Below the pieces are notes generated by a model, which saw only the letters and a program-made list of their open reading frames with translations, was not told where the DNA came from and searched no databases. A DNA stretch of 64,000 nt, from positions 1,240,001 to 1,304,000 of the forward strand of contig NZ_CP007141.1 in assembly GCF_000816145.1 (NCBI RefSeq), read 5' to 3'. Below are positions 1 to 64,000 of this stretch, piece after piece. The translations under genes were made by a program, and so were the position numbers. Position 1 is the stretch's first letter. Each line of letters begins with the position of its first letter. This stretch comes from Pseudothermotoga hypogea DSM 11164 = NBRC 106472 (lineage in GTDB: Bacteria > Thermotogota > Thermotogae > Thermotogales > DSM-5069).

Positions 1-1401
1 TACGAATCAGCGCTCTCGAAGGCTTGTAAAACGCTCTTCGAGAATGGCAAGGTAAAACCAGAAGAAATACTTGCGATCAGCGTAACGAGCCAGCGAGATA
101 CGTGCGTGTTTCTGGCGAAGGACGGAAGACCGTTGAAGAGAGCGATCCTCTGGCTCGATCAAAGGATGGCCCAGTACGATGCGAAACTTCCTCTACACTT
201 CAAGATCGGTTTCAAGATCGTGGGTATGGAGAAAGCTGCGATGATCTCTTCAAAGAAGTGCAAGGCGAACTGGGTGAGACAGAACGAGCCAGAGATCTGG
301 AAGGAAACTCACAAGTTCTTGCTCCTTTCTGGTTGGTTCAACTATCTCCTGACTGGAAAGTTCGTCGATTCGATCGCGAGCCAGATCGGTCACATTCCCT
401 TCAACTACAAAAAGCAGACCTGGGCAGATCCGAAGAGAGACTTTCATCCGTACCTCTTCCCGATAGACAGAAACAAACTTCCAGAATTGGTTGCACCGGG
501 AACGATCGTGGGTGGTCTGACGAGCCAGGCTTCGAAACTCACCGGTTTGAAAGAAGGAACACCTGTGATCGCGTCGGGGTCGGACAAGGGTTGTGAAACG
601 TTGGGAGCTGGGTGCATCGAAGAGTCCATGGCCTGTGCCAGCTTGGGCACGACGACTACGTTGCAAATAACGAGCGAGAAATACCTCGAACCGATCAAAT
701 TCATGCCCTCTTATCCAGCGGTGATACCTGGCAAATTCAACCCGGAAGTTGAGATATTCAGAGGTTTTTGGATGGTGACATGGTTCAAAGAACAGTTCGC
801 CTCGGTCGAAGCTCAGATCGCACGCGAACGAAACGTTTCGACAGAAGAAGTGCTCGAAGAACTGTTGCTGCAGACTGAACCTGGTAGCTTCGGACTGGTC
901 CTACAACCTTACTGGGGGGCTGGGTTGAAGCAACCCGAAGCGCGTGGTGCCATCGTGGGCTTTGGGGATGTGCACAACCGTGCGTATCTTTACAGATCGA
1001 TCATAGAAGGTTTGGCGTACGCTCTGAGGGATGCGGCGGAGAAAATAGAGAAAGTTTCCAAGACCGCTATAGAAAAGATCGTGGCGACAGGTGGTGGTTC
1101 TCGCTCCAACATGGTTTGTCAAATTCTGAGCGACGTGTTGAACAGAAAGGTTTTGAGGACGCACGTGTACGAAGCTGCAGGCTTGGGATCTGCGATCGTC
1201 AGTTTCTGTGGCCTTGGGTTTTACAAAAGTTTCGAAGAAGCCGTCGGGAAGATGGTCAGATACGTCCACGAGTGCGATCCCAATCCAGAAAGGACTTCAC
1301 TCTATCAGAAGCTGTATCGAAGCGTCTACAAAAGACTCTATCCAAGACTCAGACCTCTCTACAGAGCGATGCAGAGGATAACGAACTATCCAGAGATGTG
1401 A
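1..1401 (+). CDS. FGGY-family carbohydrate kinase (5' end outside window)
   Basis: The reading frame is open from base 1, so the N-terminus lies outside the window; about 466 residues of a roughly 500-residue family are present. FGGY kinases phosphorylate sugars or polyols with ATP (xylulose, glycerol, erythritol and similar). Visible hallmarks are SVTSQRD and ILWLDQR in the first domain, GSDKG and the SLGTTTT phosphate-binding loop, and the C-terminal ATP-binding signature with ATGGGSRS. The flavoprotein, GntR regulator and GH172 enzyme follow in the same direction, so it probably opens or belongs to one catabolic operon. The substrate cannot be read from sequence. Confidence 0.9.
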   Translation, partial: YESALSKACKTLFENGKVKPEEILAISVTSQRDTCVFLAKDGRPLKRAILWLDQRMAQYDAKLPLHFKIGFKIVGMEKAAMISSKKCKANWVRQNEPEIWKETHKFLLLSGWFNYLLTGKFVDSIASQIGHIPFNYKKQTWADPKRDFHPYLFPIDRNKLPELVAPGTIVGGLTSQASKLTGLKEGTPVIASGSDKGCETLGAGCIEESMACASLGTTTTLQITSEKYLEPIKFMPSYPAVIPGKFNPEVEIFRGFWMVTWFKEQFASVEAQIARERNVSTEEVLEELLLQTEPGSFGLVLQPYWGAGLKQPEARGAIVGFGDVHNRAYLYRSIIEGLAYALRDAAEKIEKVSKTAIEKIVATGGGSRSNMVCQILSDVLNRKVLRTHVYEAAGLGSAIVSFCGLGFYKSFEEAVGKMVRYVHECDPNPERTSLYQKLYRSVYKRLYPRLRPLYRAMQRITNYPEM

Positions 1402-1411
1402 GGTGAAATAG

Positions 1412-3115
1412 ATGAGTTGTCCGAAGTGGATCGAGCAGGTCGCACCGGAAAAAAGCTACAGATCGATCTTTCGTTGGGGAGATCCAAGCTATTTCAAGCA
1501 TCCGAACGAAAGACTGTGCAAACTCATGAGACAGGTTTTCGAACTGACTGAAGAAGATCTCAAAAGTCCTAAGAACACAGGTTTTGAAATCGTGGATGTG
1601 GAGGTTCCTATAAGGCTCGAAGCAAAGCATATAGAAGCGTTTCAAAAAATTGTCGGTCCAGAGAACGTCGCACTCGACGCTTACAGCAGAATCAAAGCGA
1701 GCTACGGAAAGACCCAGTACGACGTGCTCAGACTCAGACACAAGATCGTTGAGAACTTGCCAGATCTTGTGATTTACCCAAGGGACAAGAAAGATGTGGT
1801 CGAGATCGTGAGATATTGCAATCAGCACAAAATACCCATCTATCCGCGCGGTGGAGGTTCGGGTGTGACGAGGGGAACGGAATGTGTCTGTGGCGGTGTG
1901 AGTTTGGATTTGACCAGACACATGAACAGAATTTTGAAGCTCAACGAGACCAACTGTACCGTGACTGTGGAGCCTGGCATTTACGGACCTGCGCTCGAAG
2001 AAAAACTCAACAACGCACCAAAATACTTCGGCGCAAAACATCGCTACACCTGTGGTCATCTACCACAATCTTTTGAGTATTCCACCGTGGGTGGTTGGGT
2101 CGTGACGCGAGGTGCTGGTCAGAACTCGACGTATTACGGAAAGATAGAAGATCTTGTGGTTTGTCAGGAGTACGTCACACCAGTTGGAGAAATAAAAACC
2201 AAGGAATATCCGCGTGCGGCGATCGGTCCTTCGATCGATCAGATCATGATCGGAAGCGAGGGTACCTTCGGAGTTCTCGTTTCTGTCACGCTGAAGATTT
2301 TTCGATACATGCCTCAGAACGATCAGTACTTCAGTTTCGTCTTCAAAGACTTTCACAGCGCGATCGAAGCGTGCAGAGAGATCATGCAGTCGAACTTCGG
2401 TTTTCCCGCCGTCATGAGACTTTCAGACCCAGAAGAAACAGATGTTGCCTTCAAACTCTACGGCGTTGAGGGCACTGTGATCGACAAGTTCGTCACTGCT
2501 ATGGGCTACAGACCGATGGAAAGATGCCTTCTGCTCGGTATCGCACAGGGCGAAGAGCACTTCGCGAAAAACGTGAAGAGGAACATAAAAAAGATCGCCA
2601 AGGCTCACGGAGCGCTCTACACCACGGGTTACGTGGCCAAAGCCTGGGAAAAGGGCAGGTTCACAGATCCATACCTGAGGGACGATCTGAACGACTTTGG
2701 AATACTCATCGACACGCTCGAGTGTGCGATGGCTTGGGACCAGCTCGAGTACGTTTGGAAAACCGTCAGGGAAGTTTGCAAAGCACGTCCGAAGACGATC
2801 GTGATGAGCCATTGCTCACACTTCTATCCACAGGGTACGAATCTGTATTTCATATTCATAGGCAAATTCGAAAGTATCGAAGAGTTCGTGGACTATCAGG
2901 CCAAGATCGTGGACAAGATCGTTGAGAGTGGAGCTTCGCTCAGTCATCACCACGGAGTTGGAAGGTTGTTCGCACCGTGGTTTGAAAGATGCATCGGGAA
3001 AAACCAACTGGAGGTCATAAGGGCTTTGAAGCGTCATTTCGATCCGAACAACATAATGAACCCCGGTGGGACGCTGGCGCTGGATCTGAGCGATGGTGAA
3101 CACATGGTAAAATGA
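1412..3115 (+). CDS. FAD-linked oxidase, alkyl-DHAP synthase (AGPS)-like
   Basis: A 567-residue flavoprotein of the vanillyl-alcohol-oxidase fold. An FAD-binding segment (PRGGGSGVTRG, about residues 145-155) is followed by a stretch CGHLPQSFEYSTVGGWV very close to the alkyldihydroxyacetonephosphate synthase signature. The SHHHGVG motif near residue 510 matches the catalytic histidine run of AGPS. AGPS makes the ether bond of ether lipids, and Thermotogales do have ether lipids, but the sugar-kinase/GntR setting fits oxidation of a polyol or hydroxyacid phosphate equally well. It starts 10 bases after the kinase with a GGTGA ribosome site. Confidence 0.85.
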   Translation: MSCPKWIEQVAPEKSYRSIFRWGDPSYFKHPNERLCKLMRQVFELTEEDLKSPKNTGFEIVDVEVPIRLEAKHIEAFQKIVGPENVALDAYSRIKASYGKTQYDVLRLRHKIVENLPDLVIYPRDKKDVVEIVRYCNQHKIPIYPRGGGSGVTRGTECVCGGVSLDLTRHMNRILKLNETNCTVTVEPGIYGPALEEKLNNAPKYFGAKHRYTCGHLPQSFEYSTVGGWVVTRGAGQNSTYYGKIEDLVVCQEYVTPVGEIKTKEYPRAAIGPSIDQIMIGSEGTFGVLVSVTLKIFRYMPQNDQYFSFVFKDFHSAIEACREIMQSNFGFPAVMRLSDPEETDVAFKLYGVEGTVIDKFVTAMGYRPMERCLLLGIAQGEEHFAKNVKRNIKKIAKAHGALYTTGYVAKAWEKGRFTDPYLRDDLNDFGILIDTLECAMAWDQLEYVWKTVREVCKARPKTIVMSHCSHFYPQGTNLYFIFIGKFESIEEFVDYQAKIVDKIVESGASLSHHHGVGRLFAPWFERCIGKNQLEVIRALKRHFDPNNIMNPGGTLALDLSDGEHMVK

Positions 3116-3121
3116 ACATGG

Positions 3122-3847
3122 GTGAAACGTTTGCTCGACAAGAGTAGTGCTGTACCGCTCTACGCACAGCTTGCAGAAAAACTGAAAGAGAAAATATTGA
3201 GAGGCGAATGGAAAGACGGAGAAAAGATCCCTCCTGAGTTCGAGCTCATGGAGAAATACGGTGTGAGCAGAGCGACGGTGAGAGCCGCCATAGACACGCT
3301 CGTTGCTGAAGGTTTCTTGGTGAAGCGTCACGGCATTGGCACTTTCGTCAGGAAGTTCAGACCCACCTTCAGTTTCGAACCGCTCATAAGTCTCAATTAC
3401 GCGCTCGAAACTTTTGGTTTTGTGAGCAAGAACGTTGTATTGAAGAAAGGGTATTTGAAGGTGGATGAGAATTTGTCGTGCGATGCGAGATGGAAAGCCG
3501 TTCAAGAGTGTTTTTTGGTGAAGCGCCTCAGGTACGTGGACGAATTTCCCATCGTAGTGGAAGAGTCGTACTTTCATCCAGAAATCGCGAAAGCGATCGA
3601 GAACGAGGATCTGACCAAGTCATTGGCGAAGGTGTTCTTCGAGAGCTTGAAACACATCGAGATCGCGAGAATTGAACAGATCATAGAACCATGCACACAA
3701 AAAGAAGCAGAAGACCACGTTCAGGGTTTGATCGACACAGACACATTTTTAAAAATGTCCCGCTGGATCTACGTCAAAGATCACACAGAACCTGTTTACT
3801 ATTTACTTCTCTTCATGCGTGCCGATCTGAGCAGGCTCAGAGGATGA
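3122..3847 (+). CDS. GntR-family transcriptional regulator (HutC/UTRA type)
   Basis: A 241-residue regulator. Residues 10-75 form the GntR winged helix (SVPLYAQ... SRATVRAAIDTL... GIGTFV). The remainder looks like a UTRA effector domain, the class that senses sugar phosphates or amino acids. The start is GTG, 6 bases after the flavoprotein stop, so it is cotranscribed and probably controls this operon in response to a phosphorylated sugar. No operator could be identified because the operon's promoter lies outside the window. Confidence 0.9.
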   Translation: MKRLLDKSSAVPLYAQLAEKLKEKILRGEWKDGEKIPPEFELMEKYGVSRATVRAAIDTLVAEGFLVKRHGIGTFVRKFRPTFSFEPLISLNYALETFGFVSKNVVLKKGYLKVDENLSCDARWKAVQECFLVKRLRYVDEFPIVVEESYFHPEIAKAIENEDLTKSLAKVFFESLKHIEIARIEQIIEPCTQKEAEDHVQGLIDTDTFLKMSRWIYVKDHTEPVYYLLLFMRADLSRLRG

Positions 3848-3862
3848 GTGAGTGGGGGGTCG

Positions 3863-4456
3863 ATGATGAAACTCTTCTCTTTCTTGGGTGATCGATACCA
3901 CGACAAAAAAGCCTTTTTCGACGTGCTGTCCGAAGCTTTGAAGAAACAGTTTGGTTCGTTCCAAGTCGAAGAGGGGCAAAACTTGGAGGAAGCTTTGAGA
4001 GAAAATCCAAACTCGATCGTCATCGCCAAATGGGGTTTGAGCGAGAGTGGGACTTTCTGGCTGGATGAAGAGCTCGTTCAGCTTCTGACGCGTTGGGCGG
4101 AGAACGGTGGAAGGCTCTTCGTGTGGCACTCAGGCCTTGCGAGATATCCCCAGTCTTACGCAGAACTTGTGGGAGGAAGGTTCATCTTTCATCCAGAAAG
4201 AACTTCGGTGAGGTATTTCACCGAGGATGGATTCTCTTTCGAAATCTTCGACGAACACTATTTCGTCGAACTGAGAGGAAACGTTGAAGTTTTCCTTTGG
4301 TCCGAGTCGATCTTCGGTCGATCCACCGCTGGTTGGAAGAAACTTCTTGGAAGTGGGAAGATCTTGGCGTTAACACCAGCACACGACGAAGAAGCATTGA
4401 AAAACGAGAAGTTCAAACAACTGCTGGAGAAAAGTTTGAATTGGTTGCTCAGTTGA
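3863..4456 (+). CDS. ThuA-like (trehalose-utilisation type) domain protein
   Basis: About 197 residues from ATG 3863, chosen because a G-rich ribosome site (around 3850-3856) precedes it; a GTG at 3848 is possible but lies too close to the upstream stop. The pattern of a C-terminal-shifted glutamine-amidotransferase-like fold is visible: RLFVWHSGLA, then SYAELVGGRF with FHPE, and a late KILALTPAHD strand. ThuA-like proteins accompany sugar-oxidising enzymes and are implicated in keto-sugar metabolism; their chemistry is poorly defined. It sits between GntR and GH172 genes with very short gaps, which supports a role in the same pathway. Confidence 0.75.
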   Translation: MMKLFSFLGDRYHDKKAFFDVLSEALKKQFGSFQVEEGQNLEEALRENPNSIVIAKWGLSESGTFWLDEELVQLLTRWAENGGRLFVWHSGLARYPQSYAELVGGRFIFHPERTSVRYFTEDGFSFEIFDEHYFVELRGNVEVFLWSESIFGRSTAGWKKLLGSGKILALTPAHDEEALKNEKFKQLLEKSLNWLLS

Positions 4457-4474
4457 AGATTTTGGGAGGTGTTC

Positions 4475-5533
4475 ATGGTGAGAGAACTTTACTCGTTGAA
4501 CTTTGGACTTGGTAGTCTACCTTTGTTGTCGGATGCAGAGACGCGTTCCATATCCGCAGAGAACCCAACGGGCGAGAAGGGTGGTGGGGCGAAGGCGGTG
4601 CCAGATGAAAACAATCCTGCGTTCCTGCTCGGCAAAGGCTGGAAGGTTCGGCCGTGCATCGATTTGGAACCACAGAGCACGACGGTTCTTGCAGACATCG
4701 CTGGACCTGGCATCATTCAGCACATCTGGATCACGGTGGACACGAAAGCTTACAGAGACACCGTACTTCGCATGTACTGGGACGAAGAAGAAAAACCTTC
4801 CGTCGAAGTTCCACTGGGTGATTTCTTCTGCAACGGCCATGGAATGAGGTACAACGTGGTCTCGATACCCATTGCGGTGAATCCATCTGGTGGGTTCAAC
4901 TGTTACTTTCCCATGCCGTTTCGCAAACGTGCGCTCATCACGATAGAGAACCAGCGTTGGGAAAAGATAACTGGCTTTTTCTACCAAATCACCTACGCGC
5001 TGACCGACCTACCTGAGAAGATCGCTTACTTCCATGCACAGTGGAGAAGATCGATGACCAAGCGCGAGCACCCAGAACACATCATAGTCGATGGAATCGT
5101 GGGTCAAGGTCATTACGTAGGCACCTTCATCGCGTGGACACAGTTTTCGAGCGGTTGGTGGGGCGAAGGTGAGGTGAAGTTCTACATAGACGGAGATACA
5201 GAATATCCCACCATCTGTGGAACGGGAACCGAAGATTATTTCGGTGGTGCGTGGTGCTTCGGTCAAACCTTCAACGCTCCCTTCAGTGGTTATCCTCTGT
5301 GGCACAAAAGGTTTGGGGAAGCTCCGAAACACGCGATGTACCGCTGGCACATCTACGATCCCATCAGGTTCAAGCAGAATCTGAAGGTCACGATACAGGC
5401 GCTCGGATGGTGGCCCAACGGGAGGTTCCAACCTCTCACGGACGACATCGCTTCGGTCGCTTACTGGTACCAGGTCGAGCCACACGCACCGTTCCCACAG
5501 CTACCGAGCGCGGAGGAACGCTGGCCGAGGTGA
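4475..5533 (+). CDS. GH172 family (DUF2961) glycoside hydrolase
   Basis: About 352 residues, starting at ATG 4475 behind a GGGAGGT site. Family landmarks in order are SISAENPTGEKGGG near the N-terminus, VEVPLGDFFCNGHG, NCYFPMPF, an IENQ strand and GTGTEDYFGGAW. GH172 enzymes act on alpha-fructofuranosides, difructose anhydrides and arabinofuranosides. No signal peptide is evident, so the enzyme is probably cytoplasmic and works on imported oligosaccharides that feed the operon's kinase. The exact substrate is not predictable. Confidence 0.85.
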   Translation: MVRELYSLNFGLGSLPLLSDAETRSISAENPTGEKGGGAKAVPDENNPAFLLGKGWKVRPCIDLEPQSTTVLADIAGPGIIQHIWITVDTKAYRDTVLRMYWDEEEKPSVEVPLGDFFCNGHGMRYNVVSIPIAVNPSGGFNCYFPMPFRKRALITIENQRWEKITGFFYQITYALTDLPEKIAYFHAQWRRSMTKREHPEHIIVDGIVGQGHYVGTFIAWTQFSSGWWGEGEVKFYIDGDTEYPTICGTGTEDYFGGAWCFGQTFNAPFSGYPLWHKRFGEAPKHAMYRWHIYDPIRFKQNLKVTIQALGWWPNGRFQPLTDDIASVAYWYQVEPHAPFPQLPSAEERWPR

Positions 5534-5559
5534 GGCCTTTCAAGTTCAACGGATTTGCA

Positions 5560-5940
5560 GACTGAAAGCTTCCAACTTTCTGAAAAAGTCGGCGAAGATC
5601 TCACCGGCAAGAACCTCGACGATCGTCTTGCGCACACGTCGAAGACACTGAACCATCGAACACGTTGTGTTCGGGGCCACCGACTGGCCACCATCTTCCG
5701 ATCCACAGCACGATTTTTTCAGCGATCTCGGGGAGTGGGCCCAAGCAAGCGATGTAGACTGGTTCGTGTGAAGATTTGACGCAAGAAATTATGAACTCTG
5801 CACCTTCGAGTTTCTGTGTTGCGTGTCGTTCTTCGAGGACGAAAAAAGAGATTTTGAAGACTGGAACCTTCTCTTCCAACCCCCATCTTCTTCGTGCGTG
5901 GATATTACGCTTCTGTTGGACGTTTCACTCTGGATCTTTC
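5560..5940 (-). pseudogene. Nucleoside-hydrolase-like remnant
   Basis: The minus strand around 5690-5810 encodes a stretch of which the core reads EPVYIACLGPLPEIAEKI, preceded by GAEFI. This resembles the core of inosine-uridine nucleoside hydrolases, where the GPLTN(I/L)A motif follows a beta strand. No intact frame surrounds it. Stops and frame changes occur on both sides, and a second protein-like stretch (RKTIVEVLAGEIF, near 5595-5630) lies in another frame. I read it as a gene fragment left in the gap between GH172 and the decayed ATPase. The family call is tentative. Confidence 0.4.
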
Positions 5941-6466
5941 GATGGCAGGATACTACTGAACCCATGTTCAGTGATGGTTGACGGAGGGATTTCCATGTTC
6001 TTCTCTTTGGAACCGAAAACGAGGAGAGAAGACCTCTACGACAGGGAGAACGAACTGGACGAATTGGAAAGAGCTTTCGAGAACGGAAGGATAGTTCTAT
6101 TGACGGACACGAGGAGGATAGGCAAAACATCCATATATTCGTAGACTGCAGGGCCTTCGTGAGGCGGGGAAACTTGCTCGACAAGAGGACGATAAAGGAC
6201 CATATGATCGTCGAGATTCAGAACGTTTTTAAAAAGAGCATTCTCAAGAGGGCCGCAAGATCGATTTCGAACATCAAGACTCCTTGGCTGGAGGTTGAAC
6301 TGAAGGGAAAGGAAGGTCTTCAGACTTCTCTCGCGCACGTTCTGAACGAGGTCAACTCGAAGCTGGAAAAATCCAGGCGCAAGTTGATCGTGGCGATGGA
6401 CGAAGTTCAGAACATGAGGTTGGACGGCAGTGGTGGTCTGGAATTTTTGAACCTCATAAGAAGTTG

Positions 6467-7033
6467 GCAGACTTTCAGCGAACGTTAAGCAAATGCAAGA
6501 AAGGTTCCAAGAGGTATAGAAAACTGTTGAAAGCAAAGCAGCGAATGCTGAAACGAACAAAGCATCAAATAACGGACATACTGCACAAGATAACCAGCAA
6601 CTTTCTGAGAATTTGCTCGCAGAAAGGCGTGGGCACTATTGCAATTGGTGATGTCACAAATATTCGAGAGCGTGTAGAAGGGAACGATAACTTTAATCAA
6701 AAAGTTCATCAGTGGTGTTTCAGAAAGATGGTGGACATGATAACCTACAAAGCACAGCTACTGGGGATTGAAGTGAAACTTGCTTCGGAAGAATATACGA
6801 GTCAGGTCTGTCCTGTATGTGGTAGCAAGAATCATGCGGTTGGTCGCAACTATGAGTGTAAAAGTTGTGGATTTAGTTATCACAGGGACGGAGTAGGAGC
6901 GATAAACATCTGGCAGAGGTATCTTGGGAAGAAGTCCCAAGTAGTAGCGGGATTGGCACCCATCAGAGGTGTAAGGTTTAAACCACACCTCTGTGGCCAT
7001 GGAGTATCAAATGCTCCATGGAAGGCAGCCTAA
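6467..7033 (+). pseudogene. tnpB: TnpB (IS200/IS605 family), N-terminally truncated
   Basis: About 188 residues of the C-terminal half of a TnpB RNA-guided nuclease. It has the helical LSKCKKGSKRYRKL segment, a RuvC-II strand (IAIGDVTNI), the zinc ribbon CPVCGSKN plus CKSCGF, and the RuvC-III aspartate in HRDGVGAINI. The RuvC-I aspartate and the whole N-terminal half are missing. In the RuvC-II strand the usual Glu is replaced by Gly, as in the TnpB branch with a GDLTGI-type motif. There is no tnpA nearby. The base composition is more AT-rich than the flanks. Confidence 0.88.
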
Positions 7034-7079
7034 AGAGCTGCTAAGAATCCCATCTCCTTCAGGGGATTGGGAGTGTCAA
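6960..7079 (+). ncRNA. Candidate omega-RNA (TnpB guide scaffold) at IS right end
   Basis: Three stem-loops follow one another where TnpB omega-RNAs normally lie, overlapping the tnpB 3' end. They are AGAGGTGT 6965-6972 with 6985-6992 (plus an inner GGTTT/AAACC), CCATGGAG 6997-7004 with 7014-7021, and a right-end hairpin 7048-7072. The guide would start at 7080, in host ATPase sequence. This is inferred from position and structure; expression is unknown. Confidence 0.5.
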
Positions 7080-7699
7080 TGGTTCCGAAGTTGGTGTGCT
7101 GCACGATTTTCTCAGACTGGACGATGCGAACTCTCCACTCTTTGGAAGGTACTTGAACGAGATCAAAATCGAGAGGTTTTCCAGGGAACGTTCCATCGAC
7201 TTTTTGGTCAAAGGTTTTGAACAGCTGAACTTGAAACAGGATTTGAGAAAGATAGAAGAAGCCATTGACGGCTTGGATGGATTGGTGGGTTATTTGGTCA
7301 TGTACGGATACACCGTGTGGCAGAAGGGAAGTTACGAAACGGCGCTTTCGGAAACACTCGAGAGTGCGGAACGGATCGTTGAGAAAGAGTTGGAAGAACT
7401 GTTTGAAAAATCCGAAAACTACAGAATCGTGCTGGAGGCGATTGCACACAGAATGAACACATTTTCGAAGATAAAGGAGTACTCCGTTATGAAATCGATG
7501 TCCATGAACGATAGAACCCTCACCAACGTCTTGAAAGCCTTAGTGAAGTACAGCTACCTCGAAGAACGCTTTGAAGACGGCTCGAAACGTTACGTGATCC
7601 CCGATCCAATAGTTGAAAGAACGGTGCTGAAACTTCCTTGATTGTATTGCTTTGCTTTCATGAAGAAAGAACGCATGAGAGCGTGTATAACAAAAAGAG

Positions 7700-7882
7700 T
7701 TAAGGACGCTGTTCTTCATTCGAAGATCTTGTCTTTTCTTCAATGCGCTTTTTGAACTCTTCGTACGTTATCGGTGCAATCGTCGCCCCACAGCGGTCAC
7801 AGATGAGCTGTTCACCCTCGAGATTTGCTGCCGAATAATACATCTGCCCACAGTTCGGACAGCGATAATACGTGGTCTTCAC
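7700..7882 (-). CDS. Small zinc-ribbon protein
   Basis: A 60-residue protein with CPNCG at residues 8-12 and CDRCG at 28-32, a classic four-cysteine zinc ribbon, followed by a charged helix. It could be an RNA- or protein-binding accessory factor; no specific family is recognised. The only usable start is GTG 7882, because a stop lies just upstream in frame and the first CxxC must be included. An AAGGA sequence abuts the start with no spacing, and a TATAAT box lies 12 bases upstream, suggesting a nearly leaderless mRNA. Confidence 0.8.
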   Translation of the reverse strand: MKTTYYRCPNCGQMYYSAANLEGEQLICDRCGATIAPITYEEFKKRIEEKTRSSNEEQRP

Positions 7883-7894
7883 TCCTTGTTATGT

Positions 7895-7900
7895 ATTATA
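7895..7900 (-). promoter_or_regulatory. -10 box (TATAAT) of zinc-ribbon gene
   Basis: A perfect TATAAT reads on the minus strand 12 bases before the GTG start at 7882, placing transcription initiation about five bases before the start codon. No convincing -35 was found; TTGAAT at a 19-base spacing is the best candidate. Confidence 0.5.
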
Positions 7901-8019
7901 AACCATACGAGCATAACAAATTCAACTTCGAGCCAAATCAATTCAGTTCAGAAAAGATTGCAATGCGACATACAACGTCCGAGTGAGACTATTGCGCTTG
8001 GCACGTTCTTATGAATTGA

Positions 8020-10611
8020 TCAAGGGTCACTTCCCTCGCGTTTCACCCAAACGCACCTCAGGCCTCTGTCGAAGAAGAACTCTTTGACGAGGTGAAAGCC
8101 AAGCTTGGAGAGTTCCTTCCTCATCTGTGCGCTCGAACGCAAAACTCTGAAAGCGGGGTAGAACCACACCAAATCGTTCTCGTCTGAAAGATTTGGAAAG
8201 TGATAGAAGATCAAAGCTTCCTTGGAATCACCGACGAGTTTGCTCAAATCCAGTTGGGTTTCGATACCTTCCAAAACGATGCGCCTTTTCGAATCGTTCG
8301 ATGTTTCCACTCCAAGATCTTCGAAAAGGTGTTCAAAACTTTCGAGCGATTCAGTCTTTTCGACGTTGTCCCAATTTGTCTCGACGAGTGCTTGACGGAG
8401 CTGCGATTCTTTCACCTTCGCGAACGACTCGATGCCAAACTCTTTCTCCAAGTCTTTGTAAGCCTTGATGGACTCATCTATGGGGAACGGTATGGCGTAG
8501 AGCAAACCATTTTTCGCTCTTTTCCACGCCCTGATTGGATGGATCACTCCGAGCGTGGGGAACTTCTCCGAGATGTTGCCCACCCACACGATGGTGTCGG
8601 ATCTGTCGAACCAGTTCAGCGTTGCGTTGGGGTAAAGTCCGGTGTAACTGAACCTGCCCAAGACCAGATCGGCGAGCTTTTCGTTTGTTTCAACGGCCTT
8701 GATGTGGTGTACGAAGGCCTTCTCTTTGTCGAATTTGTTGTAGAACTTGGCCATCCTGTAGTGATACATGGGAAACTTCGAAGGATCTTTGATCTTGCTC
8801 AAAAGCTCTACGGACTTTTCGGCCTTGTCGGTGTGAACGGCGGAGACGTAGAGCGCCACGTCGCTGTCTGAGATCAGATAGAGCTTGGAGACATCGTTTC
8901 CGGCGTACTTTTTGAAATCTATCATGAACTCCTTCTGTTTCGCGTAGAACCTATAGAGCTCCTCGTAGACTCCTTCGATCGTGGGATCGAGTCTGGTCTT
9001 GAGGTCCTCCACGATGGGTTTGATGAACTGTGAAAGTTCTGGAACCAGTTGTATAGAGTCTCTGTAGGCCCTTATGGCCTCGAGGAACTTGGATTCTTTC
9101 AAAAGATGGTCCGCGTACAACGCCTTTGCCACACCCTTGATCAAACTGTCTTCGTCTTCCAAGAACTTTTCTAAGAATGGTTTCTTCTCATCATCGCGGA
9201 GATGAGTGTAGACGAAGAGCAGGCCACCGACTCCATTTTCGCGCACCAGCTTTTCGTGCTGACCAGAGGACAGAAAGTCGAGCAACAGATCGGCGTTGGT
9301 TTCCAAGCGCTTGATCAGATAGTAAGAGAACGGTGTGATCTGTTTGAGCAGTATCTCTTCGAGTTTGACGGGCAAACGTTTTTCAACGACTTTTTCGTAA
9401 AAGGCCTGTGCGTTGAGTTGCAGATTCTTCCTCCTTGCGAATTCGAGCAACTTCTTCAGACCAGGCAAAGCTTTTTCGGCGTCCTTCGCGCTCGCCTTGT
9501 TGAGAAGATATTGGACCAGGTCTTCTCTCACATCTTCATCCTTCTCAAATCTTTCGAGTGCTATCTCGTTGAACTTGTCGTAGTCTTCGACTTCTATGGC
9601 GGCGATCATGGCCAAAAGATCGGCTGTGGGAACGTCTTTGAAGCTCATGATCGTCCAACCGAACTTTTCGATGTTGATTGATGCGTGTTCCACGGCCTTC
9701 TTGAAATCGTCGTAGTGTTTCAGAAGAGTTTGCCAATCCTTTTTCTTGAAGCTCACGTGGATCAAAGAGAGGTATGGATCTGGATATTCGGGAACTGCTT
9801 GAATCGCAGTCTTAGAAAGCTGTTCGGCGAGATCGTAGAGACCGGCGTTGAGAAGATCCACCGAGAAAAGATAAAGAAATTCCAAGCCTATGGCTGGTAC
9901 CGATGTCAGCTTCTTGAGAAGCTGTAATGCCTGCCAACCCACCTCGCTCGCTTGGTACAATGTGCCACCGGTTTTCTCGGTCTTGTAGAGTTGCACCAGA
10001 TAGTAGAGCCTTTCTTGATCGTTTTTACAAGATTGAAGGTGTTTTCTTATGAGGTTGCCAGTGCGTTCGTACTTCTGTTTTTTCAGTTTCCTGGTCCAGA
10101 TGTAGCCGTAGTGGTATATCAAGAAGTTTGCATTCACGACCTTCGGTTTGTATATAGCTTGATTGTGCACGATGTTTTTGTAGTACACCGTACCGTTGCG
10201 AAAGATGCGTGGAGTCGAGGCAACTTCGGACCTCTTGAAATCCCAGTCCAGATAGCTTAAGGTGGGTAAATAAACCGTGTTCACATCTGGAGGCAAACTT
10301 TCCAGAAAACTCCTTATGTTCTTTCTGAAATCTTCCGAGGCTTCCTCATCCGCATCGAAGATGAGAACCCATTCGCAGGTGGGATACTTTAAGGAATTGT
10401 TTCGTGCCTCGGAAAAATCGTTCTTCCAGGGATGAAAGTAGAGTTTGTCGGTGTATTCTCTGACGATCTGTGGAGTTTTATCTGTTGAACCGGTATCGAC
10501 AACGACGATCTCGTCGGCAACGTCCTTGATGCTGTCCAAAGCCCGCCTTATGTTGTGTTCTTCGTCTTTAACGATCATCGCCACGGAAAGAAGACACTTT
10601 CTCTTCTGCAA
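8020..10611 (-). CDS. Family 2 glycosyltransferase with long helical-repeat C-terminus
   Basis: About 863 residues. The N-terminal 200 residues are a GT-A glycosyltransferase of the 'SVAMIVKDEEHNI' type, with VVVDTGSTDKT and the metal-binding FDADEE motif. The remaining 650 residues are helical, with TPR-like repeats near 240-320 and 490-560. Similar proteins modify cell-surface glycans or peptides, but no substrate can be named. The start is taken as TTG 10611, because GGAGGT lies 7 bases upstream; in-frame codons further upstream overlap that site. It follows tupC by 15 bases, so it is the last gene of the tungstate/cofactor operon although functionally unrelated. Confidence 0.85.
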   Translation of the reverse strand: MQKRKCLLSVAMIVKDEEHNIRRALDSIKDVADEIVVVDTGSTDKTPQIVREYTDKLYFHPWKNDFSEARNNSLKYPTCEWVLIFDADEEASEDFRKNIRSFLESLPPDVNTVYLPTLSYLDWDFKRSEVASTPRIFRNGTVYYKNIVHNQAIYKPKVVNANFLIYHYGYIWTRKLKKQKYERTGNLIRKHLQSCKNDQERLYYLVQLYKTEKTGGTLYQASEVGWQALQLLKKLTSVPAIGLEFLYLFSVDLLNAGLYDLAEQLSKTAIQAVPEYPDPYLSLIHVSFKKKDWQTLLKHYDDFKKAVEHASINIEKFGWTIMSFKDVPTADLLAMIAAIEVEDYDKFNEIALERFEKDEDVREDLVQYLLNKASAKDAEKALPGLKKLLEFARRKNLQLNAQAFYEKVVEKRLPVKLEEILLKQITPFSYYLIKRLETNADLLLDFLSSGQHEKLVRENGVGGLLFVYTHLRDDEKKPFLEKFLEDEDSLIKGVAKALYADHLLKESKFLEAIRAYRDSIQLVPELSQFIKPIVEDLKTRLDPTIEGVYEELYRFYAKQKEFMIDFKKYAGNDVSKLYLISDSDVALYVSAVHTDKAEKSVELLSKIKDPSKFPMYHYRMAKFYNKFDKEKAFVHHIKAVETNEKLADLVLGRFSYTGLYPNATLNWFDRSDTIVWVGNISEKFPTLGVIHPIRAWKRAKNGLLYAIPFPIDESIKAYKDLEKEFGIESFAKVKESQLRQALVETNWDNVEKTESLESFEHLFEDLGVETSNDSKRRIVLEGIETQLDLSKLVGDSKEALIFYHFPNLSDENDLVWFYPAFRVLRSSAQMRKELSKLGFHLVKEFFFDRGLRCVWVKREGSDP

Positions 10612-10626
10612 CGTCTGCACCTCCAA

Positions 10627-11289
10627 TTAATTTTTCTTAACCTTTGCTCTGTATTCCTTCAGAGCACCGTCGTTCATTGTGTAGATCTTTTCGCACACGC
10701 TCTCGAGCCAGTCTATCTCGTGAGAAACGATGATGAAACTGGTTCGATCCGAGAAAACCTTCAGCACATTGTTCAAAATCTCTCTGCCCTTTTCGTCGAG
10801 ATCTGCCGTAGGTTCGTCCAGAAGGATCACCTTTGGTTCGAAGACGAAGGCCCTCGCAAGACAAACCCTCTTGGCTTGACCGCCTGAGAGTTGCCAGGGT
10901 TTCTTGTTCAAAAGATCTTTCAGATCGAACAGTTCTGTGATTTTCTCAACTCGTTCTGTGATTTCCTCCCTCGAAGTTCCTCTCAAGGCCATGGGGTAAG
11001 CGACGTTTTCGAAGACCGTTCTTCTCAGAAGAACTGGATGCTGTGCGACATACGTCACGTGACGTCTGAGTCGTTCGAAGTTTGCCTCGGTGACGTTTTG
11101 GCCCAAGAATTCGAACTTCTTCCACTTTCCTTTCAAGAGAAACGCGAGATTCAAAAGTAATGTTGTCTTTCCACTGCCGGATGGTCCAACGAGGCCGACG
11201 CATTTTTCATTCATTTCGAAGCTTTCCACGAAAAGCGTGAATCTCTTATCGTAGCTGAATTTGAGTTGTTCCACACTGTACACGCTCAT
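10627..11289 (-). CDS. tupC: Tungstate/molybdate ABC transporter, ATP-binding protein
   Basis: A 220-residue ABC ATPase with Walker A GPSGSGKTT (about 36-44), signature LSGGQAKRV (about 136-144) and Walker B VILLDEPTADLD. It powers import with the permease and binding protein encoded upstream. The ATG overlaps the permease stop by ATGA, so the pair is translationally coupled. It lacks the C-terminal TOBE extension of ModC, as expected for the short TupC type. The tungstate assignment rests on the binding protein. Confidence 0.88.
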   Translation of the reverse strand: MSVYSVEQLKFSYDKRFTLFVESFEMNEKCVGLVGPSGSGKTTLLLNLAFLLKGKWKKFEFLGQNVTEANFERLRRHVTYVAQHPVLLRRTVFENVAYPMALRGTSREEITERVEKITELFDLKDLLNKKPWQLSGGQAKRVCLARAFVFEPKVILLDEPTADLDEKGREILNNVLKVFSDRTSFIIVSHEIDWLESVCEKIYTMNDGALKEYRAKVKKN

Positions 11290-11927
11290 GTTTTGGACCT
11301 CTTCGAGAGCAGATTTGCAACGAAGTTCACCGTGAAAGCGATACAGAGCAAGATCACTCCAGCCAAGATGGCCTTCTCGAACTGACCCGTGTTCGTGTAT
11401 AGCACGATGGATGTCGTCAGAACGCGTGTTCTTCCAAGGATGTTTCCTCCCACGATCATGACCGCTCCCACTTCACCCGCGATCCTTCCGAAGGCCGTGA
11501 GGATCGCAGAAAGAACGCCAGAGAGAGATTCTCTCAGGATGGCTCCCATGAGTTGGAGTTTGTTCGCACCGAGTGTCAGCACCAGCAACTTGATTTTGTC
11601 GTCCACCCTTACAAAGTGCGAATGACTCATCGTGATGATGATCGGTAGGGCGATGAGAACTTGAGCAACGATCATCGCAGTCGTGGTGAAGAGAAGATTG
11701 AGTGCGCCGAGTGGGCCGCTTCTGGAAAACAGAAGCCAGAGGATCAGGCCAACCAAAACGGGTGGAATTCCAACGAGGGTTTGAAAGATGAGTATGATAC
11801 CGCCTCTGAAGCGGGGTCTTGCGACATCCAGAAGGAGCGCCAGCGGTACGCCTATCGAGGAAGCTATGAACGTCGCAAGGCAATTGACGTAGATGGACCT
11901 GAGTGAGATCTCGACGAGTTCGCTCAT
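11286..11927 (-). CDS. tupB: Tungstate ABC transporter, permease
   Basis: A 213-residue hydrophobic permease with about five membrane helices. The cytoplasmic EAA-like loop reads TLGANKLQLMGAILRESLSGV, the usual contact to the ATPase, followed by the ILTAFGRIAGEVGAVMIVGGN segment typical of TupB/WtpB. It overlaps tupA and tupC by ATGA at both ends. Confidence 0.88.
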   Translation of the reverse strand: MSELVEISLRSIYVNCLATFIASSIGVPLALLLDVARPRFRGGIILIFQTLVGIPPVLVGLILWLLFSRSGPLGALNLLFTTTAMIVAQVLIALPIIITMSHSHFVRVDDKIKLLVLTLGANKLQLMGAILRESLSGVLSAILTAFGRIAGEVGAVMIVGGNILGRTRVLTTSIVLYTNTGQFEKAILAGVILLCIAFTVNFVANLLSKRSKT

Positions 11928-12700
11928 CTGAACACTCTGAAGAGCTTCACGCCGTTCACGGAATAGTTTTCGATCAACTTGAGCGTGGAATCTTCGAAGA
12001 GGAATTCGAAGAACTTTTTCGCATCTTCGTGGTTCACTCTCTTTCCGTTTTTGGGATTGACCAAGATCGCGCTGTAGACGTTCCTCAAAAGCTCGGCGTC
12101 CTCACAACAGATTTTCATGTTCAGTCTATTTTTCAACATTTCGAAACTCGCCCTGTCTGTGAGACAGAACGCCCTCAGTTCGTTCGCGATCAAAAGCGTT
12201 TGAGCCATACCCGTGCCCGCCATGTGGTACCATTTTCCTTCTGGTACAACGCCGATGCTCTTCCAAAGTTCCTGTTCTTTTCTGTGCGTTCCAGAGTTAT
12301 CGGATCTCGAGACAAAGGGCAGACGATTCTCGTATATGTGTCTCATGAAAGAGAGAGCGTCTGCGAATTCTCTCTCCTGCCATTCCTTCGGTCCAACGAC
12401 GACGAAGTCGTTGTACATGAAACTCACTCTTTTCAAACCAAAACCATCTTTCATGAACTGCTCCTCGTCCGATGGTGAGTGCACCAAGAGTAGGTCCGCA
12501 TCACCACGCTTGCCCATCGTCAAGGCCATGCCGCTGCCTACAGGTGCGAAGACAACATGGATGGGGTATCTTTTCTCGAAATGAGCCTTGAGAAGATCGA
12601 GTAAACCGGTTTCATACAGACTCGTGGTCGTTGCGATGATCAGCTGTCTGGAAAGCAACGTGGCAGACAGAAGCAAGAAAAAGATCAGAGAACTTCTCAT
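11924..12700 (-). CDS. tupA: Tungstate-binding protein
   Basis: A 258-residue exported solute-binding protein. The first 20 residues are a signal peptide (MRSSLIFFLLLSATLLS), followed by IIATTTSLYETGLLD; the TTTS oxyanion motif is the mark of TupA-type tungstate binders. Later motifs such as GDADLLLVHSP and NDFVVVGP also fit. The ATG at 12700 overlaps the MOSC gene stop (ATGA); longer frames upstream run through the MOSC gene and are not real. Tungsten uptake fits an organism with tungsten-dependent aldehyde:ferredoxin oxidoreductases. Confidence 0.9.
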   Translation of the reverse strand: MRSSLIFFLLLSATLLSRQLIIATTTSLYETGLLDLLKAHFEKRYPIHVVFAPVGSGMALTMGKRGDADLLLVHSPSDEEQFMKDGFGLKRVSFMYNDFVVVGPKEWQEREFADALSFMRHIYENRLPFVSRSDNSGTHRKEQELWKSIGVVPEGKWYHMAGTGMAQTLLIANELRAFCLTDRASFEMLKNRLNMKICCEDAELLRNVYSAILVNPKNGKRVNHEDAKKFFEFLFEDSTLKLIENYSVNGVKLFRVFR

Positions 12701-13155
12701 CTGGGAAGGACGAACACCACCTTGTCGTTGGGTTTCACAGTTCCACCCTTCAGAACTTTGAGAAAGATACCTTCGATGGGCATGACGCACTTTCCAACCA
12801 TCTTCGCCACAGCGCAACGATCGTGGCATTCTTTACCTATCTGGGTGACTTCGAGTATCGCGTCGTTTATGTAGACCTTCGTTCCAATGGGCAACTTCCA
12901 CACGTCCACGCCGTCGATCGTTATGTTCTCTGCAAAGTCTCCAAAAGAAACGTCTATTCCCCAGCTCCTGGCTTTGTCTATGCTGCTTTTCGAGAGCATG
13001 GAGACTTGTCTGTGCCAATCGCCAGCGTGCGCATCGCCAAGTACTCCATGGTTTTCAACCAAGACTATCTCTCCTTGAGGGACCTTCTTCACACCCTTCA
13101 CCTTGGACACGTTCACAGAGAGCACGATCGCGGTGAGTTCATCTTTTCCATTCAC
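12697..13155 (-). CDS. MOSC-domain protein
   Basis: About 152 residues, essentially a single MOSC domain: KGVKKVP, then NHGVLGDAHAG with the metal/cofactor-pocket histidines, FGDFAENI, and IGKECHDRC with the conserved cysteine used for sulfur or molybdopterin handling. Stand-alone MOSC proteins are thought to sulfurate or deliver molybdopterin cofactors. GTG 13155 is chosen because AGGTGG lies 8 bases upstream; the gene overlaps the moaC 3' end by 17 bases. Its place between moaC and tupA supports a cofactor-maturation role. Confidence 0.88.
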   Translation of the reverse strand: MNGKDELTAIVLSVNVSKVKGVKKVPQGEIVLVENHGVLGDAHAGDWHRQVSMLSKSSIDKARSWGIDVSFGDFAENITIDGVDVWKLPIGTKVYINDAILEVTQIGKECHDRCAVAKMVGKCVMPIEGIFLKVLKGGTVKPNDKVVFVLPR

Positions 13156-13612
13156 CGGACTTTCCACCTGCCTTGTACAGCAAACAGATCTCTTCAATGA
13201 CCATTCCTCGCTCGACGGACTTGCACATGTCATAGATGGTGAGCGCGGCGATCGACGCGGCAACGAGCGCCTCCATCTCGACACCGGTTTTTCCAACGCA
13301 CTTGACGCTACTTCTTATGGTCAAGATTCCGTTATCGATGTCTGATTCGAACTCCACATCCACGTGCGAAAGGTTTATGTTGTGACACAGAGGGATGAGC
13401 TCGGACGTTCTCTTCGCGGCCATGATCGCGGCGATTTTTGCAGTGGTGAGTACATCGCCTTTCTGGACAAAACCTTCCAAGATCGCCTTCAGCGTCTCTG
13501 GCTTCATGCGTACCTTCGCCTGCGCGATCGCGGTCCTTTCGGTGTCTTGCTTTTGAGAGACGTCAACCATCCTCGCGTTACCTTGTTCGTCCAGATGAGA
13601 GAATTCTGACAT
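13139..13612 (-). CDS. moaC: Cyclic pyranopterin monophosphate synthase
   Basis: A 157-residue MoaC, which converts the MoaA product to cyclic pyranopterin monophosphate in molybdopterin synthesis. It starts FSHLDEQGNARMVDVSQK, carries the active-site PLCHN(I)NL region, VGKTGVEMEAL and the TIYDMCK motif, and matches the usual family length. ATG 13612 follows GGAGG by 7 bases; an adjacent GTG 13615 is a less good start. It is coupled to moaA (gap of 3 bases) and MOSC (overlap). Confidence 0.95.
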   Translation of the reverse strand: MSEFSHLDEQGNARMVDVSQKQDTERTAIAQAKVRMKPETLKAILEGFVQKGDVLTTAKIAAIMAAKRTSELIPLCHNINLSHVDVEFESDIDNGILTIRSSVKCVGKTGVEMEALVAASIAALTIYDMCKSVERGMVIEEICLLYKAGGKSGEWKR

Positions 13613-13615
13613 CAC

Positions 13616-14524
13616 TCAGCCTCCAAGCTCTCTCATGTTGTTTGAAACAGGCGTCTCATCCATTCTGTGCTTCAAAGGTTTGGTCTCTATGGTTTGTTTC
13701 ATGACCTTCAGAATTTCTTCGCTCGAACGGTTCATGATCGCCCTCAGATCGATGTGGAAGTTCGAACCGAGGCAAGGATAAAGTTTCGCATCGCTGCTGA
13801 GTCTGATCTTGTTGCAACTGTCACAGAAGTTCTTGCTCAGGGCGGCGATGATTCCGACGTAGTTGCCATCCTTTGTGACGTAGTAGCTCGCCGGGCCGAA
13901 ACCGAGTTTGACATCAACGGGTTTGAGATCAAAATCTTTCAGACGATCCAAGATTTCCTTGAATGGTACGGCCTTGTTGTTTTTACCCACGGGCATGAGC
14001 TCGATGAACCTGATGGGCACTTTAAGCTCACCAGCGAAACGAACCAATTCTGGGATTTCATCAACGTTGTACTCGCTCACGACGCAGTTGAGCTTGACGT
14101 TGAGTCCTTCTTTCATAGCGTTTTTCAAACCGTCCAGAACGTCTTTCAGCTTCGCCTGTGTGATCTTGTGGAAAGTCTCGTCGTTGAGACTGTGGAGTGA
14201 CAAATTCACGTGCACGTTGTACCTTTTGAAGAGCTTTGCGAAATCTTTCAAACGTGAACCGTTGGTCGTGATCAAGACACGAAAGCGTTTCGAGAACAGT
14301 TCTATTATTTCGGGGAGGTCCTCTCTGAGTGTGGGTTCACCACCTGTGAGTCTCACGTACTCTATTCCCAGCTGTGAGAAAAGCTCGGAAAGAATTCGAA
14401 GCTCCTGCAAAGTGATTTCATGCACAAGAGAGCTGTTCGAGGAACAGAAGAAACAGTCGAAATTGCACCTGTTCGTGATCGAAAGTCTGAGATAGTTTAT
14501 GTTCCTTCCATGAGAGTCGCGCAT
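13616..14524 (-). CDS. moaA: GTP 3',8-cyclase
   Basis: A 302-residue radical SAM enzyme that opens the molybdopterin pathway by cyclising GTP. The N-terminal cluster motif is CNFDCFFC (about residues 18-25), with the TGGEPTLR SAM-binding segment near 60. The C-terminal auxiliary cluster has CDSCNKIR and a later YPCLG cysteine. It is the first gene of the moaA-moaC-MOSC-tupABC operon. A TATAAT box ends 10 bases before the ATG, leaving almost no leader and hence no room for a Moco riboswitch. Confidence 0.95.
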   Translation of the reverse strand: MRDSHGRNINYLRLSITNRCNFDCFFCSSNSSLVHEITLQELRILSELFSQLGIEYVRLTGGEPTLREDLPEIIELFSKRFRVLITTNGSRLKDFAKLFKRYNVHVNLSLHSLNDETFHKITQAKLKDVLDGLKNAMKEGLNVKLNCVVSEYNVDEIPELVRFAGELKVPIRFIELMPVGKNNKAVPFKEILDRLKDFDLKPVDVKLGFGPASYYVTKDGNYVGIIAALSKNFCDSCNKIRLSSDAKLYPCLGSNFHIDLRAIMNRSSEEILKVMKQTIETKPLKHRMDETPVSNNMRELGG

Positions 14525-14534
14525 ACCAAAAGCT

Positions 14535-14540
14535 ATTATA
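14535..14540 (-). promoter_or_regulatory. -10 box (TATAAT) of the moaA operon
   Basis: A perfect minus-strand TATAAT ends 10 bases before the moaA ATG, predicting a 3-5 base leader. No good -35 hexamer is seen at 16-18 bases upstream. Confidence 0.5.
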
Positions 14541-14714
14541 ACTCGGCTCCCTCGTTAAGATGTCTCAAGACATGAACAAGATTGGTGTGACGCAAAATTG
14601 GTGTCAAGCGAACGAAGATCGAAGCATCGTGGTGTGGTAAGATCGTGTTGAACAAGATAATTTTTGTAACGCTAACATTCTTGTACAGCCTAAAATGATA
14701 GGAGGGAAAAGCTG

Positions 14715-15314
14715 ATGAAGATAGTTCTTCGTGGGCTTCTGTTTCTTCTGATATCCTTACCATTGACAGGCTACTCCCACGCGCCTATAGTTTCAGAATT
14801 GCCCGGTTCATGCATTTCGTGCGCGATACCAGTCAAAAACATCGCGATATCGCAAGTTTTGTACAAGATTCTGAACAACGACAACAGTTTCGTCTGGTTG
14901 ACCTTCGAAGGTGAGAAAGGAGAGGTCTTGAAATTAGATCTGGGCACACCGAAGACCATCAGGTATGAGACGATGAGGCCTATCGCCGTTCTTTTGGGTC
15001 CGGGTTTGCCCGTTAGGTCCGACTTGCCGTTCGAAGTTCGCGCTGAGCTTGGAGCCATCGTCTTCGAGCCAACCGGTCCGCCCAGGGCCTTCTACGAACC
15101 GTTCACGAACACGCACTCTTGGATCCATTTGAGCGAGAGGATAGCGTTATCCGAGACGGGCAGGTATTACTTGGTGGCCTACTTTCCACCGAACGGAATG
15201 GCTGGAAACCTCTTCGTCGCGGTGGGAACGATCGAGAGGTTCACCGCACAAGACATAGCGAACCTCTTCAGAATCTTGCCAGAGATCAGGGCTTTCTACT
15301 CTGACTCTCCTTAA
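14715..15314 (+). CDS. Exported protein of unknown function
   Basis: A 199-residue protein with an N-terminal signal peptide (hydrophobic residues 6-20, possible cleavage around GYSHA). A CISC motif lies just after the signal region near residue 35. The rest has beta-rich segments such as FVWLTFEGEKGEVL, GRYYLVAYFPP and LFVAVGT, suggesting a periplasmic beta-sandwich. I do not recognise the family. A GGAGGG site lies 7 bases before the ATG. It is divergent from moaA and seems monocistronic. Confidence 0.8.
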   Translation: MKIVLRGLLFLLISLPLTGYSHAPIVSELPGSCISCAIPVKNIAISQVLYKILNNDNSFVWLTFEGEKGEVLKLDLGTPKTIRYETMRPIAVLLGPGLPVRSDLPFEVRAELGAIVFEPTGPPRAFYEPFTNTHSWIHLSERIALSETGRYYLVAYFPPNGMAGNLFVAVGTIERFTAQDIANLFRILPEIRAFYSDSP

Positions 15315-15360
15315 CGGAGTCTCTTTGCACCTCAACGGGTCACACCGCGAGGTTGGATAG

Positions 15361-15480
15361 CAACTTGGCCGATTCGACGTCGACTATGTTTGGAAAATCG
15401 TTGCCGAGGATGACAAAGGTGGCAAAACTGAAGGGCCTGTGTGGAAGTTCACCACGACTTCTTGTCCAGTGTGTCGGTGA
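15361..15480 (+). pseudogene. Fibronectin-III-like repeat remnant of a surface protein
   Basis: One frame reads DYVWKIVAEDDKGGKTEGPVW followed by KFTTTS, the characteristic last strands of Fn3-like repeats in large Thermotogales surface proteins. It is bounded by stops and has no start or ribosome site, so only about 35 codons survive. The rest of 15315-15654 shows no coding signal. Confidence 0.5.
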
Positions 15481-15654
15481 GTTCAGATAGTTGGGTAAGT
15501 GCAAAGAGTTTTGAATTCGTGATCTTTCATTATCTCGTTCGGCACAGGATTTGAATCTGTACGTAGATGAGTCGCGTGGCCTTCCAAGAGCTCGCGCGAT
15601 TTTCTTTTGGTTAATGTTTATACACCATTCATATAAAGTCCAACGACCTTTTTC

Positions 15655-15684
15655 TTGAAAAACAGTTGAAACATTCGGTAAAAT
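15655..15684 (+). promoter_or_regulatory. Promoter of the iolB-like/kduD-like locus
   Basis: TTGAAA (15655-15660), an 18-base spacer and TAAAAT (15679-15684) lie 17 bases before the iolB-like ATG at 15702. The spacing and proximity support a housekeeping promoter for the locus. Confidence 0.5.
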
Positions 15685-15701
15685 TGCTTTTGGGTGATGC
15701 G

Positions 15702-15979
15702 ATGTTCATCAAGATAAGGGATATTGAGCATTTCGTGAGTGAACCGCCTGCGAACGGCATGAAGTATTTGGGTTTCGAAAGACTCGTTCTTCCTTCTGGA
15801 CGGCGCCATACTTCAAGCAGCGAAGATTTTGAGATCTTTCTCGTCGTGTTGGGTGGAAAATGCACTGTGAAGGTGAGAGACAAAGTTTTTGAAAAGATCG
15901 GTGAGCGGAAGAAGAGATTTTTGAGTTTGTAAACCTCAATATCTTCACACCATGGAAGCCCCTAGCGAGGAAGTCGTGA
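15702..15979 (+). pseudogene. iolB-like gene, 5' fragment
   Basis: The N-terminal third of an IolB-family (5-deoxyglucuronate isomerase, cupin-fold) protein: MKYLGFERLVLPSG, then FEIFLVVLGGKCTV and KIGER. A frame change near 15905 then continues as EIFEFVNLNIFTPWKPLARK until a stop at 15979. The C-terminal two thirds lie at 17288-17857, beyond an MFS transporter gene. The normal IolB length (about 270 residues) is reached only by joining the fragments. Confidence 0.75.
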
Positions 15980-16018
15980 GAAATAAAGGCTCTTTAAGAG
16001 GAAGGGGTGAAACTTGAG

Positions 16019-17287
16019 ATGAGAATAGACGAAGCTGTTGAAAAGTACGTAAGCAAGGGCTTTCAGAGAAAGCTCCTGATTCTTACTTCAATAGCCTGGA
16101 TGTTCGATGCAGCCGGTGTTATGCTTCTCTCATTTGTGCTACCTTTTGTGATCAAAGACTGGAACCTTAGTCCCACTCAGGGAGCCACAATAGCGAGTTC
16201 CACTTTCATGGGAATGTTACTTGGTGCTCTTTCTGTCGGGTTCGTAGCAGATCTGGTTGGAAGAAAAACTTCAAATTTATTCTTTTTTATGATTACGGTC
16301 ACTTTTACCTTTCTTTCGGGTTTCTCTAAATCTGCTTCCGCGCTCATGATCCTTCGGTTTCTGTCTGGGTTCGGATATGGGGGACTAATGCCTTCTTTCA
16401 ACGCATATCTCTCTGAATTCACCAGTATTTCTCTGAGGGGAAGATACCTTGTTCTTTTAGAAGCTAGCTGGGCGGTTGGCAGCATCCTTATAGGATTATT
16501 CGCCGTCCTCGTTCTCCCTGACTGGAGATGGATCTTTTGGATCTTCGGTACTGGTTACATCTTTACCCCTGTCCTTCTGTTGATCCCTGAGACCCCAAGA
16601 TATGCTCTTTTGAGAGGTGGGAAAAAAGCGCTGGAAAAAGTTCTAGGGGTTAAGATAGAGGAAAATATAGAAGCCCCAAAGAAAGTGAAAGTACCATTGT
16701 TTTCCATTTTAGGAAAAGAGCACCTAAAGGACACTATTGTTATATGGATCTCTTGGTTTGCCGTAAGCTTTATCTACTACGCACTCTTCACGTGGGCACC
16801 CCGGATATTTTCTTCTCAGGGTGTAGACGTTATAACTTCTACTTGGTTTACCTTCTATATGATGGTAGCACAACTGCCTGGATACCTTTCAGCAGCCTAT
16901 TTTATTGATAAATGGGGCAGAAAGCCTTCTCTTGCTGTCTATTTTATAGGAACGGGTCTTGCAGCTTTGCTCTGGGCCAACGTGCAAAGTGGAACATCTC
17001 TCCTTGTCTCTGCGATGATCCTTTCGTTCTTTTGTCTTGGTGTATGGGGACTGGTCTATGCCTACACGCCTGAGCTTTATCCTACTCCCATCAGAGGTAC
17101 TGGAAATGGAACAGCGGGTGTGTGGGCAAGAATAGCGGGAGTAATAGCACCATATTACACTAGTTTCATGATGGAAAAGGGGAAAAGTATCACAGAAACT
17201 CTTGCCTGGATTTCTGCGATAGCAATACTGACAGGAATCATCATCTTGACCTTTGGGAGGGAGACAAAGGGCAAGTACATTGATTAA
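16019..17287 (+). CDS. MFS transporter, inserted within the iolB-like gene
   Basis: About 422 residues with twelve predicted membrane segments. The metabolite:H+ symporter subfamily is suggested by FVADLVGRKTS after helix 2, IPETPRYALLRGG in the central loop, DKWGRKPS after helix 8, and YTPELYPTPIRGTGNG. ATG 16019 is chosen because AGGGGTGA lies 8 bases upstream. Base composition is visibly AT-richer, with more AGA, ATA and TTT codons than its neighbours, suggesting recent transfer. Its position exactly between two halves of another gene makes insertion the simplest explanation. The substrate is unknown; sugar acids would fit the context. Confidence 0.88.
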   Translation: MRIDEAVEKYVSKGFQRKLLILTSIAWMFDAAGVMLLSFVLPFVIKDWNLSPTQGATIASSTFMGMLLGALSVGFVADLVGRKTSNLFFFMITVTFTFLSGFSKSASALMILRFLSGFGYGGLMPSFNAYLSEFTSISLRGRYLVLLEASWAVGSILIGLFAVLVLPDWRWIFWIFGTGYIFTPVLLLIPETPRYALLRGGKKALEKVLGVKIEENIEAPKKVKVPLFSILGKEHLKDTIVIWISWFAVSFIYYALFTWAPRIFSSQGVDVITSTWFTFYMMVAQLPGYLSAAYFIDKWGRKPSLAVYFIGTGLAALLWANVQSGTSLLVSAMILSFFCLGVWGLVYAYTPELYPTPIRGTGNGTAGVWARIAGVIAPYYTSFMMEKGKSITETLAWISAIAILTGIIILTFGRETKGKYID

Positions 17288-17857
17288 TCAGGTGAACAGG
17301 CGCTCGATTTCGGCTGTGAGGTCGCATTAGCTAAGGCTCTCATTCATGGAACTGCGGCGATAGAACCATATCTGATAACTCCTTCTCAAGTGAACAGTGG
17401 CAAGTGGGGTATCTCGAACTACTCGAGGGTTTTCCATCAAATAGCCGTGGATGAGAAGCACCCAGCAGTGAAATTGATGGTGGGTGAAACCTTCACACCC
17501 TCAGGCAACTGGTCCACCTATCCGCCGCACAGACACGAAAGGCACAACCCACCCGAAGAAGTTTTCCTCGAAGAGATCTACTACTACAGGGTCGATCATC
17601 CCAAGGGTTGGGGCTTGGCTCGCCACTACAGCGACGATGGAGCCATAGATTTTGCTGGTGTCATAAAGGACGACACACTGCACCTCATTCCAAAGGGGTA
17701 CCACACGGTCGTTGCGGCGCCTGGATTCACGGTCTATTATCTTTGGTTCTTGGCGGGTGAGGAGAGAGTTCAAATACCTTACGTCGATCCAGAGATGAGG
17801 TTCATAGATCAAGCAACGAAGATGATCAAAAACATCGAGGACAACCTCTCTGTGTGA
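17288..17857 (+). pseudogene. iolB-like gene, 3' fragment
   Basis: In frame directly after the MFS stop the sequence reads GEQALDFGCEVALAKALIHG and continues with RVFHQIA, the metal-site region YPPHRHE, LEEIYYYRVDHP and PKGYHTVV, all typical of the IolB C-terminal domain. It has no ribosome site or start at the domain boundary; GTG 17390 could give a truncated 155-residue protein that keeps the metal-binding histidines. Whether that fragment is made is unknown. Confidence 0.7.
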
Positions 17858-17867
17858 GGTGATGGTG

Positions 17868-18638
17868 TTGGGTGTTCTGGAGAGTTTCTCTTTGAATGGA
17901 AAAGTCGCAATCGTCACGGGCGCATCGAGAGGGCTTGGTCAAGCGATGGCGATAGGCTTGGCCGAAGCAGGTGCGGACATCGTCGGCGTGAGCAGGTCGA
18001 CTGAGCAACAAGAAGAGACAAAGAAGGCTGTCGAATCTCTGGGTAGAAAATATGTTGGAATCGAACTCGATCTGAGAGAGCTGGACAAAGTTGGAGCGAT
18101 CGTCGATGTAGCCGTGAAGGAGTTCGGCACGGTGGACATACTTATCAACAACGCGGGCGTAATAAGGCGGGCCCCCGTGATCGAGTACAGCGAGAAGGAC
18201 TGGGACGAAGTTATGGATGTGAACCTGAAATCGGTTTTTCTTCTCTCTCAGAAGTTCGCGAGGTATTTGATCGAAAATCAAAAGAAAGGTAAGATCATCA
18301 ACATCGCTTCCATGCTTTCTTTTCAGGGTGGTATTTACACCGCGGCGTACACCGTTTCGAAACACGGTATACTTGGTTTGACAAGACTGCTCGCGAACGA
18401 GCTTGCGAGGTACAATATCAACGTGAACGCGATCGCTCCCGGTTACATGGTCACCGACAACACCGAGGCGCTCAGAAAGGACGAGAAAAGATACAACGAA
18501 ATACTCTCGAGGATACCCATGGGCAGGTGGGGTTTGCCGGAAGACCTCAAAGGTGCTGTGGTCTTCCTGGCGAGCGAAGCTTCCAACTATGTGACTGGTT
18601 CCGTAATCGTTGTGGACGGAGGTTGGTTGAGCAGATGA
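17868..18638 (+). CDS. SDR-family dehydrogenase, KduD-like
   Basis: About 256 residues of a classical short-chain dehydrogenase. TGASRGLG binds NAD(P) at about residues 17-24, NNAG is conserved, the catalytic Ser is in IASMLS, and the YTVSK motif holds Tyr and Lys. The C-terminal GRWGLPEDL and VVDGGWLSR close the fold. The closest relatives by pattern are 2-deoxy-D-gluconate 3-dehydrogenase/KduD enzymes of uronate degradation. The start is uncertain: GTG 17859, ATG 17862 and TTG 17868 cluster, and the GAGGTGA site favours TTG. The cupin and TRAP genes follow in the operon. Confidence 0.85.
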   Translation: MGVLESFSLNGKVAIVTGASRGLGQAMAIGLAEAGADIVGVSRSTEQQEETKKAVESLGRKYVGIELDLRELDKVGAIVDVAVKEFGTVDILINNAGVIRRAPVIEYSEKDWDEVMDVNLKSVFLLSQKFARYLIENQKKGKIINIASMLSFQGGIYTAAYTVSKHGILGLTRLLANELARYNINVNAIAPGYMVTDNTEALRKDEKRYNEILSRIPMGRWGLPEDLKGAVVFLASEASNYVTGSVIVVDGGWLSR

Positions 18639-18973
18639 GAACGTTCGTGAACGCACACGAAGTGGTTCCGAAGAAGGTCAAGGAAGGCATAGAAATGAAA
18701 GTTCTGGTGTGGTCTGGAAAGTTGATGATGACGCAGGTGAGTTTCAAAAAAGGTTGTGTGGGAGATCTTCACAGCCATCCTCACGAACAGATCAGCTACG
18801 TGGTAGAGGGTGAATTCATGTACAGCGTTGGGGAAGAGAAGTACCACATGAAGGCAGGTTCAGCGATCTACGTGCCAAGCAACGTGAAACACCAAGTCGA
18901 GGCGCTCACGGATGGTGTTCTGCTGGATGTTTTCACTCCGATAAGGGAAGATTATGTACCACACTCTTTGTGA
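18635..18973 (+). CDS. Small cupin-domain protein
   Basis: A 112-residue single-domain cupin, with motif 1 GDLHSHPHEQISYVVEGEF and motif 2 PSNVKHQVEAL supplying the likely metal ligands (three His and one Glu). It overlaps the dehydrogenase stop by ATGA. Such cupins in uronate operons (KdgF type) linearise unsaturated uronates; I suggest that role from fold and context only. Confidence 0.8.
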   Translation: MRTFVNAHEVVPKKVKEGIEMKVLVWSGKLMMTQVSFKKGCVGDLHSHPHEQISYVVEGEFMYSVGEEKYHMKAGSAIYVPSNVKHQVEALTDGVLLDVFTPIREDYVPHSL

Positions 18974-18985
18974 GGAGGTGTTTGT

Positions 18986-19936
18986 ATGAAGAGGTTTCTG
19001 GTGATCTTGTTGGCCTCTTTAATGGTTATGAGCTTTGCTGCGCCAATCGTGATCAAATCCTCGGATGTGCACCCGCATGGTTATCCAACTGTGGAAGCCG
19101 TCAAGATGATGGGTAGGATCATCGAAGTCATGACGAACGGAAAGTACAAGATCGAAGTGTACACGAGCGGACAGCTGGGAGACGAAAAAGAAACGATTGA
19201 GCAGACGATCATGAACGCGATCCAGATGACACGCGTCTCCGTTGCACCGTTGCAGATGTTCTACGATCCCATCGGAGTCTTCACGATGCCGTATCTGTTC
19301 AGGGACGAAGATCATTTCTGGAAAGTGCTCGAAGGGCCCATCGGTGAAGAACTGCTCAAAGGCGTTGAAAAGATCGGTTTGGTCGGGCTTTGCTATTACG
19401 ATGCGGGTGCGAGGAGCTTCTACACCAGAAGACCTGTTCAGAAACCAGAGGATCTGAAGGGTATGAAGATCAGGGTCCAGATGAACGAGGTCATGGTGGC
19501 GCTGATGCAAGCGCTCGGTGCGACGGGTGTTCCCATGGCCTTCGCTGAGGTTTACACCGCTCTTCAGACTGGTGTCGTGGACGGTGCCGAGAACAACCCA
19601 CCGTCTTATTACACGACCAGACACTTCGAGGTCGCACCGTACTACTGTCTCGACGCACACACGCGAATTCCTGAGATCCTGCTCATCTCCAAAGCGTTCT
19701 GGGACAAGCTGACTCCCGAAGAAAAGCTCATCTTCAAGACGGCAGCCATAGCCTCTGCGCAGTACGAGAAATACCTGTGGAAGCAGATGGAGCTCAAGGC
19801 TTTGGAGGAAGTTCAGAAAGGTGGAGCGAAGATATTCCAGCCGGACATCACCGCCTTCCAGAAAGCAGCTCAATCGGTTTACGACAAGTTCCCACAGTAC
19901 AAAGATTTGATCAAGAGAATCCAGGAAGTCAAATGA
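18986..19936 (+). CDS. dctP: TRAP transporter solute-binding protein (DctP family)
   Basis: A 316-residue periplasmic binding protein with signal peptide (residues 1-19). TRAP landmarks are FTMPYLFRD, GARSFYTRRPVQKPEDLKGMK and the carboxylate-binding arginine in KIRVQ (about residue 155). It delivers organic acids, probably uronates given the neighbouring genes, to the DctQM permease. A GAGGAGGTG site precedes the ATG. A strong stem-loop follows its stop codon. Confidence 0.93.
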   Translation: MKRFLVILLASLMVMSFAAPIVIKSSDVHPHGYPTVEAVKMMGRIIEVMTNGKYKIEVYTSGQLGDEKETIEQTIMNAIQMTRVSVAPLQMFYDPIGVFTMPYLFRDEDHFWKVLEGPIGEELLKGVEKIGLVGLCYYDAGARSFYTRRPVQKPEDLKGMKIRVQMNEVMVALMQALGATGVPMAFAEVYTALQTGVVDGAENNPPSYYTTRHFEVAPYYCLDAHTRIPEILLISKAFWDKLTPEEKLIFKTAAIASAQYEKYLWKQMELKALEEVQKGGAKIFQPDITAFQKAAQSVYDKFPQYKDLIKRIQEVK

Positions 19937-19945
19937 TTCTCCTCG

Positions 19946-19966
19946 CTGGGCGCGCCCTGCGCCCAG
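19946..19966 (+). promoter_or_regulatory. Intercistronic stem-loop between dctP and dctQ
   Basis: CTGGGCGC (19946-19953) pairs perfectly with GCGCCCAG (19959-19966) around a 5-base loop and is not followed by a T run. Such GC-rich hairpins after a binding-protein gene usually stabilise the upstream mRNA so that more binding protein than permease is made. Confidence 0.65.
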
Positions 19967-19984
19967 CCTTTCGGGGTGAGCACG

Positions 19985-20476
19985 TTGAGGAAGGTTCTTG
20001 AGAAGATCCTCAGGTGGGTCGAGAACGCCGTGGTTGGTTTCTCCATCGCTGGCGTTGCGTTCATGGTCGTGATCGTGTTCTATCAAGTGATAGCGAGGTA
20101 TTTCTTCAACAAGCCGCCGAAATGGACCGAAGAGATCGCCCTCGTGACCATGATATGGATCGCCATGCTCGGTGCCGGTATCGGTTTGAAGAACGACATA
20201 CACGTGCGTGTTGAAGTGTTCATGTCGGTCTTTCCAAAGAAAATTCAAAGATTCGTTGAGATCGCGATCATGGTGTTAATCGGTTACTTTGGAGTTCAGA
20301 TGACTCGCTACACCGTGATGATGGTTCAAAGGCTACCCAATCGACTCGCCGCGACGGGTATATCGGTCGCATGGATGTACGTACCAATCGCCGTTTGTGG
20401 TGTTCTGGTAGTCATGTGTGCTTTTCTCAAGATCCTTGAACAGATCGCATCCTTGAAAGAAGGGAGAAAACGATGA
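19985..20476 (+). CDS. dctQ: TRAP transporter small permease (DctQ family)
   Basis: About 163 residues with four membrane helices. The DctQ signature is visible in YQVIARYFFNKPPKWTEEIA, followed by AGIGLKNDIHVRV. TTG 19985 is preferred because GGGGTGA lies 5 bases before it; GTG 19976 is an alternative inside that ribosome site. It overlaps dctM by ATGA. Confidence 0.88.
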   Translation: MRKVLEKILRWVENAVVGFSIAGVAFMVVIVFYQVIARYFFNKPPKWTEEIALVTMIWIAMLGAGIGLKNDIHVRVEVFMSVFPKKIQRFVEIAIMVLIGYFGVQMTRYTVMMVQRLPNRLAATGISVAWMYVPIAVCGVLVVMCAFLKILEQIASLKEGRKR

Positions 20477-21864
20477 AGAAGTTTTTCTCATACATCTTCG
20501 GCGCTTTCATCATCTTTCTTTTGGGAGTGCTCCTCGCTTTCATGTTCAAACTTCCCATCGTTCAGGGTTTTTCCCGCGAGGAGGGTGGAAGGATCGTACT
20601 GTTCACATCGTTCGTGTTGTTGATGATGCTCAGAGTGCCGATAGCCTTCTGTTTGAGCATTCCAGCCTTTCTCACGTCGATCTATTTGAACCTTCCAACG
20701 ATGGTGATCTTCCAGAGGATGGGCGCCGGCATAAACGCGTTTTCTTTGATAGCCATTCCGTTCTTCATACTGGCCGGTCAGGTCATGGCGGAAGGTGGGA
20801 TCGCACAGAAGATAGTGGAGTTTTCAAACATCCTGGTCGGTAGAGTGCGCGGCGGACTTGCAATGGTGAATATACTTGCGAGCATGTTCTTCGGTGGCGT
20901 GAGCGGTTCTTCCGTGGCGGACACATCTTCCATCGGCGCCTTCTTGATCCCGATGATGGTCGACCAAGGATACGACAGGGACTTTTCCATTGCCGTGACG
21001 ATCACCTCCTCTACGTTGGGTATCATCATTCCACCCAGTCACAACATGATCATATATTCACTCGTGGCAGGCGGAGTTTCGGTTGGAGCGCTCTTCATGG
21101 CTGGTTACATTCCAGGCATCATGGTCGGCGTAGCACAGATGATCGTTGCGTACATCATTTCGAGAAAGAGGAACTATCCGGTGGCTGGCAAGATGAGTTT
21201 CAAGGAGGCACTGATCATAACGAGAGACTCGATTCTGGGATTGTTGGTCGGTGTCATCATCATAGCAGGTATCATATTCGGCGTGTTCACGGCGACGGAA
21301 GCTTCAGTCGTCGCAGCCGTTTACGCGATAGTCATAACGACCTTCGTGTACAAGACCATGAATTTGAAGAAGCTACTGAGGACCTTTCAAAACACTGCGG
21401 TGGTCATCGCGATGGTTTTGTTCATCATAGCGAGCTCCTCCGCGTTCGGTTACCTGCTGGCGTATTTGAAAGTGCCGGCGTTGGTTGCGAGCGCGCTGAC
21501 GAGCATCTCTACGAACAAGTACGTGCTCTTGCTGCTGATAAACCTGATGCTCCTCTTCTTGGGTATGATCATGGACATGGCTCCACTCATACTCATAACC
21601 ACACCGATCCTTTTGCCTCTGGTGAAATCGCTGGGAATGTCCCCAGTGCAGTTCGGGATAGTGATGATGATAAATCTCGGTATAGGTTTGTGTACACCGC
21701 CAGTTGGCACCACGCTCTTCGTCGGATGCGCCATCGGAAAGAGCACGATGGAAAGGGTCGCCAAGGCGTCCATACCGTTCTACGCCGTGATGATCGCAAT
21801 CCTGTTGCTGGTCACTTATGTACCGTGGTTCACGATGTTCTTGGGCGGCAGGTTCGCTCGTTGA
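20473..21864 (+). CDS. dctM: TRAP transporter large permease (DctM family)
   Basis: A 463-residue membrane protein with about 12 helices, carrying the DctM patterns LRVPIAF, GGVSGSSVADTSSIG and IIPPSHNMIIYS. It forms the sodium- or proton-coupled transport channel with DctQ. It is the last gene of the putative uronate operon. Confidence 0.92.
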   Translation: MKKFFSYIFGAFIIFLLGVLLAFMFKLPIVQGFSREEGGRIVLFTSFVLLMMLRVPIAFCLSIPAFLTSIYLNLPTMVIFQRMGAGINAFSLIAIPFFILAGQVMAEGGIAQKIVEFSNILVGRVRGGLAMVNILASMFFGGVSGSSVADTSSIGAFLIPMMVDQGYDRDFSIAVTITSSTLGIIIPPSHNMIIYSLVAGGVSVGALFMAGYIPGIMVGVAQMIVAYIISRKRNYPVAGKMSFKEALIITRDSILGLLVGVIIIAGIIFGVFTATEASVVAAVYAIVITTFVYKTMNLKKLLRTFQNTAVVIAMVLFIIASSSAFGYLLAYLKVPALVASALTSISTNKYVLLLLINLMLLFLGMIMDMAPLILITTPILLPLVKSLGMSPVQFGIVMMINLGIGLCTPPVGTTLFVGCAIGKSTMERVAKASIPFYAVMIAILLLVTYVPWFTMFLGGRFAR

Positions 21865-21955
21865 AGGTCGAGTCTGAGTGAAGGTTTGGCAAACGAGTTT
21901 CGTGCCGATCCATGCTCACCACATTTGTGTAGAATAACTCTTGGGAGGTGGAACT

Positions 21956-23215
21956 GTGAGAAAGTTGATCCTCATTTTGGTCGTTCTCCTTTCTGTACTG
22001 GTGTTCTCAGAGCAAGTGACGCTCCGCATGATTCAGGTGTTCACAAGTCCTCTGAGGACGAAGGTGCTCGAGGACATCATCTCGAAGTTCGAAGCGCAAA
22101 ATCCCGGTGTGAAGATCGAGCTCATCTCTCCACCTTACGAAACGGCGTATCAAAAGATCTACCTCATGGTCAGTGCTGAGGAACCCCTCGACATAGTCGA
22201 GGTCGGCGATTGGTCCTTGAGTGCGCTCGCGAGCATGGGAAAGCTCCTGTCTCTTGAACCTTACCTCGCCAAGTCCGAGCTCACCAAGCATTTGGTTCCG
22301 GGTGTTCTGGAGGCCGCAAGAACTTATAAAGGAACGGCTTACCTTCTGCCGAACGCCATCTACGTCAAAACGTTGTTCTACAGGCCAGACGTGATAACCA
22401 AGTACGGCATCACACCACCTGCCAAGACGATGGACGAGCTTTTGGAGCATTGTCGAAATCTGACCAAACCCGAGGTCGGCCAGTACGGTTTCGACTTCAG
22501 AGGCAAAGGTTATCCGACGGCATTCATCGACATTGTGATGACATCCTTCTTCGACGATATAGATCCGAACTGCATGTACCTCAAGAAAGATGGAAAACTC
22601 ATTTTCGAAGATCCCAGGGCTCTGGAAGGAATCAAGTTCTACATCGAGCTGTTCAAAACGGCTCCAAAAGACTCGATCAACTGGGGATTCGACGAGCAGG
22701 TGAACGCCTTCGCTTCTGGAATCACTCCCTATCTCTTCCAAGATCCAGACACGGTTGGTTTGCTCAACGAAATCATGAAGGAAGGAACTTACAAGACCGC
22801 GCCACTGCCGATCGGTCGTGGTGGAAAGGCTTACCCAACGATCGGCTTCGCCGGATGGGGCATCACGAGCTATTCGAAGCACAAAGATTTGGCTTGGAAG
22901 TTCTTAGAATTCTTCAACTCACCAGAGATCAACGCGTACTGGTGTAGAGACTACGGTGCGCTGCCCGTGGACATGAGAGTTTATGAGATCGATCCTTACT
23001 TCAAGAGTGAAACCTTCTATGGCTGGACTGCGATGTTCGAGGATGAGGAGCACTATCAATTCACCAAGTATCCGCTTGACAACGAAGCTTGGAGCGAATG
23101 GAACGAACTGCACGAGACGACGATGCAACAGGTGCTTCTGGGCAAGATGAAGCCAGAAGACGCTTTGAAGACTTGGGCGGACTTCTGGAAAAAGGCGGGT
23201 CTTGGGAAGAAGTGA
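21956..23215 (+). CDS. ABC transporter sugar-binding protein (family 1)
   Basis: About 419 residues, with signal peptide (KLILILVVLLSVLVFS) and a family 1 extracellular solute-binding domain (FEAQNPGVKIELIS, then VVEVGDWSL-like and WKFLEFFNSPE segments). GTG 21956 lies behind GGGAGGTGG; an in-frame TTG at 21941 overlaps that site. A TAGAAT box at 21929-21934 may be the -10. The ligand is unknown; the amidohydrolase at the end of the operon argues for a nitrogen-containing or modified sugar. Confidence 0.88.
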   Translation: MRKLILILVVLLSVLVFSEQVTLRMIQVFTSPLRTKVLEDIISKFEAQNPGVKIELISPPYETAYQKIYLMVSAEEPLDIVEVGDWSLSALASMGKLLSLEPYLAKSELTKHLVPGVLEAARTYKGTAYLLPNAIYVKTLFYRPDVITKYGITPPAKTMDELLEHCRNLTKPEVGQYGFDFRGKGYPTAFIDIVMTSFFDDIDPNCMYLKKDGKLIFEDPRALEGIKFYIELFKTAPKDSINWGFDEQVNAFASGITPYLFQDPDTVGLLNEIMKEGTYKTAPLPIGRGGKAYPTIGFAGWGITSYSKHKDLAWKFLEFFNSPEINAYWCRDYGALPVDMRVYEIDPYFKSETFYGWTAMFEDEEHYQFTKYPLDNEAWSEWNELHETTMQQVLLGKMKPEDALKTWADFWKKAGLGKK

Positions 23216-24087
23216 AGAGATCCAAATTCTGGATACTGATGCTCGTTCCAACTTTTGCGCTCGTCTTCTTCGTGAACCTTTACCCCCTCGTCCGCGGGGG
23301 GGTAATTTCATTTCAAAGGCTCACCGTTTTCAACCTGAACAACCCGCGCTTCGTTGGCTGGAACAACTACAGGACGATTTTGAACGATCCTGCTTTTCCA
23401 CGCCTGCTCTGGAACACGTTCGTCTGGATCGCCTGTTCGGTGGCGTTCCAGTTCCTCTTCGGACTCATCTTGGCGTTGCTCTTGGCAAAACCCTTCTTCG
23501 GTAGAGGATTGTACATGGGATTGGTCTTCTACCCGTGGGCGCTCTCTGGCTTTGCCATAGGTCTGCTCTGGTCTTGGCTCTTGAACGGTCAATTCGGCAT
23601 CGTGAACGATGTTCTCATAAGGCTTGGCCTGTTAAAAACACCCATAGGGTTTCTCTCGGACGAGAGGTTCGCGATGTTCTCGGTCATCTTGGTGAACGTT
23701 TGGTACGGTATTCCGTTCTTCGCCATCATGTTGCTCGCGGCGATCCAGTCGATTCCCAGCGAGCTGTACGAGGCTGCGCAGATCGATGGTGCAGGTTTCT
23801 TTAGAAAACTGTTCTCTGTAACGTTGCCTTACATTCGTCCGACCATCTACAGCACCGTCCTTCTGAGAATCATCTGGGTGATGAACTTTCCAGACATCAT
23901 CTACGGAATGACGCGTGGGGGCCCCGCTGGGGCAACGAACATTTTGTCCGTTCAGATGATAAACATCGTCTATTACAGGAACAACTTCGGGCTGGCCTCC
24001 GCACTTGGCATGATCATAACCGCTATCTTAACGATCTTCGCCGTGATCTATCTCACGTTGCTCGAACGGGGTGAGTTCGAACTGTGA
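23212..24087 (+). CDS. ABC sugar transporter permease (MalF type)
   Basis: About 291 residues with six membrane helices. The EAA loop reads EAAQIDGAGFFRKLFSVTLP (near residue 190). GTG 23212 overlaps the stop of the binding-protein gene; the frame continues upstream but that part is antisense to the known gene's frame and lacks a ribosome site. Confidence 0.88.
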   Translation: MKRSKFWILMLVPTFALVFFVNLYPLVRGGVISFQRLTVFNLNNPRFVGWNNYRTILNDPAFPRLLWNTFVWIACSVAFQFLFGLILALLLAKPFFGRGLYMGLVFYPWALSGFAIGLLWSWLLNGQFGIVNDVLIRLGLLKTPIGFLSDERFAMFSVILVNVWYGIPFFAIMLLAAIQSIPSELYEAAQIDGAGFFRKLFSVTLPYIRPTIYSTVLLRIIWVMNFPDIIYGMTRGGPAGATNILSVQMINIVYYRNNFGLASALGMIITAILTIFAVIYLTLLERGEFEL

Positions 24088-24911
24088 AGAAGAGAGCGAT
24101 CGGTATCCTGAGGGCGATTGGACTTGGGATATTTCTCGTTGTGGCGCTCTTTCCTTTGATTTGGATATTCCTCACTTCGATAAAGCCCGCCACGGAGGTT
24201 TACACGTTTCCCGTGAAGTATCTTCCTTCGAGAGCGACTTTCGAAGCGTACAGATATCTTTTCAGCTTTGCCAGGTTCAACATGTATTTCAAGAACTCCT
24301 TCGTCGTGGCAACGGTTTCGGCTGGATTCTCCACCTTCTTCTCGCTCATGGCAGGTTACGTACTGACGCGCGAGAGATTCAAGCTCAGAACTTTTTTGAT
24401 CCTCGTTCTATTCTTCGTTCAGATGCTACCCACGTATCTGATCATGATACCCCAGTTCACAATGTTTTCAAGGCTCAAACTCACGAACACGCTGACGTCC
24501 GTGATCATCATTTATACAGGCTTCGGTTCTGCGTTCGGCACGATCATGGCGAGGGCATTTTTGAAGAACTTGCCTCGAACGATCGAAGAGGCCGCCCTGA
24601 TAGATGGCTGCAACAGATTTCAGGCGCTCTTCAGGGTGGTGATTCCACTTTTGCTTCCCGGTGTGGGTTCCATATTCAGTTTTTGCTTCGTCAACAGCTG
24701 GAACGAGGTCTTCACGGCAGTTTTGTTTTTGCACACGGACAGCAAGATGACCGTACCCGTGGCGCTGTATTCGTTTGTTTCGAAAGCCGGAATACAGTGG
24801 AACGTGATGGCCGCAGGCATAATCGTGGCGCTTTTGCCGACGATCGTGGTCTTTTCGCTCGCTCAGAAGTACATCGTCGAAGGCTTGACTCAAGGCGCGA
24901 TCAAGGCCTGA
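24084..24911 (+). CDS. ABC sugar transporter permease (MalG type)
   Basis: A 275-residue permease with six helices and EAA loop EEAALIDGCNRFQALFRVV. The GTG overlaps the previous stop (GTGA). No ATPase gene follows, so the importer must borrow a shared ATPase such as the MsmK-like protein encoded at 54324. Confidence 0.9.
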   Translation: MKKRAIGILRAIGLGIFLVVALFPLIWIFLTSIKPATEVYTFPVKYLPSRATFEAYRYLFSFARFNMYFKNSFVVATVSAGFSTFFSLMAGYVLTRERFKLRTFLILVLFFVQMLPTYLIMIPQFTMFSRLKLTNTLTSVIIIYTGFGSAFGTIMARAFLKNLPRTIEEAALIDGCNRFQALFRVVIPLLLPGVGSIFSFCFVNSWNEVFTAVLFLHTDSKMTVPVALYSFVSKAGIQWNVMAAGIIVALLPTIVVFSLAQKYIVEGLTQGAIKA

Positions 24912-24957
24912 ACGTGTTATCATAAAGTGAGCAGAGCGAACAATTGGAGGTGGACGA

Positions 24958-26112
24958 ATGAAGCTTCTCTTCAAGGGCGCAACGGTATTACCGATAACTT
25001 CAAAACCTTTCGTCGGGGACGTGCTCGTGGAGGATGGGAAGATCAAGAAAATCGGCCAGATCAAGCCATCGAAGTCCATGGAAGTGATCGATCTGAAAGG
25101 CAAGTTCCTGGTTCCGGGCTTCGTAGATGCACACGCACACATCGGGCTTTACCCAGAAGGTCTGGGACCGACCGAGAGCGAAGGAAACGAAATGACAGAT
25201 CCCATCACGGCACACCTTCAGGCGATCGATGCTTTCTACCCTGAGGACGAATCGATCAAAAAGGCGCTCTCCGGTGGCGTCACGACCGCCTTCGTTGTTA
25301 TGGGGAGCGGAAATCCCGTGGGTGGTGTGGGATTCATAGCAAAATTCAAAGGTAAAACTGCGCTTGATATGTGCCTGGTGAATCCCGCAGGGGTGAAGAT
25401 GGCGCTCGGGGAAAACCCAAAGAGGGTCTACTCTGAGAAGAAGATGATGCCGACGACGAGAATGGGAACGGCGGCAGTCATAAGAACGTTCCTGCTCAAG
25501 TCGGAAGATTACATGAAGAAGAAAGAGCAGGCGCTGAAGGAGGGAAAACCCTTCTTGGAGAGAGATCCCAAGCACGAAGTAGGAGAGAAACTTTTGAAGC
25601 GTGAACTTCCTGCAAGGATACACGCGCACCGTGTCGACGATATCCTGACGGCGGTCAGACTCGCCGAGGAGTTCAACCTGAAGATCGTCTTAGAACACTG
25701 CACAGAGGGCTACAAAGTTGCGGACATACTTGCGAGTAAGAAGATACCTGTCGTGGCTGGTCCGCTCATGACGTTCGCCACGAAGCTGGAACTCAGGCAG
25801 ATGACCATGGAAGCTCTGAAAATACTCGTTGAGAAGGGAGTACTCGTGGCTCTGATGTGCGATCATCCAGTGATACCACTCGAGTTCGCATCGGTCCAGG
25901 CGGCGGCCGCGATGCGCTATGGTGTGAAAGAAGAGGATCTTTTGAAGATGCTCACCATAAACCCCGCCACGATCCTTGGCTTACAAGACAGACTCGGTTC
26001 GATAGAACCCGGCAAGGACGCAGATTTAGTCGTCTGGTCGGGACATCCGTTCGACATGAAGTCCGTTGTGGAGAAGGTTTACATCGAAGGTGAGCTCGTC
26101 TACAGTAAATGA
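24958..26112 (+). CDS. Amidohydrolase (imidazolonepropionase-like)
   Basis: A 384-residue metal-dependent TIM-barrel hydrolase. Metal ligands are visible: DAHAHIG (about residues 56-62), HAHR (near 223), LEHCTEG (near 245) and CDHP (near 301). It starts and ends with the small beta sandwich typical of this superfamily (PGFVDAHAH; PGKDADLVVWSG). GGAGGTGG precedes the ATG. It probably hydrolyses a cyclic amide or N-substituted compound brought in by the preceding importer; the substrate is unknown. Confidence 0.85.
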   Translation: MKLLFKGATVLPITSKPFVGDVLVEDGKIKKIGQIKPSKSMEVIDLKGKFLVPGFVDAHAHIGLYPEGLGPTESEGNEMTDPITAHLQAIDAFYPEDESIKKALSGGVTTAFVVMGSGNPVGGVGFIAKFKGKTALDMCLVNPAGVKMALGENPKRVYSEKKMMPTTRMGTAAVIRTFLLKSEDYMKKKEQALKEGKPFLERDPKHEVGEKLLKRELPARIHAHRVDDILTAVRLAEEFNLKIVLEHCTEGYKVADILASKKIPVVAGPLMTFATKLELRQMTMEALKILVEKGVLVALMCDHPVIPLEFASVQAAAAMRYGVKEEDLLKMLTINPATILGLQDRLGSIEPGKDADLVVWSGHPFDMKSVVEKVYIEGELVYSK

Positions 26113-26136
26113 AGAGGCGGCTCAGCCGCCTCTTTC
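26113..26136. terminator. Bidirectional intrinsic terminator
   Basis: AGAGGCGGCT (26113-26122) pairs with AGCCGCCTCT (26124-26133), followed by a T-rich tail. It lies between convergent genes and overlaps the last codons of the minus-strand gene ending at 26122, so it can serve both. Confidence 0.8.
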
Positions 26137-26538
26137 TAAAGTGCTGAGTATCAAACTCAGAAGTTTGAAGATCACTTCGTGGTCGGGCAACGAAATCATG
26201 ATGGTTCGGTTTCTCAGACCAACGGTCGGTGAAGTGAGCAAGCACTCCGGACAGTTCTCTGCGATGTACTCGCACAGGTACGTTTCCAAAGTGTATATTC
26301 TTTCATCGGCGATCCTCTTCAGTGCTATACTCGAAACTGCTCTGGACCTTACATCCACACCCCCGAGAACCAGCACGAGTTGCGTATCGTCTCGAGCGTG
26401 TTCGAACAACAGCTCGGTCAACTTGTCCACGTTCGCTTCGCTCTCAACAAAACGCACTTGCATCTTTCGCTCTTTGAACCAATCTTTCACTCTTTCCTTA
26501 AAATGCTCGGAACTTTCGACAAAAATGCAGACTATCAT
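26122..26538 (-). CDS. Divergent MogA/MoaB-fold protein
   Basis: A 138-residue protein. The strand QLVLVLGGVD, the segment PECLLTSPTVGLRNRTIMISLP and the closing helix resemble the molybdopterin-binding MogA/MoaB fold (compare LSRAVAGV..KTLI..MPGS). The catalytic GGTG loop is altered to GGVDVRS, so adenylyl-transfer activity is doubtful. GAGGAG precedes the ATG, and the gene follows nfnB by 9 bases, forming an operon with NfnAB. The role is unknown; fold assignment is by pattern only. Confidence 0.6.
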   Translation of the reverse strand: MIVCIFVESSEHFKERVKDWFKERKMQVRFVESEANVDKLTELLFEHARDDTQLVLVLGGVDVRSRAVSSIALKRIADERIYTLETYLCEYIAENCPECLLTSPTVGLRNRTIMISLPDHEVIFKLLSLILSTLERGG

Positions 26539-26547
26539 AAGATCTCC

Positions 26548-27963
26548 TCACTTCCATGGATCGTATTCACCAGAGAGGAACTTGTCGATCCATTCAGCAG
26601 CTCTTTTACCAGCACCCATCGCTTCGATCACAGTGGCCGCTCCGGTGACGATGTCTCCACCTGCAAAGACCTTCCTCATGCTCGTTGCGCAGGTGTTCTC
26701 ATCGGCGATGATGTAGCCGTATTTATTCAATTTCAGTCCATCGAACTGACTGAGGAGGAACCTGTTCGCCTCTGTCCCTATGGCTTCTATCACGGTGTCT
26801 GCCTCCAAGATGAACCTGCTGTCCTCTATCGGAATGGGACGGCGCCTTCCAGATTCGTCTGGTTCACCAAGTCTCATCGAGATGCATTCAGCGCCAACCA
26901 CTTCACCCTTCTCGTTCCCGACGTACCTTATCGGTTGCGTGAGCCAGTAGAACTTTATGCCTTCTTCCACTGCGTGCAAGTATTCCTCGCGGCGGGCAGG
27001 CATCTCCTGTTCGGTCCTTCTGTACACCACCGTGACGCTCTCAGCACCAAGCCTGAGCGCGCTTCTTGCTGCGTCCATCGCCACGTTTCCTCCACCCACC
27101 ACTATGACTTTCTTTCCCCGTCGCACCGGTGTGTCGTACTCCGGGAAAAGGTAGGCTTTCATCAGATTGACGCGTGTCAAAAATTCGTTGGCCGAATAGA
27201 CACCATTGAGGTTCGTCCCTTCGATCCCCATGAACTTGGGTGTGCCGGCGCCGACTCCTATGAAAATTGCGTCGTACTCTCTCAGAAGGTCCTTCACCGG
27301 TATCGCCCTTCCGACCGGCATGTTCAGAAAGATCTGAACGGACAGAGATTTGACGTAGTTCACTTCTCTCTCAACGATGGATTTGGGAAGCCTGAACTCG
27401 GGTATTCCGTAAACCAGAACTCCTCCGGGCTTGTGAAGCGTTTCGAAGATGTGAACTTCGTAGCCTCGCTTCGCCAGATCCGCCGCCACGGTGAGTCCCG
27501 CTGGACCCGAGCCAACCACTGCCACCTTCTTGTGTTTGGCTGGAGCGATCTCGATCTGCGTCTGAACGGAATGTTCGGCCTCCCAGTCGGCGGCGAACCG
27601 CTCGAGCCTACCTATGGCTACTGGTTCTGAACCTGGTATTCTACCGACCACACACTTCTCTTCACACTGTGTTTCTTGAGGACAAACCCTTCCACATATC
27701 GCGGGTAAATTGTTGTAGAGTTTCAAAATCTTCGCAGCTTCAGCGAAGTTCCGTTCCCTTATCTTCCTTATGAACCCGGGTATGTCAATGCCCACAGGAC
27801 AGCCACTCACGCACGGCTTCGCGGGACACTGGAGGCATCTGCCAGCTTCCAGAACTGCCTCTTCTTCGCTGTAGCCAAACGGAACTTCGAAAAAGTTTTT
27901 TATTCTTTCCTTCGCTTCTTGTTCTCTCATCGGTGTTTTCTTTGGGAATGGTTTCACAGCCAT
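26548..27963 (-). CDS. nfnB: NADH-dependent ferredoxin:NADP+ oxidoreductase, large subunit
   Basis: A 471-residue flavoprotein of the glutamate-synthase-small-subunit type. N-terminal cysteine motifs CLQCPAKPC and CPQETQCEEKC hold [4Fe-4S] clusters. Two dinucleotide folds follow, VVGSGPAGLTVAADLAKRG (FAD) and VVGGGNVAMDAARSALRLG (NADPH), and then GDIVTGAATV near the C-terminus. With NfnA it bifurcates electrons from NADPH to ferredoxin and NAD+ or runs in reverse. Because nfnA is adjacent and overlapping, NfnB is preferred over a glutamate synthase subunit. Confidence 0.9.
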   Translation of the reverse strand: MAVKPFPKKTPMREQEAKERIKNFFEVPFGYSEEEAVLEAGRCLQCPAKPCVSGCPVGIDIPGFIRKIRERNFAEAAKILKLYNNLPAICGRVCPQETQCEEKCVVGRIPGSEPVAIGRLERFAADWEAEHSVQTQIEIAPAKHKKVAVVGSGPAGLTVAADLAKRGYEVHIFETLHKPGGVLVYGIPEFRLPKSIVEREVNYVKSLSVQIFLNMPVGRAIPVKDLLREYDAIFIGVGAGTPKFMGIEGTNLNGVYSANEFLTRVNLMKAYLFPEYDTPVRRGKKVIVVGGGNVAMDAARSALRLGAESVTVVYRRTEQEMPARREEYLHAVEEGIKFYWLTQPIRYVGNEKGEVVGAECISMRLGEPDESGRRRPIPIEDSRFILEADTVIEAIGTEANRFLLSQFDGLKLNKYGYIIADENTCATSMRKVFAGGDIVTGAATVIEAMGAGKRAAEWIDKFLSGEYDPWK

Positions 27964-28790
27964 GACAGATCACCCACTCTTTCCATGAAGAGTTTCAAGC
28001 TCCTCTCTTCCTCATCTCTGTACTGAGCCAATCTCTTCAAAAGCTCGTCCCAATCGACGAGTTCTCCCTCGAACTCTGGACCGTCCACGCAGGCGAACTT
28101 GATCTTTCCGTCCACGGTGACCCTACACGCACCGCACATGCCGGTTCCATCTACCATGATGGGGTTCAGAGACACCCAGATCTTCACGCCGTGTTCTTTC
28201 GCCTTCATGCTACAGAACTTCATCATGATCGTTGGTCCCACAGCCCAAACGATATCTATCTTTTCTCTCTCAAAAAACATTTGCATACCATCGGTGACGA
28301 CACCCTTGATGCCGAAAGAACCATCGTCGGTGGTGACGATCATCTGGTCTGCGAGCTTCGAAAATTCCTCGAGCATTATCACGTACTCCTTGCTGCGCCC
28401 ACCGAGCACAACGTAAAGCCTGTTATTCTGAGCTTTCAGTGCCTCTGCAATGGGCAGAAGAGTGGCGATGCCAACACCTCCTCCGACGAGCATCACGTTC
28501 CCATAGAAATCTATCTCGCTGGGTCTTCCGAGCGGTCCTGCGATGTCCATTATCGAATCGCCTTCTTTCACCATGCAGAGTTCGTAGGTGCTTTTGCCCA
28601 CCGCCCTGACGACGGCACGGAAACAATCACCTTTCTTCCCCGCTATGGTTATGGGGATACGTTCCGCCTTCTCGTGCAATCTCATCACGACGAACTGACC
28701 AGGTTGTGCGTATTTAACTATGTGATTATTTTCTATCCAGAACTCGTACACACCCGGTGCCAGTTTACGCTTTTCACGTATGAGGTTCAT
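27954..28790 (-). CDS. nfnA: NADH-dependent ferredoxin:NADP+ oxidoreductase, small subunit
   Basis: A 278-residue protein of the dihydroorotate dehydrogenase electron-transfer subunit type. The FAD domain contains QFVVMRL and DIAGPLGRPS, the NAD domain VGGGVGIATLLPIA, and a C-terminal [2Fe-2S] motif is made by GMCGACRV with a later FACVDGPEF. It overlaps nfnB by 10 bases. AAAGGAGG lies before the ATG, and an imperfect Rex-like palindrome is present upstream. Confidence 0.9.
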   Translation of the reverse strand: MNLIREKRKLAPGVYEFWIENNHIVKYAQPGQFVVMRLHEKAERIPITIAGKKGDCFRAVVRAVGKSTYELCMVKEGDSIMDIAGPLGRPSEIDFYGNVMLVGGGVGIATLLPIAEALKAQNNRLYVVLGGRSKEYVIMLEEFSKLADQMIVTTDDGSFGIKGVVTDGMQMFFEREKIDIVWAVGPTIMMKFCSMKAKEHGVKIWVSLNPIMVDGTGMCGACRVTVDGKIKFACVDGPEFEGELVDWDELLKRLAQYRDEEERSLKLFMERVGDLSWL

Positions 28791-28827
28791 GTTTTCATTC
28801 CTCCTTTAAACTCCGCGTTTATTTCGT

Positions 28828-28845
28828 TTCATAACCCCGTAACAA
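28828..28845. promoter_or_regulatory. Possible Rex site upstream of nfnA (imperfect)
   Basis: On the minus strand the sequence runs TTGTTA, CGGGG, TTATGAA: one good Rex half-site with a degenerate partner. It lies 38-55 bases before nfnA, where a redox repressor would act. Low confidence because the palindrome is poor. Confidence 0.25.
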
Positions 28846-28906
28846 GTTTGGTTTAGGATATTGCTTGGATAGCCCCCCTATCCCCCCTTGGATGGAACCA
28901 AGAAAC

Positions 28907-28938
28907 GACGGAGGGTCTGCGCCAGCAGGCCCTCCGTC
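28907..28938 (-). terminator. Intrinsic terminator of the ttuA-rodA operon
   Basis: GACGGAGGG (28907-28915) and CCCTCCGTC (28930-28938) form a 9-bp stem with a 14-base loop, followed on the minus strand by a T-rich stretch. It overlaps the stop of the membrane protein gene. Confidence 0.7.
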
Positions 28939-29585
28939 TATCTTGGTATGTAGAGCGAAAAGTCCCGCTCCAGGTTTTCAACCCGGGGTTCTTTCCATAT
29001 GACGACCTTTGTGGGATGTTTGGTTGTTCCAACACCATAAACGAGGAAATACACAGTTCCAGGTTTCCCGATCACGATCGTGCAGTCACGCGGAATTTTT
29101 ATTGAATACTGAGTCTGTATGGATGGTTCTTTGAAGTAATAAAACTTGTACGGTGCCAAACCGGGCTTCAGTTCCCTTGAAAAGTAAATTTCATTTCCCT
29201 TTCTGAAAGTGACCCAGACGTTTTCTTGACCTATGACGAATAGCCTTATGTATCCTGTGGTGGGATCGTCCACCATTTCTTCAAGGATTCGTTCGAGATC
29301 AACGGACAAATTCGACAGATAGTTCGCGGAGGTTATGATTTTCTCTATACCCGTACCTGCCTTGAGCAGTTCCTCGATTTTCGAAATGCGGCTCGATAGA
29401 GTGTCTATCTTCTGGGACAGAGCTGCGAGATTCTTTTCGTTCTGTTTCCTCTGGTTGAGATAGTAGAAGAATGAAACTATGGACAGTGCGAAGCCACAGA
29501 TGAACACGCTGATCAACAAAAACACCAGAAAGCTTGTAAGAAAATCACCTTTTTTTCTTCCCCCGGTTCCTGTCGTGATGGGCAT
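28938..29585 (-). CDS. Single-pass membrane protein with coiled coil
   Basis: 215 residues from ATG 29585, chosen because GGAGG lies 8 bases upstream. A short basic N-terminus (TGGRKKG) precedes one membrane helix (about residues 16-42). A coiled coil (about 45-75, NEKNLAALSQKIDTLSSRIS) and a beta-rich extracytoplasmic domain follow. No family is recognised. It follows rodA by 15 bases, so a role in cell-envelope or shape maintenance is a reasonable guess. Confidence 0.78.
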   Translation of the reverse strand: MPITTGTGGRKKGDFLTSFLVFLLISVFICGFALSIVSFFYYLNQRKQNEKNLAALSQKIDTLSSRISKIEELLKAGTGIEKIITSANYLSNLSVDLERILEEMVDDPTTGYIRLFVIGQENVWVTFRKGNEIYFSRELKPGLAPYKFYYFKEPSIQTQYSIKIPRDCTIVIGKPGTVYFLVYGVGTTKHPTKVVIWKEPRVENLERDFSLYIPR

Positions 29586-29600
29586 TGCTGGCACCTCCTC

Positions 29601-30683
29601 TCACACTTGAATCTCCACACCACTTTTGGCGATCGCGATACTCTTCATCACCAGACCTATGTGGATCGACAGAAACAGCGTTGCCGAGCCACCGTAGCTC
29701 ACAAACGGTAGTGGCAAGCCTGTCACGGGAGCCACTCCCATACACATACCGATGTTTATGAACACTTGAAGCGAAAAAGTTGCGAGCGCTCCAACGCACA
29801 GAAGTCTCCAAAATTCATCCTTCGCCAACTTGACCGCTCTCACAATGCGCCAGCACACGACGAAGTACAGAACGAGTAAGACCAAAGTCCCAAGGAAACC
29901 GAACTCTTCTCCGATGACTGAGAATATGAAGTCTGTGTGGTTCTTTGGAACGAACTTCAGTCTCGTCGCAGGACCTTTGAGAAATCCTCTACCAAGCAAT
30001 CCTCCAGAACCAACGGTGTGGATCGACTGGAGCATGTTATAGGCGCTTCCCTGCGCATACCTACCGGGGTTGAGGAAAGATGTGATCCTGTCTTTCTGAT
30101 AATCCTTCAATCCGAAAAAGAAGAAGAGCACCGCCATGACACTGATCACAGCGACGACTTTCAACAACCTTTTAATCTTCACCTGACTCGCGAGGGCCAT
30201 AGAAAACCATATGCCGGCCATGAGCAATGCCGTTCCCAGATCTGGCTCTATGGCAACGAGTCCCACACAAATCATGGTCAGGAAGAAAGAGCTGTAGAAG
30301 TTCTTTCTGTTCGGCTCGGCGAGCAAGGTGGCGTTCAACACTAAAAGGGCGAGCCTTGCGAATTCTGAAGGTTGAAAATAACCAAACCTAAGATCGAACC
30401 AACGACGTGCTCCACCGGAGACCGTGCCGTAGAAGAGGACCATAACAAGGAGGAAGAGCGAGACAAAGTAGAGCGCTTTACCAGCTATCTTCAAGTATCG
30501 CTCACGAACGAAGAGCATCGAGAACATGGCACCGACACCAAGAACATCCCATACCAATTGTTTTCGGACGAAACTCAGACCGAGATCTCTCGTGGCGCTG
30601 TACAGAGCCAGAAGACCAACGATCATCAGACAGACCACCGTGACTGGAAGAAAAAGCTCAAATCTCTTATTCTCCCAAGGCAT
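29601..30683 (-). CDS. rodA: SEDS-family peptidoglycan glycosyltransferase (RodA/FtsW)
   Basis: A 360-residue integral membrane protein with about ten helices. The family signatures are GARRWFDLRFGYFQPSEFARLALL (about residues 90-113), GLLGRGFLKGP, VPKNHTDFIFSVIGEEFGFLG and PLPFVSYGGS. It polymerises lipid II during wall elongation. RodA is preferred over FtsW on length and context, but the two are hard to separate. It overlaps the ttuA 3' end by 17 bases. Confidence 0.9.
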   Translation of the reverse strand: MPWENKRFELFLPVTVVCLMIVGLLALYSATRDLGLSFVRKQLVWDVLGVGAMFSMLFVRERYLKIAGKALYFVSLFLLVMVLFYGTVSGGARRWFDLRFGYFQPSEFARLALLVLNATLLAEPNRKNFYSSFFLTMICVGLVAIEPDLGTALLMAGIWFSMALASQVKIKRLLKVVAVISVMAVLFFFFGLKDYQKDRITSFLNPGRYAQGSAYNMLQSIHTVGSGGLLGRGFLKGPATRLKFVPKNHTDFIFSVIGEEFGFLGTLVLLVLYFVVCWRIVRAVKLAKDEFWRLLCVGALATFSLQVFINIGMCMGVAPVTGLPLPFVSYGGSATLFLSIHIGLVMKSIAIAKSGVEIQV

Positions 30684-31557
30684 TCTTCAACCTCTCTCTC
30701 ATCTTACAGAAGCTGCACACTTCCTCCGTCGTTGGATAACCGCACACGGCGCACTCGCGCAACTGCACCGGTTCTTTTTCCTTGAAGAATTCCTGTGCAC
30801 CTGCGTAGAATCTGAGTTTGGTTCCGGGCTGCGCCATCTCTATCTCGTTCAGAACTCTCTTGTACAACAGCGAGCTCGCATTCTTCGAGAAGGGACACTT
30901 CTCTTCGGAAAAGGGTAAATCGTTGATCAGTGCGTAAGCGTAGGTTTCTTTCTCCGTGAGAAGCACCAGTGGTTTGATCTTTTTCACGAACTTCTCGTGA
31001 GTCTTTGGGAGCGTCGGTGATTGTCTCGCCAAATAACCCGTCTGCCAGTTCAGAAGGTTCCCAAGCAAGAACGAAACTTCGTCGTCGAGATTGTGTCCGG
31101 TCGCTAAAACATCGTAACCGTTCTCAACTGCGAACTTGTTCATCAAATATCTTCTCACGTTACCGCACACCGAGCATGTGGGTCTTTTCAAAATTTTCGC
31201 GATCTTGGGTATGTCCAGTCCCATCAGATCTTCGTGAGCGTCGTAGATGATGAAATTGCTGCCCACTTTTTTTGCCAGCTGGTCAAGTTCCTCGAGCTTG
31301 GGCGTACCCAGACCCGTGTCGAGAAAGAGTGCGTCGCAGTTGTAGTTGAGCTTCACCAGAGCGTGCCACAGTGAGACACTGTCTTTGCCACCCGAAACTG
31401 CGACGAGCACTCTTTCGTTTTCTTCTATCATGGAATACTTTCTTATCGCCTTCTGAACCCTGTTCAGGAAGTAATCGTTGAAATGTTCCTCGCAGTAAGC
31501 GACGTTGTGCTGAGGTAAGTGGATAACGGCGGTCTGCGAACATTTCTTACACTTCAT
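30667..31557 (-). CDS. ttuA: tRNA 2-thiouridine synthesis protein, TtuA family
   Basis: A 296-residue PP-loop ATPase. An N-terminal zinc finger (CKKC with CEEH), the ATP loop SGGKDS (about residues 56-61), the catalytic CSVCG cysteine motif, a second KCPF cysteine and a C-terminal zinc finger (CAVCGY with CSFC) are all present. TtuA thiolates U54 of tRNA to stabilise it at high temperature, as expected for a hyperthermophile. ATG 31557 is preceded by GGAGGAG; the frame open further upstream lacks any domain. Confidence 0.9.
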   Translation of the reverse strand: MKCKKCSQTAVIHLPQHNVAYCEEHFNDYFLNRVQKAIRKYSMIEENERVLVAVSGGKDSVSLWHALVKLNYNCDALFLDTGLGTPKLEELDQLAKKVGSNFIIYDAHEDLMGLDIPKIAKILKRPTCSVCGNVRRYLMNKFAVENGYDVLATGHNLDDEVSFLLGNLLNWQTGYLARQSPTLPKTHEKFVKKIKPLVLLTEKETYAYALINDLPFSEEKCPFSKNASSLLYKRVLNEIEMAQPGTKLRFYAGAQEFFKEKEPVQLRECAVCGYPTTEEVCSFCKMRERLKNALGE

Positions 31558-31622
31558 CTCTTCTCCTCCTTCCACACAAAAATATTCTACAACACGTGTC
31601 TCTCGGCGCAGACGGGCATACC

Positions 31623-31638
31623 TGTGAAGTTTTTCACA
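31623..31638. promoter_or_regulatory. Rex operator
   Basis: TGTGAA, GTTT, TTCACA is a perfect palindrome identical in architecture to the classic Rex operator (TGTGAA-N4-TTCACA). It lies between ttuA and the hydrogenase operon whose last gene is rex, so NADH/NAD+-dependent autoregulation is inferred. Confidence 0.75.
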
Positions 31639-31698
31639 TAAGTGTCTCAAGGATTTTCCAGTCGCTTCATTTTTGTTTCTCAGAAAGGCCTTAGAATA

Positions 31699-31734
31699 AA
31701 TCGTGAAAAAGATAACGATAAAACTTTCACGATT
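31699..31734. promoter_or_regulatory. Inverted repeat in the hyd promoter region
   Basis: AATCGTGAAA (31699-31708) and TTTCACGATT (31725-31734) form a perfect 10-base inverted repeat, 16 bases apart, directly downstream of a TAGAAT (31692-31697) and 13 bases before the first start. Each arm contains one Rex-like half-site (CGTGAA/TTCACG). It may be a second operator or an mRNA leader hairpin. Confidence 0.55.
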
Positions 31735-31746
31735 TGGGGTGATGGG

Positions 31747-31974
31747 ATGTTGGTGAAAGTGTGCATGGGTAGTTCCTGTCATTTGAAAGGTTCCTACGCT
31801 ATCGTCGAGAAGCTTCAGGAGTTGAAGCAGAGCGGATTCGAACTCGACATCTTTGGCTCTCTCTGCTTTGGCAGGTGTGCTGAGGGTGTTTGTGTCGAGA
31901 TCGACGGTCAACTGCACACGAACGTCACCCCCGAAAAACTCGAGCAACTCTTGGGAGTGAAAAAATGTCGCTGA
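31747..31974 (+). CDS. Small thioredoxin-like [2Fe-2S] protein
   Basis: A 75-residue protein with cysteines in CMGSSCHLKGS and SLCFGRCAEG, the four ligands of the thioredoxin-like [2Fe-2S] fold found in NuoE/HydC proteins. A very similar domain forms the C-terminus of HydA in the same operon. It probably shuttles electrons to HydS, whose gene it overlaps by 10 bases. ATG 31747 is preceded by GGGGTGA. Confidence 0.82.
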   Translation: MLVKVCMGSSCHLKGSYAIVEKLQELKQSGFELDIFGSLCFGRCAEGVCVEIDGQLHTNVTPEKLEQLLGVKKCR

Positions 31975-33551
31975 TCGTTTCGAGTGAAGCAGAATGTCTG
32001 TATTGCTACAAATGTTTGAGGAATTGCCCGGTGAAAGCCATATCTTTCTCCGCGGGCAAGACTTGGGTGATAGAAGAAGAATGTGTTCACTGTGGTAGAT
32101 GTGTTTCAATCTGTCCACAGAAAGCGAAGAGGTACACGAAGAATATCGAAGATTTCAAAAGATTGCGCGAGAATTCTTTCCTCGTTTCGATCGCTCCATC
32201 CTTCTTCGCCCATTACGATGAGCCCTACCGTGTGATCTCGCTGCTGAAGTCCTGGGGAGCAAAGATCGTTCAAGAGACCGCTGTAGGTGCAGAGCTGGTT
32301 TCCAGAGAGTATTCTCACCTTTTCCAACAACAGAAAACGATCGTCAGCACCGCGTGTCCTGTGGTAGTGGAACTGGCCGAAAAGCACTTTCCTTCGATTT
32401 TGGCGCACTTAGCTCACGTGGACTCGCCGATGACTGCGCACACCAAAATTTTGAAACAGCTTCATGGAGACTTGCCAGTCGTCTTCATAGGACCATGTAT
32501 CGCGAAGAAAGCCGAAGGGACTGTTGACGTCGCATTGACTTTCGAAGAACTCGATGCGCTCATGAACGAAGAGAAGGTAGATCTGTCCCAGTTCGACGAG
32601 CAGTTTCCCGAAGGACCATATCCTTCGTACGCGAGGATGTATCCGACCTCCGGCGGCATCAACTACACGGTTCGCATAGACTTCGACGCGCACATCGTCG
32701 TCGAGGGAGTTGAGAATCTGATCGAACTTTTCGAAAACTTTCCATCCCAAGAACAAAAGATCTTCATCGAAGCTTCCGCATGCCATGGTGGGTGCATAAA
32801 CGGGCCAGCCATCAGAAAGGATCTCAGTCTCGCGGAGAAACGTCTTCGAATTGTGCGACACGCCAGGAAAATGTCTCAGCTGGAACAGGGTTCGATCCAG
32901 GTTCAGATCAACATCGATCGGGACTTCTCCGTGAAGAAGAGAACCATTCAGATAGATGAACCGAAGATCGAAGAAGTTCTGACGGAGATGGGTAAGGCTG
33001 ATGAAAAGAAGAGGTTGAACTGTGGTGCGTGTGGTTATGACAGCTGTAAAGACAAAGCCATCGCGGTACTTTTGGGTAGGGCAGAAAAAGAGATGTGCAT
33101 CACTTACTTGGTGGACAAGCTCAAAGCCGCGACGCACAGGATCGTTGAAGAATCACCGAACGCGATTCTCATGGTCAAGGATGGAAAGATAATTTACCGG
33201 AACAAGAGTGCTTCGAACATCTTCAGAAACGGCGCGGAAGAGAAATTCGTTCAGGAGTTGAGAGAATCCTTCTTCAAGGGCCAACCTGTCCAGATAGGAC
33301 CGAACCTCTACTACGTCAAGTTCTTCATCCTTCCTGAGGAAAAGGCAGATGTTTACTTGCTCGTGGATGTAACAAAAGAAAGACAACAGGAAGAAACCCT
33401 GAGGCGCATCAAGAAAGAGACAATCCAGAAGATGGAAGAAATGCTCTCGAAACAGATGAGGGTCGTTCAGGAAGTGGCGGGTCTGCTCGGTGAAACCGTC
33501 GCCGAAATAAAGGCGAGTTTCGTCGAGCTGAGAACGTCTCTGGAGGAATGA
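31965..33551 (+). CDS. hydS: Putative sensory [FeFe]-hydrogenase with PAS domain
   Basis: A 528-residue protein. Two ferredoxin motifs (CLYCYKCLRNC, CVHCGRCVSIC) come first, followed by a hydrogenase-like domain with H-cluster cysteines in STACPV, GPCIAKK and ACHGGCINGP. A further cluster motif (CGACGYDSCKDKA) precedes a PAS-like domain (SPNAILMVKDGKIIYRNKSA) and a C-terminal helix. In the first motif the proton-transfer Cys of TSCCP is Ala, as in the sensory HydS of Thermotoga maritima. The neighbouring phosphatase suggests it reports H2 or redox state rather than making H2. Confidence 0.9.
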   Translation: MSLIVSSEAECLYCYKCLRNCPVKAISFSAGKTWVIEEECVHCGRCVSICPQKAKRYTKNIEDFKRLRENSFLVSIAPSFFAHYDEPYRVISLLKSWGAKIVQETAVGAELVSREYSHLFQQQKTIVSTACPVVVELAEKHFPSILAHLAHVDSPMTAHTKILKQLHGDLPVVFIGPCIAKKAEGTVDVALTFEELDALMNEEKVDLSQFDEQFPEGPYPSYARMYPTSGGINYTVRIDFDAHIVVEGVENLIELFENFPSQEQKIFIEASACHGGCINGPAIRKDLSLAEKRLRIVRHARKMSQLEQGSIQVQINIDRDFSVKKRTIQIDEPKIEEVLTEMGKADEKKRLNCGACGYDSCKDKAIAVLLGRAEKEMCITYLVDKLKAATHRIVEESPNAILMVKDGKIIYRNKSASNIFRNGAEEKFVQELRESFFKGQPVQIGPNLYYVKFFILPEEKADVYLLVDVTKERQQEETLRRIKKETIQKMEEMLSKQMRVVQEVAGLLGETVAEIKASFVELRTSLEE

Positions 33552-33554
33552 ACC

Positions 33555-39632
<6,078 letters not shown>

Positions 39633-39665
39633 GCCACGTGTTAAAAACTTATCGGGTGAGCTCGT

Positions 39666-40469
39666 GTGGAACTAAACGTTCTCGGTACCAGCAAGGTGGC
39701 ACTGACCATCTGTCGTAGGCTCGTTGAGAAATCCCACACGGTTGGTTTCGTCGTTTCTCGCTTCAAGGAGAACGCACAACGGTTCGTCAAAGACATCGGC
39801 AGCGGCGTTCCAATAACTTACGATGAAATAGAAAAACTTTCAGACGTCGTTTTCTTCGCCGTGCCGGATTCTGCCATCGCGCAGGTTTATGAGCGAACGA
39901 AAGATAGGATCTTGCCGGGCACCTGTCTGATACATTTCAGCGGTTTTCATTCGTCGAAGATTTTCGCAAATGCTGAAAAACTCGGTTTCCATAGGGCATC
40001 GATGCATCCAAACCTTTCCTTCGCCGATCCTGTTGTCGCTCAGTCGAACCTTTTGAACTGCATCTTCGGCGTCGAAGGGGACGCAGAGGGATTGAGAATC
40101 GCGATAGAATTAGTTGAGGACATATCCGGCAAGTACGTGGTTCTGCCGGAGGATGGAAAGGCTGGCTATCATCTCGCGGCGGTGGTGTGCTCGAACTTCG
40201 TTGTGGGTCTTGCCGCGCTTGCGGAAAGGATATACGAGAAGAGCGGCGTCGAGGAATCTCGCGAACTGATGGGCAATCTGATCGACAGCGTGGCGCAGAA
40301 CATAAAGATCAAGGGTGTGGCAGGCTCGCTGACAGGACCGGTGGCGAGGGGCGATTGGGAAGTGGTGAAGAAAGAAAGGGAGCTGTTCAAAAGTATCTTT
40401 CCTCAGTTTGCATCGTTCTATGACCAGATGGTGGAACTGCTGAGGAGTCTCAAGGAGGGAAGACTGTGA
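39666..40469 (+). CDS. Rossmann/DUF2520 oxidoreductase, probable PanG-type ketopantoate reductase
   Basis: A 267-residue protein with an NAD(P)-binding N-terminal fold (VLGTSKVALTICRRL, VFFAVPDSAIAQVY) and a helical DUF2520 C-terminus containing FSGF, HPNLSFAD and GPVARGDW. DUF2520 proteins resemble PanG, the alternative ketopantoate reductase described in Francisella. It overlaps panB by 4 bases and no panE is present in the window, so ketopantoate reduction is a strong contextual inference. The start is GTG 39666. Confidence 0.8.
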   Translation: MELNVLGTSKVALTICRRLVEKSHTVGFVVSRFKENAQRFVKDIGSGVPITYDEIEKLSDVVFFAVPDSAIAQVYERTKDRILPGTCLIHFSGFHSSKIFANAEKLGFHRASMHPNLSFADPVVAQSNLLNCIFGVEGDAEGLRIAIELVEDISGKYVVLPEDGKAGYHLAAVVCSNFVVGLAALAERIYEKSGVEESRELMGNLIDSVAQNIKIKGVAGSLTGPVARGDWEVVKKERELFKSIFPQFASFYDQMVELLRSLKEGRL

Positions 40470-41272
40470 GCATGAACGTTCAGAAATTCATCTCGATGAA
40501 GGGAAAACAACCAATAGTTCTCATAACCGCCTACGATGCCCCTTTCGCACGCATCGTGAACGAGGCGGGTGTGGATGCCATATTGGTCGGAGATTCTCTC
40601 GCGAACAACGTTCTGGGTTTCTCCGACACGTTACCCGCCACGATGGACGACATGATCAGGCACACACAAGCGGTCAGGAGAGGTGCGCCGGACGCGTTCA
40701 TAATCGGTGACATGCCTTTCCTTTCCTATCAGTGTTCACAGGACGAGGCCATCAGGAACGCGGGAAGATTCCTGAAGGAAGGCGGTGCGAACGCGGTCAA
40801 ACTCGAAGGGGGTTCCAGTTTCGCACCTTTGATAAGAAGAATGGTGGAGAGCGGAATTCCCGTGATGGGACATCTGGGTCTCACGCCGCAGTCCGTGAAC
40901 GTTTTTGGAGGTTACAGGGTCCAGGGCAAAGACGAAAACACTGCCAGGAAACTCTTGGAGGACGCCAAAGCGCTCGAAGAGGCTGGAGTTTTTGCGATCG
41001 TGCTCGAAATGGTGGTCGAAGAGGTGGCGAAACAGATCACCGAGAGTGTGAACGTGCCAACCATAGGCATAGGCTCGGGCAGATACTGTGACGGACAGGT
41101 GCTCGTGTTGCACGACGCGCTCGGTTTGAACCCTGCATTCTTGCCGAAGTTTGCAAAAAGGTATGCGAATCTGTACGAGATTTCGCTCAAAGCTATCTCT
41201 CAGTACGTAGAGGAAGTTCGAACGAGAGAGTTTCCATCTGAGGAAAACGTCTTCAGGCTGGGAGGAAACTGA
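40466..41272 (+). CDS. panB: 3-methyl-2-oxobutanoate hydroxymethyltransferase
   Basis: A 268-residue PanB that makes ketopantoate from ketoisovalerate for coenzyme A synthesis. Motifs include LITAYDAPFARI, AILVGDSLANNVLGF, VRRGAPDAFIIGDMPF, AVKLEGG, MGHLGLTPQS, VLEMVVEEVA and IGIGSGRYCDGQVLV. The start is GTG 40466 with GGAGGG 6 bases upstream. The gene ends one base before sbcD begins. Confidence 0.96.
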   Translation: MSMNVQKFISMKGKQPIVLITAYDAPFARIVNEAGVDAILVGDSLANNVLGFSDTLPATMDDMIRHTQAVRRGAPDAFIIGDMPFLSYQCSQDEAIRNAGRFLKEGGANAVKLEGGSSFAPLIRRMVESGIPVMGHLGLTPQSVNVFGGYRVQGKDENTARKLLEDAKALEEAGVFAIVLEMVVEEVAKQITESVNVPTIGIGSGRYCDGQVLVLHDALGLNPAFLPKFAKRYANLYEISLKAISQYVEEVRTREFPSEENVFRLGGN

Positions 41273-42379
41273 ATGAAGATCCTTCACACCTCGGACTGGC
41301 ACGTGGGACTTCAGTCATGGGTCGGCTCCAAGGCCGTGGACAGGCTCGAGGAGACCAGGCAGGCTCTTCATTTTCTCGTGGACGTTGCGGAAAAAGAGAG
41401 AGTCGATCTTGTGCTCATCGCGGGGGATGTGATACACAGCAGAATCAATCCAAGGATCGATGCTTTGAACGTTCTGAGCGAGGTGGTGGCGAGGTTCGCG
41501 GCGATTGCTCCCACGTTTCTGGTCTTCGGAAACCACGATTGGCAAGGGTTGAACTGCTGGAAGAACTTTCAGCTGAAAAACCTTCACATCATCGAGAGAC
41601 CGACCACGATCGAGCTGGACGACGTGGTCCTGTCCTTTCTACCGTACACCGATTATCAAAGGCTCCTCGGTGTGACTAAAGATCCGATCTCAGCCATGAG
41701 GGACCTCTTAGATTCTTATCTCAACGATTTCAGAGTACGCATCTCATCGAACAAGGCGAACGTGCTCGTTGCGCACGCAATGCTGGAAGGTTGCTTCGAA
41801 TCGGAGAGAGAAAACGCGATACTCTACGATCTCAAACCCAGCAGTTTTCCAACGGGTTTTGATTACGTGGCGCTGGGCCATGTGCACAACCAAATGCAGA
41901 TTTTGCAACAACCGATCGGCTGGTACTGCGGTTCACCGATAGCTCTCGACTTCGGTGAAGAGAAGGATGTGAAGGGCGCACTGCTCATCGAGATTTCGCA
42001 GAGGACCATCGTCAAACCCGTGAGGACACCCCATGTGACTCTGAAGACCTTCGTGTACGAAGATTACAGCCTTTCGAACCTGAACAGACTCGAGTCGGAG
42101 CTCGAGAACTTCTCGGGTTATGCGCGCGTCCTGTTCAAATGCGTTCCATCCAACGAGGTGAGGAAACACTTGCTCGAACGCTATGAATCCGTCGTGAAGG
42201 TGGAATTCGAGACGGACTGGCAGGAACGTGGTGCCGACAGACCCGTGGAGAAGAAGAGTTTGATCGAAATGTACCGTGACTACGTTAAGGGGAAGTATCC
42301 GGACTTCGAGGAAGAAATAGTCAAGATCGTTGAACAACTGTTGAGGGAGGTCGAGCAATCTGAGACCGCTCAGGATTGA
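41273..42379 (+). CDS. sbcD: DNA double-strand-break nuclease SbcD (Mre11)
   Basis: A 368-residue manganese-dependent nuclease subunit. Phosphoesterase motifs are HTSDWHVG (residues 4-11), IAGDVIHS, FGNHDWQG, VLVAHAMLEG and LGHVHNQ. It works with SbcC/Rad50 to process broken or blocked DNA ends. The sbcC start overlaps its 3' end by 20 bases. Confidence 0.95.
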   Translation: MKILHTSDWHVGLQSWVGSKAVDRLEETRQALHFLVDVAEKERVDLVLIAGDVIHSRINPRIDALNVLSEVVARFAAIAPTFLVFGNHDWQGLNCWKNFQLKNLHIIERPTTIELDDVVLSFLPYTDYQRLLGVTKDPISAMRDLLDSYLNDFRVRISSNKANVLVAHAMLEGCFESERENAILYDLKPSSFPTGFDYVALGHVHNQMQILQQPIGWYCGSPIALDFGEEKDVKGALLIEISQRTIVKPVRTPHVTLKTFVYEDYSLSNLNRLESELENFSGYARVLFKCVPSNEVRKHLLERYESVVKVEFETDWQERGADRPVEKKSLIEMYRDYVKGKYPDFEEEIVKIVEQLLREVEQSETAQD

Positions 42380-44915
42380 GATAGAGAACTTTCTCGGTAT
42401 CGAGGAATGTGTGCTCGATTTCAAAGATGGTGTGTTCCTCATCCTCGGACAGAACGGCGCAGGAAAGTCTTCATTGCTTGAGGCGATCGTCTTTTCGCTG
42501 TACGGTGTGGGCGTTCGGTACGGTAAGAGGAGTCCTCTCGACTACGTGAGGTCTGGGGCGGATCACTGCCAGGTGAAGTTCTCCTTCTTGAGGGGTGGGA
42601 AAAAGTACGAGGTCGTGAGGCGCGTCAGAACGAAAGACAGATCGAGCGAAGCCGTGCTCTTCGTGAACGACAGAATCTTGGCCTCCCAACGAAGTTTAGT
42701 CGACGAGAAACTCAAAGAGATCATGGGAGCGAGCTATGAGAGTTTTACGAGCACCTTCTTTCTGCCGCAGGGTATGGTTTCGAGTTTGCTCACAGCAACG
42801 CGTTCAAAGATAAACGACATTGTTTTCGATGTGCTGTTCGAGAAGAAAAAACTCGCGAAGGTCATCGAAAAGGTGAACGACGCCTTCAAAGACGCTCAGC
42901 GCGATAGGGATGAACTTCTGCGCAGGGTCAACGAAATGAAAGACGAGATCGAAAGACTGGACTCGCATATCAAAGAGACGCCCTTAGACCTTTTGGAAAG
43001 CGAGATCAAGAATCTGGACAGACAGATATCTTCGAAAGAAGAAGAGCTCAAGAGTGTCGAGCGCGATCTTCAGATGCATTCACAGATAGATTCTCTTGAA
43101 AAGGTGTTGCGTTCCAAAGTCGATGAGAGAAAGACACTTTTGATTCTGCTCGAGGAGGAGAGAAAGATATCTTCGGCCAAATCGCTCGAGCTGCCCTATC
43201 GAGAACTTCTCCACGCGAGTGAATCGCTCAAGAAGGTGGAAAGCAACATCGAGAAGCTTCAGGTGAACCGCTCCAAAATTCAGCAAGAACTGCAGAGACT
43301 CGAAGAAGAGGTGCGAAAGGCCAGTCTAGAAATTTCTCAGTGCGATGCCGTGGTTCAAGAGACTCAGAAAGAGATCGAAAGGCTCTCGAAGATCGACGAG
43401 CAGTGCGAACAACTGGTGGAAAGATCGTCCAATCTCAAAGAGCGCAGGACAATGCTGGAACAACATCTTCAAAACAGAAAGCAGGATCTCGAAAAAACGA
43501 CGAGGAGAATTCAAGAAAAAAAGAAGGAACACGTTGAACTGGAACGTGAGTTGAATTCCTTGACCGAAGAGTTCGAGAGAGTCAAATCCTCAGCCATTCT
43601 CTGGATGGCCGATCAGATCGCAGAAGAACTGCAGGATGGTGACAGATGCCCCGTCTGCGGTGGAACGTACAAAAAGAGAAGCGTTGGCAAGTTCGAATAT
43701 GATTTAGAAAAATACAAACAGATACGCGAGACGATCGAAAAGTTGAAAGAGAAAAGAGCGCAGATTCTCACAGAACTTGAAAACCTTTCCGAGACTGACC
43801 GCAAGCTGAACGAAGAATTCACCGCGGTTCAACAACAGTTACGCCAAATCGAGTTGGAGGAAGGTCAGATCTCTCAAAAGCTCAACGAGCTCGGCTACAC
43901 ACCACAGATTAAGAAGAAACTCAGAGAGCTCAACGTTCAGCTTCAGAAACTTCTGATGAAAAAATCTGCGCTGGCCGCGGACGTTTCGAAGAAAGAAGCC
44001 ACAAAGCAGCAACTTCAATTGAGGTTGAAGGAACTCGAAGAGGATTTGAAGGCTCTTGTCGAAGAGCAGAAAGAGCTGACCTCGCGAAAACAAAGCGTGG
44101 AAAATGAATTGCTCCTGTCACTCACGAAGATCGGTATGGACTTCGAAACCTTCAAACAGTACGTCGTGAAAGATTTGCCCGCAGTGAGCGCGCAGGAGAG
44201 GCTTTCCAGGATAGACGCAGAGATAGGACAGCTCGAGAGTCAGATAGAACAGTTGAAGGGGTCGGTGAAGAAAAGCAGAGAAGAATGTCAGAGAATGGAG
44301 AGGTCGCTGCGCCAGGAGCTGGAGGTTTTGAAGAACCAGAGAGATCAAAAAATCAACAGAAGAGCGATCGTGAAGCATTTCATGGAAAGAAAAGAGGAAC
44401 TGTCCAAGCAGTTGGAGAAACTCCAAGAAAGGTTCGAAGAGGCGCGCAAGCTATCTTCGATACTTTCCATGGTAAGAGAGACGCTCGCAGCGAGAGAATT
44501 TCAATCTTACGTGGCAAACACGGTTCTGAGTGAGATCGTGGAACACGCGAACCATTTGCTGGACTTCCTGACCGATGGAAGGTTCTCGCTCTCGATCGAC
44601 GACTCGGGTTTCGTCGTGAGAGATGGGATTGTCAAAAGGGATGCGAACGGGCTTTCCGGCGGTGAAAAGACCTTGGTTTCGATAGCCTTGGCGATGAGCA
44701 TCGCAGAGCAAGCCACAGGCGAGATGGAAGCTTTCTTCATCGACGAAGGTTTTTCGAGCTTGGACAGCGACAACAAGTTGAAGGTCGCAGACGCATTGAA
44801 GAGACTCGAAAGACTCAATAAGGTTATAGGCTTTGTCACACACGAACCGGAGTTTGCGGATTACTTCGACCGTAAGTTGATCGTTGAGAAGGGTGGTAAA
44901 CTGCGATGGACGTGA
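42360..44915 (+). CDS. sbcC: SMC-like ATPase SbcC (Rad50), apparent CTG start
   Basis: 851 residues if translation begins at CTG 42360. This gives an N-terminus RPLRIEIENFLGIEE, the first strand that Rad50 proteins require. Walker A is GQNGAGKSSL, long coiled coils flank the zinc hook CPVCGG (about residue 430), and the C-terminal lobe has LSGGEKTL and FIDEGFSSLD. The first ordinary start, GTG 42411, would delete that strand. GGGAGG at 42345-42350 lies 9 bases before the CTG, and a stop is just upstream, so no ATG, GTG or TTG is available. Confidence 0.93.
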   Translation: MRPLRIEIENFLGIEECVLDFKDGVFLILGQNGAGKSSLLEAIVFSLYGVGVRYGKRSPLDYVRSGADHCQVKFSFLRGGKKYEVVRRVRTKDRSSEAVLFVNDRILASQRSLVDEKLKEIMGASYESFTSTFFLPQGMVSSLLTATRSKINDIVFDVLFEKKKLAKVIEKVNDAFKDAQRDRDELLRRVNEMKDEIERLDSHIKETPLDLLESEIKNLDRQISSKEEELKSVERDLQMHSQIDSLEKVLRSKVDERKTLLILLEEERKISSAKSLELPYRELLHASESLKKVESNIEKLQVNRSKIQQELQRLEEEVRKASLEISQCDAVVQETQKEIERLSKIDEQCEQLVERSSNLKERRTMLEQHLQNRKQDLEKTTRRIQEKKKEHVELERELNSLTEEFERVKSSAILWMADQIAEELQDGDRCPVCGGTYKKRSVGKFEYDLEKYKQIRETIEKLKEKRAQILTELENLSETDRKLNEEFTAVQQQLRQIELEEGQISQKLNELGYTPQIKKKLRELNVQLQKLLMKKSALAADVSKKEATKQQLQLRLKELEEDLKALVEEQKELTSRKQSVENELLLSLTKIGMDFETFKQYVVKDLPAVSAQERLSRIDAEIGQLESQIEQLKGSVKKSREECQRMERSLRQELEVLKNQRDQKINRRAIVKHFMERKEELSKQLEKLQERFEEARKLSSILSMVRETLAAREFQSYVANTVLSEIVEHANHLLDFLTDGRFSLSIDDSGFVVRDGIVKRDANGLSGGEKTLVSIALAMSIAEQATGEMEAFFIDEGFSSLDSDNKLKVADALKRLERLNKVIGFVTHEPEFADYFDRKLIVEKGGKLRWT

Positions 44916-45541
44916 ACGACGATGTCGAACGGCTCGTTGAGAGAATAATATCGGAAAAAGGAATCGAGGCGATACCGAGTTTGATAAACCTCCTCACGGA
45001 CGAGGACGAAAAGGTTCGAGAGACGGTCTTGCAGATCATATACCGATTCGGTGACACCGCGCGTCCCATTCTACTACAGAAGTACAGAGAGCACATCAAG
45101 ATGTGCCAACAGAACGATGTGGTGTTGCTCTATCTTGTGGACATACTCTCTGATCTTGGTGAAACGAGCATAAAGAAGGATCTGTACAATCTTCTGAGCA
45201 AGTACGACGACGAGTCCGCCCAGCTCGTCATATACGAAGCGATCTGCAAGCTCAAAGACGGCGAAAAGATCCTCGACGTGCTCGCATACTATCTGCTTGA
45301 GGATGAATACAGAGAAGAGCTTGCCACGCAGGTCATCATGGCACTCTCACACGTTCCAACACCACGAACAATAGAAGTGCTCGCCAGAGCTTACAGAGAC
45401 GAGCGATTCACCCAGGACATAAAGAAAGACATCGTACAGGCGATCTCAATGCTGACGATGAAAGATCCAAAGCTCTGGGACCACTTCGAGAAGGTTGCGG
45501 ATCAAAAGTTGATCTCCGAAGTGAAGGCATTCACAAGATAA
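44906..45541 (+). CDS. HEAT-repeat protein following sbcC
   Basis: A 211-residue all-helical protein with HEAT-like repeats (for example AIPSLINLLTDEDEKVRETV and TPRTIEVLARAYRDERF). It overlaps sbcC by 10 bases and is the last gene of the panG-panB-sbcDC-HEAT string. HEAT proteins are binding scaffolds; a partner role for SbcCD is possible but unproven. Confidence 0.82.
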   Translation: MDVNDDVERLVERIISEKGIEAIPSLINLLTDEDEKVRETVLQIIYRFGDTARPILLQKYREHIKMCQQNDVVLLYLVDILSDLGETSIKKDLYNLLSKYDDESAQLVIYEAICKLKDGEKILDVLAYYLLEDEYREELATQVIMALSHVPTPRTIEVLARAYRDERFTQDIKKDIVQAISMLTMKDPKLWDHFEKVADQKLISEVKAFTR

Positions 45542-45566
45542 CGGGACATTCTTCAGAGAGACCTTT

Positions 45567-46064
45567 TCAGTGTTCGTCTGACCGGAGCCATTTTCTCAGA
45601 ACTTCGATCAACTGCGCGACGGGATGATCTTTGGTCTCGTAATAACGAGGAGAAACGTAGATGATCAATTCGGCATCTTCCTTTTCTAAGCATTTTATTC
45701 TGTAGAGGTCGCTGTTCACTTCTGGTTCTCCTATCTGTTGTTGTGCCATGCTGCAAACGTAATTCAAGATCAAGGCCAAATCACTTTCTTCGACTTTGAG
45801 GTACACGGTTCTGGGACCTTCCGGCATCTCACGTGTGAGTGAAGCCACGCGGTTCTCAAAAACGGTCAGAACAGCGTGCCAATGTACAAAACCACCAGAA
45901 TCATATTCGATCGGAAGGACCGCTCTCTCAGTCACACCTTCCTGTGCTTCCAACGTTGCAAAACCGTAGTCTTCTTGAACGAAGCTGGTGCAGAAAAACA
46001 AGTGAGATTGCCCGAATGCCGTGAAACCAAGAAACACGACCAGACAGGCAATCCACTTTGCCAT
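45567..46064 (-). CDS. Exported protein of unknown function
   Basis: 165 residues from ATG 46064, preceded by GGAGGTGA. The signal peptide covers about residues 1-19 (WIACLVVFLGFTAFG). The mature part has short beta segments and a C-terminal domain (ELIIYVSPRYYETKDHPV, LIEVLRKWL). No family is recognised. It may be the last gene of the amidase/epimerase operon, 70 bases after the amidase. Confidence 0.75.
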   Translation of the reverse strand: MAKWIACLVVFLGFTAFGQSHLFFCTSFVQEDYGFATLEAQEGVTERAVLPIEYDSGGFVHWHAVLTVFENRVASLTREMPEGPRTVYLKVEESDLALILNYVCSMAQQQIGEPEVNSDLYRIKCLEKEDAELIIYVSPRYYETKDHPVAQLIEVLRKWLRSDEH

Positions 46065-46134
46065 CTGTTCACCTCCGTGGTCAAAAACTTTGACCCAAGA
46101 AGAACAGGCTTGGTTCATCGGGAAGGTTCAAACT

Positions 46135-47472
46135 TCAAGGTGCCTCCCTCGTCGCGCGCTCGAACGCGTGCGCAATTTGAACAAGCAGATCTTCCCGCCA
46201 CCACTTCGTGACGAATTGGACACCGACTGGTAAGTTGTCCACGCGACCGAACGGTACACTGATAGCTGGAAGATGAGAAATGTTGAACTCGGCTGTGAAG
46301 CGTGTCAAACGCCTTGCCATCTCGACGGCATTTTCGCCCTCAATGAACGGGGCAACGATGGGCACGGTTGGGAGCACCAAAAGATCGTATTGTGAGAAGA
46401 GCTGTTTGAAATTGTGCTTTGTCATCGTTTGAACCTTCCTCGCCTGAGCATAATCGACACCGCTCGTTGAAGCTCCTTCCATGAGTCTCTGTCTGACATC
46501 GTCGGAAAAGAGTTCTGGACGATCTTTCAACCTCTCTCTGTGGAAGGCCGCTGCCTCTGTCTGGGTGATCAAACCGTTGGCCGCCGCTGCGTCCTTGAGC
46601 CATTCCAAAGGTTTCTCCTCGATGACCGCACCAAGTCGCTTCAGCACATGACACGCTTCATCCACGATCTTCAAGATTCTCTCGTCGGCTTTGGAAACAA
46701 AATCACCCGCAACTTTCAGCACCTTTATTCCTTTGGGAAACTTCTCAAAATCGGGCTCTCTGAGCGGTGCTCTCTGAGAGAAAGGATCCTGCACGTCGTG
46801 TTTCGAAATCACTTTCAGCACGATCCAAGCATCCTCGACAGAGTTTGCGATCGGTCCGACGTGATCCAGATGCCAAGAGAGAGGCATTACACCCCTCACG
46901 CTGATCCTACCGTAGGTGGGTTTCAATCCCACGACGCCACACAGTGCCGAGGGAATCCTTATGGAACCGCCGGTGTCCGTGCCGAGCGCTGCCAGTACCG
47001 CGTTTGTGGCGACTGCGACCGCAGAACCTCCAGACGAACCACCCGAGATCCTTTTTGGATCGTGTGGATTTCTACACGGTCCGAAGTGTGGATTGTTGTT
47101 CGTCACACCGAGAGCAATCTCGTGCAGGTTCGTCTTTCCAACGATTATTGCCCCCGCCTTCTTCAATTGTTGTATCACGAAGGCATCATCTTTCGCAAAA
47201 TTATCCTTGAAGAACAGGCTTCCGGCCGTTGTCTTCAAACCCGCAACGTCGATCAGATCTTTCACGGCTATGGGCACTCCGTACAACGGTGGAAGTTTCT
47301 TTGTGAGAGATTTTTCCAATATCTGCACAGTTCTCATCGCTCCATCGTAGTCGAGACTGATGAAGACTCCAAGGTGCTTCGTTTCTTCTATCTTCCTGAA
47401 ACATTCTTCGACGACCTCTCGGGGTCTGATTTTTCTCTGCGCATACAGTTTCAGCAACTCTCTTATTCTCAC
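46135..47472 (-). CDS. Amidase-signature-family amidase
   Basis: About 445 residues. The catalytic Lys lies in VPIAVKDLIDV (near residue 70), and the serines lie in ISGGSSGGSAVAVA and LGTDTGGSIRIPSALCG, making the Ser-cisSer-Lys triad. It is shorter than GatA, and no gatB or gatC is near, so a catabolic amidase is more likely than the tRNA amidotransferase. Start is GTG 47472 (AGGTGA upstream) or GTG 47481, which overlaps the epimerase stop. Context suggests hydrolysis of amide-containing peptides or amidated muropeptides. Confidence 0.85.
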   Translation of the reverse strand: MRIRELLKLYAQRKIRPREVVEECFRKIEETKHLGVFISLDYDGAMRTVQILEKSLTKKLPPLYGVPIAVKDLIDVAGLKTTAGSLFFKDNFAKDDAFVIQQLKKAGAIIVGKTNLHEIALGVTNNNPHFGPCRNPHDPKRISGGSSGGSAVAVATNAVLAALGTDTGGSIRIPSALCGVVGLKPTYGRISVRGVMPLSWHLDHVGPIANSVEDAWIVLKVISKHDVQDPFSQRAPLREPDFEKFPKGIKVLKVAGDFVSKADERILKIVDEACHVLKRLGAVIEEKPLEWLKDAAAANGLITQTEAAAFHRERLKDRPELFSDDVRQRLMEGASTSGVDYAQARKVQTMTKHNFKQLFSQYDLLVLPTVPIVAPFIEGENAVEMARRLTRFTAEFNISHLPAISVPFGRVDNLPVGVQFVTKWWREDLLVQIAHAFERATREAP

Positions 47473-47477
47473 CAAAA

Positions 47478-48509
47478 TCACCTCAGCTTCATCTTTGGAC
47501 CATCCTGGACGAACTTTCCTCTGAAGGAAGGTTCTTCCAGCAACAGATGGCTGTCCAAGTCGTGGAAATCGAAGGCGCCAGTTCCCAGTGCGAATTGAAC
47601 GCTCTGATTGATCCCAAGGCTCGACTCAGCCATGCATCCGATCATCAATTTAATGTTGGAAGCTTTTGCCATTTCGACGATCGCGAGCGCATCGCTGATA
47701 CCACTCTTCATGAGCTTTATGTTGACGTAGTCCACCGCTTCTTCTTTGATCAATCTCAACACGTCGTACTTCCTCTTGGCAGACTCGTCCGCCGCCACGG
47801 GGAAGGGACAGTGGAACCTCACGTACCTGAGCCCCTCGACGTCGTACCAAACCACGGGCTGTTCGTAGACTGCGATGTCCACGCCAGAGCGGTACAGAAC
47901 GTTCGCAAACTCGACAGCCTGCTTGGGCGTGTAACCCATGTTCGCATCGACTATGTAGTCGGCTCCTTTCGTTACTCTCGCGATCTCCAGCATTGCGTCG
48001 ATGTCTTCTTTCAGATTTTCCCCCACCTTTACCTTGATAGTTCTGAAACCCTCTTTGAAGATCTCTTCCGCATCCTTCACTCTGTTCTCAACCGTGTCTA
48101 TGCCCACCGTTTTGTCCGTCTCGATCTCTTCTTTTGCACCACCCAAGAACTCCGCCACGGTTATACCCAGCTCTTCGCACAGCCCATCGAGAACGGCGAA
48201 CTGAACGGCGGCCTTCAAACTTGGCGTCGCCAAGAGCTTATCTGTGATCTCGAAAATCTTTGCGTAGTTGCGCACGTCCAGACCGATCAGATTCTCCCTC
48301 AAAAAGTCTTCCATCGTCAAGAGCATCTCCACTTTCTCGCCGTTGACTCTGAAGGATGGAGATGCCTCACCGCGTGCCACGATGCCGCTGTCCAGGAGCA
48401 ACTCCACATCAACGTTGTTCGCCTCCGTGGATACGCTACCAGTGATGTGGAAAGGTTTTCTGTAAGTGTACTTTTTCAAAATGAGGCGAACATCTTTGAT
48501 CTTTCCCAA
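47478..48509 (-). CDS. L-Ala-D/L-Glu epimerase (dipeptide epimerase)
   Basis: A 343-residue enolase-superfamily enzyme. KPFHITGSVS at the N-terminus, the catalytic KVKVGE lysine (near 164), metal ligands in IVDANMGYT, VYEQP and AADESAK, the second lysine in NIKLMKSG, and LDSHLLLEE all closely match the Thermotoga maritima L-Ala-D/L-Glu epimerase as I recall it. It interconverts L-Ala-D-Glu and L-Ala-L-Glu during murein peptide use. The start is TTG 48509, 7 bases after GGAGGTG. Confidence 0.93.
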   Translation of the reverse strand: MGKIKDVRLILKKYTYRKPFHITGSVSTEANNVDVELLLDSGIVARGEASPSFRVNGEKVEMLLTMEDFLRENLIGLDVRNYAKIFEITDKLLATPSLKAAVQFAVLDGLCEELGITVAEFLGGAKEEIETDKTVGIDTVENRVKDAEEIFKEGFRTIKVKVGENLKEDIDAMLEIARVTKGADYIVDANMGYTPKQAVEFANVLYRSGVDIAVYEQPVVWYDVEGLRYVRFHCPFPVAADESAKRKYDVLRLIKEEAVDYVNIKLMKSGISDALAIVEMAKASNIKLMIGCMAESSLGINQSVQFALGTGAFDFHDLDSHLLLEEPSFRGKFVQDGPKMKLR

Positions 48510-48512
48510 CCT

Positions 48513-49835
48513 TCACACCTCCCAACCTTCAAAGCGCACCACTTCTATGTGTGTTTCGAGGTGCACTTTCTTGTTGTGCGTCTCGGCTTCGCCAAGCTGG
48601 TTGTCCGTGGGATCTTCTCTGTAGAACCTCGGTTCGGGCACGAACTGTTTCATGAAGTCGTCGTTGGCGACCATTCTGAAGCCGTCGAGGTTCCCAAAGT
48701 AAAAGCTGCGGAGTTTCTCATCGTACCTCCTCGCACCACCGAAAGAGGGATCCGCAGGGAGCCATCCGTACGGTTCGACATAAAAGAGCGCCCAATCGTG
48801 TGGCGAGACAAAGTAAGGTGTCACGTACCAACCCGACTGCCATCTCGCAGGAACCTTCGCGATCCTGCACATGGTTATGAACAAGAGCGCTTGAAAGCCA
48901 CAATCACCTCTCAGGTTCTCTGCGACGTATTGGGATATGTTTTCGTAAGTTGAGTAGGGTCTCACGTAAGAATACCTCACCTTAGTCGTGATCCAGTCGT
49001 AAATACGTTTAGCTTTCAGATAAGGGTTCGTTTCGTTGTTCACGATTTGCTGAGTGAGATGTCTTATGTAATGCGTGAAAACTATGTGGGGAGGTTCTTC
49101 ATCCAAGAATTCATCCATGTCGCACGTTTGAACCTCAGAAGGATCTATCTTGTTGATCCACTCTCGAATCTTGTATCCGAATTCTACAACGTATTCCTTG
49201 CTTGTCCCTTCGAAAAAGATCGTTCTCTGTGGAACATCATTGTCCGCCAAGAAATAATTCTCGTCGCTGACGTAGAGCAATTTCACATCCTCTACTTGAA
49301 GACCCTTCTTTGGAAACGGAAGCCAGACTCTGAAGTAGTCATCGTGTGAATCCACTTTCACCTTCAATTTCACTTGTATCGTGTAAGTCTTTGGTGCAGC
49401 CCCTTCGGCTAGCGCCCTTATTCTTCGCTCGATCAACTCTCTGTGTTCTTCTTCCTCCGGATCTCTTTTCATCCTGTTCTTGTACTCTGGCCGAGCGAAA
49501 CCGATGTTCTGAATGAACCTCTCGAAGAACCTTCTCTTTCTGTTGACGAGTATGAAGTCAACACAACCTTCGTCGATGAGTCTGTAGAATTCTTCGTAAT
49601 CGAGATCTCTGATCATTTCTTTTGCTTTTTCCAGAGCGTCCGATTCGTCGTACGGGTATGCAGCGAGCAATCTCTTGATCCTGAACTTTTCGTACTCGAG
49701 TCGCTGCCTTTGTAGATCGCTGATCCGTGTGTCTCTTAACCACCTGTCAATCAACGCCATCGCCGCTTCCCAGTCGCCGATCTCTTCGAACCGTCGCACG
49801 TTCTCAGGAATGCCGCACACCAGGAACTCATGCAC
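48513..49835 (-). CDS. Transglutaminase-like cysteine protease-fold protein
   Basis: About 440 residues. The N-terminal 140 residues are helical (repeat-like, rich in Asp/Glu/Arg), followed by a beta-rich region. A transglutaminase core has Cys in RGDCGFQALLF, His in SPHDWALFYVEP and Asp in PADPSFGG, a complete Cys-His-Asp triad. There is no signal peptide. In this locus it is most likely a peptidase or amidase acting on gamma-glutamyl or murein peptides. GTG 49835 is preferred (GGGGGTG, 6 bases upstream), overlapping the isomerase stop. Confidence 0.85.
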   Translation of the reverse strand: MHEFLVCGIPENVRRFEEIGDWEAAMALIDRWLRDTRISDLQRQRLEYEKFRIKRLLAAYPYDESDALEKAKEMIRDLDYEEFYRLIDEGCVDFILVNRKRRFFERFIQNIGFARPEYKNRMKRDPEEEEHRELIERRIRALAEGAAPKTYTIQVKLKVKVDSHDDYFRVWLPFPKKGLQVEDVKLLYVSDENYFLADNDVPQRTIFFEGTSKEYVVEFGYKIREWINKIDPSEVQTCDMDEFLDEEPPHIVFTHYIRHLTQQIVNNETNPYLKAKRIYDWITTKVRYSYVRPYSTYENISQYVAENLRGDCGFQALLFITMCRIAKVPARWQSGWYVTPYFVSPHDWALFYVEPYGWLPADPSFGGARRYDEKLRSFYFGNLDGFRMVANDDFMKQFVPEPRFYREDPTDNQLGEAETHNKKVHLETHIEVVRFEGWEV

Positions 49836-50700
49836 GTTGAACACCCCCAACATTCGACAAGGCCTTCAACTTTTCTAATGTTTCAGGAATGTCCCTTTCG
49901 AACCTGTTCAAATCGTTTATCTCGAGAACGACTATGCCATCGAATCTTTCACGCACCAGTTCGAACACTCGCTCGAACGGAATTTTTCCAAGTCCTAAAG
50001 GTAAATGTAAATCCCCCACCCCGTACAAGTAAGCGAAATGGAGCTCTCTCGAGAGTGAACTTTCAGCATCGTCTTCTGGTTTTCCAAAATTGTCGTGAAC
50101 GTGCAGTTCGAAAGTATGGGGAAGTCCGAGAGTGAGCTGTTCCAATAACTTTTGCTCGTCCCCTTTCACTCTCAGGAAGAGATGTCCCACATCGATCAAG
50201 AGTTTCACCTGCGGATGGTTCGCGGCTGTAACAATCTGCAAAGTGTGTTCCACCAGCTGTTTGGTGTTCTCAACGACAAGACAGACGTTCGTCCTCTCAA
50301 GTTTGGTGCAGAGTCTTTTCAGATTCTCGATCTCTCTACGTTTTTTCTCTTCGTCTTTACCAAACCAACCGGAGTGATGGACGACCGTCAGCGCGCCTAT
50401 ACTGGAAGCGAAGTCAATGGTCGCCGAGAGGATCTGAAGATCTTCTTTCCTGTCTGAAGTCAGATCCACAGGGTCTGGTCCGTGAACTGTGAACTTCAGA
50501 CTCGAACGCTTCAGAACCTGTGCGATACGGTTCAATCTTTCGGGGACGATCTCACCGTTAAAGATGACATCCAGACCTGCGGGGGGAATCTCGACACAGT
50601 CGAACCCAAGACATTCAAACTTCTCGAGTTCTTCTTTGAATTTCTCTTCTGAACCAGACAGACGCTTCGTGTCGATGTTTATTCCAATCAATCTGACCAC
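49828..50700 (-). CDS. Sugar phosphate isomerase/epimerase-like TIM barrel
   Basis: About 290 residues of the AP-endonuclease-2/xylose-isomerase-like superfamily. Barrel strands and metal ligands are seen in FTVHGPD, LTVVHHSGW, CLVVENTKQ, LLIDVGHL, FELHVHDN and IVVLEIND. It is the first gene of the minus-strand arm. GTG 50700 follows GGTGA; the longer frame upstream lacks support. The substrate is unknown; a sugar linked to a muropeptide is possible. Confidence 0.82.
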   Translation of the reverse strand: MVRLIGINIDTKRLSGSEEKFKEELEKFECLGFDCVEIPPAGLDVIFNGEIVPERLNRIAQVLKRSSLKFTVHGPDPVDLTSDRKEDLQILSATIDFASSIGALTVVHHSGWFGKDEEKKRREIENLKRLCTKLERTNVCLVVENTKQLVEHTLQIVTAANHPQVKLLIDVGHLFLRVKGDEQKLLEQLTLGLPHTFELHVHDNFGKPEDDAESSLSRELHFAYLYGVGDLHLPLGLGKIPFERVFELVRERFDGIVVLEINDLNRFERDIPETLEKLKALSNVGGVQRA

Positions 50701-50747
50701 ACTGTCACCTTCGTCTTTTGTAATTTTTCGAAACAGTCTGTAATGGA

Positions 50748-50783
50748 TTGACACCAATCGTAACCTTTGCTATAGTTATTATA
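50748..50783. promoter_or_regulatory. Interlocked divergent promoters of the peptide-salvage island
   Basis: On the plus strand TTGACA (50748-50753), a 17-base spacer and TATAGT (50771-50776) form a near-consensus promoter for the ABC operon, with a leader of about 134 bases. On the minus strand TATAAT (50783-50778) serves the isomerase operon with a leader near 70 bases. The two -10 boxes are one base apart. Confidence 0.7.
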
Positions 50784-50917
50784 GATGGCTTCATAGACCT
50801 CAGAGAAAAAGTACCGTCCACCACTTGAACCTTTGGGTGTCTGTTAAGATATCCTGTCGTTCCTTGAACTTGGTCTGATCTTTCAGTCTTATTCTATCTC
50901 TAAAAGGAGGGATTTGT

Positions 50918-52498
50918 GTGAGAAGGTTGCTCTTCGTGGTACTGTTGTGCGCAGCGGTCTTGCTCTTCGCAAGCGTTGAGGACAGCATCGTTCAAGTGGG
51001 ACGCACGCTCGAGAAGAACGGAATCAACGAGGTACGTTACGCGGTATGGGGCACTGGAGATCCCAACAGCGTGCTCAGGGTTCTGGGTATCGTTGAGGCG
51101 GCGAGGCGCATCAACGACATCTGGGCTAAGAACAACATCAACGTCAAGGTGATCATCAGAGAGACGCGTTACGAACTGGACTTCACGCAGATGTATCAGG
51201 AATTTTTGAGCAAGCAACCTCTTGGAACTGCTGGTGATTTTCTGGTGAACTCGTACGTGTACATCGCACCGCTCGCCGAAGAAGGTTATCTGCTCGATCT
51301 GACGCCGTACCTCGAGAAACACAAAGAGCTCCTCGATGACTTCTTTGCCTCTCACATCGAAGTGGCCAAGTACAAAGGAAGGATCTACGGCCTGCCACAG
51401 GACACCGAGGCGAGACCCTTCTACATCAGGAAAGACATCGCAGCCAAGGTTGGACTCGACCTGCACGGCTTGGACCAGAAGGTCTTGAAAGGTGAGTTCA
51501 CCTGGTTCGATGTCTACGAGTGGGCGAAGAAGACTGTTCAGTTGGGAGCCTCGCAGTGGGGTCTGATTCACAGAAGAGGAAGCGCACATCCTGACCTGAT
51601 GCAGTTCATACTCGCCTTTGGAAGCAAACTGTACGATCCTGCAGATGGGAAGCTCGTATTCGACAAAGAAGCGATCTACAAGTGGCTCACGATCGAGTGG
51701 GTCTTTGCGAGAGAGAAACTGCTTCCGTCCGACATGATGGCTTGGGATTGGGCAAAGCAGGTTCATCCGGCCATAGTTGATGGAAAGACTCTGTTCGACA
51801 TCGGTGGGACTTGGTACTGGACAGAGTGGCAAACCAAGGATTACTACACCGATCCGAAGACCGGGCAGATGAGGGGATTGAAACCCGAAGAGGTCGAGCA
51901 GTGGTTCTACTACACGCTGTTCCCGGCGGGAGAACCTGGAAAGAAACCCGTGACGCTGAGCCAGCCGTTCATGTGGATGGTCAGTTCGAAGGCCGGCGCG
52001 CAGAACCCCAAGTACAGCGCTCTGAAGTCCACCTACGATGAACTCGCTTTCCTGATCGTCGCTAAGGCGTCCGATCCAGAGATCAACGCCATACACAGCA
52101 TCATAAGTGCGCACTTGCCAGTTGGAAAAGCTTCGGCCGCGTTGCTCGCCAACAAAGAATGGCTCGACAAACTGTACAACCTCCAAATCGACCTCGATCC
52201 GAGCGTGAAAGAGAAGATCGCTGGCATCGTCAAAGCGACTGTCAATCCAATCAACGCAAAATTCTTGTCCGATGTTTCCTACATGCTCGATCACACCAAC
52301 TTCCCGCCGATACACCCGATGTACGCGAAGCTTGCGGCGATCTTCGCAGAGGTGGTCGACTACGTGTTGAGAGGTCAGATGGATCCGGCCAAAGCGATCG
52401 ACTACGCCATTGGTAAAATCAACGCGGATCTCGATCTCAAGGCCAGCGTGAAGATCATCAACGAGATACCGAAAGATTGGAGATTTGCTGGTAAATGA
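50918..52498 (+). CDS. ABC transporter extracellular solute-binding protein (family 1)
   Basis: A 526-residue binding protein, longer than most family 1 members, with signal peptide (RLLFVVLLCAAVLLFAS). Landmarks include IYGLPQDTEARPFYIRKD, TWFDVYEWAK and a C-terminal NADLDLKASVKI. GTG 50918 is preceded by AAGGAGGG. Sugar-type binding proteins of this size can bind oligosaccharides or glycopeptides; the downstream peptidases favour a muropeptide or glycopeptide ligand. Confidence 0.88.
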   Translation: MRRLLFVVLLCAAVLLFASVEDSIVQVGRTLEKNGINEVRYAVWGTGDPNSVLRVLGIVEAARRINDIWAKNNINVKVIIRETRYELDFTQMYQEFLSKQPLGTAGDFLVNSYVYIAPLAEEGYLLDLTPYLEKHKELLDDFFASHIEVAKYKGRIYGLPQDTEARPFYIRKDIAAKVGLDLHGLDQKVLKGEFTWFDVYEWAKKTVQLGASQWGLIHRRGSAHPDLMQFILAFGSKLYDPADGKLVFDKEAIYKWLTIEWVFAREKLLPSDMMAWDWAKQVHPAIVDGKTLFDIGGTWYWTEWQTKDYYTDPKTGQMRGLKPEEVEQWFYYTLFPAGEPGKKPVTLSQPFMWMVSSKAGAQNPKYSALKSTYDELAFLIVAKASDPEINAIHSIISAHLPVGKASAALLANKEWLDKLYNLQIDLDPSVKEKIAGIVKATVNPINAKFLSDVSYMLDHTNFPPIHPMYAKLAAIFAEVVDYVLRGQMDPAKAIDYAIGKINADLDLKASVKIINEIPKDWRFAGK

Positions 52499-53442
52499 CC
52501 AAGGAAAGATACTCAAGAAAGTGGGAGCTGTGGGCCTTCTTGGCCCCGGCTCTCGTTGTTGTGGTGATATTCTACGTCGTACCGCTCATCTTGACTGTAT
52601 ACACCAGCTTCACCCCTCTCAGAAACTGGAACATACAACGTTACGCGACGAGACTGATTGGTTTTTACAACTATCAGAAATTGTTCCACGCCATAGCGAA
52701 CGATCCGTCGGTGAGGGCGGTCTTTTTGACGACCGCAGTTTTCGTCGGTTGCACGTTGCTTGTGAACGTGCTCGGCGGTTTGATCTTAGCTTTGCTCACC
52801 TTTTTCGTTGATAAAAGGACGAACTCTATCGCGAGCACGATCTGGTTGTTACCAAGAATGTCACCCATCGCGGTGTACGGACTGGTCTGGTACTATTTCT
52901 TCCATGGCAGCAGTGTGGGCACTTTGAATTCCCTCTTTTTGAAACTCGGTTTCATCGACAAACCCGTCGCTTGGGGTCAGGCCTTCATTCCCTATGGTCC
53001 GTGGAGCGTGATCATCTTCGTCAACGGGCTGGTGGGTGTGAGTTTCGGAATGATCGTGCTCTCTTCGGCCATCAAGAGCATTCCGAGCGAGTTCGTCATC
53101 GCTGCGAGGGTCGATGGTGCGACGGACTGGCAGATCTGCAGGAGGGTTTTGATACCTCAAATCAAATGGCACATCATGTACGTCACCACATGGCAATTGC
53201 TGAGTCTGCTCACTTCTTACGCGCACACGTACCTTCTGGTGAGCTGGAGATTGGTGAACAAGTCTTACGGAACCCCCTGGGCTCTATATGTGTACGATCT
53301 TGCGTTCACAGGTGTGTTCGACCAAGGATTGGCGGCCGCGGCGGGAACCCTTCTGGTCCTGGTGGGAGGACTGCTCGGTCTGATGACGCTCAGAATACTG
53401 GGCTTTGGAAAGCTCATGACGGAGCCGCGTGGTGATATCTGA
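52495..53442 (+). CDS. ABC transporter permease (MalF type)
   Basis: A 315-residue permease with six helices and EAA loop VIAARVDGATDWQICRRVLIP (near residue 200). The ATG overlaps the binding-protein stop (ATGA), and the gene overlaps the next permease by one base. Confidence 0.9.
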   Translation: MTKERYSRKWELWAFLAPALVVVVIFYVVPLILTVYTSFTPLRNWNIQRYATRLIGFYNYQKLFHAIANDPSVRAVFLTTAVFVGCTLLVNVLGGLILALLTFFVDKRTNSIASTIWLLPRMSPIAVYGLVWYYFFHGSSVGTLNSLFLKLGFIDKPVAWGQAFIPYGPWSVIIFVNGLVGVSFGMIVLSSAIKSIPSEFVIAARVDGATDWQICRRVLIPQIKWHIMYVTTWQLLSLLTSYAHTYLLVSWRLVNKSYGTPWALYVYDLAFTGVFDQGLAAAAGTLLVLVGGLLGLMTLRILGFGKLMTEPRGDI

Positions 53443-54317
53443 TGAGTCTGGGCGATGTGGAAGTTCGAAGCAAGAGCAGACAGATCTTTTATTCCATCAT
53501 TCTAATAGCCTTCTCCGTGCCGGTGATCATGGCCTTTTCCATGCTCGTTCTTTCGAGCTTCGCAAACCAGATGGTGACGAACTTCGACTTTTCCAAGGTG
53601 AGATTCACGCTTAAGAACTGGCAACTTTTGTTTCAGGGCAGGATCGCCATAACTGGAGGGCTGAGGGAGAACATATTCCTCTACTTAATCAGCACGGCGA
53701 TCGTCGCACTCGGAGTGGCCATCGTCACCACGCTCGTTGGGACTCTTTCTGGCTATGCGATCTCAAGGATCAGGTTCAAAGGGAGAAAGTTCGTACTCTT
53801 GATGATGCTCATGTTGCACGCTCTGCCCGGTTCGATCCTCATCGTCGGAGTCTACTTTCTCTACAGGCTGTGGATGCCGACGAGTCTCAACGCGCTCCGA
53901 TATTTTTCTTTCTTCTATGTCATCATCGCCCGCGCCGCACTCGAAGTTCCACTCTCAGTGTGGCTCATGAAGGGCTTTTTCGATCTGCTGCCCTGGGAGA
54001 TAGAGTGGTCCGCGCTGGTCGATGGTGCTTCGAGACTCAAGACTTGGGCGAAGATCATGATGCCCTTGATAAAACCCGGTGTGGTGGCTATACTGATCTT
54101 TGGTTTTCTCGCTGGCTGGCAGGACATCATCTATGTCAGAACGTTTCTCATAGACAAGACGCTCGCAACCTTCATCGAATCGAATCTGGAAGCTGAGATG
54201 GCTTACATGCCTCTGCTCGCCGCTGCAGCCACGCTTTATCTTTTACCCACGATCTTCTTCTACATAAGTTCTCAGAAGCTTCTGTTCAAAGTCTACGCGG
54301 GTGGCATCAGGAGGTGA
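53442..54317 (+). CDS. ABC transporter permease (MalG type)
   Basis: A 291-residue permease with EAA loop EWSALVDGASRLKTWAKIMMP (near residue 190). It starts with TGATG coupling to the upstream permease and pairs with it in the membrane. Confidence 0.9.
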   Translation: MSLGDVEVRSKSRQIFYSIILIAFSVPVIMAFSMLVLSSFANQMVTNFDFSKVRFTLKNWQLLFQGRIAITGGLRENIFLYLISTAIVALGVAIVTTLVGTLSGYAISRIRFKGRKFVLLMMLMLHALPGSILIVGVYFLYRLWMPTSLNALRYFSFFYVIIARAALEVPLSVWLMKGFFDLLPWEIEWSALVDGASRLKTWAKIMMPLIKPGVVAILIFGFLAGWQDIIYVRTFLIDKTLATFIESNLEAEMAYMPLLAAAATLYLLPTIFFYISSQKLLFKVYAGGIRR

Positions 54318-54323
54318 AGGGTC

Positions 54324-55406
54324 TTGGCATCCATCGTGCTCGAGAACATCACGAAGAAGTTCGGCAAGGTTACGGCGCTCGATGGGGTGAATTTACAGAT
54401 AGACGACGGCGAGTTCATCGTGTTGCTCGGTCCATCGGGTAGCGGCAAAACCACGTTGATGTACCTGATCGCAGGCATCTACAGACCAACTTCTGGACGC
54501 ATCCTCTTCGACGGAAGGGACGTGACGAACCTGTCTCCAAAGGAGAGAAATGTGGGCCTGGTCTTTCAAAACTGGGCGCTCTATCCTCACATGAAGGTGT
54601 TCGACAACATAGCCTTCCCTCTGACCTTGAAGAAGACTGACAGAAACACGATCCAACAAAGGGTTCACGAAGTGGCAAGCATGCTCAAAATAGAAGCCCT
54701 CCTTGAGAGATACCCCTGGCAGTTGAGCGGTGGGCAACAACAACGTGTCGCCATTGCGAGAGCATTGGTGAAGCAACCTCAGATCCTTCTGTTCGATGAG
54801 CCGCTGAGCAACCTCGACGCGCTTTTGAGAATCGGTGTCAGGACGGAACTGAAAAGGTTACAGAAAGATTTGAAGATCACCTCGGTCTACGTCACGCACG
54901 ATCAAGCTGAAGCTTTGGCGATCGCAGACAGAATTGCAGTGATAAACAATGGAAAACTGATTCAAGTGGGCACACCGGAGGAAATTTATTACAAACCGAG
55001 ACACACGTTCGTGGCCGGCTTTGTGGGAAATCCACCCGCGAACCTCTTGAACGTTGAGTTCGATGGAACGAAATTGACGATACAGACTAAAACTTTCCAG
55101 GCCCCGGTCGAATTGCTGCAGAAGATCTCTGGCAGAAGAAGGATCGTTCTGGGCTTCAGGCCAGAGAAGGGAATCTTACTTGATCGCATCACAGAGAACG
55201 CCGTCGGTATCGAGGTACAGATTTACGAGGTCGAATCCATGGGAAGAGAACAAATCGTGACCGTTTCTATAGAACAGACGATGGTGAAAGTGCTGAGGCC
55301 CTCCGAAGAAAAGTTCCAGGTGGGTCAAAGGCTGTTTTTGTGTGTTGATATAAAAGATTTGATGCTTTTCGATTTCGACACGAACGAAGCGCTCGATGTT
55401 CAGTGA
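54324..55406 (+). CDS. ABC transporter ATP-binding protein (MsmK/UgpC type)
   Basis: A 360-residue ATPase. Walker A is GPSGSGKTTL (about residues 37-46), the Q-loop is VFQNWALYPHM, the signature LSGGQQQRVA, Walker B ILLFDEPLSNLD, and a C-terminal TOBE/OB domain follows GFRPEKGI. It energises this importer and could also serve the ATPase-less importer at 21956-24911. The start is TTG 54324 behind AGGTGA. Confidence 0.92.
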   Translation: MASIVLENITKKFGKVTALDGVNLQIDDGEFIVLLGPSGSGKTTLMYLIAGIYRPTSGRILFDGRDVTNLSPKERNVGLVFQNWALYPHMKVFDNIAFPLTLKKTDRNTIQQRVHEVASMLKIEALLERYPWQLSGGQQQRVAIARALVKQPQILLFDEPLSNLDALLRIGVRTELKRLQKDLKITSVYVTHDQAEALAIADRIAVINNGKLIQVGTPEEIYYKPRHTFVAGFVGNPPANLLNVEFDGTKLTIQTKTFQAPVELLQKISGRRRIVLGFRPEKGILLDRITENAVGIEVQIYEVESMGREQIVTVSIEQTMVKVLRPSEEKFQVGQRLFLCVDIKDLMLFDFDTNEALDVQ

Positions 55407-55427
55407 GTTTTGAGTTAACATATAACC

Positions 55428-56132
55428 GTGAGACCGATCGTGGGCATCAGCTGTTCGATGGATGAAGAGTCTTTAAAACTCAACATGAACTATTACCAAG
55501 CCGTCGAGGAAGCCGGTGGTTTGCCCATCCTCGTACCGATCCTCAAAGAGCAAGATAACCTGTACCAGTTGGCCAATCTTCTGGACGGAATGATCTTTTC
55601 CGGTGGAGTGGACATCGATCCTCACCACTACAACGAAGAGCCACACCTAGGTTTGGGACAGATAACACCAGAGAGAGACGAACTGGAAATAACGCTGTGC
55701 AGAATCCTCTACGAAATGAAAAGGCCCATCTTCGGCATCTGTAGAGGTATTCAGTTGATCAACGTTGCGCTCGGTGGAACACTCTATCAAGACATAAAGA
55801 CACAATTACCTAAGGTCCTGAAACACTACCAAGAAGCCCCAGCCCACAGTCCAACGCACGAGGTGTCCATCGAAAAGGACAGCTTGTTGTTCTCCATTGT
55901 GAAGAGGGAAAGTTTGAGAGTCAACAGTTTCCACCATCAGGCTGTGAAAGATGTCGCGGCAGCCTTGAGAATCGTTGCGAGGGCACAGGATGGCGTCGTC
56001 GAGGCGGTGGAATCCAACAACGACAGATTTGTCCTGGCAGTCCAGTGGCATCCAGAAAGAATGTTCAAACGACACAGAGAACACTTCGAACTGTTCAGGC
56101 GTTTCGTTGAAGAATGTGCAAAGAAGGGGTGA
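55428..56132 (+). CDS. Gamma-glutamyl hydrolase, peptidase C26 (PuuD-like)
   Basis: A 234-residue class I glutamine-amidotransferase-like hydrolase. The catalytic Cys lies in FGICRGIQL (near residue 105), with His and Glu in VQWHPERM (near 205). It has the FSGGVDIDPHHY motif of PuuD-type gamma-glutamyl-GABA hydrolases. In this operon it likely cleaves gamma-glutamyl bonds of imported peptides. GTG 55428 has no clear ribosome site. Confidence 0.87.
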   Translation: MRPIVGISCSMDEESLKLNMNYYQAVEEAGGLPILVPILKEQDNLYQLANLLDGMIFSGGVDIDPHHYNEEPHLGLGQITPERDELEITLCRILYEMKRPIFGICRGIQLINVALGGTLYQDIKTQLPKVLKHYQEAPAHSPTHEVSIEKDSLLFSIVKRESLRVNSFHHQAVKDVAAALRIVARAQDGVVEAVESNNDRFVLAVQWHPERMFKRHREHFELFRRFVEECAKKG

Positions 56133-56138
56133 TCGAAC

Positions 56139-56957
56139 GTGAAGATCTACATTTCTGCCGACATGGAGGGTATCTCCGGCGTTGTGGGGCTGGGTCACGT
56201 TTCACCTGGAGATAAAGAGTATGAGAGGTTCAGAAAACTGATGACTCGTGAGGTGAACGCAGTCGTAGAGGCAGCGGTCCAATGTGGAGCGAAGCAAGTT
56301 CTGATCAACGATTCTCACAACACGATGGACAACATCTTGATTGAAGAATTGCATCCTAAGGCTGTGCTCATCAGCGGTAGTCCAAAGCCCATGAGCATGA
56401 TGGAAGGCATAGATGAGAGTTTCGATGCCGTTTTCTTTGTGGGTTACCACGCAAGGGCAGGAAGCGCGCCCGCAATCATGGACCACACTTACACTGGAAG
56501 AGTCTTCTGTGTTGAGGTGAATGGAAAGAAATTGAGCGAAGCTGGATTGAACGCGAGGATCGCAGGTTGTTTCAACGTTCCCGTCGCGCTCGTGACGGGA
56601 GATCAACTCACCATAGAGTGTGCTAAACAGGAACTGAACGATTTCGTCGGTGTGATCGTCAAAGAAGCCGTCGGAAGGTACGCAGCGAAGATCTATCCGT
56701 TCGAGGTTGTGGAAGAAAAGTTGAAGGCTGGCGTCGAAGAAGCGATGCGCAGATTGAAAGAGTTCAAGCCAACGGTCGAGCGAGAGCCTGTGGAAGTGAA
56801 ACTCACCTTCTACAGTTCTGCTTTTGCTGAGACTGCTTCACTTCTTCCGAACGTTGAGCGACTCGACGCCAGAACCATCCGATACACGGCCAAAAATTAT
56901 CTGGAAGCTTACAGATTGCTCAGAGTCTGTCTCTCACTCTCTTCCCTGGCCAAATAG
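56139..56957 (+). CDS. dppA: D-aminopeptidase, M55 family (DppA)
   Basis: A 272-residue zinc peptidase of the DppA type. SADMEGISG begins the fold (Asp and Glu zinc ligands near residues 8-10), followed by VLINDSHNTMDN, VGYHARAG and the HTY segment. DppA removes D-amino acids from D-Ala-D-Ala and related peptides. The start is GTG 56139 behind GGGGTGA. Its 3' end overlaps the convergent padR gene by 24 bases. Confidence 0.92.
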   Translation: MKIYISADMEGISGVVGLGHVSPGDKEYERFRKLMTREVNAVVEAAVQCGAKQVLINDSHNTMDNILIEELHPKAVLISGSPKPMSMMEGIDESFDAVFFVGYHARAGSAPAIMDHTYTGRVFCVEVNGKKLSEAGLNARIAGCFNVPVALVTGDQLTIECAKQELNDFVGVIVKEAVGRYAAKIYPFEVVEEKLKAGVEEAMRRLKEFKPTVEREPVEVKLTFYSSAFAETASLLPNVERLDARTIRYTAKNYLEAYRLLRVCLSLSSLAK

Positions 56958-57305
56958 TTGCTCGTACCTTTTGAAAAACTCTTCGAGCAAATTCTTTTGA
57001 AATCTCAGTCTGTCTGCCAGGAAAGAAAGTCTCTGTTTGCCATCCTCGGTGATCCTGTACATTCTCCTGGCGGGTCCCCCACCGAGCACGTCCCATTCGG
57101 ACTGCACCAAACCTTCAGCCTCGAGACGCGCGAGCAACCTGTAGAGATTCCCCATGGGACCCACGCCTTCGAATCCCACGCCGAGCTCGCTCAACTTCTT
57201 GGCGATTTCGTAGCCATGAGCTGGTTCTTCTGCGATCAAGAGGAGCACGAGGGCCTCAAGAAAATGGCCCCCGCGCCCCATTCCGTGACCGTGACAGTGT
57301 CTCAC
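56934..57305 (-). CDS. PadR-family transcriptional regulator
   Basis: A 123-residue winged-helix protein: ALVLLLIAEEPAHGYEIAKKL, NLYRLLARLEAEGLV and GPARRMYRITEDGKQRL are typical PadR. The N-terminus is rich in His and Cys (HCHGHGMGRGGH), a possible metal-binding extension. GTG 57305 overlaps the stop of the small upstream gene. It probably represses its own operon and perhaps the nearby exporter. Confidence 0.9.
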   Translation of the reverse strand: MRHCHGHGMGRGGHFLEALVLLLIAEEPAHGYEIAKKLSELGVGFEGVGPMGNLYRLLARLEAEGLVQSEWDVLGGGPARRMYRITEDGKQRLSFLADRLRFQKNLLEEFFKRYEQLFGQGRE

Positions 57306-57502
57306 TGCACTTCTTCCCTTTTGAGCTCTTCATCGACGAGCTTCATTTCTTCTTCGAGCCATCTTCTGTATTCGCGGAGCGATTCCTTACTCGGTCTGTA
57401 CCAGGGATGAAAAGCCCAGCGGAAGAACCTCGGTCTGTGCCAAGACCAGCCGTGTCTGTATTGCATTCCCAGACCCCAGCACCAAGGTTTAGGACCGTAC
57501 AT
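57302..57502 (-). CDS. Small Trp/His/Arg-rich protein partnered with PadR
   Basis: 66 residues from ATG 57502, with GGAGGT 7 bases upstream. The first 40 residues are unusually rich in Trp, His, Pro and Arg (MYGPKPWCWGLG, then HGWSWHRPRF), and the last 25 form a charged helix. Small proteins of this composition often sit next to PadR genes (DUF5320-like). The function is unknown; metal or membrane association is conceivable. Confidence 0.7.
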   Translation of the reverse strand: MYGPKPWCWGLGMQYRHGWSWHRPRFFRWAFHPWYRPSKESLREYRRWLEEEMKLVDEELKREEVQ

Positions 57503-57521
57503 GTTCATCACCTCCGGGAAT

Positions 57522-57550
57522 ATTATATATCGAATGAATATATATGTCAA
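57522..57550 (-). promoter_or_regulatory. Perfect sigma-A promoter with inverted repeat, padR operon
   Basis: On the minus strand TTGACA (57550-57545), a 17-base spacer and TATAAT (57527-57522) match the consensus exactly. TATATAT and ATATATA arms flank a 7-base centre inside the spacer, a likely PadR operator. Confidence 0.85.
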
Positions 57551-57627
57551 CTCACGCATGTGTGGGTTCATCTTTTTTTCTTCATTCTGTTACCTTTTCC
57601 AACCCGCACGTTCGTATACATCACAAT

Positions 57628-57854
57628 GGGAGCGCTCCAAAAGGAACTCAACCGTGCAGACGGTATCCGTTTACATTGGTATTGGTCTAACTCGTTGATC
57701 TGCTCTTCAGATACGTTCAAAAGGATAAAAGCGCTCCCGATGAGAAAGATTTTCGTTGAAGATCCAGATGGATCGTCAGATCACTGATGCACACAACAAC
57801 AGAACGAAAGGTCGATGATAAAAACCAAAGCCCCAGAAATGGGGCTTTTTGCTT
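57628..57854 (+). ncRNA. Candidate structured RNA with intrinsic terminator
   Basis: This 420-base gap has no credible gene. GGGAGCGCT (57628-57636) can pair with AGCGCTCCC (57730-57738), enclosing hairpins ACGG/CCGT (57660-57670) and ATCTG/CAGAT (57698-57712). Downstream is GATCC/GGATC (57761-57774), then a terminator. A TATACA box (57615-57620) lies 7 bases before the first G. No coding gene on this strand needs the terminator. It does not match 6S, SRP, RNase P or tmRNA motifs that I know. Confidence 0.45.
57827..57850 (+). terminator. Intrinsic terminator
   Basis: AAAGCCCC (57827-57834) pairs with GGGGCTTT (57841-57848), followed by T residues. It would end the candidate RNA upstream; the opposite strand is also T-rich after the stem. 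Confidence 0.8.
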
Positions 57855-57924
57855 TGGTTGATCGAGGAAGTTCCCATCTGCTCACGGTCTTTTCGAGCAG
57901 GGCTTGGCGAGGACGATGTTCGGT

Positions 57925-57958
57925 GATAATATATTGACGTCTAAATGTTTGACGTCAA
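57925..57958 (+). promoter_or_regulatory. MarR-type operator and -10 box of the exporter operon
   Basis: GATAAT (57925-57930) is the likely -10. TTGACGTC (57934-57941) and GACGTCAA (57951-57958) form a perfect inverted repeat over the predicted start site, and the right arm is itself the palindrome TTGACGTCAA. This fits autorepression by the MarR protein encoded 17 bases on. Confidence 0.7.
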
Positions 57959-57974
57959 TCGGAAGGGTGACAGC

Positions 57975-58418
57975 ATGAACGAGGACACCATCTTGAAGAG
58001 ATTCTTCGTGATCCAAAGATTGCACTTTCACATCCTCCACAGAGAGTTGGAAAAGCACGGCATTCATCCGGGTCAACCACCGATGATCATGATCATCTCA
58101 AAACATGAAGGCATGACACAGAACCAGATCGCCGAGAAACTGAACCTGAGGCCTGCGACGGTCGCGATCATGCTGAGGAGGATGGAGAAGGCAGGACTGA
58201 TACACAGAAAGCAGGATGAGAATGACAGAAGGATTCAGAGGGTTTATTTGACGGAAAAAGGAAGATCTCACTGCGAGTTCTTGAAAGAGCAGATGCAGAG
58301 AATGGAAAGCATAGCCACGCAGGGATTCAGCGAGGAAGAAAAGCTCCAACTCACAAACTTTTTGGACAGGATCATCCACAATCTCAAGAATCATACGAGA
58401 GGTGATTCGGATGATTAA
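57975..58418 (+). CDS. MarR-family transcriptional regulator
   Basis: 147 residues from ATG 57975, preceded by AAGGGTG. The winged helix is clear: MTQNQIAEKLNLRPATVAIMLRRMEKAGLI followed by the DENDRRIQRVYLTEKG wing. It probably represses the exporter genes until a ligand binds. It overlaps the first exporter gene by 8 bases. Confidence 0.92.
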   Translation: MNEDTILKRFFVIQRLHFHILHRELEKHGIHPGQPPMIMIISKHEGMTQNQIAEKLNLRPATVAIMLRRMEKAGLIHRKQDENDRRIQRVYLTEKGRSHCEFLKEQMQRMESIATQGFSEEEKLQLTNFLDRIIHNLKNHTRGDSDD

Positions 58419-60159
58419 GATCCTGAAGTATCTGAAGCCCTATCTGTGGTTGGTGATCGTGACGGTCTCGCTGGTCATCGTCGATTCGTACGTGACGCTG
58501 TACTTACCGGATCTCATGTCACAAATTGTGGACAAGGGAATCACGAAAGGCAATGTGGACTACATATGGCAGATTGGTGGCAAGATGCTGCTCGTCTCTC
58601 TGATCCAAGTTGTCGCGATCGTAGTGATGAGTTACACATCCTCCAGAGCGGCGATGTGTGCCGGCAGAGATATTCGGGCCGATCTTTTCAAGAAAATCCA
58701 AAGTTTCTCACTCGCGGAGATCGACAAATTCAGTACGGCCTCTCTGATAACCCGAACGACCAACGATATAACCCAGATACAACAGGCGCTCGTCATGATC
58801 CAAAGAATGGTGATAAGGGCTCCCATCGTCGCGGTTGGGAGCATCTTCATGGCGATTTCGAAGAACGCCAAACTCACCATGATACTGTTGATTTCTGTTC
58901 CTTTAGCTTCGCTTGCGCTCTATCTGATCTTTTCAAAGGTCATGCCTCTGTTCAAGAGCATGCAGAAGAAGATCGACCGACTCAACCTCGTTCTGAGAGA
59001 AAGGGTCACGGGAATTCGAGTGATCAGGGCGTTCAACAAGGAAGAGTACGAGAAAAACAGGTTTGAAGAAGCGAACCTGGATTTGACGCGCACGGCACTG
59101 AAAGTGAACAGAATAGGAGCCATCGTCTTTCCGATCATGACCATCATCATGAACTTCACGATCGTTGCCTTGATATGGTTCGGGGCCAAACAGATAGACG
59201 CTGGACAGCTCCAAGTCGGTGGCATGATGGCCGTCATGCAGTACGTCATGCAAGTGTTGTTCTCGTTCATCATGATATCGCTCATATTCGTCTTTTTACC
59301 CCGCGCTTCGGTTTCTGCACAGAGGGTTCTCGAAGTGCTCGCAACCGAACCGTCCGTGAGGGAACCAGAACAGTTCGAAGAACCCGCAGGTGAAGGTGTG
59401 GTGCAGTTCGAGAACGTGACGTTCCACTATCCAGGAGCGAAGGAACCAGCGCTCAGAAACGTTTCCTTCATCGCAAAACCCGGACAGGTGACAGCAATCA
59501 TTGGGAACACAGGCTCTGGAAAGACCACGATTCTCAATCTCATAATGAGGTTCTACGATGTCACTGAAGGTTCCGTCAAGATCGATGGAGTGGACGTCAG
59601 AAAGATACCTTTCGAAAAGCTGAGAAAGATGATAGGCTATGCGCCACAAAGGCCGATCATTTTCTCAGGTACGATCGCTGAAAATATAAGGTTCGGTCGA
59701 AGGGAAATCACCGATGATGACATCTTCAAAGCTGCCGATATTGCACAGGTGAACGAGTTCGCTTTGAAGTTGCCTGAAGGACTCAACGCCCAGGTCGCGC
59801 AGGGTGGGACGAACCTGTCCGGTGGGCAAAAGCAGAGGATCTCGATAGCGCGCGCGATTGCGGGAAAGCACAAAATCTATCTTTTCGACGACACTTTCTC
59901 AGCTGTCGATTTCAGAACGGACGCGAAGATCCGTGCGAGGCTCATGAAGGAATTGAAGGATGCGACCGTGATAATCGTCGCACAGAGAGTGGCCACGATC
60001 ATGCATGCCGATCAAATCGTGGTGTTGAAGGATGGCAGGGTGGAAGGCATAGGCAGGCACGAGGAACTCATGAGAAGTTGTTTGGTGTACAGAGATATCG
60101 TGTTCTCACAGATCTCTGAGGAGGAAGCAACGATCGGAGGTGGACTCAATGGCAGATGA
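58411..60159 (+). CDS. Heterodimeric ABC exporter subunit with degenerate Walker B (TM287-like)
   Basis: About 582 residues: six membrane helices, then an ATPase domain with Walker A GNTGSGKTT (near 370), signature LSGGQKQRI and Walker B IYLFDDTFSAVD. The catalytic Glu after Walker B is Asp, as in the degenerate site of Thermotoga TM287. It pairs with the following gene to form a multidrug- or lipid-type exporter under MarR control. ATG 58411 follows AGGTG by 6 bases. Confidence 0.92.
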   Translation: MIKILKYLKPYLWLVIVTVSLVIVDSYVTLYLPDLMSQIVDKGITKGNVDYIWQIGGKMLLVSLIQVVAIVVMSYTSSRAAMCAGRDIRADLFKKIQSFSLAEIDKFSTASLITRTTNDITQIQQALVMIQRMVIRAPIVAVGSIFMAISKNAKLTMILLISVPLASLALYLIFSKVMPLFKSMQKKIDRLNLVLRERVTGIRVIRAFNKEEYEKNRFEEANLDLTRTALKVNRIGAIVFPIMTIIMNFTIVALIWFGAKQIDAGQLQVGGMMAVMQYVMQVLFSFIMISLIFVFLPRASVSAQRVLEVLATEPSVREPEQFEEPAGEGVVQFENVTFHYPGAKEPALRNVSFIAKPGQVTAIIGNTGSGKTTILNLIMRFYDVTEGSVKIDGVDVRKIPFEKLRKMIGYAPQRPIIFSGTIAENIRFGRREITDDDIFKAADIAQVNEFALKLPEGLNAQVAQGGTNLSGGQKQRISIARAIAGKHKIYLFDDTFSAVDFRTDAKIRARLMKELKDATVIIVAQRVATIMHADQIVVLKDGRVEGIGRHEELMRSCLVYRDIVFSQISEEEATIGGGLNGR

Positions 60160-62026
60160 AAAAAAGCCAGCCCAACCAACGAGACTGCCGATGAGAAGAC
60201 CGGGTCCGGGTGGTCCCCCAATAGGCATACCCGCGGAGAAAGCCAAGGACTTCAAGGGAACTCTGAGGAGATTGATCGCTTATCTCAGGCCCTATCTCGT
60301 GCCCATGATCATAGTTCTGGGTCTCACGATCACCGCAACAGTCTTGACGATAATCGCACCGAAGATTCTCGGAAGGGCAACGACCGAGATCTTTCGCGGC
60401 GTGATGGCGAAGATGTTCAGACTCCCCAACGCGAAGATAGATTTTTCGTACGTGGCGAAGATACTCATTCAGGTGGGCACAATCTATTCTCTGAGCGGTT
60501 TACTCATGTATCTGCAGCAGTTCATCATGGCGGGAGTCACTCAGAAGATCGTGATGAAGATGAGAAAGGACGTCTCTGAAAAGCTCGCGAGATTGCCCTT
60601 GAAATTCTACGATTCTCGAACTCACGGTGAAATTTTGAGCCGGGTGATAAACGATATAGATCTGATCAGCAATACGCTGCAACAGAGTCTCGTTCAGTTC
60701 GTCTCTGGGATAGTCTCCGTGGCGGGTGTCACGATCATGATGCTCACGATAAGTCCTCTGCTCACGGGTGTTACGGTACTCACATTGCCGTTGAGCATCG
60801 TCACGACGATCTTCATCGCGAAACATTCGCAAAGGTTCTTCTCCAGACAGCAGAAGAAGCTTGGAGAACTGAGTGGGCACGTGGAGGAAGTTTATGCCGG
60901 TCACATCGTTGTGAAGGCCTACTGCAGAGAGAAGGATATCACCGAGAAGTTCGAAGGGATAAACGAGCAACTCTGCGATGCGAGCCACAAGGCACAGTTT
61001 CTGTCTGGCATGATCATGCCGTTGATGCGGTTCATAGGCAATCTGGGTTATGTGATCGTCTCGGTGGTGGGAGGTATCCTCGTCACGAGGAGGGCCATAA
61101 CCATAGGCGACGTTCAAGCCTTCATACAGTACTCTCAACAGTTCACGCAACCCATCGTGCAGATCTCAAACATCGTCAACCTCATTCAATCGACGATTGC
61201 GGCCGCTGAGAGGGTTTTCGAAATACTCGATGAAGAGGAAGAAAAGCCCGAAAAGCCCGACGCGCTGAGAATCGAAAAGGTGAAGGGGGACGTCAGATTT
61301 GAGAACGTGCACTTCAGCTACGTGCCAGAGAAACCGCTCATAGAGGATCTGAACATAGAAGTCTTCAGTGGCCAAAGGATCGCGATCGTTGGTCCAACGG
61401 GTGCCGGGAAGACGACGTTGGTCAATCTGTTGATGCGGTTCTACGAAATACAGAAAGGAAGCATCAAGCTCGATGGGATAGACATCAGAGACATACACAA
61501 GAACAATCTGAGAAAATGTTTCGGCATGGTTCTGCAGGATACGTGGCTTTTCAACGGCACGATAAGGGAAAACATTGCGTACGGAAAGGAGAACGCCACA
61601 GAAGAGGAAATAATACAGGCTGCGAAAATGGCACAGGCGCACCACTTCATCATGGCTCTGCCGGATGGCTACGACACCGTGATCAACGAAGAGGCGACGA
61701 ACATATCCTACGGCGAAAAGCAGCTCATAACCATCGCGAGGGCGTTCTTAGCCAACCCAGACGTGCTCATACTGGACGAGGCCACAAGTAACGTCGACAC
61801 GCTCACCGAGATATACATTCAGAAGGCGATGGACGAGCTGATGAAGGGAAGAACCTGCTTCATCATAGCCCACAGACTTTCAACGATAAAGAACGCCGAT
61901 CTCATCCTGGTCATGAACGAAGGAAAAATCATAGAGAGGGGCACGCACAAAGAGTTGCTCGCGAACGGAGGTTTCTACGCACAGCTTTACAGAAGTCAGT
62001 TCCTCGGTGCGCTCGTGGAGGTGTAA
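60149..62026 (+). CDS. Heterodimeric ABC exporter subunit with consensus Walker B (TM288-like)
   Basis: About 625 residues. A Pro/Arg-rich N-terminal tail (MRRPGPGG) precedes six membrane helices and an ATPase domain with Walker A GPTGAGKTT, Walker B LILDEATSNVD and the unusual signature ISYGEKQ in place of LSGGQ. A consensus catalytic Glu combined with a divergent signature is what the partner of a degenerate subunit should show. ATG 60149 follows GGAGGTGG and overlaps the previous gene by 11 bases. Confidence 0.92.
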   Translation: MADEKKPAQPTRLPMRRPGPGGPPIGIPAEKAKDFKGTLRRLIAYLRPYLVPMIIVLGLTITATVLTIIAPKILGRATTEIFRGVMAKMFRLPNAKIDFSYVAKILIQVGTIYSLSGLLMYLQQFIMAGVTQKIVMKMRKDVSEKLARLPLKFYDSRTHGEILSRVINDIDLISNTLQQSLVQFVSGIVSVAGVTIMMLTISPLLTGVTVLTLPLSIVTTIFIAKHSQRFFSRQQKKLGELSGHVEEVYAGHIVVKAYCREKDITEKFEGINEQLCDASHKAQFLSGMIMPLMRFIGNLGYVIVSVVGGILVTRRAITIGDVQAFIQYSQQFTQPIVQISNIVNLIQSTIAAAERVFEILDEEEEKPEKPDALRIEKVKGDVRFENVHFSYVPEKPLIEDLNIEVFSGQRIAIVGPTGAGKTTLVNLLMRFYEIQKGSIKLDGIDIRDIHKNNLRKCFGMVLQDTWLFNGTIRENIAYGKENATEEEIIQAAKMAQAHHFIMALPDGYDTVINEEATNISYGEKQLITIARAFLANPDVLILDEATSNVDTLTEIYIQKAMDELMKGRTCFIIAHRLSTIKNADLILVMNEGKIIERGTHKELLANGGFYAQLYRSQFLGALVEV

Positions 62027-62088
62027 CAGCTTGCGCTGACCAGGAAACTGTGCTATGATAAAAACAGACGAGGGAGTGAAAAATGTTC

Positions 62089-62150
62089 TTGACAAAAATT
62101 GGTGTTTGTGGTATAATATAAAACAGCAGGGCCAAAAGGCCCTGCTTTTT
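62089..62150 (+). promoter_or_regulatory. Perfect promoter followed at once by a terminator-like hairpin
   Basis: TTGACA (62089-62094), 17 bases, TATAAT (62112-62117) is an exact consensus promoter. The predicted start near 62124 coincides with a hairpin AGCAGGGCC (62125-62133), AAAA, GGCCCTGCT (62138-62146) and a T run. The hairpin can terminate the exporter operon and also cap the 5' end of the HAD/sigma mRNA. Confidence 0.85.
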
Positions 62151-62168
62151 GTTTAGGAGGTGCAAGCT

Positions 62169-62957
62169 TTGAAATTGCGCGATGTAGAACTCTTCCTGCT
62201 GGACATGGATGGCACTTTTTACCTCGGGGACAAGCTCATTCGAGGTGCTTTGGAGTTCCTCGACGTGGTGAAGTCTCAGGGGAAAAACTTTCTCTTTCTC
62301 ACGAACAACTCCTCCAAAGGTCCGAGACAGTACGTTGAGAAACTCAGAAGGCTCGGTGTGAACGTCGACGAAACTCATGTGTTCACCTCGGGCGAAGCCA
62401 CGGCGCTGTTCTTACTCGAACGCTACGGCAAAACGAAACTCTTCCTCGTGGGCACCAAAGCTCTGGAAGAAACCCTCTGCTCGTACGGCCACACGATAGA
62501 ATGGAGAGATCCACAGCTCGTCGTGCTGGGTTACGATACGGAGGTGACTTACGAAAAGCTTGCTCGAGCTTGTCTGTTGATCAGAAGAAACCTACCGTAC
62601 ATTGCGACTCATCCCGACATAAACTGTCCTTCGGAGGAGGGTCCTTTGCCAGACACAGGTTCCTTCATCGCCTTGATCGAACGTTCCACGGGCAGACTTC
62701 CAGACTACGTGGTGGGAAAACCCAACTCTTTGATGATGCAGATAGTGTCTAAGAGGTTCAACCTTCCGACTTCGAAAATCGCCATGGTGGGTGATAGACT
62801 TTACACGGACATGGAGTTCGCCATTCGCTCCGGGGCGATGGCGATCTTAGTGCTCAGCGGTGAGACAACGAGGGAAGACTTCGAAAGGAGTTCGACCAAA
62901 CCACACCTCGTCGTTGAAGATATAGCTGTTCTGGCGAGAATGCTCGAGAGAGGTTGA
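62169..62957 (+). CDS. HAD-superfamily phosphatase (NagD-like)
   Basis: About 262 residues. HAD motifs are LLDMDGTFYLG (residues 10-20), FLTNNSSKG, VVGKPNSL and MVGDRLYTDMEF, the type IIA (NagD/phosphoglycolate/4-nitrophenyl phosphatase) layout with a mid-domain cap. TTG 62169 is used because GGAGGT lies 7 bases upstream. The sigma-factor gene follows by 4 bases. The substrate is unknown. Confidence 0.9.
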   Translation: MKLRDVELFLLDMDGTFYLGDKLIRGALEFLDVVKSQGKNFLFLTNNSSKGPRQYVEKLRRLGVNVDETHVFTSGEATALFLLERYGKTKLFLVGTKALEETLCSYGHTIEWRDPQLVVLGYDTEVTYEKLARACLLIRRNLPYIATHPDINCPSEEGPLPDTGSFIALIERSTGRLPDYVVGKPNSLMMQIVSKRFNLPTSKIAMVGDRLYTDMEFAIRSGAMAILVLSGETTREDFERSSTKPHLVVEDIAVLARMLERG

Positions 62958-62961
62958 TGCC

Positions 62962-63588
62962 TTGTCCGTAAAGCACAGACTGAGGGCGAAGCGGAACGAA
63001 GAGTTGGTGAACCTCGCACAGGCAGGTTTGAAAGAAGCGCTCGATCTCATCGTGGAGCGTTACTATCCTATGGTCTGCAAAATATGCTCCAAGTACTATG
63101 CACCGTGGGCGGAGTTCGACGACATGGTTCAGAGCGCTTTGGTGGGGCTCATAAAGGCGGTGTATTACTATCAACCAGATAGAAGTGGCTTCACCTCTTT
63201 CGCATGGAGGAGTGTGGAATCCGAACTGAAATCGTTCTTGACGTTTCTGAACAGGAAGAAGAACAAACTCCTCACCGATGCGCTCAGCGTCGATTTACTC
63301 GCCTCGTCTGAAGATTCCGAGGAGACGGGTTACTCCTTCGAAGATGGTGTCAGGTCGACTGCGCGTGATGCTCTGGCGGAGATGATCGTGGAGCGGGTGA
63401 AGGCGTTTCTCAACGAGATCGAGATCGATATATTCCAGATGTGGCTCGATGGGTTCAGCTACGAAGAGATACAGCAAGCACTGGGTGTGAACTTCAAGAA
63501 GGTGGACAACACCGTTCAAAAGGTGAAAAGGGTCGTGAAGGAAAAGATAGACCCCGTAATTCTCAGAAGTTTCTTCGAAGAAAGATGA
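62962..63588 (+). CDS. Sigma-70-family sigma factor, SigH-like
   Basis: A 208-residue sigma factor. Region 2 reads YYPMVCKICSKYYAPWAEFDDMVQSALVGLIKAVYYY, with the FTSFAWRSVESEL helix. Region 4 is MWLDGFSYEEIQQALGVNFKKVDNTVQKVKRVV. Region 3 is reduced, as in SigH. The start is TTG 62962 with AGAGG nearby. Its regulon is unknown; it is cotranscribed with the HAD gene from the strong promoter at 62089. Confidence 0.9.
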   Translation: MSVKHRLRAKRNEELVNLAQAGLKEALDLIVERYYPMVCKICSKYYAPWAEFDDMVQSALVGLIKAVYYYQPDRSGFTSFAWRSVESELKSFLTFLNRKKNKLLTDALSVDLLASSEDSEETGYSFEDGVRSTARDALAEMIVERVKAFLNEIEIDIFQMWLDGFSYEEIQQALGVNFKKVDNTVQKVKRVVKEKIDPVILRSFFEER

Positions 63589-64000
63589 TCAGATCAGTTC
63601 AAGAACTTTCTCTAAAACTCCGTACTCTGCGAGTTCTCGGTTCAAAGCCTCCGAAGCGTTCTCCCTGTAGAGTTGCACGACCTGAGAAAGATCGTTCAAA
63701 ACCAGATCGCAAACGATCAGCATGGCCAGCACCTGTTCGTTCTTCACGCCCTTTTCGAGCAGGCTCAGGAGCAGGAGCTTGGCCTCGGCGAACCTCTCGA
63801 GGTTCAGAAGCAGGGATGCAAGGTTCACGTAGGCCATCGTAAAGGAAGGATCGCATGCGATGGCCTTTCTGTAACATTCCATCGCCTCCGCGAACCTCTC
63901 CATGCGCACGTACACGTTCGCGAGATTGTTCCAGATCTCTGGAGTTTCGCGAATTTTGAGGCACTCTCTGTAGAACCTTTCGGCCTCTTCGAACTTTCCT
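63589..64000 (-). CDS. TPR-repeat protein (5' end outside window)
   Basis: A frame open to the right edge, about 136 codons visible. TPR repeats are clear: KFEEAERFYRECLKI, NNLANVYVRMERFAEAMECY, YVNLASLLLNLERFAEAKLL. It is convergent with the sigma gene, with adjacent stops. Scaffold function is likely; the partner is unknown because most of the gene is missing. Confidence 0.85.
   Translation of the reverse strand, partial: GKFEEAERFYRECLKIRETPEIWNNLANVYVRMERFAEAMECYRKAIACDPSFTMAYVNLASLLLNLERFAEAKLLLLSLLEKGVKNEQVLAMLIVCDLVLNDLSQVVQLYRENASEALNRELAEYGVLEKVLELI

Follow-up and report, generated by a model that had tools for sequence, protein, structure and literature searches.

The transglutaminase-core cysteine hydrolase of Pseudothermotoga hypogea that we call TG probably performs an unrecognised step of cell-wall recycling, a role predicted from gene neighbourhoods. 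We propose, with a probability of roughly 0.55, that TG is a cytoplasmic hydrolase, so far overlooked, which helps to degrade the stem peptides of imported muropeptides, the gamma-D-glutamyl bond being its most likely target. TG is encoded in an island (45567-56957) of the window, the 64,000-nucleotide stretch of DNA analysed here. All 11 genes of the island proved to be real at the coordinates listed below, with calls backed by family models, and they are organised in two divergent operons:

45567..46118, minus strand: small protein with a hydrophobic N-terminal stretch (hydropathy); terminal gene of the minus-strand operon
46135..47481, minus strand: amidase-signature hydrolase (PF01425, 362 bits); 4 nt overlap with the epimerase gene
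47478..48509, minus strand: dipeptide epimerase of the enolase superfamily, TM0006 type (NF041118, 599 bits); 3 nt behind TG
48513..49853, minus strand: TG, transglutaminase-core cysteine hydrolase (PF01841, 76.9 bits against a curated cut-off of 23); triad C318/H352/D368
49828..50757, minus strand: xylose-isomerase-like TIM barrel (AP_endonuc_2, PF01261, 118.6 bits); 26 nt overlap with TG
50918..52498, plus strand: carbohydrate-type ABC solute-binding protein (SBP_bac_1, PF01547, 57.2 bits)
52495..53442, plus strand: ABC permease 1 (BPD_transp_1, PF00528)
53442..54317, plus strand: ABC permease 2, MalG-like (PF00528, 32.5 bits; PRK10998, 66.6 bits, below cut-off)
54324..55406, plus strand: ABC ATPase with TOBE domain, UgpC/MalK-like (PF00005, ABC_tran; PF08402, TOBE_2; UgpC 405.7 bits against a cut-off of 432)
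55428..56132, plus strand: C26 gamma-glutamyl hydrolase family protein (Peptidase_C26, PF07722, 241.5 bits); motifs GICRG and QWHPE
56139..56957, plus strand: M55 (DppA-type) aminopeptidase (Peptidase_M55, PF04951, 353.6 bits); D8, E10, H60, H104, E134

The genes named by an earlier, sequence-only reading are all present, and the family models agree with its assignments; for the TIM barrel the family match holds, while isomerase is just one possible activity, and a CbiR model was matched below its cut-off (61.5 against 105 bits). The small protein found no Pfam or NCBIfam match and no match in neighbouring genera, and its position in the locus is not conserved. Judged by hydropathy only, the binding protein carries a hydrophobic N-terminal signal, and none was seen on TG, the epimerase, the amidase, the TIM protein, the C26 protein or DppA. 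No conserved palindrome that might be a shared operator was readable between the two operons, where the alignment is poor beyond the closest relatives.

The Cys-His-Asp triad of TG, already described as intact from the sequence, is invariant in 40 Thermotogota homologues and also across an alignment of 73 sequences, Firmicutes and archaea among them; Transglut_core is matched by all 73 homologues. R375, R393, R412, D390, D414 and D417 of TG are conserved as well and are candidates for binding the free amine and the carboxylates of a peptide substrate. The AlphaFold model is confident (pLDDT 95.3). Transglut_core was the sole domain matched, NlpC/P60 (PF00877) was not found, and profile search found no Peptidase_M14 domain, so that TG is unlike MpaA. 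An NCBIfam search returned no family for TG, and Foldseek no close solved structure, the nearest transglutaminase-core structures reaching a TM-score by query of at most 0.44. Many members of the transglutaminase-like superfamily are hydrolases; by its fold TG would be a Cys-His-Asp hydrolase, and we infer hydrolysis rather than acyl transfer. Members of the family occur in Thermotogota, in Firmicutes and in several phyla of archaea. We found no published biochemistry for it and, in the open-licence literature, no mention of a role in peptidoglycan recycling. The suggestion that TG does not belong to the standard parts and might have a new activity was the strongest point of the earlier reading and is upheld.

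Conservation of the locus centres on the pair formed by TG and the epimerase. At 28 of 40 other Thermotogota loci TG is immediately followed on the same strand by an epimerase gene, the spacing running from -53 to +31 nt and mostly staying within 16. Both genes occur in 71 of 103 Thermotogota genomes, TG alone in 1, the epimerase alone in 11 and neither in 20 (Fisher P=1.5e-12, relatedness ignored), which means that 71 of the 72 TG-bearing genomes have the epimerase. TG also stands behind an epimerase of 33-38% identity in Enterococcus, Vagococcus, Frisingicoccus and another Lachnospiraceae, where Opp-type importer genes adjoin. Since the TGs of these Firmicutes form a deep clade apart from those of the Thermotogaceae, their pairing with an epimerase suggests an independent association. 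In Thermoplasmatota the epimerase is present in 3/3 TG genomes versus 32/191 others (Fisher P=0.005), the genomes being few and related, and at the cut-off used it was not found in 12 of 36 TG genomes outside the Thermotogota. When linkage was compared across Thermotogota, TG and the epimerase proved to be conserved phylum-wide, whereas conservation of the whole island had to be rejected.

The link to murein comes from the operons of other genomes. In Firmicutes and Mesoaciditogales the operon partners of TG variously include the epimerase, peptide importers, NlpC/P60, NamZ, AnmK, LysA-like, DppA and M19 genes. One Mesoaciditogales operon (L051) runs Opp, NamZ, TG, OppA, GH3 (NagZ-type), a beta-lactamase-fold hydrolase (PF00144), AnmK, GntR, kinase and NlpC/P60, and the gene sets of L049 and L084 resemble it. 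Other arrangements are DapF-DppA-LdcA-TG (L085), NlpC-TG-LysA-like behind Opp (L120), Asp/Glu racemase-TG-Opp (L067) and Opp-TG-DppA-M19 (L119). At 51 of 64 non-Thermotogota TG loci no marker gene of the tested set lies in the immediate operon, and NlpC/P60 and LysA can adjoin the epimerase where TG is absent or distant (L153, L154, L191). T. maritima-type genomes keep TG and the epimerase; they yielded no NlpC/P60 above the cut-off and no S66, M14 or DppA. The murein connection drawn from the window is supported for TG, the epimerase and DppA, whose homologues occur in murein-recycling operons elsewhere; the importer with the TIM barrel and the C26-DppA pair are separate modules of the island. 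As a family lacking both a name and a close structure sits in complete murein-recycling operons, a muropeptide step is probably unannotated in many gut Firmicutes and thermophiles.

In the mechanism that we propose, C318, activated by H352 and D368, would attack the gamma-carboxamide of D-Glu, which is the same kind of gamma-glutamyl amide as that attacked by transglutaminases. Hydrolysis of the acyl-enzyme would release Lys or DAP as the diamino acid, together with a dipeptide L-Ala-D-Xaa, which the adjacent epimerase might invert to an L,L-dipeptide usable by ordinary dipeptidases. DppA and the C26 protein may process other D- and gamma-linked pieces, and the ABC importer and the TIM barrel probably form a module for carbohydrate that came to lie next to TG.

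The specificity of the epimerase bears directly on this proposal. The window epimerase passes the equivalog cut-off of 500 for NF041118, the L-Ala-D/L-Glu epimerase (599.4 bits), and matches PDB 2zad/3deq-3dfy (E=2e-164). Ser25 stands in the alignment at the position of YkfB Arg24, which we take to bind the side chain of Glu. Both catalytic lysines of the superfamily, with roles as described in PMC5808125, are present in KVKVG at 159-163 and NIKLMKSG at 263-270, aligned with YkfB. The T. maritima orthologue TM0006 (PDB 2zad, 3deq, 3der, 3des, 3dfy) is 72% identical, its gene lying likewise 3 nt behind a TG orthologue (L040). It is of the same kind, though its reported specificity is aromatic despite the NCBIfam name: it is highly active on L-Ala-D/L-Phe, -Tyr and -His (PMC5808125) and takes a wide range of dipeptides, including ones with hydrophobic C-terminal residues (PMC13338154). 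Because of this activity, L-Ala-D/L-Glu is doubtful as the natural substrate of the window epimerase; the family assignment itself survives, and divergent Firmicutes epimerases are also linked to TG. Since TM0006 has crystal structures and measured activity but preferred dipeptides that do not fit murein, its TG partner offers a direct handle on its role.

A less likely, though serious, explanation is that TG and the epimerase serve a general scavenging of D-residue or L-Ala-Xaa peptides that is not specific to murein, TG freeing dipeptides whose C-terminal residue is hydrophobic or aromatic, for the epimerase to invert. The aromatic preference of the T. maritima enzyme, the Ser25 replacement and the occurrence of both genes in archaea without murein, such as the Thermoplasmatota above, speak for it and against a murein role. 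It fits poorly, however, with the operons in which several lineages combine TG with NamZ, AnmK, NagZ-type GH3, LdcA and LysA-like genes, and with the TG-linked epimerase of Blautia (L133), which has the YkfB motif TPFKTALRTV including Arg24. Recycling of murein could also involve TG at another bond. Transglutaminase folds of the PNGase type cleave an amide between sugar and peptide, and a TG placed between NamZ and NagZ-type genes, as in L051, might act in the cytoplasm as an N-acetylmuramoyl-L-alanine amidase, separating sugar and stem peptide. We consider this improbable: the same operons encode the PF00144 hydrolase, like B. subtilis AmiE, which reportedly already performs this step, and the linkage of TG to the epimerase needs no amidase. 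Even further from what we expect is a deamidase that removes the alpha-amide of D-isoglutamine at position 2 ahead of the epimerase. Transglutaminase-like folds do deamidate glutamine side chains, and a dipeptide epimerase requires a free alpha-carboxylate in the enolase-superfamily mechanism. MurT_C (PF08353), a marker of the enzyme making D-isoglutamine, was absent from 103/103 Thermotogota genomes, the control being positive in Corynebacterium and Lactococcus; this weakens the idea, although such a deamidase could still serve scavenged foreign peptides.

The island as a whole is a mosaic of three modules, not one conserved unit. TG and the epimerase form the core, which the amidase gene joins as a conserved neighbour in the window's family only (L031-L038). 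The second module, probably for carbohydrate, consists of the sugar-type ABC importer and the TIM barrel. Homologues of both lie in a T. maritima cluster (L173: binding protein 162, permeases 169 and 175, ATPase 364 and TIM 218 bits, the last at 13866-14780), whose importer genes follow one another as they do in the window, from binding protein through permeases to ATPase, and this cluster adjoins inositol-pathway-like genes. InoEFGK is the assigned inositol transporter of T. maritima (PMC3750489); with the TIM gene that follows it, it presents the same gene types as the window, where the TIM gene is instead divergent from the importer, at a binding-protein identity of ~35% that is too low to fix the ligand. 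Close relatives of the window binding protein occur only within the window's family. We therefore lean towards an inositol- or polyol-type uptake module that is functionally separate from TG and merely adjacent, which is compatible with a muropeptide role of TG; against separateness counts the 26 nt overlap of the co-directional TIM and TG genes in the window's genus.

The third module, the C26-DppA pair, joins the TG locus in the window's genus only and turns up again in the family at other sites, with different neighbours (L166, L167, L171, L175). Both proteins pass their Pfam models and stay below the NCBIfam equivalog cut-offs (C26, gamma-glutamyl-GABA hydrolase PuuD, 132.6 against 266 bits; DppA, NF058634, 249 against 430 bits), the metal-binding residues of DppA being present. 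The single system for import and dismantling of muropeptides or gamma-glutamyl peptides that the sequence-only reading had proposed, with the sugar-type ABC transporter importing muropeptides, is accordingly unlikely. Two genera, the window's and that of L035, do place the importer beside the TIM-TG-epimerase-amidase genes; L155 has a carbohydrate-type ABC importer and the epimerase in one operon, in L108 such an importer lies downstream of TG, accompanied by ROK and SIS genes, and in L161 a TIM barrel follows epimerase-DppA-racemase. Set against this are the one-for-one match of importer and TIM barrel to the inositol-type cluster, the other partners of C26-DppA, and the TG-epimerase loci of most relatives, which have no sugar importer and, where an importer is present, usually one of Opp type.

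Returning to the gamma-D-glutamyl hydrolase, a more tentative extension is that TG might represent a third unrelated fold, next to the NlpC/P60 enzyme YkfC and the metallopeptidase MpaA, for cytoplasmic cleavage of this bond in the stem peptides of murein. The fold would then serve this purpose in Thermotogota, in Firmicutes and in several phyla of archaea, and T. maritima would have kept no other enzyme of the kind. If this holds, murein-less archaea bearing TG would eat bacterial cell-wall peptides.

Among known systems, the nearest solved transglutaminase cores are 3isr (an uncharacterised putative cysteine protease of Cytophaga hutchinsonii), TgpA and TglA; the TgpA structure is that of a periplasmic domain. 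PeiW and PeiP are transglutaminase-like cysteine hydrolases cutting an isopeptide bond in the cell-wall polymer pseudomurein (PMC4592898), but they serve wall lysis in methanogens, are encoded by phages or prophages and have very low overall similarity to TG, PeiP being a weak Foldseek match at rank 27. The M14 metallopeptidase MpaA of E. coli, working with the YcjG epimerase, is an unrelated enzyme type at the step before the epimerase (PMC2954226); it has no relation to TG and illustrates that unrelated folds fill this slot. TG differs from YkfC in its transglutaminase core, its own N-terminal helical region and the absence of a detected SH3b domain or NlpC/P60 model match. Five loci (L049, L051, L120, L133, L142) have TG and NlpC/P60 in one operon, which weakens the idea of TG as a simple replacement of YkfC, and the bond cut could differ. 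The resemblance is nevertheless close: YkfC is likewise a papain-type cysteine hydrolase beside dipeptide epimerase and peptide-importer genes, the B. subtilis enzyme also has no signal peptide, and the Enterococcus order epimerase-TG-oppA is that of ykfB-ykfC-oppA in B. cereus (PMC2954226), with TG at the position of YkfC.

All eleven genes that the sequence-only reading had placed in the island, correctly as observed, were recovered by gene calls and family models within the window (positions 1,240,001-1,304,000 of a complete genome of 2,165,416 bases), and they form two divergent operons, with a further gene at the end of the second:

50757-49828, minus strand: xylose-isomerase-like protein (TIM barrel), first gene of the minus-strand operon
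49853-48513, minus strand: transglutaminase-core cysteine hydrolase (TG), second gene
48509-47478, minus strand: enolase-superfamily dipeptide epimerase, third gene
47481-46135, minus strand: amidase, fourth gene
46118-45567, minus strand: small protein without family match, last gene
50918-56957, plus strand: binding protein, two permeases, ATPase, gamma-glutamyl hydrolase family protein (C26) and M55 aminopeptidase (DppA), in that order
56934-57305, minus strand: PadR gene, at the end of the plus-strand operon

The minus-strand genes are spaced by 26- and 4-nt overlaps and 3- and 16-nt gaps, the plus-strand genes by 4- and 1-nt overlaps and gaps of 6, 21 and 6 nt. An ordinary efflux-type operon adjoins the island (57945-62026), in which a MarR regulator, with a PadR gene just before it, is followed by two ABC exporter half-transporters.

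For 40 further Thermotogota genomes, the TG gene and its surroundings (at most 20 kb) were searched with each window protein. The epimerase lies directly 3' of TG on the same strand in 28 of the 40 loci, with gaps mostly of 16 nt or less, and at one additional locus (L063) an epimerase of 33% identity adjoins TG in convergent orientation. Among the same 40 loci, an amidase after the epimerase is confined to the window's family; TG-epimerase has TIM barrel and importer alongside in the window's genus and at L035, and C26 and DppA occur at the locus in the window's genus only. Conserved linkage, on which the reading of the whole island as one locus for importing and dismantling muropeptides or gamma-glutamyl peptides depended, thus holds for TG and epimerase but not for the rest of the island. 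Across 103 Thermotogota genomes, 71 carry both genes, one TG alone, 11 the epimerase alone and 20 neither (Fisher P=1.5e-12, a statistic that ignores relatedness); a TG homologue 94% identical to that of the window is found in Pseudothermotoga (L071). Both genes appear degraded in one genome (G041:C13:32157-34521), with 11 internal stops in the TG frame and the epimerase split in two, possibly a natural loss of the two together. A CRISPR array with about 30 copies of the repeat GTTTCAATAMTTCCTTAGAGGTATGGAAAC (L040:1016-3106) lies near the TG-epimerase-helicase run of the T. maritima genome.

The importer and TIM barrel have homologues in a row in a T. maritima genome (L173; binding protein 162, permease 1 169, permease 2 175, ATPase 364 and TIM barrel 218 bits), behind genes reading like the inositol pathway of that species; the epimerase of this genome starts identically in sequence to PDB 2zad (T. 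maritima). Since the inositol transporter of T. maritima has been assigned as InoEFGK (PMC3750489), the window importer and TIM barrel are best read, by homology, as a putative inositol- or polyol-type module, whose ligand is not fixed at 35% identity. A TIM barrel of xylose-isomerase type shares one run with epimerase, DppA and Asp/Glu racemase in another Thermotogota genome (L161:8264-11621); the TIM barrel may have a role in D-peptide metabolism after all.

The C26-DppA pair recurs in the window's family at four loci (L166, L167, L171, L175), adjoining genes that read as TRAP transporter or amidohydrolase. Near the pair at three of these (L166, L167, L175) are genes that read as agmatinase-like, as amidohydrolase and as TRAP transporter of the TAXI type, possibly a cluster for D-amino-acid peptide utilisation. 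DppA homologues adjoin NlpC/P60 (L168, L169, L170) or an epimerase (L161), which places DppA in the same general network as TG-epimerase. The proposed muropeptide role is supported for the TG-epimerase core, plausible for DppA and unsupported for importer and TIM barrel.

The Cys-His-Asp triad of the transglutaminase core (C318/H352/D368) is invariant in homologue alignments. A confident structure model of TG built from a 73-sequence alignment (pLDDT 95.3, pTM 0.94) predicts that helices at the N-terminus are followed by a beta region, then the core and finally a conserved arm at the C-terminus, in which R393, D414, D417, Q419 and E422 are invariant charged or polar residues in that alignment. 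The nearest solved structure is the uncharacterised 3isr (TM-score by query 0.44), followed by TgpA and TglA, with PeiP much weaker. No specific NCBIfam family matched the window TG or its 73 homologues, 13 of which weakly match the model for a transglutaminase-related lipoprotein. The at least 551 matches in GTDB genomes include Clostridia, Enterococcaceae, Elusimicrobiota, WOR-3, Thermoproteota, Thermoplasmatota and Asgard archaea. What was newly found here is a broad family without a name as a likely part of a known pathway. A quick tree divides the family into a Firmicutes-type and a Thermotogota/archaeal clade; since the TG of Thermoanaerobacter wiegelii nests among those of Thermotogota and is followed by an epimerase of 69% identity (L073:7998-10366), a joint transfer of the two genes between phyla seems to have taken place. 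Several archaea without murein also bear both TG and dipeptide epimerase, non-adjacently (L179-L184; L087, L091, L099, L107, L110).

Outside the window's family, an epimerase of 33-38% identity precedes TG in runs that also hold genes for peptide importers; these runs are found in Enterococcus (L124, L132), Vagococcus (L147), Frisingicoccus (L138) and one genome of Lachnospiraceae (L128). Other orders are Opp-PALP-TG-DppA-PALP-M19 in [Clostridium] symbiosum and a relative (L119, L135), DapF-DppA-LdcA-TG (L085/L054), Asp/Glu racemase-TG-Opp (L067) and Opp-NlpC/P60-TG-LysA-like decarboxylase (L120; the decarboxylase, at 288.9 bits, is slightly below the lysA cut-off of 297.9). In Mesoaciditogales (L051, L049, L084), the operon that holds TG also encodes NamZ and/or GH3, a hydrolase of beta-lactamase fold, AnmK, a kinase, Opp and NlpC/P60. 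An epimerase without adjoining TG can neighbour NlpC/P60 and LysA (L153, L154, L191), at L153 also with AnmK and an NAGidase and with a LysA exceeding the cut-off. Neighbours of this kind belong to murein stem-peptide degradation; at 51 of the 64 loci outside Thermotogota, however, no tested marker gene stood in the strict same-strand run around TG. We put the probability that TG acts in muropeptide or D-peptide catabolism at about three in four. The window genome itself holds its sole NlpC/P60 protein distant from the island, within an Opp-type peptide importer operon (L152:7281-8585; G000:C1 about 987,000), and a second, 53% identical epimerase paralogue with a DUF1611 gene upstream in 4-nt overlap (the two at L151:8189-10233; G000:C1 about 2,044,189-2,046,233), an arrangement that resembles DgcN-DgcA for N-acyl-D-glutamate.

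By family, TG is a putative papain-like cysteine hydrolase, and classical members of the transglutaminase superfamily attack gamma-glutamyl amides. Genomes of the T. maritima type keep TG-epimerase and are without NlpC/P60 above cut-off, S66, M14 and DppA. Because of this chemistry, these missing alternatives and the unrelated folds that fill the same slot elsewhere, TG would hydrolyse gamma-D-glutamyl bonds; we tentatively rank this as its most likely reaction, though as less likely than not. Two objections weigh most: aromatic dipeptides are reported to be preferred by the T. maritima epimerase (PMC5808125), in agreement with Ser25 of the window epimerase, which aligns in place of YkfB Arg24, and there are operons holding both TG and NlpC/P60. 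That TG might instead deamidate D-isoglutamine is argued against by MurT, which was found in none of the 103 Thermotogota genomes. Gamma-D-glutamyl hydrolysis would have its counterpart in B. subtilis, where YkfC (NlpC/P60) cleaves the tripeptide of the stem and YkfB inverts the dipeptide that results, and in E. coli, where the first step is performed by MpaA, a metallopeptidase unrelated to YkfC (PMC2954226), so that unrelated folds have already filled the stem-tripeptide cutting slot.
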